Both the position numbers and the translations under genes were made by a program. A stretch of 58,613 nt of DNA from a virus. The DNA lies in IMG/VR virus record IMGVR_UViG_3300005527_003647, positions 1 to 58,613 of that record. One strand, given 5' to 3'. The notes under the pieces were generated by a model. That model was given only the letters and a program-made list of their open reading frames with translations. It ran no database searches and was not told the DNA's origin. How positions within the stretch are numbered: position 1 is the first letter of the stretch; every line of letters begins with the position of its first letter. Below, piece by piece: positions 1 through 58,613 of this stretch.

Positions 1-1
1 A

Positions 2-319
2 ATTTTATTTCAGAGAGAATCTATATTTGCAAACTTCTTTTCACAAAGAGTTAAACTTGTAGTGCCAGGAAATTTTGGAATTTCATCAGGAGCAAATGTA
101 TATTTAAACATACCTAAATTCTCCGAGAAAGTTCCAGGAGAAAATAATTTAGACAGAACATTATATGGTCATTATATGATCATCGCAGCACGGCACAAAT
201 TAACACCGGACAATAAACACGAAACTATTTTTGAAGCTTGTACAAACAGTTCAAATAGAAGTGATAGATATAATAAAATGATCGGCGTTGATAATGTAAC
301 TAATACAAATTATGCGTAA
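2..319 (+). CDS. Baseplate hub protein, gp27/late-control-D-like (C-terminal end only)
   Basis: The reading frame is open at the left edge, so this is the last 105 codons of a longer gene. A GTG inside it could be mistaken for a start, but the frame continues upstream without a stop. The visible part (KLVVPGNFGISSGANVYLNIPKF, then YGHYMIIAARHKL, then HETIFEACTNSS, each shown here in part) has the layout of the C-terminal barrel of gp27-type hub proteins: a 'slot into spaced beta strands' segment, a 'G.Y.I.A.RH' strand and a closing strand. Its place directly before a gp5-like OB protein fits a hub gene. The assignment rests on pattern and neighbours; the N-terminal domains are outside the window. 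Confidence 0.6.
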   Translation: MLFQRESIFANFFSQRVKLVVPGNFGISSGANVYLNIPKFSEKVPGENNLDRTLYGHYMIIAARHKLTPDNKHETIFEACTNSSNRSDRYNKMIGVDNVTNTNYA

Positions 320-340
320 TATTTTTTTAAGGATAATCCT

Positions 341-2146
341 ATGACTATGCAAGTTGTAGAAAGAGATGCTATAGTTATCAATAATGCTGATCCACTTGGA
401 TTAGCCCGACTTCAAGTTTTTATCTATGGTGTTCATGATATAACTGGAATTAAAACTCCATTTGAGAACCTTCCTTGGGCGTTTGCATCTCAAACTACCG
501 TTTCTATACCAAAAATATACACTCCAATAAAAGTAAAATATAAATTTTCTTTTGGTAGTGCAATGAGAGCTTTTGCTGATCAAGAGGCTTTAGAATGGCA
601 CTCTCCTTCACCTTATTTGAAATTAACAGAAAATAGAGACCCAAGACTCTATTTAAAATATGACAGTGAAAATCAAAAATTTTTAAACCAAAGTCCTGTA
701 GATTATTCAACGATTAAAAATAAAATAGCACAATTAGAGGAAGAAAAGAAAACATTAGAAAATGCCAAAAAAGCTAATGAAGAAGAACTAAAAAATTTAA
801 TTGCAGATGAAGAAAAATATCAAGTTTCACCTATAGACGAATCTGGATGGACTGTAGCTATAGAATACTCAAAAAGTGAACTCAATAACTTTTTAAATGA
901 TGTTGGTTCAATTGGTTCAGTAAGTGGGCAATCTTACGATAGTAGAATTTCTCAATTAGAATCTCAAATACAAAGTGGTAGAAAATTAGCTGAGATTGCG
1001 TATCCAAATAGAAATGAAGATGAGCAAGATTTAACATTAGAACAATATGCTGATCAAGTTTGGAATTCTCGTGAACTAACTGAAAGAGATAATTTAGTAA
1101 CCAGAAAAGGACTACTAGAAAGAAATATATTAGATGCTGAGACAAACCTGGCAAATCTTTATAAGAACTCTACATCAAATTTAAATAGAGTAAATACGCA
1201 AAAACAAGGAATTCAAGAAGAAATAAACAAACAAAGTCTTAAAATACAAGAAATAGATAAACAAATTGCAGAACTAAATTCTCAAGCTTCTAATGCGCCG
1301 AATGCTTTACTTTCCATAGAACAGGCAAGATCATTGGATGCAAGAGTAGGCCGATATGATGAAACTTCTGGTAAAGTTTATAATACACAAGAAGAATTAA
1401 TAGGTAACTGGACAGGATATACTTTTTATTTACCCGGTTACGCATTACAACCTGGACCTTCTATACCAGACAGAAAAAAATTAATACCAATAGATTCGAA
1501 AGGTAGAATAAGTGAAGAATCTTATTTACAATCAACAAATCTTAATGGTTCAAAATCTGGTCAACTGAGTACAATTATAGATCCTTCGGATAGTGTAGCT
1601 ATAGAAAAATCAAATAATGATAAAACTTGGAATTGTGATATTTCCTATGAAACTAGATTAAAAATTCTCACAAAAAGACAAGAAGTTATAACAGCAGTTA
1701 AATGGTTGAGAGATAAGATACTTGCTCTTTTTGCAATTGATGGAAATTCTGCCACAGCTCAGTGGATTAAACAAACGGTTAAACTTTTAACGGCTACACT
1801 CAAAAGTATTCAGAAATTTTTAAAAGTAATAAATGAAATAGTACTAGAGATTGCAAAAATTACCGCACAGATAAGACAACTAATAAACTGGATATTAAGT
1901 TTACCCGCAAGATTATTGGTTCTGTTGCAAGACTGTTTAACTCATTTTTTTAATTCATTGACTGATGCTTTTTCCGAATCAATATCTTTAAGTGGTGCCG
2001 GTGGTGAAAATGTATCTTTTTCTGAAGTAACAGAATTAATATCTGAAACACAAAAAACATTCCAAACAGCAAAAGAAACAGTAGAAATTACAACAATAGT
2101 ATATACAGAAATTAAAGCGATAGAAGCAACATTTGAAAAGGTATAA
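341..2146 (+). CDS. 5: gp5-like baseplate hub protein (OB domain plus long coiled coil, no lysozyme domain seen)
   Basis: Residues about 5-55 match the N-terminal OB domain of T4 gp5: 'ADPLGLARLQVFIYGVHD', then a 'TPFENLPWA' segment equivalent to TP-LPW in gp5. This domain joins the central spike to the gp27 torus. Unlike T4 gp5, I see no catalytic lysozyme domain after it. Instead residues about 125-320 are Lys/Glu/Gln-rich and predicted coiled coil, and the C-terminal third (about 435-600) is helical with hydrophobic stretches around 'IRQLINWILSLPARLLVLL'. The beta-helical needle is encoded by the next gene, whose ATG shares one base with this stop. Start chosen at ATG 341, preceded by a weak 'aagga' site. 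Confidence 0.72.
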   Translation: MTMQVVERDAIVINNADPLGLARLQVFIYGVHDITGIKTPFENLPWAFASQTTVSIPKIYTPIKVKYKFSFGSAMRAFADQEALEWHSPSPYLKLTENRDPRLYLKYDSENQKFLNQSPVDYSTIKNKIAQLEEEKKTLENAKKANEEELKNLIADEEKYQVSPIDESGWTVAIEYSKSELNNFLNDVGSIGSVSGQSYDSRISQLESQIQSGRKLAEIAYPNRNEDEQDLTLEQYADQVWNSRELTERDNLVTRKGLLERNILDAETNLANLYKNSTSNLNRVNTQKQGIQEEINKQSLKIQEIDKQIAELNSQASNAPNALLSIEQARSLDARVGRYDETSGKVYNTQEELIGNWTGYTFYLPGYALQPGPSIPDRKKLIPIDSKGRISEESYLQSTNLNGSKSGQLSTIIDPSDSVAIEKSNNDKTWNCDISYETRLKILTKRQEVITAVKWLRDKILALFAIDGNSATAQWIKQTVKLLTATLKSIQKFLKVINEIVLEIAKITAQIRQLINWILSLPARLLVLLQDCLTHFFNSLTDAFSESISLSGAGGENVSFSEVTELISETQKTFQTAKETVEITTIVYTEIKAIEATFEKV

Positions 2147-2958
2147 TGATGGCAGATACAGAAGTTAAAAAACCCGAAGGTGATAGTACTTGGTATGAAC
2201 CCGATTCTCAAGCAAATAATTCAGTTTATCCTCATGTAAAAGGATTTTATTCCGATTCTGGTCATTTTGTGGAAATGGATGACACACCACAATATGAAAG
2301 AATGAGAATACAACATAGAATAGGAAATTATACTGAGATACAATCCGATGGAACAGAAATTCATAAAATTATTGGTGATAATTATGAAATAGTTGTTAAG
2401 AACAATCATGTTTTGATAAAAGGTTATTGCTCTGTGACTATAGAAGGTGATTCTAAATTAAATGTTAAGGGAGATGTTTATCAAAACATTGAAGGTAATG
2501 TTTATCAAAACATTGAAGGTCAGATGGACGCTGTTGTCACCGGTGAGGTAAATTTAACTTCAGAAACCGATGTAAACATAACTGCTGGAGGAATAGAAGG
2601 ACAAATTAATTTAAATGCTCCTTTTTCTGTTCATGTCGAAGGTGATTTAACTGTAAACGGAGGAATATCTTCCACAGGACCTATTGCTTGTTCTGAAAAC
2701 ATAATAGCGAGTAAAAAAGTTTTTGGTGCTTTAGGATTGGTAACTCCCACAGGAGTTTTAGTTGGCCTTCCAGATGCTGGTGCTGTTGCACCAGGAATTT
2801 ATTCTGCTGGTCCCATTTCATCATTATCCTCAGTTACGGCGCCAGTATTGAATGATATTATTGGACCAATACAGATATTCAGACATGCGTATACATATCA
2901 TTTTCATCCAGGAGATTCTGGAGGAGTTACTGGAATTCCTAGCATAGGAGCTTTATAA
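2146..2958 (+). CDS. Tail spike/needle protein (gp5 C-terminal beta-helix type)
   Basis: Residues about 55-170 are a run of short beta-strand repeats (V.IEGDSKLNVKGD, VYQNIEGN, VYQNIEGQ, VTGEVNLTSETDVNITAGG), the pattern of the triple-stranded beta-helix at the end of T4 gp5. The C-terminus carries 'AYTYHFHPGDSGG'. The HFH triplet resembles the HxH metal site that caps membrane-piercing spikes of P2 and phi92, which I take as a possible iron-capped tip. In T4 the needle is fused to the OB-lysozyme protein; here it is a separate 270-residue gene directly after the OB-containing gene. An alternative ATG lies one codon downstream of the chosen start. Confidence 0.7.
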   Translation: MMADTEVKKPEGDSTWYEPDSQANNSVYPHVKGFYSDSGHFVEMDDTPQYERMRIQHRIGNYTEIQSDGTEIHKIIGDNYEIVVKNNHVLIKGYCSVTIEGDSKLNVKGDVYQNIEGNVYQNIEGQMDAVVTGEVNLTSETDVNITAGGIEGQINLNAPFSVHVEGDLTVNGGISSTGPIACSENIIASKKVFGALGLVTPTGVLVGLPDAGAVAPGIYSAGPISSLSSVTAPVLNDIIGPIQIFRHAYTYHFHPGDSGGVTGIPSIGAL

Positions 2959-3770
2959 TGGCAAATGTTTTAGATAGATTAACAACTACTTTCGATTCAT
3001 CTAAATTTGGTGATGATATTAATTTGAGTGACAGAGCTAAAGCTTTTTTAAACACAAGTCCTATAAAAATAAGTTCATGGGCGGCTAGTGATTTGGCCAA
3101 TGGTGCGGTGACACGTTCTGATTATTTTCAAAATCCTGTTGCATCTTATGTTTCTAGTATATCTTCTAATTTAAATTCAATTATAACATTATGTACTACT
3201 AGTCCAGATACAAACTATCCTAGTTCTAATGCTGCGATAAAAAATTTAGCTAATTCATCAAATAATTTAGTAACTCAATTAAATTTATTTTTACAACATA
3301 CAAATAGAATATCTGGTGTTTCAGAGAGTTATTTTGATTCATCTACAGGAGTTATAAAACCAAATTATCAAGATTGTGTCGGATCTGGAGGAATGATATT
3401 AACTATATTGGGAACAACAGATAATGTTAGAAATTCTACTCCTATTTTAAACCAGTTTACTAGTTTGTATATTGAAGAAGAATTGGCGGCTAATAATTGG
3501 AGTATAGGAAATACTAAAAACTCACTACAAACCGTGCCTTCTTCACTGACAACATCTCAAGTAAATGCAATGAATGTAATAATAAACACCGCAAATACAT
3601 TACTTTACACCAGAAGAACCGAAGATGAGAATTATTTTTACGCTTCCCAACAAATTTTAAAAGATTTTCAGATACTAAACGGAATGCAAAACTCGGGAAG
3701 TACTGAAAAAAATCTAATTACCAATAAAATAGGAACCGCAAAACTCAAAACCTCTTTAGGAGTTGAATAA
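2958..3770 (+). CDS. Unknown protein in the baseplate operon (270 aa)
   Basis: I do not recognise a family. The protein is Ser/Thr/Asn-rich, begins with a region around 'DRAKAFLNTSPIKISSWAAS', and has several amphipathic helical stretches (for example around 'AAIKNLANSSNNLVTQLNLFLQHTN', shown only in part by its key LANSS/NLFL positions). No signal peptide, membrane segment or catalytic motif is visible. Its ATG shares one base with the stop of the needle gene, and gp25 follows after 7 bases, so it is almost certainly a late virion gene, perhaps a baseplate or tail-tip accessory protein. That role comes from position alone. Confidence 0.5.
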   Translation: MANVLDRLTTTFDSSKFGDDINLSDRAKAFLNTSPIKISSWAASDLANGAVTRSDYFQNPVASYVSSISSNLNSIITLCTTSPDTNYPSSNAAIKNLANSSNNLVTQLNLFLQHTNRISGVSESYFDSSTGVIKPNYQDCVGSGGMILTILGTTDNVRNSTPILNQFTSLYIEEELAANNWSIGNTKNSLQTVPSSLTTSQVNAMNVIINTANTLLYTRRTEDENYFYASQQILKDFQILNGMQNSGSTEKNLITNKIGTAKLKTSLGVE

Positions 3771-3777
3771 ATAATAG

Positions 3778-4182
3778 ATGGCCACAATTACTACCAATGT
3801 TGCGAGAACTTATAAGGACTTAGACCTCCTTTTCAATGTTCACCCAATAAAAAAAGACGTTAATAAACACACAGCAGAAATGGCTGTGATTAATTCTGTA
3901 AAAAACTTGATTTTAACAAATCATTATGAACGTCCTTTTCAACCAGAAATAGGATCTAATGTCTCAAAACTTTTATTCGAACAACTAGATTTTGTGACTG
4001 CCGCAGCATTGGAAAGAGAAATTTCTCAGACAATACGAAATTTTGAACCAAGAGCCTCTGTTTATAGAATACGTGCTTTACCAGATTATGACAACAATGG
4101 TTTTACGATAGATATGGAATTTACCATTATAAACAGAACTGAACCAATAACAATAACATTTTTTCTAGATCGAGTAAGATAA
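3778..4182 (+). CDS. 25: Baseplate wedge subunit gp25
   Basis: The 134-residue length matches T4 gp25 (132 aa), and the conserved core is clear: 'DLDLLFNVHP', 'DVNKHTAEMAVINSVKNLIL', 'ERPFQPEIGSNVSKLLFE' and a C-terminal 'EFTIINRTEP' strand. gp25 is the small, sheath-initiator-like wedge subunit, also conserved in type VI secretion and contractile bacteriocins, that links the baseplate to the first sheath ring. The EPR-type loop typical of the family is seen as 'NFEPRASV'. The gene follows an 'aataaata' sequence and directly precedes gp6, with one codon frame ending as the next begins. Strong assignment. Confidence 0.93.
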   Translation: MATITTNVARTYKDLDLLFNVHPIKKDVNKHTAEMAVINSVKNLILTNHYERPFQPEIGSNVSKLLFEQLDFVTAAALEREISQTIRNFEPRASVYRIRALPDYDNNGFTIDMEFTIINRTEPITITFFLDRVR

Positions 4183-6258
4183 ATGACAGATCGTTTAAGA
4201 GTAACAGAACTTGATTTTGATCAAATCAAAACAAATTTAAAAAGTTTTTTAAAAAGTCAAAATGAATTTACCGACTATGATTTTGACGGTTCTGGATTAA
4301 GTGTACTTTTAGATATACTGGCTTATAATACACATTATAACGCTTATTATCTAAACATGATTGCAAATGAATCCTTCTTAGATACGGCTCTTTTAAGAAA
4401 CTCGGTTATTTCTCATGCCAAAAAATTTGGATATGTTCCAAGATCAGCAACAGCTGCAAGAGCTACAATTAACTTTACTATCAATAGTTTAAACTCTACA
4501 CCAGGTAGTTTAACTTTACCAAGAGGATATATTTTCTTATCTTCATTGATTGATAATAAAGTATATAATTTTGTTACATTAGAAGATACTACCGTAACAA
4601 AAACTGGGACAAATTTCGTATTCAATAATTTAAAAATATACGAAGGATCTTTGAATAGATATTCTTTCAACCATTCTGAAGCTTCAAATCCAAAGCAAAT
4701 ATTTTCTATACCAGATTCGAATATTGATACATCAACATTAAAAGTTACTGTACAACAATCTTCATCTAATACAGATTCGGTTGTTTATAGTTTAGCCACA
4801 GATGTAATAAATCTTACTGCTAACTCTACTGTTTATTTTTTACAAGAGGGACTAAACAATCAATATCAGATTTATTTTGGTGATGATGTAATCGGTAAAA
4901 AAATACCTGACGCTGGTGTAGTAAATGTAACCTATCTTTCTACGAACGGATCTGTTGCTAATAAAGCCAATACTTTTGTTGCCACGACACCAGTCTCATC
5001 TTTTACTACTTTTAGTGTGACCCCAGTTGCCGCTTCTTCTGGCGGCGCAGCAAAGGAATCTGTCGATCAAATTAAGTTTGCAGCTCCATTACAGTTTACC
5101 TCTCAAAATAGAGCTGTAACAAAAAATGATTATATTAAACTAATTCAACAAAAATATCCACAGTTTGATGCGGTTAATGTTTGGGGTGGAGAAGAAAATA
5201 TTCCTCCCGTTTATGGTAAAATTTTTATTTCTGCTAAACCTAAATTGGGATTTGAAGTTTCTGATACCGAAAAAAATTATTTTATAAATGAGATAGTTAA
5301 ACCCATAAGTGTTTTAACAGTTACTCCAGAATTTGTTGATGTTGATTATAATTACATTAAGTTAATTTCTACCGTTTATTATGACCCAACGAAAACTGAT
5401 TTAAATACATCAACTCTACAATCAAAAGTTACAAATGCGATAACTTCATTTTCAAATTTAAATTTAAATAAATTTAATTCAATTTTTAGTTCATCAAAAT
5501 TAAGAACTAATGTTGATAATTCTGATATTTCTGTACAATCAAACGAATTGGAAATATTTTTGTCTAAGAGATTTAGACCTGTTTTAACACAAACTAATAC
5601 TTATACTTTAGATTTTGGTGTTGAATTGTCTAGAGGCACAACACTCGATAATTTTTATTCTTCACCAAATTTTAATATACTTGACGAAAATTTAATAGAA
5701 AGATCCTGCTTTATTGAAGAAGTTCCATCTTCATTTACAGGAGTCGAATCGATATCAGTTATAACACCAGGTTCAGGATATACGTCAACACCAACCATAG
5801 AAATTATTGGAGATGGTCGAGGAGCCAAAGCGGCCGCCATTATCGTAAACGGAAAACTAAGTTCAGTAAAAGTTATAAATCCTGGTATTGGTTATACAAC
5901 AGCTGCAATAAGAATTATTGGTGGTGGAGGAACAAATGCTACTGCTGAGTCTATTTTAGAAAATAGGTTTGGTAAAATTAGAATCGCCTATTTTAAACCA
6001 GATGAGCTTACAAGTAGAAGTACAAAGGTTATTTTAAATGCCGAAAAAAATGAAGGTATTACTGGTGTTATAGATTACGTTTTAGGCACTATAACAATAG
6101 AAAATTTTGCTCCACTTTCTGTAGATAATGATTTTGATGAACTTTCTATAAATGTTAGACCAAAATCTACAGTTTTACAATCAATTAAAAATAAAATGTT
6201 AGCTTTCGATCAAACGGATCCAACCAGTGTTGTTGTTGAACTAAAAATCATAAAATAA
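4183..6258 (+). CDS. 6: Baseplate wedge subunit gp6 (baseplate J family)
   Basis: At 691 residues it is close to T4 gp6 (660 aa). The N-terminus has the diagnostic 'LDFDQIKTNLKSFLKSQ', 'DYDFDGSGLSVLLDILAYNT' and 'NAYYLNMIANESFLDTAL' segments of gp6, which dimerises to form the wedge ring. Mid-protein 'SQNRAVTKNDYIKLIQQKYP' is the usual J-type core. At about residues 525-590 there is an inserted beta module with two 'G.GYT' units (GSGYTSTPTIEI and GIGYTTAAIRII), which recurs in the next three genes. The start abuts the gp25 stop with no spacer, suggesting translational coupling. Confidence 0.92.
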   Translation: MTDRLRVTELDFDQIKTNLKSFLKSQNEFTDYDFDGSGLSVLLDILAYNTHYNAYYLNMIANESFLDTALLRNSVISHAKKFGYVPRSATAARATINFTINSLNSTPGSLTLPRGYIFLSSLIDNKVYNFVTLEDTTVTKTGTNFVFNNLKIYEGSLNRYSFNHSEASNPKQIFSIPDSNIDTSTLKVTVQQSSSNTDSVVYSLATDVINLTANSTVYFLQEGLNNQYQIYFGDDVIGKKIPDAGVVNVTYLSTNGSVANKANTFVATTPVSSFTTFSVTPVAASSGGAAKESVDQIKFAAPLQFTSQNRAVTKNDYIKLIQQKYPQFDAVNVWGGEENIPPVYGKIFISAKPKLGFEVSDTEKNYFINEIVKPISVLTVTPEFVDVDYNYIKLISTVYYDPTKTDLNTSTLQSKVTNAITSFSNLNLNKFNSIFSSSKLRTNVDNSDISVQSNELEIFLSKRFRPVLTQTNTYTLDFGVELSRGTTLDNFYSSPNFNILDENLIERSCFIEEVPSSFTGVESISVITPGSGYTSTPTIEIIGDGRGAKAAAIIVNGKLSSVKVINPGIGYTTAAIRIIGGGGTNATAESILENRFGKIRIAYFKPDELTSRSTKVILNAEKNEGITGVIDYVLGTITIENFAPLSVDNDFDELSINVRPKSTVLQSIKNKMLAFDQTDPTSVVVELKIIK

Positions 6259-6262
6259 AAAA

Positions 6263-9058
6263 ATGTCAGAATTAATTGTTTCCAATTTAGTTTCAAGTCA
6301 ACTACCTGATTTTATTAGGTCTGATAACCCCAAGTTTGTCATTTTTTTAGAAAAATACTATAAATGGTTAGAAAGTAGTAATAATGCATTATACGAAGTC
6401 AAAACTTTAGAACAGTCTAAAGATTTAGATTTGGTCGATGATTACTATTTAAATGAAATAGCAAAAGAAGTTTTACCATATTTTCCAAAAGAAATTCTTT
6501 TAGATAAAAGAACTTTTATAAAAAATGTAGGAGAATTTTATAGGTCAAAAGGAACACCAGAATCAGTAAAGTTTTTATTTAGAATATTATATAATGAAGA
6601 TATTGAAATTTATTTTCCAAAAGAACAAATATTAAAAGTTTCTGACGGAAAATGGGTATTACCTTTATCGTTAAGAGTTGAGACTGGTGATACCAATATT
6701 TTTGATATTGAAAAATGTAAAATTACCGGAACAAATTCAAAAGCAACAGCTATCGTTGAAAAAGTTATAAAATCGGTTGACCGACAGTTAGGAATAGAAT
6801 ATGTAGAATTATACATTTCCAATATTAATAAATTATTTTTAACTGGAGAAAATGTAAGCACAACTATAGTAAGAACCAATGGAAATGAAGATTTTGTTAC
6901 CGCAAAATTAATTGGTTCTTTATCTGAAATTAAAATTGATCCTAAAAATAGAGGATTATATTACAATGGATATGATACAGAATTAAGATATGAAGGAGAT
7001 CCAGTTACAATTATAGGTGGATTGAATCCAAGTTCTGGTAACCCTATTGGTGCTATAGCTACAGTTGGAAATGTATTACAGGGTTCAGTTGACGATGTTG
7101 TTGTTACTAATGGAGGTTTTGGATTTAGGGATCCCGCATTATATCAAAATTCCTCAATTCTTGATTTTACTGGAGGATTTAAAGATATATTATTAGGTTC
7201 TGAAGCTAAGGCTAAAATATTACTGTTGGATGAAAAAGTATATAGAACAATAAACGTAAGTAATATAACAATAGAATCTTTCTATTCTTCAACTATTGAC
7301 GGAATTGATAATGTAAATGACAATAAAACGATAAATGAATTGACTACGAAACAAACACTGAATGTTTTTCCCATATCTTTTATTACCGTAGAATCTTCTG
7401 GTGGAGGGTATAAAACTCAACCCGATTTGGACATTTATAGTTTGTATATGGAAGAACTTGATGATACATTAATTATAAATTCAACTACTGCCGTAAAGGG
7501 CACTAGAGTTTTGAGAGATGAGTCTCAAGATTTAACCAACTCTTTTGAAGTTGGAGAAACAGTAAAATTATTTTTAAGAAATAGATATGAAGAAATAAAA
7601 ATTGTAGCCAACGTAAGTTCAAACACAATAACTTTTTTTGATGAATTTGAAAATAATATAAACAATCTTTCAGTATATAAATTAAATAGAAGGAAATTAA
7701 CCGAAGTTGGATCTTTAGGTAGAATTCAAATAGTCAATGGTGGAAATGGTTATTCTGTTGGGGATTTTTTAGTTTTTAGTAGTACTGGTAGAGGATATGG
7801 AGCTAATGCGAATGTTAGTTCTGTACATGCCGGAAATAATGGAATTAAAACAATAACTTTCAATGAAACATCCGATTATATTAGAGGTGGTGAAAGTTAT
7901 ACTATGATTGACCTTCCAACCGTAACAGTTAATTCTCCCGGTGGAGGACAAAATGCAGTATTAAAAGTATCCGAAATATTAGGTGAAGGATTAAATAAAG
8001 AAATTTCTACAACTAGAATTGGTGCAATATCAAGTATAAGAGTTATAAGTTACGGTTATGATTATGTTTCTGCTCCAATTATTTCTTTGAGAAATGCTGA
8101 CATATCATTAACTGATGTTACCGAAGGTCAAATTTATGTAGCGAATACATTTGTTTATCAAGGAGCATCGAATACAAATTATAGTTGGTCTGCTTATGTG
8201 GACAAATATTCAACATCAAATAATTCATTAAGAGTTTATAATTATACAGGAACTTTTGATTCTAGTCTATCTATAAAATCTGATGATAATTTAACCACAG
8301 GAAATGTTGTGACCTCGTTGTTCTACGGCGATGGTAAGGCTAAGGCAACAGCCAAATTTGAAAATGGATTGATTCGATATCCTGGAATTTACTTGAATAC
8401 CGATGGTCAACCAAGTTCGGATCAAAAATTTCAAGATGATAAAAAATATCATAACTTCTCGTATATAATTAATACAGAAAATGATTATTATAAATTTAAG
8501 AAAACATTGCAAGAAACTGTACATCCATTAGGAACAAAAACTTTTGTAACTAAAATTGATACGAATTCAAAAAATGCTTCTGATCAAAATGTACAAATAA
8601 TCTATTTAACGCAAGATTATCATTCAAATACATTTAATATAAGTAATATTTCTAATAGTATAGTGTCAACGTCAATAACTCCAAACGTGCAATCTGAAGT
8701 TTCTGTTGGCAATTTAATTATTTTAAAAAATTTAGAAAAAACCATAAATGGTACAGCAAATATTTCATCCAGCTCAAATGTAATAACTGGTAACGGAACT
8801 AATTTTATTCATGATGTGGTTGATGGCCAAACGCTCTATCTTTCCTCTGGAAATACAGTAGTCGTAAAAAGTATATTTAATGCAAATACTATTTTTGCTC
8901 AAACAGAATTTGGCATTTCTAGCACCGATTTGACAATTAGGGTGGTGTTTGATGAAACGAAAAATGTCTCTTTTGTGAATGCCAACACCATTTTAGTTGA
9001 CACTAATCCAATAACAACAAACAACTTTGTTTCAATAATTGTACAAAAAGTGAGATAA
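6263..9058 (+). CDS. Baseplate wedge-associated structural protein at the gp7 position
   Basis: The first 130 residues form a conserved marine T4-like phage pattern: 'LPDFIRSDNPKFVIFLEKYYKWLE', 'DYYLNEIAKEVLPYFPKEIL', 'KRTFIKNVGEFYRSKGTPES' and 'FLFRILYNEDIEIYFPKEQIL' (each named by its key stretch). The rest is beta-rich with several Gly/Tyr units (GGNGYSVGD, GRGYGANAN, YGYDYVSAP) like the module in gp6. A gene between 6 and 8 would be gene 7 in T4, which is a 1032-residue wedge protein. I cannot prove homology to gp7, so I give no symbol. A late segment (about residues 740-780) has 'LQETVHPLGTKTFV', also typical of these proteins. Confidence 0.72.
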   Translation: MSELIVSNLVSSQLPDFIRSDNPKFVIFLEKYYKWLESSNNALYEVKTLEQSKDLDLVDDYYLNEIAKEVLPYFPKEILLDKRTFIKNVGEFYRSKGTPESVKFLFRILYNEDIEIYFPKEQILKVSDGKWVLPLSLRVETGDTNIFDIEKCKITGTNSKATAIVEKVIKSVDRQLGIEYVELYISNINKLFLTGENVSTTIVRTNGNEDFVTAKLIGSLSEIKIDPKNRGLYYNGYDTELRYEGDPVTIIGGLNPSSGNPIGAIATVGNVLQGSVDDVVVTNGGFGFRDPALYQNSSILDFTGGFKDILLGSEAKAKILLLDEKVYRTINVSNITIESFYSSTIDGIDNVNDNKTINELTTKQTLNVFPISFITVESSGGGYKTQPDLDIYSLYMEELDDTLIINSTTAVKGTRVLRDESQDLTNSFEVGETVKLFLRNRYEEIKIVANVSSNTITFFDEFENNINNLSVYKLNRRKLTEVGSLGRIQIVNGGNGYSVGDFLVFSSTGRGYGANANVSSVHAGNNGIKTITFNETSDYIRGGESYTMIDLPTVTVNSPGGGQNAVLKVSEILGEGLNKEISTTRIGAISSIRVISYGYDYVSAPIISLRNADISLTDVTEGQIYVANTFVYQGASNTNYSWSAYVDKYSTSNNSLRVYNYTGTFDSSLSIKSDDNLTTGNVVTSLFYGDGKAKATAKFENGLIRYPGIYLNTDGQPSSDQKFQDDKKYHNFSYIINTENDYYKFKKTLQETVHPLGTKTFVTKIDTNSKNASDQNVQIIYLTQDYHSNTFNISNISNSIVSTSITPNVQSEVSVGNLIILKNLEKTINGTANISSSSNVITGNGTNFIHDVVDGQTLYLSSGNTVVVKSIFNANTIFAQTEFGISSTDLTIRVVFDETKNVSFVNANTILVDTNPITTNNFVSIIVQKVR

Positions 9059-9066
9059 ATAAGTCT

Positions 9067-10407
9067 ATGTCATCAATAATAACGAACACCTTTTCTACTT
9101 TACTCGCACAACAATTCATAAATTTATTGGATGTTGGTGCGAATACGTACTTGCCCTTAAATCGAAGGTCTTATCTTTTTGCGACTATTGGCAAACAAAC
9201 GCCTTGGAATCAAGGTGACACTCCTCCTGTTTCTCCCGGACAATCCACCAGAGATTTGATTGAATATTACAATAGGGGTATTGTAGCGAAGGTAATTCAA
9301 TTAGACAATGTTTCTTTCGTGGTTCCGAGGTATAATTGGCAATCCGGAACGGTGTATTCTAGATATGGTTGTACAGTTTGTCCTATTGGAACACCATTTT
9401 ATGTTTTAAATTCTAAAAATCAAGTTTTCAAATGTTTAGATAATAATAATAGTATTGCATCTACGGATGAACCTGAATTATTTTTATCTGCGACTTCTTT
9501 AGAAGAACCATTTTTTATAACTTCTGACGGATATAAATGGAAGTATTTGTACACTATAAGTTCTGATCAAAAACAAAAATTTTTAAATCAAGATTGGATG
9601 CCGGTTGCTTATAATAGATTTGTTAGAGCAACTGCAATTAATAGAAGTATTGATATCGTTAGAATAGGAAATGCTGGAAACAATTATGTTGATGGTCCAA
9701 CACAAAGTATAATTACTATTGTTGGTGATGGAACCGATGCCGTTTTAAAAGCAAATGTTGTTGGTGGAAATGTAGTAAATATCGTTATTCAAAATAGAGG
9801 AAAAGATTATACCACAGCTAACTTAATATTTACTGATGTTGCGGGTGGCATAGGAACTGGTGCTTCAGCTAATGTAGTTTTATCTCCGCAAAATGGACAT
9901 GGTTATGATCCGGTTGAAGAACTTTATGCAAATACTGTAATGTTTAATGTCGATTTTGATGGTAGTGTTGGTGGAATTTTTCCATCAGAAAATGAATTTA
10001 GAGAAGTTTCCTTAGTATACAATCCTTATATTAATAATACTGAGACATTGGCTTCAGCTGATACATATACACTTTATAGTAAAGTTTTAGTGTCGCCTGG
10101 TGTTGGAGATTATAATAACGATGAAGTTATTATACAAGGTGACACTTTAGAAAATTCCACATTTAGTGCTGAAGTCATTTCATTTGATGAGGGTACTAAT
10201 GTTATGTACCTTAATAATTTAAAAGGAACTTTTACACCCAATCAACCAGTAAAAGGATTGAGTAGTGGTTCAATACGAATAGGAATTAATGTAACAAACC
10301 CATCTTTAGAATTATATTCAGGAAAAATATTATTTGTTTCAAATAAAGTTCCTGTAACTAGAGATCCAGACCAAACAGATAGAATTAGATTTATTTTAAG
10401 TTTCTAA
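9067..10407 (+). CDS. 8: Baseplate wedge subunit gp8
   Basis: Hallmarks of gp8 are visible: 'YLFATIGKQTPWNQGD' near residue 37 (T4: FITFGRSEPWS), 'VVPRYNW', the 'GYKWKYLYTIS' strand (T4: GYVWEYLFEI), 'ENEFREVSLVYNPYI' and a terminal 'IRFILSF' (T4: INILFTF). gp8 bridges wedge proteins near gp7 and gp10. At 446 residues it is about 110 longer than T4 gp8; the extra length is a beta module (about residues 198-280) with 'GNAGNNYVDGPT' and 'NRGKDYTTANLIF' units shared with gp6 and the neighbouring proteins. A 'gataaata' sequence overlaps the upstream stop codon. Confidence 0.85.
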   Translation: MSSIITNTFSTLLAQQFINLLDVGANTYLPLNRRSYLFATIGKQTPWNQGDTPPVSPGQSTRDLIEYYNRGIVAKVIQLDNVSFVVPRYNWQSGTVYSRYGCTVCPIGTPFYVLNSKNQVFKCLDNNNSIASTDEPELFLSATSLEEPFFITSDGYKWKYLYTISSDQKQKFLNQDWMPVAYNRFVRATAINRSIDIVRIGNAGNNYVDGPTQSIITIVGDGTDAVLKANVVGGNVVNIVIQNRGKDYTTANLIFTDVAGGIGTGASANVVLSPQNGHGYDPVEELYANTVMFNVDFDGSVGGIFPSENEFREVSLVYNPYINNTETLASADTYTLYSKVLVSPGVGDYNNDEVIIQGDTLENSTFSAEVISFDEGTNVMYLNNLKGTFTPNQPVKGLSSGSIRIGINVTNPSLELYSGKILFVSNKVPVTRDPDQTDRIRFILSF

Positions 10408-10418
10408 AAGAGGAATAA

Positions 10419-13400
10419 ATGACTAAGCTTTTTAATTACGATCCATATAATGACGATTTTGATGAAGATAAAAATTTTATGCGAGTTCTTTTTCGCCCAG
10501 GATATTCCTTGCAGGCGAGAGAACTTACTCAATTACAAACAATCTTGTCCAATCAAATTGAAAAGTTTGGTAATCACATATTTAAAAATGGAAGTCCAAT
10601 AACTGGAGGTAAAATTTCCCTAGATGATAGAGCTTATTATCTAATTCTAAAGGGTCAATATAGTGGTCAAGATATTGTTTTGGAAAACTTTTTGGACAAA
10701 ACTATTGTTTCTTATAATTCATCTAAAGTAATTAGAGCCAAAGTTATAGCTATAGATAATTCAACAATTTTTCCTATTTTAATTGTAAAATATTTAAGTG
10801 GAGATTTTTTTGCAGAAGGCGATGAATTAAAAGTCTATGGACAAAATATTTTTGCTGAATTGGAAGATGCAAATGCTACAGGACGTTCTTATGTAGCTAG
10901 TATACAGGAAGGTGTTTATTACTTTAAAGGACAATTTGTAAAAGTTAGTCCTCAATTTTTAGTATTAGAAACATATTATAGATTAGGTTTAAACACAGAA
11001 ACAATTAACAAACAACCTTCTTATAGAATAGGTATTGAATTTGATGAATTGGTTATTGATGAAATTGATGATGTTTCTTTATTAGACCCAGCACAAGGTT
11101 CGTTCAATTATCAAGCACCTGGTGCAACAAGGTTTAAAATTAATACCATATTGAGTAAGAGAACATTAGATTCTGCTGATGAATCTTCTTTTTTCGAAGT
11201 TATCCGAATTGTTGATGGGGTAAAAACAAAAGAAATTGATTATCCTATTTACAATGAAATTGATAAGACTTTAGCAAGAAGAACATTTGACGAATCTGGT
11301 AATTATACTGTTGATCCTTTTGTAATATCTCTAGAAGAAGAATACGTAGATACATCAAATAATAATTACGTTGATCCTAATTATTTTACAGCATCATTGG
11401 ATCCAGGTAAAGCATATGTCGGCGGTTATGAGGTACAAACAATAGCTCCAACAAAATTACAAGTGTCTAGAGGAAGAGCCACAGCTAGTATTAATGACTA
11501 TGATTTACCCACAAATTATTCGAGTTATGTCCATGTAGCAAACGTATATGGAACCTTAGTTATATCCAACTTTGAACTTTTGGATATACATTGTGCAAAT
11601 CATGCCAGTGTTAGTGTTGCTTCTACGACAGAATATAATTCTTCAAAAATTGGTACAGTTCGTGCCAATATGATAAAATATAACAAATCTTCTAATCCCG
11701 ATCTAGGCACAACCCATCAGTTTACAGTTAATCTTTTTGATGCAAATACTTCTTCAATAACAGGAAGTGTAGCTTCTTCTGGATCTACTAATACCGTTAT
11801 AGTCTTACCTTCATCTTTTGCACAACTTCCAGCAAACAGTTATTTGGGAATGTTTTTTAGTATTAAAGATGGAGCAGGATTAAATTTAGCACCAGTTAGA
11901 ATTAAAGAATCGAGTGGATCGTCAAAAACAATTACGTTATCTTCAGCTTTACCTTTTGTTCCTTCTTCAAACGCATTTTCAATTGATTCGGATTTTAAAT
12001 TTGCAGAATCATTAATAAAAAGAAGTGGTTCAAAAATTTTTGGTGCTGATATAACAGATGATTCTAAAACTAACGATGATAATAAGTATGCTTTTATTAC
12101 TGAACCTAACAGACAAGGATTAATTTTTGATGTTCCTTTTGACGCTATTAAGGAAGATACAATAACAAATTTTGATTTTTTTGCAAGAAAAGTCTATAGC
12201 GATAAGACATCAAGTGGTTCAGGAATTATTACTTTAGCACCGGAGGGCACTGACACCTTTGCATTTGCTGGTACTCCAGGAACTTTATCTGACAGCGTTA
12301 TTTTAGATAATATAATTTGTTTTATTCGACCTGATACTTCTGGAGGAATTCCAAGTATAGCACCAAATACTGTTTTAAGTTTAGCTAATAATGAATATAC
12401 CGTATCAGCTATAAGTAGCACTGAAATTAGAGTCAATTTTGATCCTACAAACACAGGACTTTTTGGTGGTATTAGAGCAGATTTTATAGTAACAACTAAA
12501 GTGAATAATGCGGAAAATGGATCAACTGGAGCTATACGATCAAAAGTTTTATACCCATTATCTGTAAGTAAACATGAAAAAGTAGCTTATATGATTGATA
12601 CTACAACGGGTTTAACTTCACTTAATACTGGAACAACTACTGCTTTTTCTGGAGGATATGTTTTTCCAGAGTTGGGTGTAACTTATTTTGATAATGAAAC
12701 GGGAGCGGGAGATGCCGGTACAGTTAAGAAATTAAAAACTCCAGGAGTTCCTGTTAGTTTACAAGTACCTGACGTATTAGAAATTGTAAAAATTATAGAT
12801 TCGAGAACAATTACTGGTAACATTACAACAGCAATGTTGACTGATCCACTTTATGACGTAACTAATAGATATGAATTTGATAACGGACAAAGAAAAACTC
12901 ATTATGATCACGCAACAATCAAATTAAAAAGAGGATTTAGTTCTCCTGTTGGCAGTTCAATTTATGTTATGTATAATTATTTGAGTCATGGATCAGCACC
13001 ATCTCCTCAAAATGATGGATTATTTACTGTAGATTCTTATTTGAACGAAACTTCGGATATTACATATGCAACTATAAGTAAGTTTGTCGATAAATCTACT
13101 GGAAAAATTTTATCTGGAAGAGCTTCTTTTGATTTTAGACCAACTAGAGGTATTGCTCAAAATACTTTGTCTGGAGCGGTTTGTCCGGATCCTGATGAAA
13201 TTGCAGAAGTTTCTTTTGAAAATTATTTAAGTAGGGTTGATAAAGTAGTTGTAAAACCATCAAAAGAGATGGCTATTATTGAGGGACAATCTGCTGTTAA
13301 ACCTTTGATTCCTCCACATGATATAACTGATATGTTACTTTACACCCTGTATATACCCCCGTATACAGAAAATGTAAAAGATGTTCGTGTAGATTTCCAA

Positions 13401-16400
13401 AATAATCGTAGATTTACCATGAGGGACATTGGTGCGTTTGAAAATAGAATTAAAGGATTGGAATATTATGTCTCTTTAAATTCTTTAGAAAAAAATGCTA
13501 ATGATTCTAAAATATTAGATGCTAATGGACTCGAAAGATCAAAATATGGAATTTTAGTTGACAATTTTACTTCAACTAGCGTTCAAGCTAATTATGGTGA
13601 TGTAGGTTTTGATAATAGAAATAAAGTAGAAGATGGAGAATTAAAGCCAGCTTCTTTAATGAGTACGACTAAACTCCTATGGTCGGAAAGTACTTCTTCT
13701 GGTAGTTATAAGGTTGTGGGTACAAATACTCAAAAATCTTTGATTATGAATTATACTTCCACAAAATTTGCCGATCAACCATATGCAACTAAAACTATTC
13801 CTATTGCTAGTGCTCTTTATGGTAATTTTAATGGAACGTTAAAACTTTTCCCAGAGTTTACGAGTGACCATGATACTAGTGTTACAGCTAAAGTTACTTT
13901 AAACTCGGTTCAAGGATTAGAAGATGCCTTTAATTTCGTTGATGATAGATTAAATTACGTAGCTGAACAGAATCCAACTTGGCTAAGTGACAAAGATAGT
14001 CCTTTTGCAAAAGTTCCAGATTCTTCTTGGTTTGAAACAAAAACCACAGTTGAAAATAAGACAGTACAAATTAATAGAAATACAAATGGTAATTTACAAA
14101 CCACTACTGATCAAGTTTATGTTAAAACAGGAGCAACATTAAGTGCAGATCAGATTGGTGTGTCAACATCAAAACAGGATTTAGGATCTTATATTACAGA
14201 CACAGCAATAAATCCTTTCTTAAAACCTAGAGGTATAGTTTTTATAGGATCTTCTTTAAGACCTAAAACGAGATTTTATTCGTATTTTGATGGCACATTA
14301 GTTGATAACTACACTATCGTTCCATCAAAAGTTACTTTAACTCAGAATACTCCATTTAAATCTGGAGAAATGGTTTTAATTGCCAATACAAATGCTGAAT
14401 TATCAACTCATATAGATAATTATGCTTTAGATACTGGAATATACCATTTAGGTGTTTGTGCCGTTTCTGAAGTGGGATCAGCTAATGTTTCTATAGTAAA
14501 TGAAAGTAGTTTGTCATTGAGTGGAAAATATGTATATGGTCTAGATTCGAAAGAAACTAAAATTATTAGTTCAGTATTAGATCATCGTTGTGGAAATACA
14601 AAATCGGTAACATCCAGTACAATTACATTAGCTGCAGATGCTCCAAGTGTAGACATTACTGGCAACACAGTAAGTTTGGTTAGAATTCAAACTACTGACG
14701 CTGATGTAAATCCTGCAACTGGAATTGGTTCCACTTACACAATTACTGCTTATAATACTACTACTAAAGTAGCTACAGTATCAGGAACAATACCTTCCTC
14801 CGAAGTAGGAAAAACATTTTCTTATAGTATAGGAACGAATGTTTCAAATAAAGCTGGCCAAATTGGTGGAATATTTTATCCACCACAAGCCACTTTCTTA
14901 AGTGGAGAAAGAGTTTATAGATTAACGGAGTCTTTCAATAACTCTTATGATAAAGATGCAATTTCTTTTGCCGATAAAAATTTTGTATCATCAGGTATAA
15001 CAACAACAAAAACTTCTTTAGTTGATACCGTATACAATATTGGAATAAGTAATCAAATTGTAGGAACTGTTACTTCACCATTGTTACAATCGACAACAGT
15101 TACAAGTACAATAACAAGCACTTGGAGAGTCGATCCATTAGCACAAACATTTTTTGTGGATGAACAAACTTACCCACATGGATTGTATTTGGAGAGTGTA
15201 AATTTATTCTTTAGTGCTAAGGATGATGAAAACCTTCCAGTCAGAGTGCAAATTAGACCTACAGTAAATGGTACACCTTCTTTTGATTATTGGTATCCTG
15301 AATCTGTAGTTGAAAAATATCCTAGTGAAATAATTGTCTCAAACACACCTAGTATTAATGATAGTGCTACCAAAAATGTTTTTACTTTTAGTTCACCAGT
15401 ATTTTTAAAACCAGGATTATATGCTGTTGTTATATTAACTGATTCTCCAGATTATGTTGTTTGGACAGCAGAAAAGGGACAAACAACATTAACTAATCAA
15501 ACTGTTTCTGTTAACCCTTATGTTGGCACTTTGTATAAATCACAAAATGCTATGGAATATGTTCCATATCTAAATGAAGATTTAATGTTTGAATTGAATC
15601 GTTGTGTTTTCAATACAAGTTCTGCAACATTTTTATTACAGAGTGAGAAACAAGATTCAAAAATTTATATTGATAGATTTAGATTGTTGGAGAAGTCTAT
15701 TACAACACAATCTAGTTCTCCAATATCAATTTCTTACTCAGTTATTACTAAACCAGTAAATTCATCGAAAGAAACAATTTATAGAAATATAACACCGTCT
15801 ACAATTTATAGTATGGGAGATGACACCTTCTATTCTATAGGTAATAGAAGAAAAGAGTTACTAGATAAAAATGATTTTACAGTAAGATTAGAAATTTCAA
15901 CTTCAAACGATGCTGTGACTCCTTTAGTTTCTTTAGAGAGTTTATATGTAAATACTTGGGAAAACTTTATTGATAATGGTGAAATTAATCCTGAAGATTT
16001 TAATATTATTGTAGCTGGTGCAAAGTACTCAAATGCTAATGTGCTTACTGTTATTTCTTCCACAGGAGAAGGCGCAAATGTTGAAATAGTTGTAAATAAT
16101 AGTACAGATGGAAATGTGGTTCGAATGAATGTCGCTTCATCTGGTATAGGATATGTTGATGACTTTTATATTTCATATCCACATACATCAAACAGTTCAA
16201 CTGTAACAGCTAATGCCTCTATTGTATTAAATAGTGAATTTGATAGTTCTGGTGGACCATGTTTGGCGAGATATATTACTAAACCTATTATTTTGACAGA
16301 CGGATTTGATGCTGGTGATTTGAGGGTATTCTTATCTGCCAATAAACCTGTTGGAACAGAAATTCATGTTTTCTATAAAATTTTATCTAGTTCTGATATT

Positions 16401-16658
16401 ATAAGTTTTTCCGATAGACCTTATGGTAAATTTGAATGTTTGAATCCTAGTGTTAGTGGCGCAATAGATGAAACTGAATTTAGAGAATATGAATACCGAC
16501 CTTCTCTAACAAGTGACGAATTGACTTACACTTCTGATGCTGGAGTTATTTACGACACATTCAAAACATTTGCAATAAAGATTGTTATGACTTCGCGTGA
16601 TCCTTCGGTAATACCGAGGGTTAAAGATTTAAGAATAATTGCTTTGCCAGCAGGATAA
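10419..16658 (+). CDS. Giant baseplate/fibre-anchor protein (DUF4815-like, 2079 aa)
   Basis: The N-terminus reads 'NYDPYNDDFDEDKNFMRVLF' followed by 'RPGYSLQARELTQLQTILSN' and 'FGNHIFKNGSPITGG'. This matches the widespread tail-associated family I know as DUF4815, found in marine T4-like phages at the baseplate-fibre junction. The body is long and beta-rich with no catalytic motif or membrane segment. Near residues 1865-1935 it carries another copy of the Gly-Tyr beta module (AGAKYSNANV, SSGIGYVDD). The C-terminus ends in a 'KTFAIKIVMTSRDPSVIPRV' strand. A good 'agagga' ribosome site precedes ATG 10419. Likely role: attaches long fibres to the wedge, in the gp9/gp10 position. Confidence 0.78.
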   Translation: MTKLFNYDPYNDDFDEDKNFMRVLFRPGYSLQARELTQLQTILSNQIEKFGNHIFKNGSPITGGKISLDDRAYYLILKGQYSGQDIVLENFLDKTIVSYNSSKVIRAKVIAIDNSTIFPILIVKYLSGDFFAEGDELKVYGQNIFAELEDANATGRSYVASIQEGVYYFKGQFVKVSPQFLVLETYYRLGLNTETINKQPSYRIGIEFDELVIDEIDDVSLLDPAQGSFNYQAPGATRFKINTILSKRTLDSADESSFFEVIRIVDGVKTKEIDYPIYNEIDKTLARRTFDESGNYTVDPFVISLEEEYVDTSNNNYVDPNYFTASLDPGKAYVGGYEVQTIAPTKLQVSRGRATASINDYDLPTNYSSYVHVANVYGTLVISNFELLDIHCANHASVSVASTTEYNSSKIGTVRANMIKYNKSSNPDLGTTHQFTVNLFDANTSSITGSVASSGSTNTVIVLPSSFAQLPANSYLGMFFSIKDGAGLNLAPVRIKESSGSSKTITLSSALPFVPSSNAFSIDSDFKFAESLIKRSGSKIFGADITDDSKTNDDNKYAFITEPNRQGLIFDVPFDAIKEDTITNFDFFARKVYSDKTSSGSGIITLAPEGTDTFAFAGTPGTLSDSVILDNIICFIRPDTSGGIPSIAPNTVLSLANNEYTVSAISSTEIRVNFDPTNTGLFGGIRADFIVTTKVNNAENGSTGAIRSKVLYPLSVSKHEKVAYMIDTTTGLTSLNTGTTTAFSGGYVFPELGVTYFDNETGAGDAGTVKKLKTPGVPVSLQVPDVLEIVKIIDSRTITGNITTAMLTDPLYDVTNRYEFDNGQRKTHYDHATIKLKRGFSSPVGSSIYVMYNYLSHGSAPSPQNDGLFTVDSYLNETSDITYATISKFVDKSTGKILSGRASFDFRPTRGIAQNTLSGAVCPDPDEIAEVSFENYLSRVDKVVVKPSKEMAIIEGQSAVKPLIPPHDITDMLLYTLYIPPYTENVKDVRVDFQNNRRFTMRDIGAFENRIKGLEYYVSLNSLEKNANDSKILDANGLERSKYGILVDNFTSTSVQANYGDVGFDNRNKVEDGELKPASLMSTTKLLWSESTSSGSYKVVGTNTQKSLIMNYTSTKFADQPYATKTIPIASALYGNFNGTLKLFPEFTSDHDTSVTAKVTLNSVQGLEDAFNFVDDRLNYVAEQNPTWLSDKDSPFAKVPDSSWFETKTTVENKTVQINRNTNGNLQTTTDQVYVKTGATLSADQIGVSTSKQDLGSYITDTAINPFLKPRGIVFIGSSLRPKTRFYSYFDGTLVDNYTIVPSKVTLTQNTPFKSGEMVLIANTNAELSTHIDNYALDTGIYHLGVCAVSEVGSANVSIVNESSLSLSGKYVYGLDSKETKIISSVLDHRCGNTKSVTSSTITLAADAPSVDITGNTVSLVRIQTTDADVNPATGIGSTYTITAYNTTTKVATVSGTIPSSEVGKTFSYSIGTNVSNKAGQIGGIFYPPQATFLSGERVYRLTESFNNSYDKDAISFADKNFVSSGITTTKTSLVDTVYNIGISNQIVGTVTSPLLQSTTVTSTITSTWRVDPLAQTFFVDEQTYPHGLYLESVNLFFSAKDDENLPVRVQIRPTVNGTPSFDYWYPESVVEKYPSEIIVSNTPSINDSATKNVFTFSSPVFLKPGLYAVVILTDSPDYVVWTAEKGQTTLTNQTVSVNPYVGTLYKSQNAMEYVPYLNEDLMFELNRCVFNTSSATFLLQSEKQDSKIYIDRFRLLEKSITTQSSSPISISYSVITKPVNSSKETIYRNITPSTIYSMGDDTFYSIGNRRKELLDKNDFTVRLEISTSNDAVTPLVSLESLYVNTWENFIDNGEINPEDFNIIVAGAKYSNANVLTVISSTGEGANVEIVVNNSTDGNVVRMNVASSGIGYVDDFYISYPHTSNSSTVTANASIVLNSEFDSSGGPCLARYITKPIILTDGFDAGDLRVFLSANKPVGTEIHVFYKILSSSDIISFSDRPYGKFECLNPSVSGAIDETEFREYEYRPSLTSDELTYTSDAGVIYDTFKTFAIKIVMTSRDPSVIPRVKDLRIIALPAG

Positions 16659-16661
16659 TAT

Positions 16662-16901
16662 ATGAAAGAAAATCTTTTAAAAGTAGAAGGCGATTTATTC
16701 GTAAAAGATAGGAAAAATGGTGCCATTTTGGCTGTAAATAAAAATATACTCATACAAAATGAAGCTAGAAAAAAAATGGGTAAAAAAATGAGCAGTAATG
16801 ACACTGAGATAAATAACTTAAAATCTAAAATAGAAGAATTATCTAACGATATGACCGAAATCAAATCGTTGTTAAAAACTTTGATTCAAAAGAAGGATTA
16901 A
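16662..16901 (+). CDS. Small structural-operon protein with C-terminal coiled coil (79 aa)
   Basis: The short N-terminal half has a beta-hairpin-like 'VEGDLFVKDRKNGAILAVNK', and the C-terminal half (about residues 45-77) is a clear heptad coiled coil with Leu/Ile at core positions (INNLKSKIEELSNDMTEIKSL). Similar small 'VKDxxTGAIxN plus coiled coil' proteins occur at this place in marine T4-like phages, but I know no proven function; an adaptor or trimerisation role in tail assembly would fit. It lies 3 bases after the giant protein and 9 bases before the first fibre. Confidence 0.6.
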   Translation: MKENLLKVEGDLFVKDRKNGAILAVNKNILIQNEARKKMGKKMSSNDTEINNLKSKIEELSNDMTEIKSLLKTLIQKKD

Positions 16902-16910
16902 TAATTAGAG

Positions 16911-19900
16911 ATGCCTACTTCACTAATACCAATTATTGCCAGAACTAACACTATCGATGAGTGGAGAATTCAAACTAATAAATCTGCTACAGATTTAAAT
17001 GATCTTGGATTCTACACCTACGATAAAGCTCAAGGCACATTACTACTCTCGGGTACCTCCCTATTAAGTATAACAGCTGAAGGAACACCGTTACAAGTAG
17101 CTAACAATGTTTTATTTCAAAGTAGTTTGACTCTTGGTAATACTCTTTTCTTAGGCATTCAATCTTCAGCAACTGGTAATATTATTGCTGGTGGAACAAT
17201 ATCAGTTAGGGGTCCAGGACAATCTCTAAACGTGGCGAATAGTGTTTACGTGGGTAGAGACCTGCAAATTGTTCAAAATGTTTATACCAGTAATGTTATT
17301 GTAAATACTGACATAACCATAGCAAATAATTTAACTGTAACAACAGGAAAATTACGATTGAATGGATCTGGAAATGTATCCTATATTAATACAGGTTCTT
17401 CTTTTACTAAAACGCTATATTCCGATCAAGTATATTCAACAAATGTAAGCACTGCAAACCTATATGCTTTATATGCTAAAGTTGATGTTTTAGATGATTT
17501 GTCTTTTGCTAGAATTATTACTTTAGATAATACTACTACAAATTCTCATATATTAAAAACTAATGCCGCTACTTCAAATTTTTTAACAACTAAAAATTTA
17601 ATAGCCAATGTAACAGCGAACATTGTAAATTTAGAATCGAATGTTGCTGTAATTAACGTAGCAACAATAATTGATGGTAATGTAGTATCTCTAGTTTCAA
17701 ACAATTCTACAATAAACATTTCTACCGTAAATACTTCTACGATATTGACTGGTAATGTAGTTTCATTAGTTTCAAACAATTCTATTTTAAATAATTCCAC
17801 TGTAAATACATCTACGGTGTTGGTTGGTAATGTAGTAACACTTACTTCAAATAGTTCTACTATAAATGTTGCTAGTATCAATTTAGCTTCGATTAATACT
17901 TTAACGACATGGAATATAACTTCCACAAATAGAATTACAGGAAATAGTATTGTAACAAATAATATCGTTTCTTCTACAATTAATACATCTATTTTAAATG
18001 TCACATCAAACTTATGGATGAGTACTGGTTCTTTAACAAGAATTTTTGCACCGAATGATCAGCACGAATCTTTGACTGTTGATGGTAAAACTACTTTAAG
18101 AACTGCATTAATTACTAGTAATTTAACTGTTGAAGGAACTTGGACAGCTCTAGGTGATATTGAGTATGAAGTTGGTGAAATAATTTTAAATAAGAGAACA
18201 CCAACAAACGCTGAAGCGACATTTAGAAATGAAAGACCTATAGGTGATGATGCGTTAATTAGATGGAATGAAGCTGATGATAGATGGACTATTTCGAGAG
18301 GAAATACATATTCTTCCCTCTATGGAATTTTGGATGATAGTTTCTTAAGTTCATCAATAAACAGCACAAGTACTTCAAATGTTGCAACTTCTTTAGCTGT
18401 GAATACAGCCCATTTTGTTGCACAGACTTCGGGTATGTACGCTAACTCAGCATTTGCCGCACAGAATACAACAGGTAGTTATGCTAACTCAGCTTATGCT
18501 CAAGCAAATTTAGCATTTACCGCGGGAGGTGTTATAGCTGGAAGTTATGCCAATTCGGCTTATCATACAGCTAATAGTGGATCATCATATGCGAATTCAG
18601 CTTTCACCCATGCAAATTCATCATTCATTCAAGCCAACACACCATCGCATGTAGCAAATTCTGCAGCACTTTATGCAAATGGTGCGTTCTTAAGGGCAAA
18701 TACACCAACACATGTTGCAAACTCCGCGTCACTTTATGCCAATGCGGCTTTCTCTAAAGCCAATACAGTTGCTACTGATTTAAATGACGTTGCTATTTCT
18801 ACGGCTACAGCTGTACATACTTCAAGTTCTGCATCATTATATGCTAATGGAGCTTTCGCTAAAGCTAATAATTCTTCAGACGCTGTAGCTTTAGATAAAG
18901 CTACTTCTGGATCTGCATATGCTAACTCTGCATTTGCAGCAGCTAATAATGCTGTGCAGAAAGTTGCTCCTACACAGACGATTACTGGTGATCTTACTAT
19001 AACCCGTAGATTAAATACTGCAAATCTTCAATTTGACGGAGATAGTGCTAGATATTTTGGTTCCAATTTTGTATTTAATTCGGATTTAAATCCAAATACA
19101 TCTCCAGGTGAAAATGCTGCTATACAAGTTTATCGAGGAACTAATGCCTCTCCTGCTACATTCCAATGGAATGAAACATTAGATAAGTGGCAATTTGAAG
19201 ATGGTGTAAATGGTTTACATAATTTGGAAGAATTTGCCAATAAAGCAAATAATATTACTGGTGGTGCAACTAATAAAATTCCATATCAAACAAACACTAG
19301 TGCAACACAATTCATTGATGCTCCTGCTGTTGCTAATCGTTTCTTAAAGTGGACAGGAACCGAGTTTACTTGGGCGGATGTTCCTGCTGCTGATTTAAAT
19401 AATTTAAATGCTACCAATTTAACTTCTGGTACTGTGCCGAGTGGTAGACTAACCGGTACTTATAGTATAAACATCAATGGAACAGCATCATCAGCATGTA
19501 CTGCAACTACTGCTAGTTCGGCAACTAGTGCTACAAATGCTACAAATGTTATTGATGGTGGAACTGTTCACACAAACACTATAAGATGTGATGATTTTGC
19601 AAATTTCTATTCGAACGTATTTTTTAGAAGTGGTGGAACAACAACGTCTAGAACTGACCCAAGTAATTTAGCTGCTTTAAAAGTTACTGGTGATGTTGCT
19701 GTTTCTAATGAAGTTTGGGCACTTCAGTTTCAAGGTGTCGCAGTGCGAGCCCTTTACGCTGACTTGGCTGAAAAATATTTGTCCGATAAAAAATATCCTA
19801 CAGGTACCATAATGATGGTTGGTGGCAAAAAAGAAGTTACTGCAGCAAAAGACACCAAAAAACACGCTATCATCGGAATCGTATCGGAGAAACCAGCATA

Positions 19901-20123
19901 CGTAATGAATAATGACTTGAAAAATGGTTTAATAGTTGGACTTAAAGGTCGATTACCTGTTAGAATAATTGGTACTTGTGAAAAGGGTGATTTAATTACT
20001 GTATCTGAAAAGTCTGGTGTAGGTATTTCTATAAAAGAAAATGTAATTTTACCATTTAGAATTATTGCTTTAGAAAATAAAGAAACTGAAGAAGAAGGTT
20101 TAATAGAAGTAGTTATTATGTAA
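16911..20123 (+). CDS. Tail fibre protein 1 with YANSAF heptads and a C-terminal YADLAEKY domain (1070 aa)
   Basis: Domains in order: an N-terminal fibre-attachment region; beta modules; about 25-residue repeats of 'VVSLVSNNS..N.STVNTST' (about residues 255-325); a 'VEGTWTALGD...RWNEADDRWTI' beta module; a block of Ala heptads with YANSAF units (about 505-685); a second 'RRLNTANLQFDGDS...WNETLDKWQF' module; and a C-terminal domain starting 'VRALYADLAEKYLSDKKYPT'. That last motif is typical of phage fibre and neck appendage C-termini, some of which are autoproteolytic chaperone domains; I see no proof of self-cleavage here. The protein is probably a trimeric long or short tail fibre. ATG 16911 lies 13 bases after 'gaagga'. 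Confidence 0.83.
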   Translation: MPTSLIPIIARTNTIDEWRIQTNKSATDLNDLGFYTYDKAQGTLLLSGTSLLSITAEGTPLQVANNVLFQSSLTLGNTLFLGIQSSATGNIIAGGTISVRGPGQSLNVANSVYVGRDLQIVQNVYTSNVIVNTDITIANNLTVTTGKLRLNGSGNVSYINTGSSFTKTLYSDQVYSTNVSTANLYALYAKVDVLDDLSFARIITLDNTTTNSHILKTNAATSNFLTTKNLIANVTANIVNLESNVAVINVATIIDGNVVSLVSNNSTINISTVNTSTILTGNVVSLVSNNSILNNSTVNTSTVLVGNVVTLTSNSSTINVASINLASINTLTTWNITSTNRITGNSIVTNNIVSSTINTSILNVTSNLWMSTGSLTRIFAPNDQHESLTVDGKTTLRTALITSNLTVEGTWTALGDIEYEVGEIILNKRTPTNAEATFRNERPIGDDALIRWNEADDRWTISRGNTYSSLYGILDDSFLSSSINSTSTSNVATSLAVNTAHFVAQTSGMYANSAFAAQNTTGSYANSAYAQANLAFTAGGVIAGSYANSAYHTANSGSSYANSAFTHANSSFIQANTPSHVANSAALYANGAFLRANTPTHVANSASLYANAAFSKANTVATDLNDVAISTATAVHTSSSASLYANGAFAKANNSSDAVALDKATSGSAYANSAFAAANNAVQKVAPTQTITGDLTITRRLNTANLQFDGDSARYFGSNFVFNSDLNPNTSPGENAAIQVYRGTNASPATFQWNETLDKWQFEDGVNGLHNLEEFANKANNITGGATNKIPYQTNTSATQFIDAPAVANRFLKWTGTEFTWADVPAADLNNLNATNLTSGTVPSGRLTGTYSININGTASSACTATTASSATSATNATNVIDGGTVHTNTIRCDDFANFYSNVFFRSGGTTTSRTDPSNLAALKVTGDVAVSNEVWALQFQGVAVRALYADLAEKYLSDKKYPTGTIMMVGGKKEVTAAKDTKKHAIIGIVSEKPAYVMNNDLKNGLIVGLKGRLPVRIIGTCEKGDLITVSEKSGVGISIKENVILPFRIIALENKETEEEGLIEVVIM

Positions 20124-20126
20124 ATT

Positions 20127-20861
20127 ATGATTGGAATTATTGGTTATGGAATGGTTGGACAAGCCGTTGAATACGGCTTTTCCAAAACCCAAGTTTTCGT
20201 TTGTGATCCGAAATATAATCACGTAACGGTCAAAGGCCTCTGTTTATTAAATCCAGAGGCAATATTCGTTTGTGTCCCCACACCAACAGACGATACTAAT
20301 TATTCATTGGTTACTTCAGTATTGAATGAAATTTTCGAGATGAACTATCAGGGAATAGTTATAGTAAAGTCCACAATTTTGCCGCAATATCTTGAAAAAT
20401 ATGATATTGTGTATAACCCAGAATTTCTATCAAGATCAACCTCGAAAGAAGATTTTGTAAATCCACACTTATTAATACTTTCTGGTAAAAAATCTCAACA
20501 GGCTTTGGAACTTTATAAAAAACATTCTACCGTAGATACTGAAAATATTTTTGTAACAGATATTAATACAGCATCATTTATAAAATACACCATGAATTCC
20601 TTTTATGCAACTAAGGTAACTTTTATGAACTCTATGTATGAGGTTGCTAAAAAAATGGGTGTCGATTATAATGAAGCTATAACTGTTCTCTCTAAACATC
20701 CATGGATGGGATCCAATCATTTCAAAGTACCTGGTCCTGATGGTAAAAAAGGATTTGGTGGGCCTTGTTTACCAAAAGACACAGAGTGTTTAGTTAAAAA
20801 TTATGATGTTGAAATACTTAAAAAAGTTTTGGAATTAAATCAAAAGTTTAGAAATGAATAA
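20127..20861 (+). CDS. UDP-glucose/GDP-mannose dehydrogenase family protein, short form (244 aa)
   Basis: The N-terminal Rossmann motif is GYGMVG at residues 6-11. The central domain has 'NSFYATKVTFMNSMYEVAKK', and the active-site cysteine motif FGGPCLPKDT has its Cys near residue 214. These define NAD-dependent oxidation of a nucleotide-sugar C6 alcohol to a uronic acid. Full enzymes have about 390-450 residues with a C-terminal UDP-binding domain; this protein ends about 30 residues after the catalytic Cys and lacks that domain. It may be a reduced phage form, or may act on another acceptor. It sits three bases after the fibre stop and could supply sugars to the glycan genes downstream. Confidence 0.78.
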   Translation: MIGIIGYGMVGQAVEYGFSKTQVFVCDPKYNHVTVKGLCLLNPEAIFVCVPTPTDDTNYSLVTSVLNEIFEMNYQGIVIVKSTILPQYLEKYDIVYNPEFLSRSTSKEDFVNPHLLILSGKKSQQALELYKKHSTVDTENIFVTDINTASFIKYTMNSFYATKVTFMNSMYEVAKKMGVDYNEAITVLSKHPWMGSNHFKVPGPDGKKGFGGPCLPKDTECLVKNYDVEILKKVLELNQKFRNE

Positions 20862-20887
20862 GTTTGTTGAACAGTTTTGTCAAACAC

Positions 20888-20929
20888 TATATATTAGTAC
20901 GTCTTTGGTTTAAATAAAAAGGAGAAAAA
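20888..20929 (+). promoter_or_regulatory. Possible promoter and strong ribosome site before the modification island
   Basis: The 68-base gap 20862-20929 is among the longest spacers in the window. It contains an AT-rich 'ctatatatta' element (20888-20897), a 'tttaaata' stretch ending near 20915, and a strong 'ggag' Shine-Dalgarno (20921-20924) five bases before the ATG at 20930. It separates the fibre/sugar genes from a run of about 27 packed genes, where a promoter would make sense. No clear -35 box or T4 late TATAAATA match is present, so this is a suggestion. Confidence 0.3.
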
Positions 20930-22036
20930 ATGGTAGTAGATATAAACGTAACAAGTATCTGCAATTTAGCTTGCACATATTGTTCCGAAGGTTTTGAATG
21001 TGGACTATCTACCGAGTTTGAAGAAAATACTTCTTTGACATTAGATAATGTTGAAGAATTTATGGCTAAAATTTCTGATCCCAAAAAAGATGTTTATTTC
21101 TGGGGTGGTGAACCATTTGTTAATTGGGATTTTTGTAAAGGTGTCATAGAAAAATTTAAACATGATCCTGGTTTTTCTTTTTTCTTTTATACAAATGGAA
21201 CGTATTTAAAGAGATATTTAAAAGATTTGGTTAGAATTCACAATGAGATTCCCGGTAGATTAAAGTTGCAGGTTTCATATGATGGAAAGCCTGTAAACGA
21301 CATCGCCAGAGTGACTAAATCTGGTACTCCATCGTCAGCAATGGTCAAAGCAAACTATATTGCAGCTAAAGAAGCTGGATTGAATGTTTCACTGAAATCT
21401 GTACTAACGTCTGAAAATTTCCACTTAATCTATGAAGCCTTTTTGGATGTCATAGAAATGGATAAAAATTATTTTCCAACACCAGATTTATACAGCCAAT
21501 TGACAGAAGAAGAATTTATGCCTAAATTGGAAGTATTAAAGGATGGATTGAAGAAAATTGCTAAACATATTTACGAAAATAAATTACCTCCTGAGAAGTT
21601 TGGATGGTTCCAACAATCTAGAGCTCTATGTGCAGCAGGTATAAATTACGTAAGTGTTGATTTAAACGGCGATTTGAGTCCTTGCCATGGATGCATGTAC
21701 AAAGAATCGCATTCACATAAATTAGGAAATATTTTTAAAGTTGCAGATTTGGATCAGTTGATTGAAGAAAAATCTCAAATGTATAAGGATGCGTTGAAGA
21801 ATCAACCTTTAGATTGTATGAACTGTGACAGTCAATTCTGTATGAAATGTAATGCGGCAACTTATGAAAAATCAGAAAAAGAAACATATCTAGAAAAATG
21901 GAGTGATCATACAGCAAATTGGCAAGTCTGTAAAGTATTTAAGACAAACGAGATAGTACATCACGCATTAAGAACTGCACTAAAGAGTTATAAAAAGCCT
22001 GTAATTAAAATTCAGGCTGAACAGTGTACAGTATAA
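20930..22036 (+). CDS. Radical SAM/SPASM protein 1
   Basis: The cluster-binding motif CNLACTYC places Cys at residues 11, 15 and 18; the GGEP strand follows at 59-62. From about residue 234 the protein has a SPASM-type region: 'CAAGINYVSVDLNGDLSPC', HGC, then 'CMNCDSQFCMKC' and a late Cys in 'QVCKVF'. This layout binds extra 4Fe-4S clusters and is typical of peptide-modifying enzymes (anaerobic sulfatase maturase, PqqE, sactionine and ranthipeptide enzymes). Strong ribosome site. It is the first gene of the island and is followed 9 bases later by a second enzyme of the same class. Substrate unknown; the Cys-rich protein encoded 3.6 kb downstream is the obvious candidate. Confidence 0.88.
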   Translation: MVVDINVTSICNLACTYCSEGFECGLSTEFEENTSLTLDNVEEFMAKISDPKKDVYFWGGEPFVNWDFCKGVIEKFKHDPGFSFFFYTNGTYLKRYLKDLVRIHNEIPGRLKLQVSYDGKPVNDIARVTKSGTPSSAMVKANYIAAKEAGLNVSLKSVLTSENFHLIYEAFLDVIEMDKNYFPTPDLYSQLTEEEFMPKLEVLKDGLKKIAKHIYENKLPPEKFGWFQQSRALCAAGINYVSVDLNGDLSPCHGCMYKESHSHKLGNIFKVADLDQLIEEKSQMYKDALKNQPLDCMNCDSQFCMKCNAATYEKSEKETYLEKWSDHTANWQVCKVFKTNEIVHHALRTALKSYKKPVIKIQAEQCTV

Positions 22037-22045
22037 GGATAATAA

Positions 22046-23170
22046 ATGTTTACATTAGAAGTAAGTGTTACTGAAAAGTGTAATCTAGGTTGTCCGTATT
22101 GTTATGTGGCAAACAGACCAACTTGGATGACGAAAGAAGTTTTTGATCAGGGTATGAAAGACCTGCCAAAATTAATGCAAAGGTCCGGTGATAAAGATTA
22201 TCATGTAAGTTTTTTTGGTGGTGAACCTTTATTAAATTGGGACCTAATAACTCACGCTGTTCCTTATTTAAGATCGGATGATAAATGTAAAGGTATTAAT
22301 ATCATCACAAATTTAACGATGATTGATCAAGATAAAGCTAATTATTTGAGAAATAATGGTGTTGGCGTTTCTTGGTCTTTTGATGGTATGAGTTCTAATG
22401 AGAGTAGACCTTTACTTCCACTTTTGGAAAATACTAATCCAGAAACAGGCGAATTGTTTGATGGTATACTTTCGATGTATGAATATAAGAAAGATATCAT
22501 AAAGAATTTGACAAACGGATGTAAGGTCATGATATGGCCAGGAAATACAAAAGACATGAAAGAGAATTTTGAATTTCTCTTAGATTGGGGTATAGATCAT
22601 CCCGATTTTAGTATTGTTCGTGATGATGTTTGGACAGAAGATGATATAATACAGTTTAGATATGAATGTGAAAGACTTGCAGATTTTTGGATAGAAAAGA
22701 TAAAATCTGGTAAACCATGTTCAGTAGGATTTTTAAAACTAGCTATTTTAGATATTCTCTATGGTTTAGTGAAAGGTAAAAGACCTTTTGGTTGTTTTGC
22801 TGGAACTAATGGTGGAGTATTGATGAGTTCTGGGGAATTCTACCCTTGCGCTAGGTTTGCATCCAAAAAAATTATGAAAATGGATGAACAGTATAATTTT
22901 AGGTACTATCAAGACATTTTTAATCCAAAAAATTATGATAAATGTGAACCGTGTGATTTGAAACAGGTGTGTAATGCCGGTTGTACATATTCTCAAATTA
23001 TGAATGATAATAAACCATTAGATAGTATTTGTGAATTGTTCCACATATATTATGAACAAGCAATGCGAGTGGTAGATGAGTGTAAAGACGAAAGAGTTTT
23101 CCAAGATTTGGTTTTAAATTATATCGAAAATGTTGGTGTTGAAAATGAAGGTGTGGAGTGTAGGAACTAA
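22046..23170 (+). CDS. Radical SAM/SPASM protein 2
   Basis: Radical SAM motif CNLGCPYC at residues 12-19 and 'SFFGGEPLLNWD' near 55. The C-terminal region has a full SPASM signature: 'CFAGTNGGVLMSSGEFYPCA', then 'CEPCDLKQVCNAGC' and a closing Cys in 'ICELFHIYYEQA'. This spacing is close to that of anaerobic sulfatase-maturase and PqqE-type enzymes, which modify peptide or protein residues via a 5'-deoxyadenosyl radical. 374 residues, a usual length. Good 'aaggataataa' ribosome site. It differs from protein 1 well beyond the motifs, so this is not a recent duplication. Confidence 0.9.
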   Translation: MFTLEVSVTEKCNLGCPYCYVANRPTWMTKEVFDQGMKDLPKLMQRSGDKDYHVSFFGGEPLLNWDLITHAVPYLRSDDKCKGINIITNLTMIDQDKANYLRNNGVGVSWSFDGMSSNESRPLLPLLENTNPETGELFDGILSMYEYKKDIIKNLTNGCKVMIWPGNTKDMKENFEFLLDWGIDHPDFSIVRDDVWTEDDIIQFRYECERLADFWIEKIKSGKPCSVGFLKLAILDILYGLVKGKRPFGCFAGTNGGVLMSSGEFYPCARFASKKIMKMDEQYNFRYYQDIFNPKNYDKCEPCDLKQVCNAGCTYSQIMNDNKPLDSICELFHIYYEQAMRVVDECKDERVFQDLVLNYIENVGVENEGVECRN

Positions 23171-23171
23171 C

Positions 23172-24020
23172 ATGAAAATTGTTTCTTGCACCAGTCAAGA
23201 TAAAATTCTTAGAATTAACTGGCATATATTAAATTGGTGTAATTTAAAATGTTCCTACTGTAATGTAAAGGAACATTTGAGTTATGATTATAATGATAAT
23301 ACTCAAATTTCAAATAATTATAAATTGATTATAAGTAGATTAAAAACTATTTCTAAACCTTTTGAGATTTGTTTGACTGGTGGGGAACCAACATTACATC
23401 CCAATATCGAAGATATATTAAGTGGATTAAATGAAATTGAAAATTTAACTAAAATTTATTTTTTTACTAACTTAACTAGATCAGAAAATTTTTATAAAAA
23501 TATAAAAAGTTTTTCGAAAGTTACATATTACGCATCCTTTCACCCCGAATATCACAAAGAAGATTTTTTAGATAAGTGTAAAAATCTAAACTGTGAGGTT
23601 CATATAAGTATGATGCCTGAATATAAAAATTACATTTTAAAAATTATTGATAAGTGTAAGTTGGAGGATATAAAATTTACATTAAATTTTTTAAGAGACA
23701 CAAAATATTATTCAAGTAATTTAGAAGAAGATTTTTTCGTAGAAGCTTCTACTGCTGAATCTATGATTGATATGGATGTTTTATATGATAATGGCTTTCG
23801 AGAAAATACTACAAATTTAAGATTATTATACGATAAAAAAAATAATTTCAAAGGCTATAAATGTTTACCGGAATCTTTTCAAATAGAATTAAATAATGTA
23901 GTTAAAAATGTTTGCACTAACGAAATTATGCCATTATCTTTAAAAGATATTACGAAAAAGGTTATTTGTCCAAAAGAAGTTTGTGAAGGTGGACTTATGA
24001 TGTATCCTAAGGAAATTTAA
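23172..24020 (+). CDS. Radical SAM protein 3 (short C-terminal Cys region)
   Basis: I chose ATG 23172, just after the upstream stop with an 'aggaa' ribosome site, rather than an in-frame ATG 42 bases upstream that would overlap the previous gene. Motif CNLKCSYC at residues 23-30; 'LTGGEPTLHP' near 74. The C-terminal part has 'GYKC', a Cys in 'NVCTNEIM' and 'VICPKEVCEGG', an arrangement that also appears in radical SAM protein 6 (KGWNC..., FCMPK, VCPHKACNCDG). The two are thus a paralogous pair, perhaps binding an auxiliary cluster. Substrate unknown. Confidence 0.85.
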   Translation: MKIVSCTSQDKILRINWHILNWCNLKCSYCNVKEHLSYDYNDNTQISNNYKLIISRLKTISKPFEICLTGGEPTLHPNIEDILSGLNEIENLTKIYFFTNLTRSENFYKNIKSFSKVTYYASFHPEYHKEDFLDKCKNLNCEVHISMMPEYKNYILKIIDKCKLEDIKFTLNFLRDTKYYSSNLEEDFFVEASTAESMIDMDVLYDNGFRENTTNLRLLYDKKNNFKGYKCLPESFQIELNNVVKNVCTNEIMPLSLKDITKKVICPKEVCEGGLMMYPKEI

Positions 24021-24349
24021 TGAAGAAAAATTTTAAAAGTATTGTATCTATACCTATTAAAGTTGAGATGCAACCAGTTGAACATCAAAGCAATAAAGTT
24101 TTGACTGTTGATGATTTGTCGAAACAAATAGAAGAAGCTAAAAAGGGAAAAGCCAAAGTCGATAGTAAGTATGTAGGATTTGAACTGACTGAGAGAGGAC
24201 ATTTATTCGAATATAAATTTGATTATGTTAAATTTTTGGACAATATGTCATTCATAATCAAAACGGCAAAACAGCGTAAAGAAATGAATCCTAATAATGT
24301 CTATACAATGGATAAAACTAAAAGTGCTAGACGAAAAAAAGAAATATGA
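24020..24349 (+). CDS. Small basic protein of unknown function between radical SAM genes (109 aa)
   Basis: No family recognised. It is Lys-rich, with a middle segment 'VDDLSKQIEEAKKGKAKV', an aromatic stretch 'YVGFELTERGHLFEYKFDYV' and a basic tail ending RRKKEI. It has no cysteines, so it is unlikely to be a thioether-type substrate. It shares one base with radical SAM 3 and four (ATGA) with radical SAM 4, so all three are translationally coupled. A small partner between two radical SAM genes could be a recognition or chaperone protein of the PqqD kind, but I see no diagnostic pattern. Confidence 0.6.
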   Translation: MKKNFKSIVSIPIKVEMQPVEHQSNKVLTVDDLSKQIEEAKKGKAKVDSKYVGFELTERGHLFEYKFDYVKFLDNMSFIIKTAKQRKEMNPNNVYTMDKTKSARRKKEI

Positions 24350-25239
24350 ACGCCGAAACTTTCAAAAAAAAGTATCCTCAAATAAATTTTTATGTAGGAC
24401 ATGAAACGGATAAAACTGTAACTAAAGATTCGGGAGTAAATGTATTATATTTCACAAATAAATGTAATTTAGCTTGTACATATTGTTATGAAGATTTGCC
24501 TGGTCGCCCTCCACAAATTTTGTCTAAAGAAGATATTAAAAAAAGTATCGATAGAGTTATAGAAAGAGAAGATCCCAATAGTCAAACATTATTTGTTCTT
24601 TTTGGTGGAGAAGCTACTATGGAATGGGATAATGTTTGTTATGCCATGAATTATGCCTATACAAAAAAGAAAAATGTTCATTTTAATTTAAACACAAATG
24701 GCATAAGATACCTAAAACAAAGTTTTATAGAGGAAACAAAAAACAATTTTTTTTATAAAAAAAACTTGTTAAGTATAGACGTTAGTTTTGACGGTATAGG
24801 AAATTCGGATAGAGTCACACACGGCGGCAAGGATTCAACTAATTTAATGATCCAAGTTTTCAGAAATTTGAGAAAAAACGCAATGAAATTTAGGATAAGA
24901 TACACCATACATCACAAAAACGTTCATAATTGCTATGAAGATATGTCCAATATTATTAGATATTTTAAACCAACCCGTCTTATAACATCCGTTGCGTGGG
25001 AAACTCTCAATAAAATTCAAATTGACTTGCTCCAAAACATGAAAGAAAGTCTCAGGAAAGATTGGATAAATAGGATAATTGATGTTCCAGTTTGTGAGTT
25101 ATTTTGTGACATGTGTGATGGATGTGGTGAGAGAAAGGAAGTAAAAACTTATTTTACTGACGAGGGTAATGTAACCACATATGGTAATTATGAGAACTCC
25201 CCGAAATTTCATGATTTTAAAGAAAAGGTAATAATATGA
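24346..25239 (+). CDS. Radical SAM protein 4
   Basis: An approximately 35-residue N-terminal extension precedes CNLACTYC (Cys 40, 44, 47), with 'FVLFGGEATMEWD' near residue 88. 'LLSIDVSFDGIGNSDRVTHG' is the substrate/SAM-barrel strand common in peptide-modifying members. The C-terminus is short but Cys-dense: 'VCELFCDMCDGCGERKEV', followed by a 'YFTDEGNVTTYGN' hairpin, so a truncated SPASM or twitch domain is likely. 297 residues. Coupled by ATGA overlaps to the genes on both sides, and only 1.3 kb upstream of the Cys-rich repeat tail. Confidence 0.86.
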   Translation: MNAETFKKKYPQINFYVGHETDKTVTKDSGVNVLYFTNKCNLACTYCYEDLPGRPPQILSKEDIKKSIDRVIEREDPNSQTLFVLFGGEATMEWDNVCYAMNYAYTKKKNVHFNLNTNGIRYLKQSFIEETKNNFFYKKNLLSIDVSFDGIGNSDRVTHGGKDSTNLMIQVFRNLRKNAMKFRIRYTIHHKNVHNCYEDMSNIIRYFKPTRLITSVAWETLNKIQIDLLQNMKESLRKDWINRIIDVPVCELFCDMCDGCGERKEVKTYFTDEGNVTTYGNYENSPKFHDFKEKVII

Positions 25240-25628
25240 GCACTGATAGAGAAATTGTAATTGAAAAGTTAACGAGTATTTCACAAAATATTAAAGAGAT
25301 ATCGGAATATGATGAAGGCCTCGCCAACTTAATTTGGATAGGTTTTGACACAGCTATGAGTTTAGCACAATCTATTTCTGAAAATAATGAGAAAAAGGAA
25401 CAAATTGATATTTCTGTTTACATTCAACAAATTTGTGATGCTTTGGGTGTTGATATTGAACAAATGGTTTTATCAATTATTCAAAATAACAATACTCAAG
25501 AATCTAGTAATAAAGAGCCGGACTTGGAAACTTTAGACTTTATAACATCCGATCTTGATGACTATGAAAAGTTTTTAGCAAAAAGTTCAGCAAAAAATAA
25601 TTTAGATTTTTTATCAAAGGAAATATAA
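25236..25628 (+). CDS. Unknown acidic helical protein next to the Cys-rich protein (130 aa)
   Basis: No family recognised. It is acidic and predicted mostly helical, with segments 'EKLTSISQNIKEISEYDEGL', 'QIDISVYIQQICDALGVDIE' and a C-terminal acidic part around 'DLETLDFITSDLDDYEKFLA'. It has one Cys, and no membrane segment or signal. It overlaps radical SAM 4 by four bases and ends one base before the Cys-rich protein gene. Its position suggests an accessory protein for the radical SAM or Cys-rich protein pair, such as a scaffold or leader-binding protein. That is inference only. Confidence 0.6.
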   Translation: MSTDREIVIEKLTSISQNIKEISEYDEGLANLIWIGFDTAMSLAQSISENNEKKEQIDISVYIQQICDALGVDIEQMVLSIIQNNNTQESSNKEPDLETLDFITSDLDDYEKFLAKSSAKNNLDFLSKEI

Positions 25629-25629
25629 G

Positions 25630-26238
25630 ATGGCTTTAGGTAAAATGTTTGACACTACTCTTGGAGTAGGTACTAACACAACTCCTGCTGGTGAACATAA
25701 AAGGCTATCAATAACTATACAAGGAACTGTTGGTAGTAATGCAGTGAATTATGATCTTGCGAATGTTGTAGCTGGAGAGGATTTAATAACTAGATCGTTT
25801 TTTCAATCGCTGCTTGATAAAGCAAAAGAAGAAAATACGAGAAGGGGAGGCAGCGCCACTAAAGGTTCGTTATCAACAACAAACATTAGAGCTGCCGACT
25901 TTAATAATATCCGAGCACTTTTTGCTGTTGCCGATTCTAGGACAAATCAAGTTTATAATGATTGGTCTGGTGCAAATGCTAATTTGCCTAATGGTCCGAC
26001 AGTAAATAGTCCCACAATAACAACCTTTCCTACTACTGCTGCACCAACTGGTGTTCCAGCAGCAGTTACCACAGATCCAGCAACTCAAATTAGAGCTACA
26101 ATTCTGAATTCTCTCATTAATGCTTTGAATTCTGCTGGGCAAGTTTGCACCTGTAATTGTAATTATTGTACTTGTAATTGCAATTATTGTACATGTAACT
26201 GTAATTACGCATGTACCTGCAACTGTAATTACTCCTAA
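25630..26238 (+). CDS. Cys-rich C-terminal repeat protein, candidate RiPP-like or metal-binding substrate
   Basis: 202 residues. The first about 170 contain no cysteine and look like a folded, possibly structural protein: a Gly/Thr-rich start, then 'RLSITIQGTVG', a helical 'SFFQSLLDKAKEENTRRGG', 'AADFNNIRALFAVADSR', and a Pro/Thr-rich linker ('PTVNSPTITTFPTTAAP'). The last 30 residues (173-202) are four copies of CTCNCNY, the last preceded by Ala and followed by Ser, giving 12 cysteines. Four radical SAM genes precede it and four follow. A long leader-like domain plus a repeated Cys core suggests modification by those enzymes. Alternatives are a metallothionein-like tail (CxCxC and CxxC spacings) or disulfide cross-linking of a virion protein. 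Ribosome site 'aaagga' upstream. Confidence 0.75.
   Translation: MALGKMFDTTLGVGTNTTPAGEHKRLSITIQGTVGSNAVNYDLANVVAGEDLITRSFFQSLLDKAKEENTRRGGSATKGSLSTTNIRAADFNNIRALFAVADSRTNQVYNDWSGANANLPNGPTVNSPTITTFPTTAAPTGVPAAVTTDPATQIRATILNSLINALNSAGQVCTCNCNYCTCNCNYCTCNCNYACTCNCNYS
26146..26235 (+). repeat. Four coding heptapeptide repeats CTCNCNY
   Basis: Units begin at 26146, 26167, 26188 and 26212 (an Ala codon precedes the fourth; a Ser codon follows it). Codons for the same residue differ between copies: Cys is TGC or TGT, Thr is ACC, ACT or ACA, and Asn is AAT or AAC, while the peptide is unchanged. Cys spacing is CxCxCxxC through the array. Confidence 0.95.
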
Positions 26239-26285
26239 TTAAAAATATTATGTTTTTTCAACTAAATCATTTAGAAGAAACCAAT

Positions 26286-26711
26286 ATGTCTTACATAAGA
26301 CATTTTAATCATGGAATAAGATTGGGATCTTGGTTATTTTTGTGTTCCATCATTTTTTTAATTTATTGTCTTTTCTCTTTAAAATTTTTAGAAAACTTTG
26401 TGATAGCACGAATAAACACAATGTATCATGGATTAATGTTGCGATGGTTTGAAGATGAAACATTTAATCGTGGAAAACCAGAAAAAGATGTTTTAGAAGA
26501 AAAGAAATATAAAAAGCAGTATGTAAAATTGATCGAAGATGGAATGATAAATCCTTTCAATAAAGTTAAAATATTTAATGGACTGTTAATTGCATCCATT
26601 ACTAGTATAACACATTCTTTTATACCACAAATATTTGTGCATCATGCTGCCACCAATGTAATAAGATTATATTTTAATTATAAAATAATGGAGAAATTAA
26701 ATGAAAAATGA
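26286..26711 (+). CDS. Small membrane protein of unknown function
   Basis: From ATG 26286 the protein has 141 residues; an ATG at 26250 would add 12, but the internal start has an 'agaagaaa' ribosome site five bases upstream. A strongly hydrophobic segment 'GSWLFLCSIIFLIYCLFSLKFL' near residues 12-33 is a membrane helix. A second apolar stretch 'IFNGLLIASITSITHSFIPQ' near 98-117 may be another. Between them is a charged region (EKDVLEEKKYKKQYVKLIED). No holin, transporter or peptidase motif is visible. It directly follows the Cys-rich protein, so export or anchoring of a product is possible but unproven. Confidence 0.55.
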   Translation: MSYIRHFNHGIRLGSWLFLCSIIFLIYCLFSLKFLENFVIARINTMYHGLMLRWFEDETFNRGKPEKDVLEEKKYKKQYVKLIEDGMINPFNKVKIFNGLLIASITSITHSFIPQIFVHHAATNVIRLYFNYKIMEKLNEK

Positions 26712-27105
26712 TAGAGTTGAAATTGAAGGTATTGATGCGAATACTTATGCTGGAAAAGCAATTAATGCATGTAAGTTAAAAGCAAGAGGAATTTTTGGAG
26801 ATGAACTTTTAACTTTTAAACTTTTGGATTTTGTAAGTTTTTTAATGTTAAATAATGAATTTACGTCAAAAGGTTATTTTATTAGTGAACATAATAGGGA
26901 AGAAATTTATATAAAAATTATAGAAACTGGTGATATACAATTAATAAATGATTTGGAAAAATATATTAATCTTAGAGATTCTATAAAAGAATTACAAAGA
27001 AAAAAAGATGAATTTTACGATATTATTGAAAAATTAAATAATTTATCAAACTTGAATGATGAAACGAGTGTTAATGAAATTGTAGAGTCTTATCTAAGGA
27101 GATAA
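26701..27105 (+). CDS. Unknown protein (134 aa) with C-terminal coiled coil
   Basis: No family recognised. The N-terminal two thirds look alpha/beta or winged-helix-like ('KLKARGIFGDELLTFKLLDF', 'IYIKIIETGDIQLINDLEKY'), and residues about 90-130 form an amphipathic coiled coil ('DSIKELQRKKDEFYDIIEKL'). It overlaps the membrane-protein gene by 11 bases. A peptide-binding role for such a small protein in a radical SAM cluster is conceivable, but there is no diagnostic motif. Confidence 0.55.
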   Translation: MKNDRVEIEGIDANTYAGKAINACKLKARGIFGDELLTFKLLDFVSFLMLNNEFTSKGYFISEHNREEIYIKIIETGDIQLINDLEKYINLRDSIKELQRKKDEFYDIIEKLNNLSNLNDETSVNEIVESYLRR

Positions 27106-27107
27106 AT

Positions 27108-28100
27108 TTGATAACCTTAATAAATGGACCTAAAAGTATACATTTAAGATATATTGCTAGAAGTATTTTAGATTCTGAAAAGATATGGAATTTTGAAGAT
27201 TATACTGTAAAATATAAAAATGATGGATTCATAATTTTCGATTCAGAAGGAACAAATATATATTGCAATAACTCGGAATTGGGTAATATAAACAATGATC
27301 TTTTAATAATGACCGAAGGTCAGAAAACTTATCTATTGGAAGAAATAGATAAGTTTAGTCACGACATTAATGAAAAAATTGTAGAACATCATTTCATAGA
27401 TTCTTGGCCTACAACAAGTATAGATAATTTATTCAGTGAAGAATGTTTTTTGGAAAATTATGAATCTTTAGAATATGAAATGGAGTATCAAAAACTTTTA
27501 GATGACTTGAAGGATGATAGTATAACTAACATATGGACTGGAAGATTTTCTGCTTCTTGTATAAAAACCCTAAGGGAAAAGTTAGGAACAGAAAATGTAA
27601 GAGTTATAAACTTTTTCAGGAATCCTAGTGCTTGCATTTTTGGCAATCAATTAGATCCTGATTGTCAGTTAAAAAATGGATTAATTTCTATTTTAAATAT
27701 GGTAATGGTTAAAAATTTACCAAATACCTTTAATATTAGATATGAAGATTTTTTAACCAATAAAAATTTTCATCTAAATGAAAATCAGATAGATTTTCCG
27801 GAAAAAATTGTAAATTATAATGGTATTATTAGTCTTTATGAAAAAGAAAACTATAGATTAGAATTAATAAATGAAAATTTGATGGATCAGTTAAATCAAA
27901 ACTTTTTGGATTTTGACTTGATAAAAAATTTAAAAATTGGAATGAGACCAAATAATTATAAAGATTATGAAGGTTTTGAAAAATATATGACGTTATTAGA
28001 AAATAATTTAAATTTAGAAATTGCGAATAATATTCCAAAAAACTTTTTTGAATTTTTAGGTTATACTCCATTAACAGTGGAACAAATTATCACCGGTTAA
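27108..28100 (+). CDS. Possible sulfotransferase-like protein (TTG start)
   Basis: TTG at 27108 is chosen because a near-perfect 'aggag' lies six bases upstream and the previous gene stops at 27105. The N-terminal 'LINGPKSIHLRYIARSIL' sits where sulfotransferases have their 5'-phosphosulfate loop, and 'VRVINFFRNPSACIFGNQ' (about residues 164-181) resembles the 3'-phosphate loop (usually RDPR...S). 'NIRYEDFLTN' also matches the 'RYEDL' strand of such enzymes. The match is weak: the classical PRSGTT loop is absent. It could be a diverged or inactive sulfotransferase or an unrelated P-loop protein. Confidence 0.45.
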   Translation: MITLINGPKSIHLRYIARSILDSEKIWNFEDYTVKYKNDGFIIFDSEGTNIYCNNSELGNINNDLLIMTEGQKTYLLEEIDKFSHDINEKIVEHHFIDSWPTTSIDNLFSEECFLENYESLEYEMEYQKLLDDLKDDSITNIWTGRFSASCIKTLREKLGTENVRVINFFRNPSACIFGNQLDPDCQLKNGLISILNMVMVKNLPNTFNIRYEDFLTNKNFHLNENQIDFPEKIVNYNGIISLYEKENYRLELINENLMDQLNQNFLDFDLIKNLKIGMRPNNYKDYEGFEKYMTLLENNLNLEIANNIPKNFFEFLGYTPLTVEQIITG

Positions 28101-28104
28101 TTCT

Positions 28105-28983
28105 GTGTCTTTAGTAAATCTGAGAAACTATGATTTAGTTATAACTACTTCATTTGGTTTCAAATTTGGAATTTGTGGTCATTTATTTGAAATGATTGAA
28201 TATTATTGGGCTATAAAAAATTGGACAAATCTAAATCCTTGTATACTATTGTCCGATGGTACTACAATAGACGAATTTAATATAGCTTTAAACACGAAAT
28301 ATGATAATCTAGTTGTTGAAAATTTAATATACCATCCTTTTCCAAAACTATTATTGTCAAAAAATTTATTGATAGTTGACGGATCTTCAAGACTTGATAA
28401 TTCGGAAATATATACAGATAATTTTTTTCTATTCAGATGTCATGAAAAAAATTATGACTTTTATATAAACAATAAAGCGCAATGTCACTTATTTCAAGAT
28501 TTTGAAATATATGATGATATTCCTAAAAAAATAAATGTTTTTGATTATAAGAAAAAATTATTATATTCAAAATTTAAAAAAATAAATGATGATGTAGAAA
28601 ATTCTGTAATGTTTTATTTGACAGATGTTAGTAGATTTATGTCTGAAGAAACAATAACTGAAATTTCCAATAAATATTCTTTCAACAACACAGTAGTATT
28701 TACAAATAAACCAGAACTTTATACAAAAATAAAAACATATAAAGTTCCAGTCCCAGACATGTGGAATAAATTTTCTACATATGTTTATACTAAATTACCT
28801 GGCAAAAAAGATTGTTCCAATAGATTTATTTTAGAGTGTATGCACTATGATAAAGAAGTTGTTTATGATATAGATTATTATGATAAAGCTTTAGAAATTA
28901 GAAAAAAGGATGGAATAAAAAATACATCTTTAGAACAAGGTGATTTTTTTATCAATTATATCAATGAACAAATTAAGTGTTAA
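28105..28983 (+). CDS. Unknown protein, possibly glycosyltransferase-like (GTG start)
   Basis: It begins with GTG four bases after the previous stop; no clear ribosome site, so coupling is likely. The N-terminal half has alternating hydrophobic strands ('YDLVITTSFGFKFGICGHLF', 'NLLIVDGSSRL'). The C-terminal half has 'NNTVVFTNKPELYTKIKTYK' and 'CSNRFILECMHYDKEVVYD', which resembles the sugar-nucleotide-binding 'R..LEC' region of GT-B glycosyltransferases. I give this only as a possibility. 292 residues, no membrane segment. Confidence 0.45.
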   Translation: MSLVNLRNYDLVITTSFGFKFGICGHLFEMIEYYWAIKNWTNLNPCILLSDGTTIDEFNIALNTKYDNLVVENLIYHPFPKLLLSKNLLIVDGSSRLDNSEIYTDNFFLFRCHEKNYDFYINNKAQCHLFQDFEIYDDIPKKINVFDYKKKLLYSKFKKINDDVENSVMFYLTDVSRFMSEETITEISNKYSFNNTVVFTNKPELYTKIKTYKVPVPDMWNKFSTYVYTKLPGKKDCSNRFILECMHYDKEVVYDIDYYDKALEIRKKDGIKNTSLEQGDFFINYINEQIKC

Positions 28984-29956
28984 AAAAATACTGATAGATT
29001 ATGATAGACCTATTAACAATAGAGCTAAATTAGATACTGGTAAACTCTGTAATTATAAATGTGAATTTTGTTACTATAAAAATAGTTTGTCTGAGAGAGA
29101 TGAACTTGATAAAATCTACAAAAGAATAGATTATTTACTTGACTATGGCATAAAAGAAATCGATCTTAGTGGTGGTGAAAGTAGTGTAGAACCGAATTGG
29201 TTTAATATATTAAATTATTGCCAAAATAAATTTGATAGAATTAGTTGCCTTAGTCACGGAGGTAAATTTAGTGATAAAGAATTTATTCAAAAAAGTTTCG
29301 ACTTAGGTTTAAGAGAGATACTCTTTAGTCTACATTGTACGGATGAAAGTGTTCATGATAAAATTGTAGGCAAAAAAGGAGCTTTTAAAAATTTAATTAA
29401 AGCTATTGAGAACTCCCACCGTTTAAATATTGAAGTTAGATTGAACACAACTGTATATCATGAAAACTACAATAAAATAGACACTTCTTTTATAAAATCT
29501 TTAAACCCCACCCAAGTTAATTTTATTGCTCTCAATTATTGGAGAGACAATAAAGATTTTTATCCTATTGATTACGGAACAATTTGTTCCTATGTTTCAA
29601 ATTATATTGATGACCTTAAGGACTCAACCGAAGTTAATGCTAGATATTTTCCTTATTGTTTTATGCCATCAAAAGAAAAATATATAAAAAACCATTATCA
29701 TCATATATATGACTTTAAAGATTGGAATAAAGCGGTTTATAGTGGAACATTAGACACTAAAAAAAATTATACGCACAATGAAAAAGTAGAACATTCTTTC
29801 TCTGAAGCGGAACGAATGAGAATTTATAGTTACTTTAAAACCGAAGAATGTACAAAGTGTAAATATTTTTATATATGTGATGGTATAGAAAATGAACTTA
29901 AAGATAAAGTTAGTCCAAATCCTGTTTTTGGAGAAAAGATAAGATTAATATGGTAA
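28964..29956 (+). CDS. Radical SAM protein 5
   Basis: ATG 28964 is preferred over a GTG at 28940, which only extends the overlap with the previous gene; both overlap it. Motif CNYKCEFC (Cys 29, 33, 36), 'EIDLSGGESSVEPNW' near residue 70, and 'ILFSLHCTDESVHDKIVGKK' with a MoaA/PqqE-like barrel strand. The C-terminus has 'CTKCKYFYICDGIE', a CxxCx5C group that could bind an auxiliary cluster or complete a twitch domain. 330 residues. It is followed by a GT2 glycosyltransferase overlapping it by 7 bases. Confidence 0.85.
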   Translation: MNKLSVKKILIDYDRPINNRAKLDTGKLCNYKCEFCYYKNSLSERDELDKIYKRIDYLLDYGIKEIDLSGGESSVEPNWFNILNYCQNKFDRISCLSHGGKFSDKEFIQKSFDLGLREILFSLHCTDESVHDKIVGKKGAFKNLIKAIENSHRLNIEVRLNTTVYHENYNKIDTSFIKSLNPTQVNFIALNYWRDNKDFYPIDYGTICSYVSNYIDDLKDSTEVNARYFPYCFMPSKEKYIKNHYHHIYDFKDWNKAVYSGTLDTKKNYTHNEKVEHSFSEAERMRIYSYFKTEECTKCKYFYICDGIENELKDKVSPNPVFGEKIRLIW

Positions 29957-30636
29957 ACATTGATTTATCTATTTTAATACTTACGCATAATAGGCCTAAA
30001 CTTTTTGAAAGAAGTTTAAATTCAATTTTATCATATTTAACTCCAAAAATAGAAGTAATTGTAAATAATGATAGTTCTGATATAAAAGAAATTGAAAATA
30101 CTAATGTAAATTATTATTATGAAAAATTTAATAATATATCAAGTGTATATGAATTTTTATTTCTTAAGTCTAAAGGAAAATATATTTATTTTTTGGAAGA
30201 TGATGACTATTTGAGGAAGCAATTTTTCGAACAAAGTTTTGATGCTGATATTATAGCTGGAAATTATTGTCCTACCTATAAGCCAGATAATACTTTTGAA
30301 ATAATAAATTTGTTTAAAGATGAAGTTATACACGATAAATGTGAATTTTTAAATAAATTAAACTTAGAACATTTACAATTAGGACAATTTATATTTAAAA
30401 GAAGTGTAATTGAAGATTTTTATTTTGGAATAGATAACAATATTCATAATGATATTAGACTGGTCTATCACGCTTCACAAAAGTCGAAGAAATTTAGAAT
30501 GACCAATAAAGTATTTTACTACCAAACAAAAGATGGTAATGATAATATTTCTTTTCCTGGAACAAAAAAAAGTATAAACGTAACGGCATCTTTGGACTTT
30601 TTAAAAAATTATGAAATACAAAATACAACATCATAA
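29950..30636 (+). CDS. Family 2 glycosyltransferase
   Basis: The GT-A start 'LSILILTHNRPKLFERSLNS' and the metal-binding 'YFLEDDDYLRKQFF' (DxD-type, near residues 76-82) are typical of GT2 enzymes, which move a sugar from a nucleotide donor to an acceptor. 228 residues, so only the catalytic domain with a short C-terminal acceptor region ('HNDIRLVYHASQKSKKFRMT'). No membrane helices. It overlaps a radical SAM gene at each end (7 and 26 bases), linking glycosylation and radical chemistry in one transcript. Confidence 0.83.
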   Translation: MVNIDLSILILTHNRPKLFERSLNSILSYLTPKIEVIVNNDSSDIKEIENTNVNYYYEKFNNISSVYEFLFLKSKGKYIYFLEDDDYLRKQFFEQSFDADIIAGNYCPTYKPDNTFEIINLFKDEVIHDKCEFLNKLNLEHLQLGQFIFKRSVIEDFYFGIDNNIHNDIRLVYHASQKSKKFRMTNKVFYYQTKDGNDNISFPGTKKSINVTASLDFLKNYEIQNTTS

Positions 30637-31513
30637 AGATCAAGATCCGGATCATATTAATATTCATTGGGATAGTCTTACTATTTGTCAACTCAAGTGT
30701 TCTTATTGTTACGCTAGAAATGAGTATGGTAAAGAATGGGGTAAACTATCTAGTAAAAAAACAATTGATGCTGTATTGGATGCTTTAAATCGAAGTAGTT
30801 TGAATTTTAATTTGGGTTTGTTGGGTGGCGAACCAACTTTAGGTCCTTATTATTACCATATTTTAGACTCAATCAGTAAAATGGAGAAATTTAATTGGGT
30901 TTATGTTGTAACAAATGCTGAAAAGGATTTGACACTTCACCCACATTATGATAAACTGGCTTTCCTATTCAGTTACCACCCGGCCGATTGTACGGATGAA
31001 AATAGATTTCTCAATAATATACATCATATGCTGGGTAGAGGTTATAAATGTAAAGTGAATGTTATGCTTCACCATGATAAAAGTTTATGGCCAAAAATAA
31101 AAAATATGTTTGAAACTTTGGAAAAAATACCCAATTTAAAAATACATCCACACTTTTTATATGGTAATAGTATCACTAAATTGTTTAACTATAGAAAAGA
31201 TTTTTGGGAATATTTTTCTTTTTTAGAGTCGTATGAAAAAGAATTAAAATATGATGATGATTTTTTTAATGATTATATTATATTTAGGGATAAATTAACC
31301 AATTTTAAAGGATGGAATTGTTACAACAATAATTATGAAATTGACGTTAGAGGTAACGTTGTTAAATTTTGTATGCCAAAAACTGATAATATTAATCTCA
31401 TAAGCAATAGAGATTTTTTTAAAAATATAACCAAAACTGTTCCTATGGTTTGTCCACATAAAGCTTGCAATTGTGATGGTCTTTTAAAACAATTAAAAAT
31501 TAAAAATGAGTAA
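30611..31513 (+). CDS. Radical SAM protein 6, paralog of radical SAM 3
   Basis: Motif CQLKCSYC (Cys 26, 30, 33); 'LGLLGGEPTLGPYYYHIL' near residue 76. The C-terminus carries 'GWNC', a Cys in 'KFCMPK' and 'VCPHKACNCDG', the same order as in protein 3. The barrel strand 'LAFLFSYHPADCTDENRFLN' parallels 'YYASFHPEYHKEDFLDKC' of protein 3. The pair therefore probably share chemistry on different substrates or positions. 300 residues. It overlaps the next gene by 8 bases. Confidence 0.86.
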   Translation: MKYKIQHHKDQDPDHINIHWDSLTICQLKCSYCYARNEYGKEWGKLSSKKTIDAVLDALNRSSLNFNLGLLGGEPTLGPYYYHILDSISKMEKFNWVYVVTNAEKDLTLHPHYDKLAFLFSYHPADCTDENRFLNNIHHMLGRGYKCKVNVMLHHDKSLWPKIKNMFETLEKIPNLKIHPHFLYGNSITKLFNYRKDFWEYFSFLESYEKELKYDDDFFNDYIIFRDKLTNFKGWNCYNNNYEIDVRGNVVKFCMPKTDNINLISNRDFFKNITKTVPMVCPHKACNCDGLLKQLKIKNE

Positions 31514-32264
31514 GATTGTTGAATGGGAAATTACACTTAAATGTAATTATAAATGTGAGTATTGTACAAATTTGGATCCTAGTATGCGACCAGAATTGAC
31601 TGAAGAAAAAATAAAAGATTTTATAAAAAAATTAGGTGAGACATATCCCGGTGTAGAAATATTTATTTTTGGAGGGGAACCATTTGTTCATCCAAAAATA
31701 AATTTTATAATAAAAACATTTAATGAATATAATATTCCATTTGTTATACAGACGAACTTCAGTAGTTATAGTAGAAAAACAATTCAAAAAATAAAAGATC
31801 CATTTAAAATTAATATAAGTGTTCATCCTACAGAAACGTCTATAGAAGATATAGTTCAGGGATTAAAAGATACTAAAGTTAATATTAAAACTATAGATGT
31901 GATGTACACCGGTAAAGAAGCTATAGATTATTATTTTGCAGTAAAAAAATCTTTAGACCACGACAATTTATTTTTAACTCCAGTAACAGACTTTGGTGAT
32001 GGTCATAGTGATACTTTACTCGCACAATATCTTTCTTTAAAAAACAATTTAATGTATCGAAAAATAATTAAATTTGAAGATATTGAAAGACTAGGTAAAC
32101 AACGAAGTGATCTTTGGATAGATTCTAATTTTAACACTTTTGGAAAACCTTGTTTATATAAAGATAAATACTTCCTCTACTCACCCAACTTAGATTTGTA
32201 TAACTGTTGTTATAGAATCAAAGTCAACAAATTGTGCCCGAAAACAAAATGTTTTCTAATGTAA
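31506..32264 (+). CDS. Radical SAM protein 7 (short)
   Basis: Motif CNYKCEYC (Cys 13, 17, 20) very close to the N-terminus; 'IFIFGGEPFVHPKINFII' near residue 53; 'INISVHPTETSIEDIVQGL'. The C-terminal end has 'CLYKDKYFLYSPNLDLYNCC' and 'CPKTKC', a compact Cys group likely to hold an extra cluster. At 252 residues it is the shortest of the eight. One base separates it from the first U32-like gene, and that pairing is repeated in reverse with radical SAM 8 directly after it. Confidence 0.85.
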   Translation: MSKIVEWEITLKCNYKCEYCTNLDPSMRPELTEEKIKDFIKKLGETYPGVEIFIFGGEPFVHPKINFIIKTFNEYNIPFVIQTNFSSYSRKTIQKIKDPFKINISVHPTETSIEDIVQGLKDTKVNIKTIDVMYTGKEAIDYYFAVKKSLDHDNLFLTPVTDFGDGHSDTLLAQYLSLKNNLMYRKIIKFEDIERLGKQRSDLWIDSNFNTFGKPCLYKDKYFLYSPNLDLYNCCYRIKVNKLCPKTKCFLM

Positions 32265-32265
32265 T

Positions 32266-33099
32266 ATGAGATATCTTTTAGCCGGAGCTTTTAGTAAGTT
32301 TGTTCCCTTAATAAAATTTTTAAGTCAAAACATAGTCGATTCTAAAGAGTTGGTGGTTTATGACGGCATTAATAAATGTAAATGGAATGGAGGTAGAATA
32401 AACAGGGATGTTTATTATAAAGATAATTTGATAGAATATTATTATAGTAAGAATATCAAGATTGCTTTAACATTTAGTAATCATAATATTGATTTGACTG
32501 ACGAATTGGGAAATCATTTACTGGAGAAATTTCACAAAAAAGGAAATGCTTTAATTATTGTGAATGATGACTTGAGAAAATATGTTAGAGAAAAATTTCC
32601 ATTATACGATTTAATTTACAGTATTACTGGAATGGGACTATTAAACATACCTTTACAAGATAAAGATATAGAATTTTATAAAAAATTGGAAGAAAATTAT
32701 GATTGGATCGTTCCTAGGTTTGAACACATATTTGATCCTAGGTCTAACGAACTGGACAAAACAAAGTGGGAAGTAATGCTGAATGATACTTGTGTTTATG
32801 GATGTAAACATTGGGATGCACACTTCAAGGCAATTGCAGATGAAAATACCGCCGGTAGACCGTATAGTAAGGAAGTGGAAGAATGTTGGCTTCCTAAGTT
32901 TGATTTCAACAAAGATAGTAAATATGAATGTATGGATATAAAACCATTAGCGATGGAAAAATTAATAAAAGATGGAGTTAGGAGTTTTAAAATTACTGGT
33001 AGAGAAATGAAAGATGATGAATACTATGGAGAATTAATGAGATTCGTTTTAAATAGCAAATCTGTTAATATTGTAAAATGGCCAACTGGGAAAAAATAA
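32266..33099 (+). CDS. U32-peptidase-like Fe-S protein 1
   Basis: I recognise the pattern of the U32/UbiU-UbiV-like TIM-barrel family: an early 'CKWNGGRINRDV', 'IALTFSNHNIDLTDELGNHL', 'ALIIVNDDLRKYVREKFP', 'YSITGMG', 'MLNDTCVYGCKHWDAHF' and a terminal 'GVRSFKITGRE'. Cys 38, 176, 180 and 222 are matched by cysteines in the second copy 3 kb downstream and sit much like the four cluster ligands of UbiV. Family members hydroxylate or modify substrates, or act as Fe-S proteins; 'peptidase' is a historical label. Its gene lies between two radical SAM genes. Function here unknown. Confidence 0.62.
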   Translation: MRYLLAGAFSKFVPLIKFLSQNIVDSKELVVYDGINKCKWNGGRINRDVYYKDNLIEYYYSKNIKIALTFSNHNIDLTDELGNHLLEKFHKKGNALIIVNDDLRKYVREKFPLYDLIYSITGMGLLNIPLQDKDIEFYKKLEENYDWIVPRFEHIFDPRSNELDKTKWEVMLNDTCVYGCKHWDAHFKAIADENTAGRPYSKEVEECWLPKFDFNKDSKYECMDIKPLAMEKLIKDGVRSFKITGREMKDDEYYGELMRFVLNSKSVNIVKWPTGKK

Positions 33100-34151
33100 A
33101 AGTAGTTAGAAAAAAAGAGGACATGCAAGTTGGGCAAATAAAGCCTAAATGTTCTTACAAGGTTTTACAATTAAACAACAGTTCAATAATGGAGTCTAAG
33201 TATGTCGTTACATTTAGAATTACTGAAGCGTGCGACCTCAAATGTAATTATTGTCACTGGCATAGTGGTAAACATTACAAATACGAAGATATTATAAAAA
33301 CGATTGATAAGATATTTGAATTCTTACAAAAAAATAAATTAAAGTCTGTTCTGTTTTACTATCATGGTGGAGAACCAACAACACATCCTAAGATAGTTGA
33401 TATTCTGAAGTATATTCATGATAAGGGAAAACAAACAAATATTATTGCGTCTAATGAGATGCAAACCAATTTGACTTTAAAAGAATCAAAGTTAAAAGAA
33501 ATACTACCATATTGTGACCTTTTTAATGTAAGCTTTCATTACTTGGAATTAAAAAGATTAAAAAAATTTAATAATTTTAATCACAATTGGAATCTTTTAA
33601 AAGAAATGAATGTGGAGATTCATAATTTAGATATCATGTTGGAGAATGTGGAGAGAACTCATTTATTTTATAATGGAGAAATTATTGAAATATATCCAGA
33701 TGAGTTCTATAGTAGTATTGTAGATTATCTGAAATATGATAAAATTGTTAATAGTGAAATGATATATGGATTTTGTCACTACAAATACCCTCCAGAAATC
33801 GAAGCTAAACATATGGAGTTTTATAAAAAATATAATAAAACAGAACAGAAATATCTTATAGATGATGTTGAGTATACCACGAATGATTTATTTAAATTCG
33901 GTATAGATGCTAGAGGTTGGCATTGTGCAGCCGGTAATGAAAGTATAACAATTAATGGTGATGGTAATGTTTTTAATTGTGGTATTCATATGACAAACTA
34001 CATACGAGAAAGTTCTCCAGAAAAAGCATATACAAATTTAGTACATGATGAAATTGGGGTAACAAAATTAACTTTATTATATAAAACTGGCACAATATGC
34101 CGTTGGGATTATTGTGGCGGCGATTTTTACTTAAGTAGAAAACCCAAATGA
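33078..34151 (+). CDS. Radical SAM/SPASM-like protein 8
   Basis: The N-terminal extension of about 50 residues is unusual; other in-frame ATGs lie at residues 16 and 38, but the first start is kept because of the overlap style of the island. Motif CDLKCNYC (Cys 52, 56, 59), 'FYYHGGEPTTHPKIVDIL' near residue 92, and C-terminal 'GWHCAAGNESITINGDGNVF' with NCG, then 'CRWDYCGGDF'. The 'I.I..DG.V..C' core is typical of SPASM/twitch regions. 357 residues, 22-base overlap with the U32-like gene. Confidence 0.84.
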   Translation: MANWEKIKVVRKKEDMQVGQIKPKCSYKVLQLNNSSIMESKYVVTFRITEACDLKCNYCHWHSGKHYKYEDIIKTIDKIFEFLQKNKLKSVLFYYHGGEPTTHPKIVDILKYIHDKGKQTNIIASNEMQTNLTLKESKLKEILPYCDLFNVSFHYLELKRLKKFNNFNHNWNLLKEMNVEIHNLDIMLENVERTHLFYNGEIIEIYPDEFYSSIVDYLKYDKIVNSEMIYGFCHYKYPPEIEAKHMEFYKKYNKTEQKYLIDDVEYTTNDLFKFGIDARGWHCAAGNESITINGDGNVFNCGIHMTNYIRESSPEKAYTNLVHDEIGVTKLTLLYKTGTICRWDYCGGDFYLSRKPK

Positions 34152-34163
34152 GGATTGATAATT

Positions 34164-34766
34164 ATGTCAGAAATAATTTCATTGTTTCCAATTAATGTTT
34201 TAGTTGAAAAAATAAATGTCGATTGGAATAAAGATAAAGTGATAGAACACATTGAGAACTATTTAAAAAAACAATGTAAAACTGGAGAAGTAGGAGAAGA
34301 TTTACACAAACAAGAAGTATTCAGTCCAATAGTAAAATTTATGAATGATAGTGTAAACAACTATTGGAAATTATTAAATTATTCCAATCATTTTCCAATT
34401 GAAATGACAAGTATGTGGGCTAATAGACATGATAGACATCATGATAGACCACATGATTTGGATGTTGATGGACCTGCAATTATATCAGCTGTTTTTTATG
34501 TTCAAAAAGAAAGTTCTCAAATGGGAAATTTATATTTTGGAAATCCCATTGAATTAATTTGGCAAACACAACCACTATCCGAATCGAGGCGCCATGAAAA
34601 TAGATATTTTGAATTTGATGGTAGAACTGGTGATTTAATTTTTTTCCCTAGTTGGTTACAACACGGCATAAGGCAAAATAAAACCGATATACCTAGATAT
34701 TCTATAGCTGCAAACTTTGAATTGAGAGGTATTAAAATGATTAAACAATTGTCTAAGAAAAAATGA
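34164..34766 (+). CDS. 2OG-Fe(II) oxygenase-type protein
   Basis: ATG 34164 is chosen; a TTG nine bases earlier also opens the frame. The fold pattern of the phage-common 2OG-Fe(II) oxygenase family is visible: 'MTSMWANRHDRHHDRPHD', 'AIISAVFYVQKESSQMGNLY', then 'GDLIFFPSWLQHGIRQN' with the distal His at 167, and an Arg near 176 in 'PRYSIAANF' for the 2-oxoglutarate carboxylate. The proximal H-x-D/H site is probably within the His/Asp-rich stretch 89-100, which is more crowded than usual. Such enzymes hydroxylate amino acids, nucleotides or small molecules. 200 residues. Confidence 0.7.
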   Translation: MSEIISLFPINVLVEKINVDWNKDKVIEHIENYLKKQCKTGEVGEDLHKQEVFSPIVKFMNDSVNNYWKLLNYSNHFPIEMTSMWANRHDRHHDRPHDLDVDGPAIISAVFYVQKESSQMGNLYFGNPIELIWQTQPLSESRRHENRYFEFDGRTGDLIFFPSWLQHGIRQNKTDIPRYSIAANFELRGIKMIKQLSKKK

Positions 34767-35344
34767 AAGTGTCTTTGACAGGTTGGAACGGTTTTCTTTC
34801 TAAAAAATTGAGAGAAAGAACAGAAATAAAATGGCAAGAAGATGTGAATGGTAGTGATATACTTTTTCTTATGGGCAGTCCTACGTTTACGGGTTCTACT
34901 TTGGATAAAAACGATTCTCAAGTTATGCACAATTATGTAAAAAATACAATTAATAAAATAGACTCCTATTCAAACCCTATTATTTTTGCTAGTACCACTG
35001 GTGTGAATGATATTGATTTAAATCATTCGGGAACAACTTGTTATAATTTGTGTAAACTTTACATTGAAAATTATATAATGAATAAATGTGAAAATTGGAT
35101 GATATTACGTATTGGCACTATTATATCCGATAATAAGTATGATATTGATAAAATGCGTTTCGATAGAATACAACAGAGAATGCTCAAAAATGATTTTACA
35201 AACATAGAGTTTGAAGATAATTATCTATTTGTAGATGAATTTGTAAATACTACAATTAATAATATTTTAAACTTTAATATTGGTATAGTTCATTATAAAC
35301 TAACAAAAATGACTTTACCAAAATTAATGCTTTTAGGAAAGTAA
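34763..35344 (+). CDS. Short NAD(P)-dependent epimerase/dehydratase-like protein (193 aa)
   Basis: It begins 'MKVSLTGWNGFLSKKLRE', the GxxGFLG dinucleotide loop of extended short-chain dehydrogenases, and has 'PIIFASTTGVND' and 'CYNLCKLYIENYI', where Tyr-x3-Lys would be the catalytic pair. At 193 residues it is far shorter than NDP-sugar epimerases (about 310) and lacks most of the C-terminal substrate domain. It may be a reduced reductase of sugar intermediates. It overlaps the oxygenase gene by four bases (ATGA). Confidence 0.62.
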   Translation: MKVSLTGWNGFLSKKLRERTEIKWQEDVNGSDILFLMGSPTFTGSTLDKNDSQVMHNYVKNTINKIDSYSNPIIFASTTGVNDIDLNHSGTTCYNLCKLYIENYIMNKCENWMILRIGTIISDNKYDIDKMRFDRIQQRMLKNDFTNIEFEDNYLFVDEFVNTTINNILNFNIGIVHYKLTKMTLPKLMLLGK

Positions 35345-35345
35345 A

Positions 35346-36206
35346 ATGATTACAGTAAAGGTCGGAGGAGCTGTACAAAAATATAAAAACATATTGATGT
35401 TTAATGTTAAAAATAGGTCTTTAATTGATGGTCTACAAATGATTTATTATGATATGCCTAATAGTTGTATTTGGAATGGCGGCAGAATTAATAGAAATAT
35501 AGAATTAACTCAAAATATAATAGATACTTACAATCAACAAAAATTTGGATTAGATTTAGGTTTTACCAATCAAGTCATAATTGATGTTGGAGATGAAGTT
35601 GGAAATTATTTGTTGGAAATGGTTTATTCGAATAATCCAAATAAATTGCATGGTGTTATTTTAGTAAGTGAAACATTAAGAAGATATTTACGTAAAAATT
35701 TTCCAGAATTTAAATTAACTTATAGTATCACTGGTCATCCGACTACCGATCAATTAAATTTTGAGGGATATTATAAAGAACTTGAAGAAAAATATGATAT
35801 AATTGTACCAAAATATAGTCATTTAGATAATATATTACCTCTAATGTATGAAAATAAGTTAGACGCATCCAAATATGAAATACTGGTTAATGACAACTGT
35901 AATGTCACTTGCCAATTTTACTCCGAACATTTTGCACAAATATCACATTTAAATTCTATTATAGAATTTCCTTGGGAAAAACAACACGAACTTAGTTATC
36001 AAGTCGAAATAAAACCTAAACTAAAATCTGGTCCAATTAAAAAAGAACCGAATTGTATTCAAGGTGATCTTCTGGTCAATAATTTACAAAGATTTTATGA
36101 TGCTGGAGTAAGAAACTTTAAAATTAGTGGTAGAGATTTAGAAGATATTGATTTCGAACATCAATTACCAAAACATTTAAGAGAAATAAAATCTATACAT
36201 GTATAA
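35346..36206 (+). CDS. U32-peptidase-like Fe-S protein 2, paralog of the protein at 32266
   Basis: It shares with the first copy 'CIWNGGRINRNI' (Cys 41), 'GFTNQVIIDVGDEVGNYLL', 'VILVSETLRRYLRKNFP', 'YSITGHP', 'ILVNDNCNVTCQFYSEHF' (Cys 185 and 189), 'NCIQGD' (Cys 237) and the terminal 'GVRNFKISGRDL'. Sequence between these islands differs strongly, so the duplication is old. The conserved four cysteines suggest a 4Fe-4S cluster. It has no radical SAM gene directly beside it but is followed by a glycosyltransferase. Function unknown. Confidence 0.62.
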   Translation: MITVKVGGAVQKYKNILMFNVKNRSLIDGLQMIYYDMPNSCIWNGGRINRNIELTQNIIDTYNQQKFGLDLGFTNQVIIDVGDEVGNYLLEMVYSNNPNKLHGVILVSETLRRYLRKNFPEFKLTYSITGHPTTDQLNFEGYYKELEEKYDIIVPKYSHLDNILPLMYENKLDASKYEILVNDNCNVTCQFYSEHFAQISHLNSIIEFPWEKQHELSYQVEIKPKLKSGPIKKEPNCIQGDLLVNNLQRFYDAGVRNFKISGRDLEDIDFEHQLPKHLREIKSIHV

Positions 36207-36999
36207 CTATGCGATAGTGTTTTCGGTTGAAAATAAAAAAAAATTAAATTACGAAAAATTGTCTATAATACTTTCAACTAGCATCAGAGAACATTTACCT
36301 GATATTGATGTGTACTGTGGTTGTTTTACAAGTAATACTATTAGTGACGAAACAAAAAAACATTTAAAAAAATTAAATGTAAATATTCAAGAAATTGATA
36401 TTTTTAACGAGAGAGATGGTGATGACTCTTTTTATTTAAGATTGTATACAAAATATTTTTTTTCCAAAACTTTATTAAATTCTTATGATTATCTAGTTTA
36501 CGTTGATGTTGACACTTTATTTTTAAAACCGTTAAACTTTGATTTTGATCCTTTAGATAATATTGTACTAGTAGAAACAATACCCAATTGGGTTAAAAAA
36601 CATGAGTCGAAGAATACTTATGTTCCAGAGGGAAATTTGTATTATAATTGGATACAGATATTAAACCATAAAAACAAATTTCTATATGATATAGATTTTT
36701 CCGATATAAGTTTTTTAGAAAGTAAAATGGCTGATAGTTTTATATCCAAAAGAATAGACAATTCTGGATTAAAATTAATTGAACAGAATATAGGAGCCAA
36801 CCACTGTTTAAAGCCTATAACAGAAAAAACACAAATAATACACTACGATGATTTGGATTATGATGGTTGTTTTATTGATTTGGAAGATTTATATCCAGAA
36901 ACTTACAAAAAATATAAATTATTAATAGAACAAATTTTAAATTTGAAAATAACCAATATTAAAGATTATTATAAAAATATAAGAGATTTATATTCATGA
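36199..36999 (+). CDS. GT8-like glycosyltransferase
   Basis: A GT-A protein: 'LRLYTKYFFSKTLL' followed by 'YDYLVYVDVDTLFLKPL', which contains the DxD metal motif (VDVDT) typical of family 8 and related retaining glycosyltransferases. Later 'LYYNWIQILN' and 'QIIHYDD' fit acceptor and closing strands; the His of 'IIHY' may be the distal metal ligand. 266 residues, a normal length for a single-domain enzyme. Overlaps by 8 bases upstream and 4 bases downstream. Donor and acceptor cannot be read from the sequence. Confidence 0.72.
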   Translation: MYNYAIVFSVENKKKLNYEKLSIILSTSIREHLPDIDVYCGCFTSNTISDETKKHLKKLNVNIQEIDIFNERDGDDSFYLRLYTKYFFSKTLLNSYDYLVYVDVDTLFLKPLNFDFDPLDNIVLVETIPNWVKKHESKNTYVPEGNLYYNWIQILNHKNKFLYDIDFSDISFLESKMADSFISKRIDNSGLKLIEQNIGANHCLKPITEKTQIIHYDDLDYDGCFIDLEDLYPETYKKYKLLIEQILNLKITNIKDYYKNIRDLYS

Positions 37000-37679
37000 A
37001 AAAAGAAATTTTAGAATATTCTTTTGAAAAAGATGTTGCTCATATACCTTCAGCTTTATCAATGTCGGACTATATTGAGGAGTTGTTTAGTGAAAAATTA
37101 GTAACACCTGACGATAAAATAATAATAGGAAAACCTTTTGGAGCTCAAGCCTATTATATAATATGGAAAAAAATGGGATATTTGGATGATATACATAAAT
37201 TAAGTCCTGTTTTAAAAATGAGTGAAGTTGATTTTGTAGATTTTTCTGAAGAAACTATGGGAGATTCATTGGGTATAGCAGCAGGCATAGCTCTAACTAC
37301 AGAAAAATTAGTTTGGGTAAATCTATCTGATGCAACTTTACAAATGGGACCAACACTTGAAGCAATACAGTTTATAGGACAAAATTGTTTAAAGAATGTT
37401 TTAGTAACAGTTGATTATAATGGAACTCAAGTAACGGGGTATACAAAAGATATAATTAATACTGATCCTATCGTAGACATGTTTAGAGGATATAATTGGG
37501 AAGTATTTCATGATTTGAACAATTTTAGTATTGGTAAAAAGCCTAAAGTTTTTATTATGAAAACAATTAAAGGTAATGGAATACCAAGCATGGAAAAGGA
37601 TATAAAAAAATGGCATTACAGGAAAATACAATCACAAGAAGAATTACAGTCGTTGGTGCAGGAACTTCAGGTTATTTAA
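36996..37679 (+). CDS. Transketolase-like N-terminal (thiamine diphosphate domain) subunit
   Basis: Matches the first half of transketolase: 'AHIPSALSMSDYIEELF', 'GDSLGIAAGIAL', then the TPP/Mg motif region 'VNLSDATLQMGPTLEA' with Asp 112, and 'TVDYNGTQVTGY' with Asn 142 (30 residues apart, as in GDG-x-N motifs), and the closing 'KGNGIPSMEKDIKKWHYRK'. The normal GDGE is changed to SDAT: Asp is kept, but the first Gly and the Glu are lost. 227 residues, shorter than free-standing N-subunits (about 270). The partner half lies 1.2 kb downstream. Its last 70 bases overlap the halogenase gene out of frame. Confidence 0.82.
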   Translation: MKKEILEYSFEKDVAHIPSALSMSDYIEELFSEKLVTPDDKIIIGKPFGAQAYYIIWKKMGYLDDIHKLSPVLKMSEVDFVDFSEETMGDSLGIAAGIALTTEKLVWVNLSDATLQMGPTLEAIQFIGQNCLKNVLVTVDYNGTQVTGYTKDIINTDPIVDMFRGYNWEVFHDLNNFSIGKKPKVFIMKTIKGNGIPSMEKDIKKWHYRKIQSQEELQSLVQELQVI

Positions 37680-38953
37680 CTGTTTTATATTTTTGCAAAA
37701 AATATCCTGATATGCAGGTGACATGGATTTATCCAGAAGTCAACCAGCCCATAGGTGTTGGTGAAGCAACAGTACCACAAGTTCAAAGATTTTTAGCTGA
37801 GTTGGGAGTATCTGTTCAAGATATGATATTACATTGTAATGCAAATTTAAAAATTGGAGCAATGTTTGAAAATTGGTCACCAACACAAAAATCTTTTTTT
37901 CATCCATTTGGATCCACAGATGAAAATTGTTTGGATTTGGAGTGGTACTTAAAAAATAATCAAATTCCACCAAATATTTTAGAAGCTTATCCCGAAACAT
38001 TAGAATATATGTTGGAGAATGATGATTTTCCAGATTTTGCAACAAATTTTGATGTAAGAGAATTGTGTAAGTACTTGGATAAAATTTTTGAAAATTTTAA
38101 AAATTTAAAAGTAATACGTAAAACTATAACAGATGTTGATGAAATTGAAGATGATCACATCATAGATGCCACAGGATTCTCCAAAACATTAATCAATAAA
38201 ACTGATAAAGAAAATTTCAAAAGTATTAAACACATTATACCTAATAATAAAGCTTTTGTTTATCGAGCTGAATATTCCGATAAAGAGAATCAACAACAAC
38301 CTTATACAACAATTACCGCGGTGACGCATGGTTGGATATGGACTATACCATTGAAAGATGTTATAACATTTGGTCACGTACATGATGATCGTTACGACAC
38401 TAAACAAGAATACATAAATTTTGTGGAGTCTAGACTTGGTTACAAAATAGACGAATCTAAAATTGTTGAAGTTAAAATGATTACTGGTAGGAATATAAAA
38501 CATTTTAGAAAACAAGGAAACAAGTCGATTTATTCAATTGGTTTAAGTTCTTATTTTATTGAACCTATAGAAGCTACAGGATTATATCTTGCAACTTATG
38601 GTATTAAATTATTAGATCGTCTGTTAAAAAATGAAATAACCGTGGATGAGTATAACAATGATTATAACAGAGAATTTGATGCTGTTACAGACTTTATTAC
38701 TACATATTATAAATTTTCAAAAAACTCTAATGAATATTGGGATCATTTTAAAAAATTAAATATAGAAACTCATAGGAAAAATAATATTTTTCCGGCCAGA
38801 AGTTGGAATTTAATATTATCTGGAATGGGACAAGAAGAAAAAAAATACAAAATAAAAGCAGAACGTATAATAAAAATTAGAAAAAATAATGTAAAATATA
38901 GTGAATGGTTAAAAGAATTTCATGAGAAAAACTCTACATCAATATCTAAGTAA
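37610..38953 (+). CDS. Flavin-dependent (tryptophan) halogenase family protein 1
   Basis: All family signs are present: FAD loop GAGTSG at residues 16-21; 'QPIGVGEATVP' at 46-56; the catalytic Lys in 'NANLKIGAMFENW' (Lys 81, near Lys 79 of PrnA/RebH); the halogenase signature 'HGWIWTIPL' (GWxWxIP); and 'YFIEPIEATGLYL', where the conserved Glu lies. These enzymes use FADH2 and oxygen to form HOCl and chlorinate or brominate an aromatic ring. The reductase is not encoded here and would come from the host. 447 residues. ATG 37610 has an 'aagga' ribosome site; the upstream overlap is 70 bases. Confidence 0.87.
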   Translation: MALQENTITRRITVVGAGTSGYLTVLYFCKKYPDMQVTWIYPEVNQPIGVGEATVPQVQRFLAELGVSVQDMILHCNANLKIGAMFENWSPTQKSFFHPFGSTDENCLDLEWYLKNNQIPPNILEAYPETLEYMLENDDFPDFATNFDVRELCKYLDKIFENFKNLKVIRKTITDVDEIEDDHIIDATGFSKTLINKTDKENFKSIKHIIPNNKAFVYRAEYSDKENQQQPYTTITAVTHGWIWTIPLKDVITFGHVHDDRYDTKQEYINFVESRLGYKIDESKIVEVKMITGRNIKHFRKQGNKSIYSIGLSSYFIEPIEATGLYLATYGIKLLDRLLKNEITVDEYNNDYNREFDAVTDFITTYYKFSKNSNEYWDHFKKLNIETHRKNNIFPARSWNLILSGMGQEEKKYKIKAERIIKIRKNNVKYSEWLKEFHEKNSTSISK

Positions 38954-39401
38954 ATTAAAACATCCCGACATTTATCTATTACATGGAGATATGTGGGGTT
39001 TCCCCACAAAAGGCAATGTAATTAATTGCGGTATACAAGAACCAAATATGGTTAATATTGCAGCTGGTCTTGCCAGTCAAGGTAAAAAAGTGATAGTATA
39101 TGGTGTTGCTGGATTTGTAATTTATAGAGCTTACTCTCAAATCAAACTCAATATTAAAGATTGGGCAGAAAATTTTGGTTCGATTATATTTGTAAATGCT
39201 GGTTATAATGGGTGTTATTCATACTGCGGTAGAGGACATCTCGTATATGATGATCATTTATTGATGAATGCTTTAGACATTCCGTTATATACTCCCGACG
39301 ATTGTAGTGGTTTTATACGTACAGTAAAAGAAGGACTACAACAGAACGGAGTTCGTTTTATTCGATTGGGTTGGGATGGTGCACCATGGAAATTGCGGTA
39401 A
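38922..39401 (+). CDS. Transketolase-like pyrimidine-domain subunit (short)
   Basis: It matches the second domain of transketolase/DXS: 'YLLHGDMWGF', 'INCGIQEPNMVNIAAGLASQ' with Glu 40 as the likely cofactor-activating glutamate, 'VYGVAGFVIYRAYSQI', 'IIFVNAGYNGCYSYCGRGH', and 'DIPLYTPDD'. It ends at 159 residues, so the usual C-terminal domain of about 130 residues is missing. With the gene at 36996 it would form one split enzyme for moving two-carbon units. It overlaps the halogenase by 32 bases and the next gene by 16. Confidence 0.8.
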   Translation: MRKTLHQYLSKLKHPDIYLLHGDMWGFPTKGNVINCGIQEPNMVNIAAGLASQGKKVIVYGVAGFVIYRAYSQIKLNIKDWAENFGSIIFVNAGYNGCYSYCGRGHLVYDDHLLMNALDIPLYTPDDCSGFIRTVKEGLQQNGVRFIRLGWDGAPWKLR

Positions 39402-39982
39402 CTGGACACACGGGATTTATTGGTAGAAATTTGGTCGAAGAATTTAAACGCCAAGGCTATAATCCAATTTTAATAGACAAAAATTTTACACCAGTTAAGT
39501 GTGATAGGATATATCATTTGGCTTGTCCTGCAACTACATATCACATTACAAATAATACTATTAGTGTTATGGATGCTATATTAGATTTAACTCGCAAAGC
39601 AATGAATATATGTAGTGATGCTTTATTTGTAAATGCTAGTTCTTTTGGCGCTGCTGATATTAATGAAAGTAAGCAAGGTGGATATAATGTTGCTAAAAGA
39701 TGTATGGAAATATATTTGTCGCATTCTAAAATTAATTATATAAATTATAGAATACCTTCCGTTTATGGTCAAGACGCCAGTACCGATTCCTTTATTAAAA
39801 GGTGTGTTTTAGGTACTGCTTACAAACCCACAAACTCCTCACAGATTTGGCCGATATCTCATGTTGATGATGTCGTTGAAGCTTTAATTAATCTTTCAGA
39901 AATTAAAATTGAATATATTACTTTGGGTGAAATATACGAACAATTTACTTCGGGAAAAAGAAATTTGATAAAACATGAATAA
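39386..39982 (+). CDS. NAD-dependent epimerase/dehydratase-like protein (198 aa)
   Basis: ATG 39386 is used because it gives the typical 'MEIAVTGHTGFIGRNLVEEF' start; a TTG 15 bases upstream would only add five residues. GxxGFIG dinucleotide loop, 'DRIYHLACPATTYHI', 'NASSFGAADI' and 'YNVAKRCMEIYL' (Tyr-x3-Lys) give a short-chain dehydrogenase, and 'PSVYGQDASTD' and 'PISHVDDVVEAL' are typical sugar-epimerase strands. It is shorter than usual at 198 residues. It overlaps the second halogenase gene by eight bases. Confidence 0.72.
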   Translation: MEIAVTGHTGFIGRNLVEEFKRQGYNPILIDKNFTPVKCDRIYHLACPATTYHITNNTISVMDAILDLTRKAMNICSDALFVNASSFGAADINESKQGGYNVAKRCMEIYLSHSKINYINYRIPSVYGQDASTDSFIKRCVLGTAYKPTNSSQIWPISHVDDVVEALINLSEIKIEYITLGEIYEQFTSGKRNLIKHE

Positions 39983-41240
39983 TATAGAAAATATTACAGT
40001 TATTGGTGCAGGCACTACAGGTTATTTAACCGTTTTTCATTTGTGTGAAACTTATCCTAATAAAAAAATTACTTGGATTTATCCGAAAGAAAATCAACCA
40101 ATCGGTGTTGGAGAAGCTATTATACCAGATGTTAGTAAATTTTTACAAAATTTTGGAGTTAAACATCAGGATATATTAAAACATTGTAATGGAACACTAA
40201 AATTTGGAGTCTATCTGAAAGGATGGAATAAACCAGGAGAAGATTTTACTTTTCCTTTTGGTTTCGAATCTGCTAATCCTAGACACAACTCGTCCAGTCA
40301 AGATAGAATAATGAAAACTAATAAAATACCAAAAAGAATATTTGATTACCAAAACATTTCTACGCATTTTAGGGTTACCGAACTATTGGAATATCTAGAC
40401 AACTATAAAAAGAAATATTCTAATTTAACTGTTATTAGAGAAAAGGTGACATTGAATGATATAAAAGACTGTTATGATTTAATAATAGATTGCACTGGAT
40501 TTGAAAGAACTGTTAGTTATATTCCAAATAATTTTAAAAACATTTCGGATAAAATACCAAATAATCAAGTTTTTCTTTTTAGACATACTTACACAGATAG
40601 GGAAAAACAATGTGTTCCTTATACCGTTGCAGAAGCAATGAATTATGGTTGGTGTTTTAATATTCCTTTAAGGAATGAATTGGCTTGCGGTTATGTACAT
40701 GACGGAAAATTTGATGTTAAAGAAGAATATATTAATTATTTGGAAAAAAAGTTTAATATAAAAGTTGAACCTTCGAGTATAAAATCGTTAAAGATGGTAA
40801 CTGGTAGAAATAAAATACATTTAAAAAACAATATTGTAGCTATGGGTCTTGCCTCATCTTTTATTGAACCGTTGGAATCTACAGGTTTATATTTGGTAAC
40901 TAGTGCTCTTAGAAAATTGTGTGATTATATAGATAAGAAAATTACTGAAACTGAATATAATTTTTTTATTAATGAAGAATTCGATACTATTACAGATTTT
41001 ATAGTCGAACACTACAAATATTCTAAAAGAGACAATGAATATTGGAACTTTTATAAAAAAGTAAATACCAAAAAACGCACAGTTAATATATTTCCTAATT
41101 CTGGATGGGACACAATAAAAAGTGGTTTTCTCTCCGAAGTACCTAGGCCTACTGAACCCATGGATAGTAAAGAATTAATTGAAATACATAAAGGTAAACC
41201 TTTTCATGAGTGGATATTAAACGAAGAAAATTACATATGA
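39975..41240 (+). CDS. Flavin-dependent (tryptophan) halogenase family protein 2
   Basis: Paralog of the protein at 37610: FAD loop GAGTTG at 11-16, 'QPIGVGEAIIP' at 41-51, Lys 76 in 'NGTLKFGVYLKGW', and 'SSFIEPLESTGLYLVTSA'. The signature usually written GWxWxIP reads 'YGWCFNIPL', so the second Trp is Phe. This Trp pair is thought to exclude monooxygenase-type chemistry, so the change might alter activity; I cannot say how. 421 residues. The two copies differ across most of the length, so they probably act on different substrates or positions. Confidence 0.85.
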   Translation: MNNIENITVIGAGTTGYLTVFHLCETYPNKKITWIYPKENQPIGVGEAIIPDVSKFLQNFGVKHQDILKHCNGTLKFGVYLKGWNKPGEDFTFPFGFESANPRHNSSSQDRIMKTNKIPKRIFDYQNISTHFRVTELLEYLDNYKKKYSNLTVIREKVTLNDIKDCYDLIIDCTGFERTVSYIPNNFKNISDKIPNNQVFLFRHTYTDREKQCVPYTVAEAMNYGWCFNIPLRNELACGYVHDGKFDVKEEYINYLEKKFNIKVEPSSIKSLKMVTGRNKIHLKNNIVAMGLASSFIEPLESTGLYLVTSALRKLCDYIDKKITETEYNFFINEEFDTITDFIVEHYKYSKRDNEYWNFYKKVNTKKRTVNIFPNSGWDTIKSGFLSEVPRPTEPMDSKELIEIHKGKPFHEWILNEENYI

Positions 41241-42160
41241 ATAATTTGATATTAGGTGGAGCTGGTTTTATAGGACAGCACTTAACACATAAACTTTTAA
41301 AAACTAGACAACAAAGAGTTACTATAATAGATAATTTATCTACCAGTAAAATAAATTTAGATAACTTTTCTGAATACAAAAATTTATTTAAATTTGTTGA
41401 AGGTGACATTTCCAAAATGGAAGATAAAGAACTACTCAAACATATGAGAGATCACAATAGAATTTTTCATTTTGCGGGCAGTGTTGGTGTCGAACATATT
41501 GATAAGGATCCATCAGGCACTCTTTTCAATAACAATTCTTTAACTAATAAATTAATACCATTATTTAAAGAATCCAAGAGGCATGTAATATTTTCCAGTA
41601 CCAGTGAAATTTACGGAAATGGACCCTTCAACGAAGAAGATTGTAGTAACATAGGACCTAGCAATAAGTTAAGATGGGGATATGCAACAAGTAAATTGAT
41701 GGCAGAATTTTTATTAAATGCTAGTGGTGTGCCGTATACTATTTTAAGATTTTTCAATATAGTTGGACCTGGACAACTATCAGATTACGGTATGGTTTTA
41801 CCTAAATTTATAGAAGCTGCAAAACGAAATGAAGATTTAATTGTTTATGGAACTGGTGAACAGATAAGGTGTTTTTTTCATATTGATGATGCGACAGATG
41901 CTATAATAAAATGTACCAATTTTAAAAATGAACTTTTTAATGTTGGAAATGATGAACCGATTACCATAAACAAACTTGCCAAAAAAGTTATTAAAATAAG
42001 TGGATCTAGTAGTAAAATTGTTCACATTCCTTATGAAAAAGTTTTTAGTAAAAACCACGGTGATATACAAAAAAGAATTCCCGATATAACCAAACTCAGA
42101 GAAAAAACAAATTTCAGACCAAAGAAAAATTTGGATGATATCATAAAAGATATGTTATGA
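41237..42160 (+). CDS. NDP-sugar epimerase/dehydratase (GalE-like, extended SDR)
   Basis: The start is set at ATG 41237, which overlaps the halogenase stop as ATGA; nine extra upstream codons are unlikely. Full-length form (307 aa) with 'LILGGAGFIGQHLTHKLL', 'DNLSTSKINLDNF', 'FSSTSEIYGNGPF', 'YATSKLMAEFLL' (Tyr-x3-Lys), 'FNIVGPGQLSDYGMVLPKFI' and 'FHIDDATDAII'. This is the complete architecture of UDP-glucose-4-epimerase or UDP-glucuronate decarboxylase-like enzymes, in contrast to the two short relatives nearby. Substrate not certain. A four-base ATGA overlap joins it to the PIG-L gene. Confidence 0.83.
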   Translation: MNNLILGGAGFIGQHLTHKLLKTRQQRVTIIDNLSTSKINLDNFSEYKNLFKFVEGDISKMEDKELLKHMRDHNRIFHFAGSVGVEHIDKDPSGTLFNNNSLTNKLIPLFKESKRHVIFSSTSEIYGNGPFNEEDCSNIGPSNKLRWGYATSKLMAEFLLNASGVPYTILRFFNIVGPGQLSDYGMVLPKFIEAAKRNEDLIVYGTGEQIRCFFHIDDATDAIIKCTNFKNELFNVGNDEPITINKLAKKVIKISGSSSKIVHIPYEKVFSKNHGDIQKRIPDITKLREKTNFRPKKNLDDIIKDML

Positions 42161-42801
42161 AAATAGTTTTTATATTTGCACATTTAGACGATGAGTCTTT
42201 TGGGCCAGCCGGAACAATATCAAAATTGTGTGAAGATAATGAAGTTACAATTGTATCTTTATGCAAAGGAAATCGTCCAGGTAACGAACATGTTGAATCC
42301 AAAAGATTGAATTCTTTTTATAAAGTTTGTGATTATTTTGGTGCGAAACCTATAGTTTTTAATAACTCCGATTGCACTTTAACTTTAGAAAAGTGTTTGA
42401 GTGATGTTGAATTGGTTATCAACGAAATACAGCCAGAGATAGTCTTTACGAATAATATATCGGACATACATAGAGATCATAGAATAGTTTCCGAATCTGT
42501 TATGGTTGCCTGTAGACCTAAACCAAATTCTTCGGTAAAACAACTCTATATGTGCGAGATACCAGCTTCAACCGAATGGTCTATGGGTCAAATAGAGCCT
42601 ATTTTTATACCAAATTATTTTGTGAATGTTGAGTATTATATGCATAAAAAGAAATTCGTATTGTCACTATATGATACGGAAACGTATTCTTATCCTGATG
42701 CTAGATCAGAAAAAAGTATGATAGTTCTATCGGAACAAAGAGGTAAACAAGTTGGATATAATCACGCAGAATCATTTAAGATGATATATAACCTTCAATA
42801 G
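42157..42801 (+). CDS. PIG-L (LmbE) family deacetylase
   Basis: 'FAHLDDESFGPAGTI' gives the AH(P/L)DDE zinc/catalytic motif at residues 8-13, and 'NISDIHRDHRIVSESV' is the HxDH motif near residue 108. The family removes acetyl groups from GlcNAc-containing lipids, glycans or mycothiol-type compounds. 214 residues, normal for a single-domain member. It overlaps the gene upstream by four bases and, tail to tail, the minus-strand NodB gene by 26 bases. Confidence 0.84.
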   Translation: MKIVFIFAHLDDESFGPAGTISKLCEDNEVTIVSLCKGNRPGNEHVESKRLNSFYKVCDYFGAKPIVFNNSDCTLTLEKCLSDVELVINEIQPEIVFTNNISDIHRDHRIVSESVMVACRPKPNSSVKQLYMCEIPASTEWSMGQIEPIFIPNYFVNVEYYMHKKKFVLSLYDTETYSYPDARSEKSMIVLSEQRGKQVGYNHAESFKMIYNLQ

Positions 42802-43330
42802 AAACCCTCTCTCTACCATAAAATTCATTAATACCGTAAGACTTTAAGACGGTTTGATATAATCCATTTAAATCGTTATTATATGGGAAACAAAACTTAA
42901 CCGGAAAAATATTTAAGTTTTTATTGAACCATTCCAACATTAATTCGGTGTCCATTTTTATATGGTCTATTTTATCTTTCAGGCTGCTGAAAAAATTCAA
43001 ATTTTTGTGAAAATGTGAATGTCCTCCTATAATAACGTTTTTTCTAGTAGATAAATAACTTATCTGGTCCACATTCATAAAATCTTCATAATTTCCTTCG
43101 AATGCTTTTTTATGGCAATTTTCGGAACTTATGAATTTTTTAGATTGTTTTCCTTTACAAATAATGTTTGTTGATACAAAAAATATTTTTTCTGTTTCTA
43201 TTTTTTCAATTTTTGGGTAATAATAGAAGTGGTTGTAAAGTCCATCATCAAAAGTTAGAACAAAATCTTTTAATTTTGGAACTATTAAGTTTTTTTCTAT
43301 TTTATGTATCATTAAAACTGGTTTGTCCAT
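42776..43330 (-). CDS. Polysaccharide deacetylase (NodB homology), only minus-strand gene
   Basis: Start at the minus-strand ATG 43330-43328 (a longer frame to 43420 would run over the next gene's start). 'FVLTFDDGLYNHF' (Asp-Asp at 28-29) is motif 1, 'VIIGGHSHFHKNL' is motif 2 (H-x3-H type metal ligands), and 'KFCFPYNNDL' is motif 3 in place of the usual RxPY/FPYG. 184 residues. It points away from the A-type carrier gene, with a 28-base divergent spacer, and converges on the PIG-L gene. It is the sole exception to plus-strand coding in the window. Confidence 0.82.
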   Translation of the reverse strand: MDKPVLMIHKIEKNLIVPKLKDFVLTFDDGLYNHFYYYPKIEKIETEKIFFVSTNIICKGKQSKKFISSENCHKKAFEGNYEDFMNVDQISYLSTRKNVIIGGHSHFHKNLNFFSSLKDKIDHIKMDTELMLEWFNKNLNIFPVKFCFPYNNDLNGLYQTVLKSYGINEFYGRERVSIEGYISS

Positions 43331-43358
43331 ATCAAATAAATATAGTAGGAGAAAATTA
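43331..43358. promoter_or_regulatory. Divergent 28-base spacer between NodB-like and A-type carrier genes
   Basis: It holds an AT-rich 'atcaaataaatata' element readable on both strands ('tatatttatttgat' towards the deacetylase) and an 'aggag' ribosome site for the plus-strand gene at 43347-43351. Because the two genes diverge here, at least one start of transcription is likely in or near it. No exact promoter box can be claimed. Confidence 0.3.
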
Positions 43359-43673
43359 ATGCTTAATATAACTGAATCTGCTGTAAATGAAATCAAACAA
43401 TATTTAGACGATGAAAACAAATACTTGAGGGTCTATGTTGAGGGTGGTGGATGTTCTGGTTTTAAATATGGTTTTGATTTTGAAGAATCTGTTTCCGAAG
43501 ATGATTTTGAAATTCCTTTAGATGGTTTTTCAATTCTTGTAGACTCTTTCAGTATGCAATATTTGGAAACCGCAACTTTGAATTTCAAAGAAGATATTAT
43601 GGGACACACTTTTACTATAGAAAACCCTAATGCACAGACGACCTGTGGCTGTGGAAGTAGCTTTTCGGTATAG
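43359..43673 (+). CDS. A-type iron-sulfur carrier (IscA/ErpA/HesB family)
   Basis: From ATG 43359 ('aggag' eight bases upstream; 12 upstream codons left out) the 104-residue protein reads 'MLNITESAVNEIKQYLDDE', 'LRVYVEGGGCSGFKYGFDFE' (Cys 32) and 'NPNAQTTCGCGSSFSV' (Cys 96 and 98). These three cysteines are the invariant cluster ligands of the family, which passes 2Fe-2S/4Fe-4S clusters to apo-enzymes. With eight radical SAM proteins and two U32-like Fe-S proteins upstream, a role in supplying clusters to them is a natural inference. The fibre operon follows. Confidence 0.9.
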   Translation: MLNITESAVNEIKQYLDDENKYLRVYVEGGGCSGFKYGFDFEESVSEDDFEIPLDGFSILVDSFSMQYLETATLNFKEDIMGHTFTIENPNAQTTCGCGSSFSV

Positions 43674-43688
43674 TAAAGATGTCAGTTT

Positions 43689-43697
43689 GACTAAATA
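43689..43697 (+). promoter_or_regulatory. Possible late promoter element before the second fibre operon
   Basis: The sequence 'gactaaata' lies in the 48-base spacer between the A-type carrier stop and the GTG start at 43722. It resembles the TATAAATA-like late promoters of T4-type phages (match at TAAATA). A 'gggag' ribosome site follows six bases before the start. Supported by position only. Confidence 0.35.
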
Positions 43698-43721
43698 CCA
43701 CATTAACAAAGGGAGTTTAAT

Positions 43722-44054
43722 GTGGCTGAATTTGTAGAACTTACCATAGACCAGGGTGCGACTTTTAACACCGTAATTACTGTAAATGATGGTACCGGCG
43801 CAGGCCAAAACCTGTATGGATATATTGCCAGGTCCCAGATGAGAAAATCTTACTACTCCTCAACAAAATACGATTTTAATGTTCAAGTGACCACTCCTAA
43901 CATTGGAGAAATCACTATGATCATGTCAGCAGCAAATACTGCAAATTTAACTCCGGGACGATACGTTTATGATGTAGAAATAGATGATGGCGCAGGTGAA
44001 ATCACAAGAATTTTTGAAGGTATAATTACTGTCCTTCCTAACGTTACGAGATAA
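43722..44054 (+). CDS. Conserved marine T4-like phage structural protein (110 aa, GTG start)
   Basis: The pattern 'ELTIDQGATFNTVITVNDGT', 'GYIARSQMRKSYYSSTKYDF', 'LTPGRYVYDVEIDDG' and 'RIFEGIITVLPNVTR' is a beta-sandwich protein common just before fibre genes in marine myoviruses; some are baseplate or fibre-base proteins. GTG 43722 has 'gggag' six bases upstream. An out-of-frame ATG overlaps the GTG by one base. The function is not established; head-fibre or tail-fibre connection is likely. Confidence 0.68.
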   Translation: MAEFVELTIDQGATFNTVITVNDGTGAGQNLYGYIARSQMRKSYYSSTKYDFNVQVTTPNIGEITMIMSAANTANLTPGRYVYDVEIDDGAGEITRIFEGIITVLPNVTR

Positions 44055-44057
44055 AAA

Positions 44058-44258
44058 ATGCCAATAAATGTAAACGTAAAACCACAAAAAACAACTATAT
44101 CTTCGGTTACCGTGGCCAGAACTGCAAATTTAGCTCTATCACAATTGAATAATGTTGAAACTCAGGGTGTGGAAGAAGGATTCGTTTTGACTTATGAATC
44201 TGGATCCAATAAGTATGTTATGAAAGAAATTCCTGTAATTAACGGCGGAAGCTTCTAA
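44058..44258 (+). CDS. Small protein of fibre operon (66 aa)
   Basis: It contains 'VTVARTANLALSQLNNVETQ' and ends 'LTYESGSNKYVMKEIPVING', a segment often seen at the start of marine phage fibre proteins ('F.LTYD..T.KYV...I'). It may be the separated N-terminal connector of the next fibre, whose GTG directly abuts its stop. No other features. Confidence 0.55.
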   Translation: MPINVNVKPQKTTISSVTVARTANLALSQLNNVETQGVEEGFVLTYESGSNKYVMKEIPVINGGSF

Positions 44259-47200
44259 GTGTCAACAGCAATTGTAACCAAGTATTCTACCGCGAATACT
44301 GTACCTACTGCAAACTCACTTCTTGGTGGTGAATTAGCTTATTCATTTCCTTCTGGTAATTTATTCATAGGAACTGAAGCCGGATCGTATGAAATTATTG
44401 GTGGTAGTTATTACACTAACATAATAGATCAGAGAAGTAGTAACACTTCATCCGGAACTTTAGTTTTACGGAATGTAGATGGTGATATTAGAACTAGTGT
44501 TTTTATATCAACACAAGATGATACTCCTGGATTTATTGGAAATTTAGATGGTATTGCGGATAGAGCAAACGCACTCCATAATTCAGTTCAAATAGTTCTT
44601 TCGGGTGATGTTCAATCGAATGTATTTACGACCTTTGGTAATACAGTTAATTTTCAAGTTGAATTAAGTACTATAGTTCCCGGTGTATCTGGTACATACG
44701 GTAATTCTACTAATATTCCTGTAATTACAGTTGACACCAAGGGTAGAGTAACAGCTGTTTCCAATTTAGCGATTTCTGTAGCATCACAAGAACAAGCAAC
44801 TGCTGCCTTTGATAAAGCTAATGCAGCAAATGTATTAGCGCAAGCAGCTTTTAATGCAGCCAATAGTTTAAGTCCCAATTTTAATCAGTCTGCATTTGAT
44901 CGTGCTAATGCGGCTTTTAATTTAGCAAATTCTAGTTCTTTAGCTGCTAATACTCCTAGTTCAATTGCAAATATAGCTTTAGATTTGGCTGGACTAAGTT
45001 ATATACATGCTAATGCGGCTTTTGCTGTTGCGAATACTGGAGCTAACGCAGGACAAACTGCAAATGAAGCCTACAGTTTAGTCAGTTATGTTTCAACTTC
45101 CGTAAATGCTTCGTTTGATACAGCAAATTCAGCTTATGATGCTTCAGTAAATACAGCTAATATTGTTGTTGCTCTTGGTGAGTTAATACAGAGTTTTCAG
45201 GGAGTTGCAGTAAATGCTGAAAATATTTCAGTATCTACAAATACTTCTACTACATTAGCTTATAGACACGCCAACGCTTCATTTAATGCTGCTAATACTA
45301 AATTAAGTTTAACTGGCGGCACAATTAATGGTAACGTATCGATTGTTGGTAATTTAAGTATATCGGGTGATGTCAATTATATTGGCACAAATCAGTTACT
45401 TATTGGCGACAATATCATCACATTAAATGCTGATTTACCTAACAATTTAGCTCCCACTCAAAATGCTGGCATAGAAGTTGCAAGAGGTTCCTCATCAAAT
45501 GTTCATATAACATGGAATGAAGTTGCAGATAGATGGACATTTACAAACGATGGTACAAACTATAGTAATTTTGCAACAGACTCAGCCGAGTCATATGCGA
45601 ATGCCGCCTTTGCACAAGCTAATTCATCATTTGCATTAGGTACTCAAGCTGGTATTAGTGTTAGTGCAGCTTTTGATAGAACCAACTCTGCATTTACAAG
45701 AACAAATTCTTCGTTTAGTCAAGCAAATGCCTCCTATAATACGGCTAATGCAGCGTTTATACAGGCTAATACACCAAGTCATGTTGCAAACTCCGCGTCA
45801 CTTTATGCCAATGCAGCGTTTGCTGCTGCGAATTCTTTAAGTCCAGAGTTCAACCAGAGTTCTTTTGATAAAGCTAATGCAGCTTTTAATTCTTCAAACT
45901 CTGTTGCTAACGTAGTAGGTTCTTATTCTAATTCAGCATACACTCATGCGAATGCGGCATTTGCTGCTGCAAATTCAATTACGTTTTCTGTAACTGACTT
46001 ATATGCAAGAGCTCATTCTAATGCTGCTTATACAAATGCCAATAATACGTTAGCTGTAGCAGATTCTTCTTATACACAGGCAAACCTTGCTACTGTTATT
46101 GCTGTTGCTGCTTATGCTAAGGCGAATAGTATTATTGATTTGGCAACAGGTCAAGCAGCTTTCGATGCTTCGAATAGTGCTGGTAATTATGCTAATTCCA
46201 GTTTTATACATTCTAATGCAGCATTTGCTTATGCAAATACTTTAGCTGCTGACTCTGTAGACTTCTTTGCTAGACCTCATGTTAATGCGGCATTTACACA
46301 TGCCAATGCATCGTTTATACATGTAAACTCCGCATTTAGTGCCGTAAATACTAAATTCTCATCTTCTGGTGGAACAATTACCGGTAATGTAATAATTAAC
46401 GGTAATGTAACGATAGATGCAATTCAGGCATCACTTAGTGTATCGACTTTAAGTGTGCAAGACAATATTATTGATATTTCATCGGAGACAGTTGGTACAC
46501 CTACAAATCCTGCTGGTATTAGAGTAATTCGTGGAGATGAGGTACCCGTACAGTTTAGATGGAACGAATCATTATTAAAATGGACATTTACTAATGATGG
46601 ATTTACTTATAGTAATGTAGGTTCGTCAACTGCTGAAGAATATGCTAACTCAGCTTTCTTAAAGTCCAACTCATCTTATGAGAGTCAGAATACAACAGGC
46701 ATTTATGCTAACTTAGCTTTCACTCATGCAAATTCTGCTTATGAAAGTCAGAATGTAACAGGCATTTATGCTAATTCCGCTTATTCTTTAGCTAATACTA
46801 AATTCTCATCTTCTGGTGGTACTGTAAGTGGTGATATCGTTGTTACTGGCAATTTAACAATAGTTGGTGAGACAGTTTATGCTAATACACAAACTGTATT
46901 AATCAAAGATAATATAATTACATTAAATGCAGCAACCAATTTATTATCTCCTGCTATCTTTAATGCTGGTATAGAGGTTAATAGAGGATCATTATCAAAC
47001 GTAGCTTTAATTTGGAATGAAACTGTAGACAATTGGCAGTATACGGTAGATGGAACAACCTATACAAACCTTTCTTCTGCATCGGCCGAATCTTACGCTA
47101 ATGCAGCATTTGCTGCACAAAACACAACTGCAATTTACGCCAACTCATCCTTTAGTGCAGCTAATACTGCTGACGATAAAGCTGTAACGTCTGGTAGTTA

Positions 47201-49529
47201 TGCTAACTCTGCTTTTGTTGCTGCAAATTCTTCTGGTGCTTATGCTAATGCTGCGTTTAATTCTTCGAACATAGCTTTTTCAGTTGGTGCTACATCTGGC
47301 GCTTATGCTAATGCAGCATTTGCTTTAGCCAATACGTTATCTATAAGTGCAGTTGATACTTATGCAAGACCACATGTTAACGCAGCATTTACTCATGCTA
47401 ATGCATCATTTAATTTAGCTAACACCGCAAATGATACTTCTTTAAGTGGTAGTAATTATGCTAACTCGGCATTTAGTGCTGCAAATACCTCGGATTCTAA
47501 AGCTGTAACATCAGGATCATATGCTAATGGAGCTTATACTCAAGCAAATACCGCAACTACTAATGCGGCCACTGCTGATGGTAAAGCTGTAACAGCAGGT
47601 GACTATGCTAATGGTGCGTACAGTGCTGCAAATACTTCCGATTCTAAAGCTGTAACAGCTGGCAGTTATGCTAACGGTGCTTATGATAAGGCTAATACAG
47701 CAGACACTAAAGCTGTAACATCAGGTGTTTATGCAAATTCAGCATTTACTGTTGCTAATACTGCTGATGTTAAGGCTGTAACATCTGGTTCTTATGCTAA
47801 CTCAGCGTATGAACAAGCTAATACTTCAAATACCAATGCTGCAACTGCTGATTCAAAAGCAGTAACAGCCGGTAACTATGCTAATGCTGCCTTTGGATCT
47901 GCAAATACATCTGATAGCAAAGCTGTAACGGCAGGTAACTATGCCAATTCAGCATACGGACAAGCAAACACTGCTACAACTAATGCTGCTACAGCTGATG
48001 GTAAAGCAGTAACATCCGGATCTTATGCTAACTCTGCTTTTGATACAGCTAATACTGCTGACGGTAAAGCTGTAACATCTGGTAATTACGCTAACTCTGC
48101 TTATGGTCAGGCCAACACCGCAACTACAAATGCTTCTACTGCTGACAGTAAAGCAGTAACAGCTGGCGATTATGCTAATTCTGCTTACAGTCAAGCTAAT
48201 ACATCGGATAGTAAAGCGGTAAGTGCAGGATCTTATGCTAATGGAGCTTATACTCAAGCTAATACCGCAACTACTAATGCAGCTACAGCTGATGATAAAG
48301 CGATAAGTGCTGGATTATACGCCAATTCTGCGTTCACTGCTGCTAATACTGCTGACAGTAAAGCATCAAGTGCAGGATCTTATGCTAATGGAGCCTATAC
48401 TCAAGCAAATACCGCAACTACAAATGCGGCTACTGCTGACAGTAAAGCGACAAGTGCTGGACTATACGCCAATTCAGCATTTGGTGCGGCTAATACCAAG
48501 TTCTCATCTTCAGGTGGTACCGTAAGTGGTGATGTAATCATTACTGGTAATGTAACAATTCAAGGAAATACCGCCGAATTTAGTGTACCACATTTCATTG
48601 TTCAAGATGGCATAATTGAAGTTAATGTTGAACAGATAGGAAATAATCCCGTAGAAAACGCTGGTTTAAGAGCCATGCGTGGAGATTTAAATCCAACATT
48701 AATTTTATGGAATGAAACGAATGATAGTTGGTCGTTTACAAATGATGGATTAAATTATAGTAATATTGCTTCACAATCAGCAGAAAGTTATGCTAATGCA
48801 GCATTCAGTTCTGCCAATACGGCCAACAGTAATGCTATAAGTGCAGGCAGTTACGCTAATTCAGCTTATGCTTTAGCTAATACTATATCTTCTGGCGCAA
48901 TTGATAACTACGCTAGACCACATGTTAATGCAGCATTTACACATGCTAATTCATCTTTTGATGCTGCAAATACTGCCGACTCTAAAGCTGTAACAGCTGG
49001 TAGCTATGCCAATAGTGCATTTGGTGTTGCTAATACTAAGTTAAGCACATCAGGAGGCACAATCTCTGGTGATTTAAGTGTTACTGGTAATTTGACGGTA
49101 TTAGGTAATGCTACTTCTATAGCTGTTTCAAGTATAAAAATAGATGATTCTTTAATTCAATTAGCTGCTAATAATGAATCGTCCGATACGATTGATATAG
49201 GTTTCTTTGGTCATTATAGCCCAGATGCTGGCGTGTCTAAAAAACATACTGGTTTATTCCGTGACGCTAATGATGGTCGTTATTATCTATTTTACAATTA
49301 TGAAGATCCTAGTTTCGAAACTCTATCGCCGAATAATGTAATTGATGTTGCTAATTCTACTTTTAGAGTTGCTAATTTAACTGCAAACGTCATTACAGAT
49401 GTAATATCAATTCGTGGATATGATCCAATTAATTATACAAATACTGTTTATACTCATGCAAATGCATCTTACTCTGCAGCAAATACTGCTATATCCGACG
49501 CTTTAGCCTTTGCCATTGCACTAGGATAA
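44259..49529 (+). CDS. Tail fibre protein 2, Ala-heptad repeats (1756 aa, GTG start)
   Basis: The first about 170 residues form an N-terminal head ('GELAYSFPSGNLFIGTEAG', 'VDTKGRVTAVSNLAIS'). The rest is long runs of heptads with Ala at positions 1 and 4 (ANSAFGA, ANTADSK, AVTAGSY and so on), broken by five beta modules. Modules start near 45301, 46354, 46801 and 48500 (SSGGT..G....GN, then RG....WNE..D.W.FT.DG..YSN), and a fifth near 49040 has 'FGHYS', 'KHTGLFRDANDGRYYLFYNY' and 'ISIRGYDPINYTN'. The C-terminus is again heptads. It is probably a trimeric coiled-coil fibre. The start abuts the preceding stop. Confidence 0.85.
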   Translation: MSTAIVTKYSTANTVPTANSLLGGELAYSFPSGNLFIGTEAGSYEIIGGSYYTNIIDQRSSNTSSGTLVLRNVDGDIRTSVFISTQDDTPGFIGNLDGIADRANALHNSVQIVLSGDVQSNVFTTFGNTVNFQVELSTIVPGVSGTYGNSTNIPVITVDTKGRVTAVSNLAISVASQEQATAAFDKANAANVLAQAAFNAANSLSPNFNQSAFDRANAAFNLANSSSLAANTPSSIANIALDLAGLSYIHANAAFAVANTGANAGQTANEAYSLVSYVSTSVNASFDTANSAYDASVNTANIVVALGELIQSFQGVAVNAENISVSTNTSTTLAYRHANASFNAANTKLSLTGGTINGNVSIVGNLSISGDVNYIGTNQLLIGDNIITLNADLPNNLAPTQNAGIEVARGSSSNVHITWNEVADRWTFTNDGTNYSNFATDSAESYANAAFAQANSSFALGTQAGISVSAAFDRTNSAFTRTNSSFSQANASYNTANAAFIQANTPSHVANSASLYANAAFAAANSLSPEFNQSSFDKANAAFNSSNSVANVVGSYSNSAYTHANAAFAAANSITFSVTDLYARAHSNAAYTNANNTLAVADSSYTQANLATVIAVAAYAKANSIIDLATGQAAFDASNSAGNYANSSFIHSNAAFAYANTLAADSVDFFARPHVNAAFTHANASFIHVNSAFSAVNTKFSSSGGTITGNVIINGNVTIDAIQASLSVSTLSVQDNIIDISSETVGTPTNPAGIRVIRGDEVPVQFRWNESLLKWTFTNDGFTYSNVGSSTAEEYANSAFLKSNSSYESQNTTGIYANLAFTHANSAYESQNVTGIYANSAYSLANTKFSSSGGTVSGDIVVTGNLTIVGETVYANTQTVLIKDNIITLNAATNLLSPAIFNAGIEVNRGSLSNVALIWNETVDNWQYTVDGTTYTNLSSASAESYANAAFAAQNTTAIYANSSFSAANTADDKAVTSGSYANSAFVAANSSGAYANAAFNSSNIAFSVGATSGAYANAAFALANTLSISAVDTYARPHVNAAFTHANASFNLANTANDTSLSGSNYANSAFSAANTSDSKAVTSGSYANGAYTQANTATTNAATADGKAVTAGDYANGAYSAANTSDSKAVTAGSYANGAYDKANTADTKAVTSGVYANSAFTVANTADVKAVTSGSYANSAYEQANTSNTNAATADSKAVTAGNYANAAFGSANTSDSKAVTAGNYANSAYGQANTATTNAATADGKAVTSGSYANSAFDTANTADGKAVTSGNYANSAYGQANTATTNASTADSKAVTAGDYANSAYSQANTSDSKAVSAGSYANGAYTQANTATTNAATADDKAISAGLYANSAFTAANTADSKASSAGSYANGAYTQANTATTNAATADSKATSAGLYANSAFGAANTKFSSSGGTVSGDVIITGNVTIQGNTAEFSVPHFIVQDGIIEVNVEQIGNNPVENAGLRAMRGDLNPTLILWNETNDSWSFTNDGLNYSNIASQSAESYANAAFSSANTANSNAISAGSYANSAYALANTISSGAIDNYARPHVNAAFTHANSSFDAANTADSKAVTAGSYANSAFGVANTKLSTSGGTISGDLSVTGNLTVLGNATSIAVSSIKIDDSLIQLAANNESSDTIDIGFFGHYSPDAGVSKKHTGLFRDANDGRYYLFYNYEDPSFETLSPNNVIDVANSTFRVANLTANVITDVISIRGYDPINYTNTVYTHANASYSAANTAISDALAFAIALG

Positions 49530-49532
49530 ATA
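49525..49532 (+). promoter_or_regulatory. Possible T4-type late promoter (GATAAATA)
   Basis: This octamer differs from TATAAATA only in the first base, lies over the stop codon of fibre 2, and sits 21 bases before the next ATG (49553), with a 'tgagg' ribosome site between. Spacing would allow a short leader. The same octamer at 9054-9061 has only five bases before the gp8 ATG and is therefore less convincing. Confidence 0.38.
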
Positions 49533-49552
49533 TTGTTTATTGAGGAAAATAA

Positions 49553-49876
49553 ATGGCAAATACGTTTAAAAATAGTTTTTCACAAAGTGTAGGTCAAACT
49601 TCAGACACAATTTATACTGCTACTGGTGTTCAAGCCACCGTTATAGGTATGAGTGTTGCGAATGTTACTCAGGCAGATGTAAAAGCAAATGTTTTTGTTA
49701 CTTCTTCCGGAACAGATTATTTCTTAGTTAAAAGTGCATTGATAGAACCTGGTAGTGCATTAGTTCCTATTGGAGGAGATCAAAAATTGGTTTTAGAGTC
49801 TGGTGACTTAATTAAAGTTCAATCAGATACATCTTCTTCTTTAGATGTAATCTTAAGCGTATTAGAAATAAGCTAA
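49553..49876 (+). CDS. Conserved small virion-associated protein (107 aa)
   Basis: Beta-rich pattern 'NSFSQSVGQTSDTIYTATGV', 'TVIGMSVANVTQADVKANVF', 'FLVKSALIEPGSALVPIGGD' and 'VQSDTSSSLDVILSVLEIS'. I recognise this as a small protein common in marine T4-like phages near tail fibre genes, function not proven; it may cap or decorate a fibre. It lies between two giant fibre genes and ends one base before the next ATG. Confidence 0.65.
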   Translation: MANTFKNSFSQSVGQTSDTIYTATGVQATVIGMSVANVTQADVKANVFVTSSGTDYFLVKSALIEPGSALVPIGGDQKLVLESGDLIKVQSDTSSSLDVILSVLEIS

Positions 49877-49877
49877 C

Positions 49878-52800
49878 ATGACATATTCTTATATTGGCAA
49901 TCAGTCTACTTCCAATCAACTTAATAAAGTTAAAACTGAAGCTAACTCAGCATTTAGTGCTGCAAATTCTTCAGGTTCTTATGCTAACTCAGCATTTAGT
50001 GCTGCCAATACAGCCGACAGTAAGGCTGTAACATCTGGATTATATGCTAATTCAGCCTACGCTTTAGCTAATACTGTATCCTCTGGTGCAATCGATAATT
50101 ATGCTAGACCACATGCTAACGCTGCATTTGAGGTAGCTAACAGTAGTTCTTCTTATTCTAATTCTGCATTTTTAGCAGCCAATACATCAGACAGTAAAGC
50201 TGTTACGGCTGGTTCTTATGCTAACTCTGCTTATGGTCAAGCAAACACTGCCACAACTAATGCTGCTACGGCCGATACTAAAGCTGTAGATGCTGGTAAT
50301 TACGCTAATTCAGCGTTTGGTATTGCCAACACAGCAAATGTCAATTCTATTTCTGCTGGCAGTTATGCTAACTCTGCTTATACTCAAGCAAATACCGCAA
50401 CTACAAATGCTGCTACAGCTGATGGTAAAGCAGTAACAGCTGGCAGTTATGCTAACTCATCCTTCAGTGCAGCTAATACTGCTGACGGTAAAGCTGTAAC
50501 ATCTGGATCATACGCTAACTCAGCATTTGCAACAGCTAATACTGTTGATGATAAAGTATCAACATCTGGATCATACGCTAACTCAGCATTTGGTGCTGCC
50601 AATACAGCGGATACTAAAGCAGTAAACGCTGGATCATATGCTAATGCTGCCTTTGGTCAGGCTAATACAGCCACAACTAATGCGGCTACGGCCGATAGTA
50701 AGGCTGTTAGTGCTGGTAATTATGCTAACGCAGCATTTGATGTTGCTAACACTGCTGATGGTAAAGCTGTAACAGCTGGATCGTATGCTAATTCGGCATA
50801 TGTTCAGGCTAATACAGCTACTACTAATGCGGCCACTGCTGACAGTAAAGCAGTAAGTGCTGGAGAATATGCTAACTCATCTTTTGGTGCAGCTAATACT
50901 GCTGATAGTAAAGCTGTAACAGCTGGTAATTACGCTAACTCAGCATTTGGTTCTGCAAACACCGCAGACGCTAAGGCTGTAACATCTGGATTATATGCTA
51001 ATGCAGCCTATGCTTTAGCTAATACTATATCTTCTGGTGCAATTGATAACTATGCTAGACCTCATGCTAATGCTGCATTTGAGGTAGCTAATTCAGCTTC
51101 CAGTTATGCTAACAATGCATTTGCTTCTGCTAACACGGCCGATAGTAAAGCAGTAACATCTGGTAGCTATGCTAACTCAGCATTTAGTGCTGCCAATAAC
51201 AAATATTCTTCCTCTGGTGGTACTATTACAGGAGATGTTGTTGTTACTGGTAATTTGACAGTAAGTGGAACTCAGACTATTATTAATACTGAGACATTAA
51301 ATCTTGCTGACAATCTAATTGACCTCAATAGTAACTTTACATCGGGAGCACCTACTGAAAATGCCGGTATAAGAATTATACGCGGTGATGAGTTGCCCGT
51401 ACAATTGAGATGGAATGAAACTGTAGATCAATGGCAATTTACTGTTGATGGATCTAATTATAATAACATAGCTTCACAATCAGTAGAAAGTTATGCTAAC
51501 TCAGCCTTTGGTACTGCTAATACAGTAGACAGTAAAGCAGTAACAGCTGGCAGTTATGCTAATTCCGCTTTTGGTACTGCTAATACAGCTACTGCAAATG
51601 CTGCTACAGCTGATGGTAAAGCAGTAACAGCTGGCAGTTATGCTAATAGTGCTTTTGCTGCTGCGAATACTGTTTTAAGTGGTTCAGTTGACAACTATGC
51701 TAGACCTCATGCTAATGCAGCATTTGAGGTAGCTAATAGTTCCTCTGTTTATGCTAATTCGGCTTACGGTCAGGCTAATACCGCAACTACCAATGCGGCT
51801 ACTGCTGACAGTAAAGCGATAAGTGCTGGCAGTTATGCTAATTCAGCATTTAGTTCTTCTAACACCGCCACAACAAATGCTGCTACTGCTGACAGTAAAG
51901 CAGTAAGTGCTGGAGAATATGCTAACTCTGCTTACGGTCAAGCTAACACCGCAATCACTAATGCTGCTACTGCCGATTCTAAAGCTGTATCAGCAAGTGA
52001 CTATGCTAATGGTGCATTTAATACTGCGAATAGTGGTTCGAGTTATGCTAATTCAGCATTTTTAACATCCAATACTGCTGATAGTAAAGCTGTAACATCT
52101 GGTAATTATGCTAATGCAGCCTTTGCTTTAGCTAACACAGTATCAAGTGGATCGGTTGATAACTACGCTAGACCACATGCTAACGCAGCATTTGAGGTAG
52201 CTAATTCAGCTTCCAGTTATGCTAACGGTGCATTTGCTTCTGCTAACACGGCCGATAGTAAAGCAGTAAGTGCTGGTAATTACGCTAACTCGGCTTATAC
52301 TCAAGCAAATACTGCTACGACTAATGCTGCAACTGCTGATGGTAAAGCAACAAGTGCTGGTTCATATGCTAATTCAGCTTATACTCAAGCAAACACTGCT
52401 ACGACTAATGCTGCAACTGCTGATGATAAAGCAACAAGTGCTGGTTCATATGCTAACTCCGCATTTAGTTCTTCTAATACTAAATTCTCATCTTCTGGTG
52501 GTACTATTACAGGAGATATTGTCGTTACTGGTAATTTAACGGTAAGTGGAACTAGAACGATAGTAGATACAGAAATTGTAACTATAGCTGATAATTTAAT
52601 TGATCTTAACAGTAATTTTGTTACCGGTACTCCTACTGAAAATGGTGGCATAAGGGTTATCCGAGGTGATGAAGTACCTGTACAATTAAGATGGAATGAA
52701 AGTGCAAAATATTGGCAGTTCAGTAATGATGGTGTATCATATTCAAATGTAGCTTCTCAAATATCTGAACAATATGCCAACTCGGCATTTGCAACTGCTA

Positions 52801-55800
52801 ACTCCGCTGATAGTAAAATAACTACAGTAGGTAACTATGCTAACTCGGCATTTGGTGCTGCTAATACATCAGACAGTAAAGCTGTAACAGCTGGATCGTA
52901 TGCTAACTCTGCTTATGGTCAAGCAAATACAGCAACTACGAATGCTGCTACGGCCGATACTAAAGCTGTAACAGCTGGCAGTTATGCTAATGCAGCCTTT
53001 GCTTTAGCTAATACAGTATCAAGTGGTTCGGTTGATAATTATGCTAGACCACATGCTAATGCTGCATTCAATACTGCTAATAGTGGATCAAGTTATGCTA
53101 ACTCTGCATTTGGTGCAGCTAATACTGCTGACTCTAAAGCAGTAACATCTGGTAATTACGCTAACTCAGCTTATGGTCAGGCTAATACAGCAACTACGAA
53201 TGCTGCTACTGCTGACGGTAAAGCAGTAACAGCTGGATTGTATGCTAATGGTGCGTACAGTGCAGCTAATACTGCTGACGATAAAGCAATAACATCAGGA
53301 TCATATGCCAATTCAGCATATGGACAAGCAAATACAGCAACTACCAATGCGGCCACTGCTGACAGTAAAGCAGTAACGGCAGGAGACTATGCTAACTCAT
53401 CCTTCAGTGCAGCTAATACTGCTGACGGTAAAGCTGTAACAGCTGGTAATTACGCTAACTCAGCCTATGGTCAAGCAAACACCGCAAACACCAATGCTGC
53501 AACTGCTGATGGTAAAGCAGTAACAGCTGGCAGTTATGCTAATAGTGCTTTTGCAGCTGCCAATAATGCGGTAGATACTTGGGTTAGAGATGCTGCCAAT
53601 AGTGCATCTAGTTATGCTAATTCAGCATTTGGCGCAGCGAATACATCTGACAGTAAAGCTGTAACAGCTGGCAGTTATGCTAACTCATCATTTACAAAAG
53701 CAAATTCTGCTTATGACTTAGCTTCAGCTGTAGCGGCAAATGGTAATTTTATATTGAGTGTTAAAAATGACACTTTTGTTGGAACGGGTTCTTGTACAAC
53801 TTTTCAATTATCAACAACTCCTGCAAATGAAGATTATACTTTAATTACTATAGAAGGTGTCACTCAATTAAAATCTTCTTATAGTTTATCTGCTGCAAAT
53901 GTTATATTTTCTGAAGCGCCAAAGTTAAGTGATAATATTGATGTATTAGTATTTTCTTCTGATGTTAATCCTTCATTTGGTGCAGCCAACTCAGCAGGAC
54001 TTTATGCTAATGCTGCCTTTGCTTTAGCTAATGCAGTTTCGAGTGGTTCTGTTGATGCTTATGCCAGACCTCATGCTAATGCTGCCTTTGATGTAGCTAA
54101 CAGTGCTTCTGGTTATGCCAATTCAGCATTTGGTGCAGCTAATACTGCAACTACTAATGCGGCCACTGCTGACAGCAAAGCTGTAACAGCGGGTAGTTAT
54201 GCCAACTCAGCATTTAATACTGCGAATAATAACGTATCAAATACTGGCGGCACAATCTCTGGCGATTTAAGTATTACTGGCAATTTAACAGTATTTGGCA
54301 ATGCAACCTCAATTGCAGTCTCTAGTATAAAAATAGATGATTCTTTAATTCAGTTAGCTGCTAATAATGAATCTGATGCAATTGATATCGGGTTTTTTGG
54401 ACATTATAGTACTGATGCTGGAGTAACTCAGAAACATACTGGTTTATTCCGTGATGCTACCGATGGTCGTTATTATTTGTTTTACAATTACGAAGATGCC
54501 AGTTTCGATACACTAACACCGAATAATGTAATTGATGTTGCTAATTCTACTTTTAGAGTTGCCAATTTAACTGCGAATATTGTTACGGATGTAATATCAA
54601 TTCGTGGATATGATCCAATTAATTATACTAATTCTGCTTTTAATGCAGCAAATACAGCAGATAGTAAAGCAGTATCAGCTGGTAGTTATTCTAACGCAGC
54701 ATTTGAGGCAGCTAATAGTTCTTCTGGTTATGCTAATTCAGCTTATGGCCAAGCAAACACTGCCACAACTAATGCTGCGACTGCTGATGGTAAAGCTGTA
54801 ACAGCTGGCATTTATGCTAATGCTGCGTTTGCTTTAGCTAATACAATCTCAAGTGGTTCAGTTGACAACTATGCTAGACCACATGCTAATGCTGCATTTG
54901 AGGTAGCTAATTCAGCTTCCAGTTATGCTAACGGTGCATTTGGTGTGGCTAATACAGCAGATAGTAAAGCCGTAAGTGCGGGACTTTATGCTAATGCAGC
55001 ATTTGGTACTGCTAATTCAGCTTCAAGTTATGCTAACTCAGCATTTGGTACTGCTAATACGGCAGATGCTAACGCTGGAACTGCTGATAGTAAAGCTGTA
55101 ACAGCTGGTAACTATGCTAACTCTGCATTTAGTGTTGCTAATACGTCAGACAGTAAAGCTGTAACAGCTGGCAGTTATGCTAATGCAGCCTTTGCTTTAG
55201 CTAATACAGTTTCAAGTGGTTCAGTTGACAACTATGCTAGACCACATGCTAATGCAGCATTTGAGGTAGCTAACAGTGCTTCTGGTTATGCTAACTCAGC
55301 TTATGGTCAAGCTAATACATCAGACAGTAAAGCAACGAGTGCTGGCAGTTATGCTAACTCAGCTTATGGTCAGGCTAATACAGCTACTACCAATGCTGCG
55401 ACTGCTGATCAGAAAGCAGTTACTTCGGGTTCTTATGCTAATTCTGCATTTGATACTGCTAATACAGCCACAACTAATGCTTCTAATGCCAACAGTAATG
55501 CTTTAATTGCTGGATCGTATGCTAACTCAGCATTTGCTGCTGCTAACAATGCTACAGACACATGGGTAAGAAATGCTGCTAATGCAGCTTCCAGTTATGC
55601 CAATTCAGCATTTGGTACTGCAAATACATCGGATTCTAAGTCTCAATCCGCAAGTTTGTATGCTAATGCTGCTTTTGCTTTAGCTAATACACTATCTTCA
55701 GGTAATGTAGATCAGTATGCTAGAGACCTATCTAATGCAGCATCATTACATTCAAATACCGCATTTAATTTTGCAAATACTTTAATAGGAACTGGAACAT

Positions 55801-58613
55801 CAATAGTTGGTTATGTAGATGAGTTTTTGGGCGATGGAGCTTGTACAGAATTTACACTAATAAACACTCCTAATAGTGAGAATTTAACTTTAATAAGCAT
55901 TTCCGGATTAGTTCAGTCTAAAAACAATTATTCGTTAACGGGTAATGTAATAACATTTAGTACAGCACCTCCATTAAATTCCAAAATTGAAATTAATACT
56001 TTCTCTGGCGGCGGCGCAGGATTAAGTTTTGATGCTGCTAATTCAGCTGGTTTATATGCTAATGCAGCTTTTGCTTTAGCTAACACAGTTTCAAGTGGCT
56101 CAGTTGATAATTATGCTAGACCTAATTCTAATGCTGCATTTGAAGCAGCTAATAGTGGATCAAGTTATGCTAACTCAGCTTATGGTCAAGCTAATACAGC
56201 TACTACAAATGCTGCAACTGCTGATGGTAAAGCTGTAACAGCTGGCAGTTATGCTAATAGTGCTTATGGTCAAGCTAATACAGCTACTACAAATGCTGCT
56301 ACTGCTGACAGTAAAGCAGTAACAGCTGGCGATTATGCTAATTCGGCATTTGGTGTAGCAAATACAAAATATTCTTCTTCTGGTGGCACTGTTTCTGGCG
56401 ATGTAATCATTACTGGTAACTTAACCGTAAGTGGAACTAGAACGATAGTAGATACAGAAATTGTAACTATAGCTGATAATTTAATTGATCTTAACAGTAA
56501 TTTTACAACAGGAACACCCACTGAAAATGGTGGCATAAGAGTAATTCGTGGAGATGAAGTACCTGTACAATTAAGATGGAATGAAAGTGCAAAATATTGG
56601 CAGTTCAGTAATGATGGTGCCTCTTTTATTAATATTTCTTCACAGTCAGCAGAAAGTTATTCTAATGCTGCATTTAGTGTTGCCAACTCATCATCCAGTT
56701 ATGCTAACTCAGCATTTGCTGCTGCTAACAATGCTACAGACACATGGGTAAGAAATGCTGCTAATGCAGCTTCCAGTTATGCCAATTCAGCATTTGGTAC
56801 TGCAAATAGCGCAACTACTAATGCTGCAACTGCTGATGGTAAAGCTGTAACAGCTGGCAGTTATGCTAACTCAGCATTTGGTGCTGCCAATACGTCAGAT
56901 TCAAAAGCTTTAAGTGCAGGACTTTATGCTAATGCTGCCTTTGATTTAGCTAACACAATTTCTAGTGGTTCAGTTGATAACTACGCTAGACCTCATGCTA
57001 ATGCTGCATATAATACTGCTAACAGTGCTTCCAGTTATGCTAATTCTGCATTTGATACTGCTAATACAGTAGATAGTAAAGTAGTAACATCTGGCAGTTA
57101 TGCTAATGGAGCTTATACTCAAGCAAATACCGCAACTACAAATGCTGCAACTGCTGATGGTAAAGCTGTAACAGCAGGATCTTATGCTAACTCAGCTTAT
57201 ACTCAAGCTAATACCGCAACTACTAATGCTGCAACTGCTGATGGTAAAGCAGTAACAGCTGGCAGTTATGCTAATGCTGCATTTGCTTTAGCTAATACAA
57301 TCTCAAGTGGATCAATTGATAGCTATGCCAGACCTCATGCTAATGCTGCTTTTGAGGTAGCTAATAGTGCTTCTGGTTATGCTAATGCTGCATTTGCTTT
57401 AGCTAACACAATTTCAAGTGGCTCAGTTGACAATTATGCTAGACCTCATGCTAATGCAGCTTTTGAGGTAGCTAATAGTGCTTCCAGTTATGCTAATGCA
57501 GCATTTGATACTGCTAATACGGCAGATAGTAAATCAGTAACATCTGGTAACTATGCTAATGGAGCTTATACTCAAGCAAATACAGCCACAACTAATGCTG
57601 CAACTGCCGATTCTAAAGCAGTAACATCTGGATCGTATGCTAATAGTGCTTTTGGTACTGCTAATACAGCCACAACTAATGCTGCAACTGCTGATGGTAA
57701 AGCAGTATCAGCTGGCAGTTATGCTAACTCAGCATTTGGTACTGCTAATACAGCCACAACTAATGCTGCAACTGCTGATGGTAAAGCAGTATCAGCTGGC
57801 AGTTATGCTAACTCAGCATTTGGTACTGCTAATACATCGGACAGTAAAGCAGTAACATCTGGATCGTATGCTAATAGTGCTTTTGGTACTGCTAATACAG
57901 CCACAACTAATGCTGCAACTGCCGATTCTAAAGCTGTAACAGCTGGCAGTTATGCTAACTCAGCATTTGGTACTGCTAACAATAAATTAAATTCTTCTGG
58001 TGGTACAATTTCTGGTGATTTAACTGTTAATGGAAATATTAGTGTAACAGGTTGTACAACGACATTAACAGTCAATACATTAAGAACTTCAGATCATATT
58101 ATCGATTTAGGATTTGGCACTGTAGGAGTTCCTACACAAAATGCAGGTATAAGAATACTTCGTGGTGATGAAAATCCTGTGCAATTGAGATGGGTTGAAG
58201 ATGACAATTCATGGGAATTTACCAACGATGGTGCAAATTATTTAAAAATAGGTGCTCAATCTGGTGAAATTTATGCTAATTTAGCATTTACTGCTGCTAA
58301 TACACCAAGTCATGTAGCTAATTCTGCATCAAGTTATGCTAATGCATCTTTCATACATGCTAATGCAGCTTTTGCTGTTGCTAACTCCGGTGGAGGTGCT
58401 GGTACAGACTCTTACGCAAGAGACACCGCAAACTCAGCTAGTGTGTATGCTAATGCAGCCTTTGCTGCAGCAAATACAGGAGGTGGTGGAGGCGGAGGTA
58501 CAGGTCAATATGCATCTACGATGAAAGTGGACTCATTCACTGGAACTGGTGCCTGTACACAATTTACACTGACACAAGAACCAAGTGGTGAAGATTATAC
58601 AATTGTTTCTTTG
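49878..58613 (+). CDS. Giant tail fibre protein 3, Ala-heptad repeats, open at the right edge (at least 2912 codons)
   Basis: ATG 49878 starts 'MTYSYIGNQSTSNQLNKVKT', and the frame is then open without a stop to the window edge, so the end is missing. Most of it is heptads with Ala at positions 1 and 4, in units of 21 (ANTADSK AVTAGSY ANSAFGA) and 28 residues. Beta modules start near 51200, 52485, 54238, 56360 and 57985; the one at 54238 is a close relative of the 49040 module of fibre 2. Three further domains start near 53755, 55810 and 58525 ('FVGTGSCTTFQL', 'FLGDGACTEFTL', 'FTGTGACTQFTL') and are like the GDG-ACT-FTL beta domain of marine phage fibres. Confidence 0.86.
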   Translation, partial: MTYSYIGNQSTSNQLNKVKTEANSAFSAANSSGSYANSAFSAANTADSKAVTSGLYANSAYALANTVSSGAIDNYARPHANAAFEVANSSSSYSNSAFLAANTSDSKAVTAGSYANSAYGQANTATTNAATADTKAVDAGNYANSAFGIANTANVNSISAGSYANSAYTQANTATTNAATADGKAVTAGSYANSSFSAANTADGKAVTSGSYANSAFATANTVDDKVSTSGSYANSAFGAANTADTKAVNAGSYANAAFGQANTATTNAATADSKAVSAGNYANAAFDVANTADGKAVTAGSYANSAYVQANTATTNAATADSKAVSAGEYANSSFGAANTADSKAVTAGNYANSAFGSANTADAKAVTSGLYANAAYALANTISSGAIDNYARPHANAAFEVANSASSYANNAFASANTADSKAVTSGSYANSAFSAANNKYSSSGGTITGDVVVTGNLTVSGTQTIINTETLNLADNLIDLNSNFTSGAPTENAGIRIIRGDELPVQLRWNETVDQWQFTVDGSNYNNIASQSVESYANSAFGTANTVDSKAVTAGSYANSAFGTANTATANAATADGKAVTAGSYANSAFAAANTVLSGSVDNYARPHANAAFEVANSSSVYANSAYGQANTATTNAATADSKAISAGSYANSAFSSSNTATTNAATADSKAVSAGEYANSAYGQANTAITNAATADSKAVSASDYANGAFNTANSGSSYANSAFLTSNTADSKAVTSGNYANAAFALANTVSSGSVDNYARPHANAAFEVANSASSYANGAFASANTADSKAVSAGNYANSAYTQANTATTNAATADGKATSAGSYANSAYTQANTATTNAATADDKATSAGSYANSAFSSSNTKFSSSGGTITGDIVVTGNLTVSGTRTIVDTEIVTIADNLIDLNSNFVTGTPTENGGIRVIRGDEVPVQLRWNESAKYWQFSNDGVSYSNVASQISEQYANSAFATANSADSKITTVGNYANSAFGAANTSDSKAVTAGSYANSAYGQANTATTNAATADTKAVTAGSYANAAFALANTVSSGSVDNYARPHANAAFNTANSGSSYANSAFGAANTADSKAVTSGNYANSAYGQANTATTNAATADGKAVTAGLYANGAYSAANTADDKAITSGSYANSAYGQANTATTNAATADSKAVTAGDYANSSFSAANTADGKAVTAGNYANSAYGQANTANTNAATADGKAVTAGSYANSAFAAANNAVDTWVRDAANSASSYANSAFGAANTSDSKAVTAGSYANSSFTKANSAYDLASAVAANGNFILSVKNDTFVGTGSCTTFQLSTTPANEDYTLITIEGVTQLKSSYSLSAANVIFSEAPKLSDNIDVLVFSSDVNPSFGAANSAGLYANAAFALANAVSSGSVDAYARPHANAAFDVANSASGYANSAFGAANTATTNAATADSKAVTAGSYANSAFNTANNNVSNTGGTISGDLSITGNLTVFGNATSIAVSSIKIDDSLIQLAANNESDAIDIGFFGHYSTDAGVTQKHTGLFRDATDGRYYLFYNYEDASFDTLTPNNVIDVANSTFRVANLTANIVTDVISIRGYDPINYTNSAFNAANTADSKAVSAGSYSNAAFEAANSSSGYANSAYGQANTATTNAATADGKAVTAGIYANAAFALANTISSGSVDNYARPHANAAFEVANSASSYANGAFGVANTADSKAVSAGLYANAAFGTANSASSYANSAFGTANTADANAGTADSKAVTAGNYANSAFSVANTSDSKAVTAGSYANAAFALANTVSSGSVDNYARPHANAAFEVANSASGYANSAYGQANTSDSKATSAGSYANSAYGQANTATTNAATADQKAVTSGSYANSAFDTANTATTNASNANSNALIAGSYANSAFAAANNATDTWVRNAANAASSYANSAFGTANTSDSKSQSASLYANAAFALANTLSSGNVDQYARDLSNAASLHSNTAFNFANTLIGTGTSIVGYVDEFLGDGACTEFTLINTPNSENLTLISISGLVQSKNNYSLTGNVITFSTAPPLNSKIEINTFSGGGAGLSFDAANSAGLYANAAFALANTVSSGSVDNYARPNSNAAFEAANSGSSYANSAYGQANTATTNAATADGKAVTAGSYANSAYGQANTATTNAATADSKAVTAGDYANSAFGVANTKYSSSGGTVSGDVIITGNLTVSGTRTIVDTEIVTIADNLIDLNSNFTTGTPTENGGIRVIRGDEVPVQLRWNESAKYWQFSNDGASFINISSQSAESYSNAAFSVANSSSSYANSAFAAANNATDTWVRNAANAASSYANSAFGTANSATTNAATADGKAVTAGSYANSAFGAANTSDSKALSAGLYANAAFDLANTISSGSVDNYARPHANAAYNTANSASSYANSAFDTANTVDSKVVTSGSYANGAYTQANTATTNAATADGKAVTAGSYANSAYTQANTATTNAATADGKAVTAGSYANAAFALANTISSGSIDSYARPHANAAFEVANSASGYANAAFALANTISSGSVDNYARPHANAAFEVANSASSYANAAFDTANTADSKSVTSGNYANGAYTQANTATTNAATADSKAVTSGSYANSAFGTANTATTNAATADGKAVSAGSYANSAFGTANTATTNAATADGKAVSAGSYANSAFGTANTSDSKAVTSGSYANSAFGTANTATTNAATADSKAVTAGSYANSAFGTANNKLNSSGGTISGDLTVNGNISVTGCTTTLTVNTLRTSDHIIDLGFGTVGVPTQNAGIRILRGDENPVQLRWVEDDNSWEFTNDGANYLKIGAQSGEIYANLAFTAANTPSHVANSASSYANASFIHANAAFAVANSGGGAGTDSYARDTANSASVYANAAFAAANTGGGGGGGTGQYASTMKVDSFTGTGACTQFTLTQEPSGEDYTIVSL
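52287..52458 (+). repeat. Near-perfect 84-bp tandem repeat in fibre 3
   Basis: Two adjacent 28-codon units ('NSAYTQANTATTNAATADGK' then ATSAGSYA, and again with ADDK) differ at only a few bases. They show the same heptad-multiple length as the perfect tandem further on. Confidence 0.75.
52542..52619 (+). repeat. 78-bp exact direct repeat, copy 1 (inside fibre 3)
   Basis: Identical to 56427-56504; the distance of 3885 bp is a whole number of codons (1295), so both copies are read in the same frame within a beta module. A second identical stretch of 67 bp begins at 52668 and recurs near 56556. This points to recent module copying or gene conversion. Confidence 0.9.
56427..56504 (+). repeat. 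78-bp exact direct repeat, copy 2 (inside fibre 3)
   Basis: Second copy of the sequence at 52542-52619, in the same frame. The flanking heptads differ between the two places, so the identity is local to the module. Confidence 0.9.
57654..57821 (+). repeat. Perfect 84-bp tandem duplication (two copies, 28 codons each)
   Basis: Copies at 57654-57737 and 57738-57821 are identical base for base, and a third copy begins at 57822 but diverges after about 14 bases. Each copy is four heptads (GTANTAT TNAATAD GKAVSAG SYANSAF in this register). A similar but imperfect 84-bp repeat lies at about 52290-52460. Confidence 0.9.

Follow-up and report, generated by a model that had tools for sequence, protein, structure and literature searches.

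Radical SAM (rSAM) enzymes of the SPASM type modify peptides and proteins; known ranthipeptides carry links from Cys to Asp, Thr or Asn, and QhpD, an rSAM/SPASM enzyme, places Cys-Asp and Cys-Glu thioethers into a protein subunit and not into a free peptide (PMC8326336). Among phages, the Campylobacter viruses CP220 and CPt10 encode 11 and 12 rSAM proteins, numbers that were called highly unusual (Timms et al., 2010; PMC2853527). The same report described a 21-bp repeat in CPT_0180/CPt10_1891 as the sole intragenic one, treated the repeat and the rSAM genes separately in the sections devoted to them, and suggested boosted host metabolism (PMC2853527). The locus described here combines a Cys-rich repeat with rSAM genes. 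It lies in a 58.6-kb virus record, referred to below as the window, which encodes a T4-like baseplate (wedge and hub matches in PHROGs).

Just beyond a large fibre-like gene, the cassette consists, in order, of a dehydrogenase-like gene, rSAM A, B and D, the small gene h, rSAM C, the small gene H, the gene for the Cys-tailed CTC protein, a DUF6356 gene and a gene for a 134-aa protein (Table 1). The gene run continues downstream of the 134-aa gene with four further rSAM genes and with glycosyltransferase, 2OG oxygenase, tryptophan-halogenase-type, epimerase and PIG-L deacetylase genes. Protein H has no recognised family match. A role for it as an RRE-type leader binder was considered and is unsupported, its predicted model being all-helical with a pTM of 0.40. 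A profile of H weakly matches (E 0.033) the longer C protein of one relative, L120, which hints at a fusion.

Table 1. Features of the window, with positions on the strand presented and the matches that identify them.
Feature	Position	Strand	Evidence or remark
Fibre-like protein, 1070 aa	16911..20123	+	phrog_19602 tail fiber protein; just upstream of cassette
rSAM family A, SPASM type	20930..22036	+	PF04055 8.8e-16; SPASM 21.6 bits (cut-off 21.5)
rSAM family B, SPASM-type Cys set	22046..23170	+	PF04055 3.7e-12; NF047865 (PapB) 2.4e-38
rSAM D	23130..24020	+	phrog_13987; PF04055 over cut-off
Small protein h, 109 aa	24020..24349	+	in 15/34 representative loci
rSAM family C	24346..25239	+	PF04055 3.1e-12; CxxxCxxC plus 4 invariant C-terminal Cys
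Small helical protein H, 130 aa	25236..25628	+	directly upstream of CTC gene; in 14/34 representative loci
CTC protein, 202 aa	25630..26238	+	Cys-free residues 1-172, Cys tail 173-202
Four CTCNCNY heptads	26146..26232	+	one Ala codon between third and fourth
153-aa protein, DUF6356	26250..26711	+	PF19883 5.3e-9
134-aa protein, unknown function	26701..27105	+	phrog_25260; 26 ORFs in 25/34 representative loci
rSAM E, HxsC/AlbA-like	28940..29956 (searched from 28970)	+	TIGR03977 2.3e-19, 69.4 bits (cut-off 267.9)
rSAM F	30611..31513	+	NCBIfam rSAM models, under curated cut-off
rSAM G	31506..32264	+	NCBIfam rSAM models, under curated cut-off
rSAM H (distinct from small helical protein H)	33078..34151	+	NCBIfam rSAM models, under curated cut-off
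Tryptophan-halogenase-like gene, tail locus	37610..38953		PF04820 6.1e-65
Tryptophan-halogenase-like gene, tail locus	39975..41240		similar by eye
Fe-S cluster carrier, IscA/HesB type	43362..43673	+	PF01521 1.9e-20

The initial annotation had counted four rSAM genes on either side of the CTC gene and had called the first two SPASM types, and both statements hold. All four upstream genes (A, B, D and C) match PF04055 above the cut-off; the four downstream (E to H) match several rSAM models, none above its curated cut-off. A and B each combine the CxxxCxxC set with the seven C-terminal Cys of SPASM enzymes. In family A the former is kept in 28/30 sequences and the seven SPASM positions in 29-30/30; in family B the figures are 27/27 and 26-27/27. 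The Pfam SPASM model just reaches its cut-off in A only. C has only four extra C-terminal Cys and not seven, and these are kept in 25/25 sequences. SPASM enzymes like A and B modify peptides and proteins. The closest NCBIfam model to A, B and C is the PapB ranthipeptide maturase (NF047865), at 78.5, 132.2 and 79.9 bits, respectively, all under the curated cut-off of 340. The SCIFF maturase model TIGR03974 gave 87.4 bits for B, 55.1 for C and 49.7 for A and missed its cut-off of 425, and the His-Xaa-Ser models (TIGR03977/TIGR03978) also fell short, with E as in Table 1 and B at 66.2 bits for a cut-off of 370. With these scores, and with CTCNCNY as the repeat, its earlier placement outside the His-Xaa-Ser and SCIFF classes stands. 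B further matches the QhpD model TIGR03906 (6.4e-22, 78 bits, cut-off 453). The best PDB match of both A and B is 5wgg, which we take to be CteB, a SCIFF maturase. Since A and B start at the barrel, with CxxxCxxC at residues 11-19, they have no N-terminal RRE domain, and none is evident in A, B or C. Downstream, E to H lie amid glycosyltransferase, sugar-type and other enzyme genes and may serve something else.

The CTC protein contains no Cys in its first 172 residues and 12 in its last 30, as had been described. Its tail reads (CTCNCNY)3-A-CTCNCNY-S: the four heptads reported earlier are present, but the fourth is offset by one Ala and a terminal Ser is added. The Pro/Thr-rich linker is likewise real, but it does not directly precede the tail, from which it is separated by a predicted helix (residues 156-170). 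The heptad pattern TGYNNNTGYNNNTGYAAYTAY matches four times in the whole window, each time inside the CTC gene, and not once across 100 dinucleotide shuffles of the window. At the protein level the four heptads are identical, and neighbouring copies differ at 3, 4 and 2 codons, nine in total, all synonymously. Compared with the tail of a relative, L008, over 29 codons, there are 13 synonymous differences and one non-synonymous. Among 19 aligned relatives (171 pairs), mean pairwise identity reaches 90.2% in the tail but 29.2% in the leader, which makes the tail by far the better conserved part of the protein. Chance or a repeat artefact as the source of the heptads is ruled out by the shuffles, the synonymous-only differences and the conservation of the tail. 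The codon pattern, with neighbouring copies differing synonymously only, indicates that the heptad repeat is under selection at the protein level. Pfam and NCBIfam searches with the window protein gave no match, and its only match in PHROGs, phrog_26958 (function unknown), covers the tail. In an AlphaFold model the tail has a pLDDT of 33-38, which is uninformative for or against modification. Nothing below E 0.001 came from a fold search of the model against PDB and BFVD, a negative that carries little weight because the tail is modelled at low confidence.

The CTC tail is coupled to three rSAM families, A, B and C. We assembled 54 motif-bearing viral contigs, 43 from a DNA-pattern scan, L022-L025 and seven from a second scan, and found PF04055 matches at E 0.001 or better in 49 (43/47 plus 6/7). 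Control contigs were those found with the baseplate wedge protein of the window (77 loci). Among the 31 control records of at least 10 kb that were tested, five had PF04055 matches (four over cut-off) and none had the heptad motif. Controls were shorter than motif contigs (median 18 kb vs 67 kb); when only contigs of at least 35 kb are compared, PF04055 is present in 38/39 motif-bearing contigs (from the first set of 47) vs 3/8 controls. Densities were 338 matches in 4.24 Mb of motif contigs vs 12 in 0.81 Mb of controls, and nine of those 12 sit on two contigs that carry a second kind of Cys-tailed protein, described below. Widespread CTC proteins without rSAM genes nearby, the outcome that the initial annotation had set against its own proposal, were not found.

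Co-occurrence in related phages, which had been named as a check, usually involves the same three families close to the CTC gene. Profiles seeded with the rSAM proteins of the window assigned ORFs in 34 representative loci, from which they were also built; on two outside rSAM-bearing loci they scored 52.5 bits at best. Within 4 kb of the CTC gene, A was present in 29, B in 26 and C in 26 of 30 representative loci, all three in 24 and one or more in all 30, a set in which some members are not independent (L022 and L024 are close, and L078 and L018 are both Campylobacter phages). Excluded from it were L117, with no upstream sequence, and L115, L116 and L119, marine-lineage contigs that end near the gene; none of the four shows A, B or C. 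Where the trio is incomplete, L112 has C alone nearby and the Campylobacter phages have A alone within 4 kb. The orders A-B-h-C-H-CTC and B-x-C-A-CTC are frequent; of the representative loci, the window and L085 are the only two with rSAM D placed between B and C. In L093 an ORF that by eye is IscA/HesB-like lies between B and C, four places before the CTC gene. Scanned in reverse, close relatives of C occurred on contigs with a CTC gene in 11/11 loci, and those of B in 14/15. The remaining one, L090, holds a CTC remnant (12665-13087) with a leader and an S74 end, no heptads and a broken frame. It is close to L092 and lacks the heptads and part of the leader, through either assembly collapse or a real deletion. 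Five of the 54 motif contigs have no rSAM gene. Four come from a single marine lineage; their contigs stop 0-1.6 kb beyond the CTC gene and, in the three examined, have 14-19 kb without rSAM genes on its other side. The fifth, L212, encodes a CTC protein with a long heptad array (4720-5475) on a 43.8-kb contig without rSAM matches.

Two other readings bear on this coupling. One is that the CTC and rSAM genes merely share a hypervariable host-recognition cluster, in which the rSAM enzymes build sugars or other host-surface changes. Pelagimyophage host-recognition clusters do hold rSAM cassettes together with glycosyltransferases (PMC7029224), and the window has its own glycosyltransferase, epimerase, PIG-L deacetylase, halogenase and 2OG oxygenase genes downstream. 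Against it, A, B and C alone consistently accompany the CTC gene, E to H doing so in part of the lineages only, and phages of the genus Firehammervirus keep A and B even with B placed tens of kb away from the CTC gene in the circular record. We regard this reading as highly improbable. The other holds that the heptads bind Zn, Fe or an Fe-S cluster, or form disulfides linking the three chains of a fibre, and carry no covalent rSAM modification, with the rSAM enzymes serving another product of the locus. It draws on the composition of the tail, in which CxCxC with N/D/Q and Tyr/His is metallothionein-like, on the IscA-type carrier encoded in the window, and on the T4 gp37 fibre tip, which binds iron via HxH motifs (PMC11705849); the sequence of the window CTC protein contains no HxH motif. 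This reading does not account for the association of the tail with three particular rSAM families, of which two have all seven SPASM Cys, or for the recurrence of the same three across lineages whose leaders share ~29% identity, and we consider it unlikely.

CTC loci were collected by a protein-based scan (32 loci) and by DNA-pattern scans (43 and 55 stretches), and nearly all are metagenomic fragments. Two broad-pattern matches, L217 and L225, are small ORFs on contigs without rSAM genes; they were judged spurious and left out. In bacterial and archaeal genomes, a two-heptad pattern found one 3-kb contig, with rSAM genes upstream. The heptads of 40 distinct proteins (n = 316), in which the Cys positions are fixed by the search pattern, have Thr at position 2 in 238 cases and Asn at position 6 in 291; position 4 is Asn in 156, Asp in 123 and Gln in 25, and position 7 is Tyr in 272, His in 22 and Phe in 15. 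By motif count, a CTC protein has 3 to 28 copies. Some loci contain two to four tandem CTC genes with different leaders and similar tails (L009:8045-10606, L013:9501-11555, L019:9596-10737, L028:9683-10828). Within open-licence PMC papers, CTCNCNY and its variants match only DNA sequence in phage Mu, and no paper on rSAM-modified phage tails was found.

The family is missing from nearly all sequenced isolates. The PHROGs match led to Firehammervirus, in which a 534-aa Campylobacter phage protein carries the heptads mid-protein. This protein was found in 15/50,697 annotated phage records, all of them Firehammervirus. Matches to B (28 records) and A (19 records) were headed by the same 15 phages, at 37% and 29% identity, respectively, the weaker ones being human-gut phage records, and the 134-aa protein matched only these 15 phages; one of them, IBB_35, is deposited in contigs, so that different contig records were matched by different proteins. 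A tblastn search of the phage records with the CTC protein of the window gave no match. The baseplate wedge of the window matches 2327 records, and the narrow Firehammervirus profile is therefore not just phage kinship; as all 15 records belong to one genus, they amount to a single evolutionary observation. The legend to the CP220 virion gel names 11 proteins, none of which is CPT_0180 (PMC2853527), and the CP21 paper does not mention the CTC protein under the terms searched (PMC4546147). In CP21 (HE815464.1, ~78893-79964), the annotation divides an A-type rSAM gene between two ORFs, CP21_110 and CP21_111.

Many relatives of the CTC protein have a fibre-type anatomy. In 25/41 CTC proteins the heptad array is followed by SDxxLK, the motif with which the self-cleaving S74 fibre chaperone begins; in 21/41 it stands directly after the last heptad. 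The S74 model PF13884 matches 7/19 members of one alignment of relatives (A1) and 0/15 of a more divergent one (A2). Of the 25 proteins with SDxxLK, 17 end within 16 residues, and in 5/5 loci tested the next ORF matches the remainder of PF13884 (L010:10582-10860, L020:10554-10826, L033:2751-3047, L057:1117-1410, L221:3160-3456); the S74 domain is thus split over two genes. A programmed frameshift into S74 was considered for L010, L020, L033 and L059 and rejected, because the second ORF begins at a separate start codon downstream of the stop and the offset between frames varies, as expected of two genes. One separate S74 chaperone could possibly act in trans for several CTC genes. The window protein lacks PF13884 and, with L008, L106 and L114, ends where S74 would begin, plus one Ser in its own case. 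In T5 pb1, cleavage occurs in front of Ser1264, whose partner is Lys1269 (PMC4690869), and SDxxLK has the same Ser-to-Lys spacing. By analogy, CTC relatives would be cleaved at this site, and since SDxxLK follows the heptads, cleavage there would leave ...CTCNCNY as the mature C-terminus.

This anatomy weighs on a further reading, in which the product is a secreted or intracellular RiPP-like peptide, active in superinfection exclusion or against competitors, whose core is cut off its leader and which is no part of the virion. The leader/core-like layout and the rSAM/SPASM maturases do resemble RiPP clusters. An S74 start after the heptads in 25/41 proteins fits a fibre instead, and the putative core is better conserved than the leader; a free peptide is thus, in our judgement, a very doubtful product. 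S74 cleavage, should it take place, would take away the C-terminal side of the protein and not the leader. The initial annotation had suggested exposure on a virion protein. The SDxxLK motifs, the PF13884 matches and the position beside baseplate and fibre genes support this, and from them we infer the presence of the protein in virions.

A second class of Cys tail came to light in the two rSAM-rich control contigs: at the same place in each, an rSAM gene is directly followed by the gene for a protein with the C-terminus (CHxS)3-RGRR (L210:10005-10547, L211:9917-10543; further loci, L228-L307). A CHxS/RGR pattern scan returned at least 120 stretches. All 91 distinct proteins (from 80 loci listed plus the two controls) end in RGRR; the search pattern prescribed CHxS and RGR but left the final residue and the stop free. 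These proteins have 100-310 aa, with the tail at the very C-terminus, and mostly follow an rSAM gene directly. Among the loci listed, rSAM genes lie within 2.5 kb upstream in 39/41 single-gene loci with at least 1.5 kb of upstream sequence and in 2/20 tandem or short loci; one of the latter, L228, has rSAM-like genes downstream. A group of Burkholderia phages encodes a relative of one CHxS protein over residues 1-170, short of the tail. In open-licence PMC papers, CHxS strings matched unrelated words only. The (CHxS)3-RGRR class follows the same logic as the CTC tail. Two results go beyond the initial annotation: there are at least two classes of Cys tail, this one included, and cultured Campylobacter phages carry the CTC version.

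That the CTC/rSAM module is functional we consider very likely. On the sequence evidence, the best explanation of the whole is probably that phage rSAM enzymes modify the CTC tail on a tail-fibre-type protein; given the coupling, the selection and the fibre-type anatomy, the most economical reading has A, B and C modifying the heptads. The phage would then encode a module for protein modification, with the CTC gene product as its substrate and also as its end product. Synthesis of a small protein of tail-fibre type, with a C-terminal array of CTC[N/D/Q]CN[Y/H/F] heptads, would come first. A and B (SPASM type) and C (one extra Cys cluster), often assisted by small helper proteins, would next modify these heptads inside the infected cell, ahead of virion assembly. 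The likeliest chemistry would be thioether links from heptad Cys to nearby residues, with the Asn at position 6 as the best candidate; we give a thioether type of modification an even chance. Such links would turn the array into a stiff polycyclic rod. Modification would take place under low oxygen and be followed by trimer folding, with S74 where present. Relatives with S74 would cleave themselves before SDxxLK, leave the heptads as the mature C-terminal tip and then be assembled; the CTC genes of the window, L008, L106 and L114 simply end at the cleavage point. The tip may serve host contact or penetration, and an array so highly conserved fits a structural role better than a fast-evolving receptor site.

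We more tentatively propose, at slightly worse than an even chance, a general strategy of tailed phages in which rSAM-matured, polycyclic and cross-linked tips of small tail proteins, CTCNCNY or (CHxS)3-RGRR, are exposed at the fibre end after S74 self-cleavage and exchanged as cassettes of host-recognition loci, which would explain many rSAM genes called auxiliary metabolic. To our knowledge, no virus cross-links its own virion parts by rSAM chemistry. If the proposed modification is correct, viruses do so, and phage rSAM genes that mostly go by the label auxiliary metabolic would gain a role, those 11-12 of CP220/CPt10 among them. The locus would also be a source of enzymes for modifying densely repeated Cys within a full-length protein. 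As Firehammervirus phages are in culture, a direct test is feasible.

The gene layout is that of a RiPP system, with an encoded precursor beside dedicated modifying enzymes whose action is putative. Like the PapB ranthipeptide maturases and CteB, A and B are SPASM-type rSAM enzymes beside a Cys-rich repeated substrate; unlike them, the window has three enzymes instead of one, no N-terminal RRE domain, scores far below the cut-offs and, as substrate, a fibre-type phage protein with CTCNCNY heptads. QhpD shares the whole-protein substrate, and B matches its model, but at 78 vs 453 bits, and QhpD acts on another substrate and is bacterial rather than viral. The His-Xaa-Ser (HxsB/HxsC) and CXXX-repeat systems also pair several rSAM enzymes with one repeat-bearing substrate, and E is nearest to HxsC; their repeats differ, however, scores fall below the cut-offs, and the CHxS tails are closer to them in letters only. 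With S74 fibres such as T5 pb1 and the K1F endosialidase, most CTC relatives that have SDxxLK share its position directly after the repeat, but the window protein has no S74, several relatives split the domain over two ORFs, and CTC relatives have Cys heptads in place of the usual fibre tip. The T4 gp37 HxH tip likewise presents alternating ligand-type residues (PMC11705849), whereas the CTC tail has Cys, not His, and is accompanied by rSAM enzymes. With the rSAM-rich phages CP220 and CPt10, finally, the window has in common the CTC protein (CPT_0180/CPt10_1891), rSAM A and B, and the 134-aa protein.
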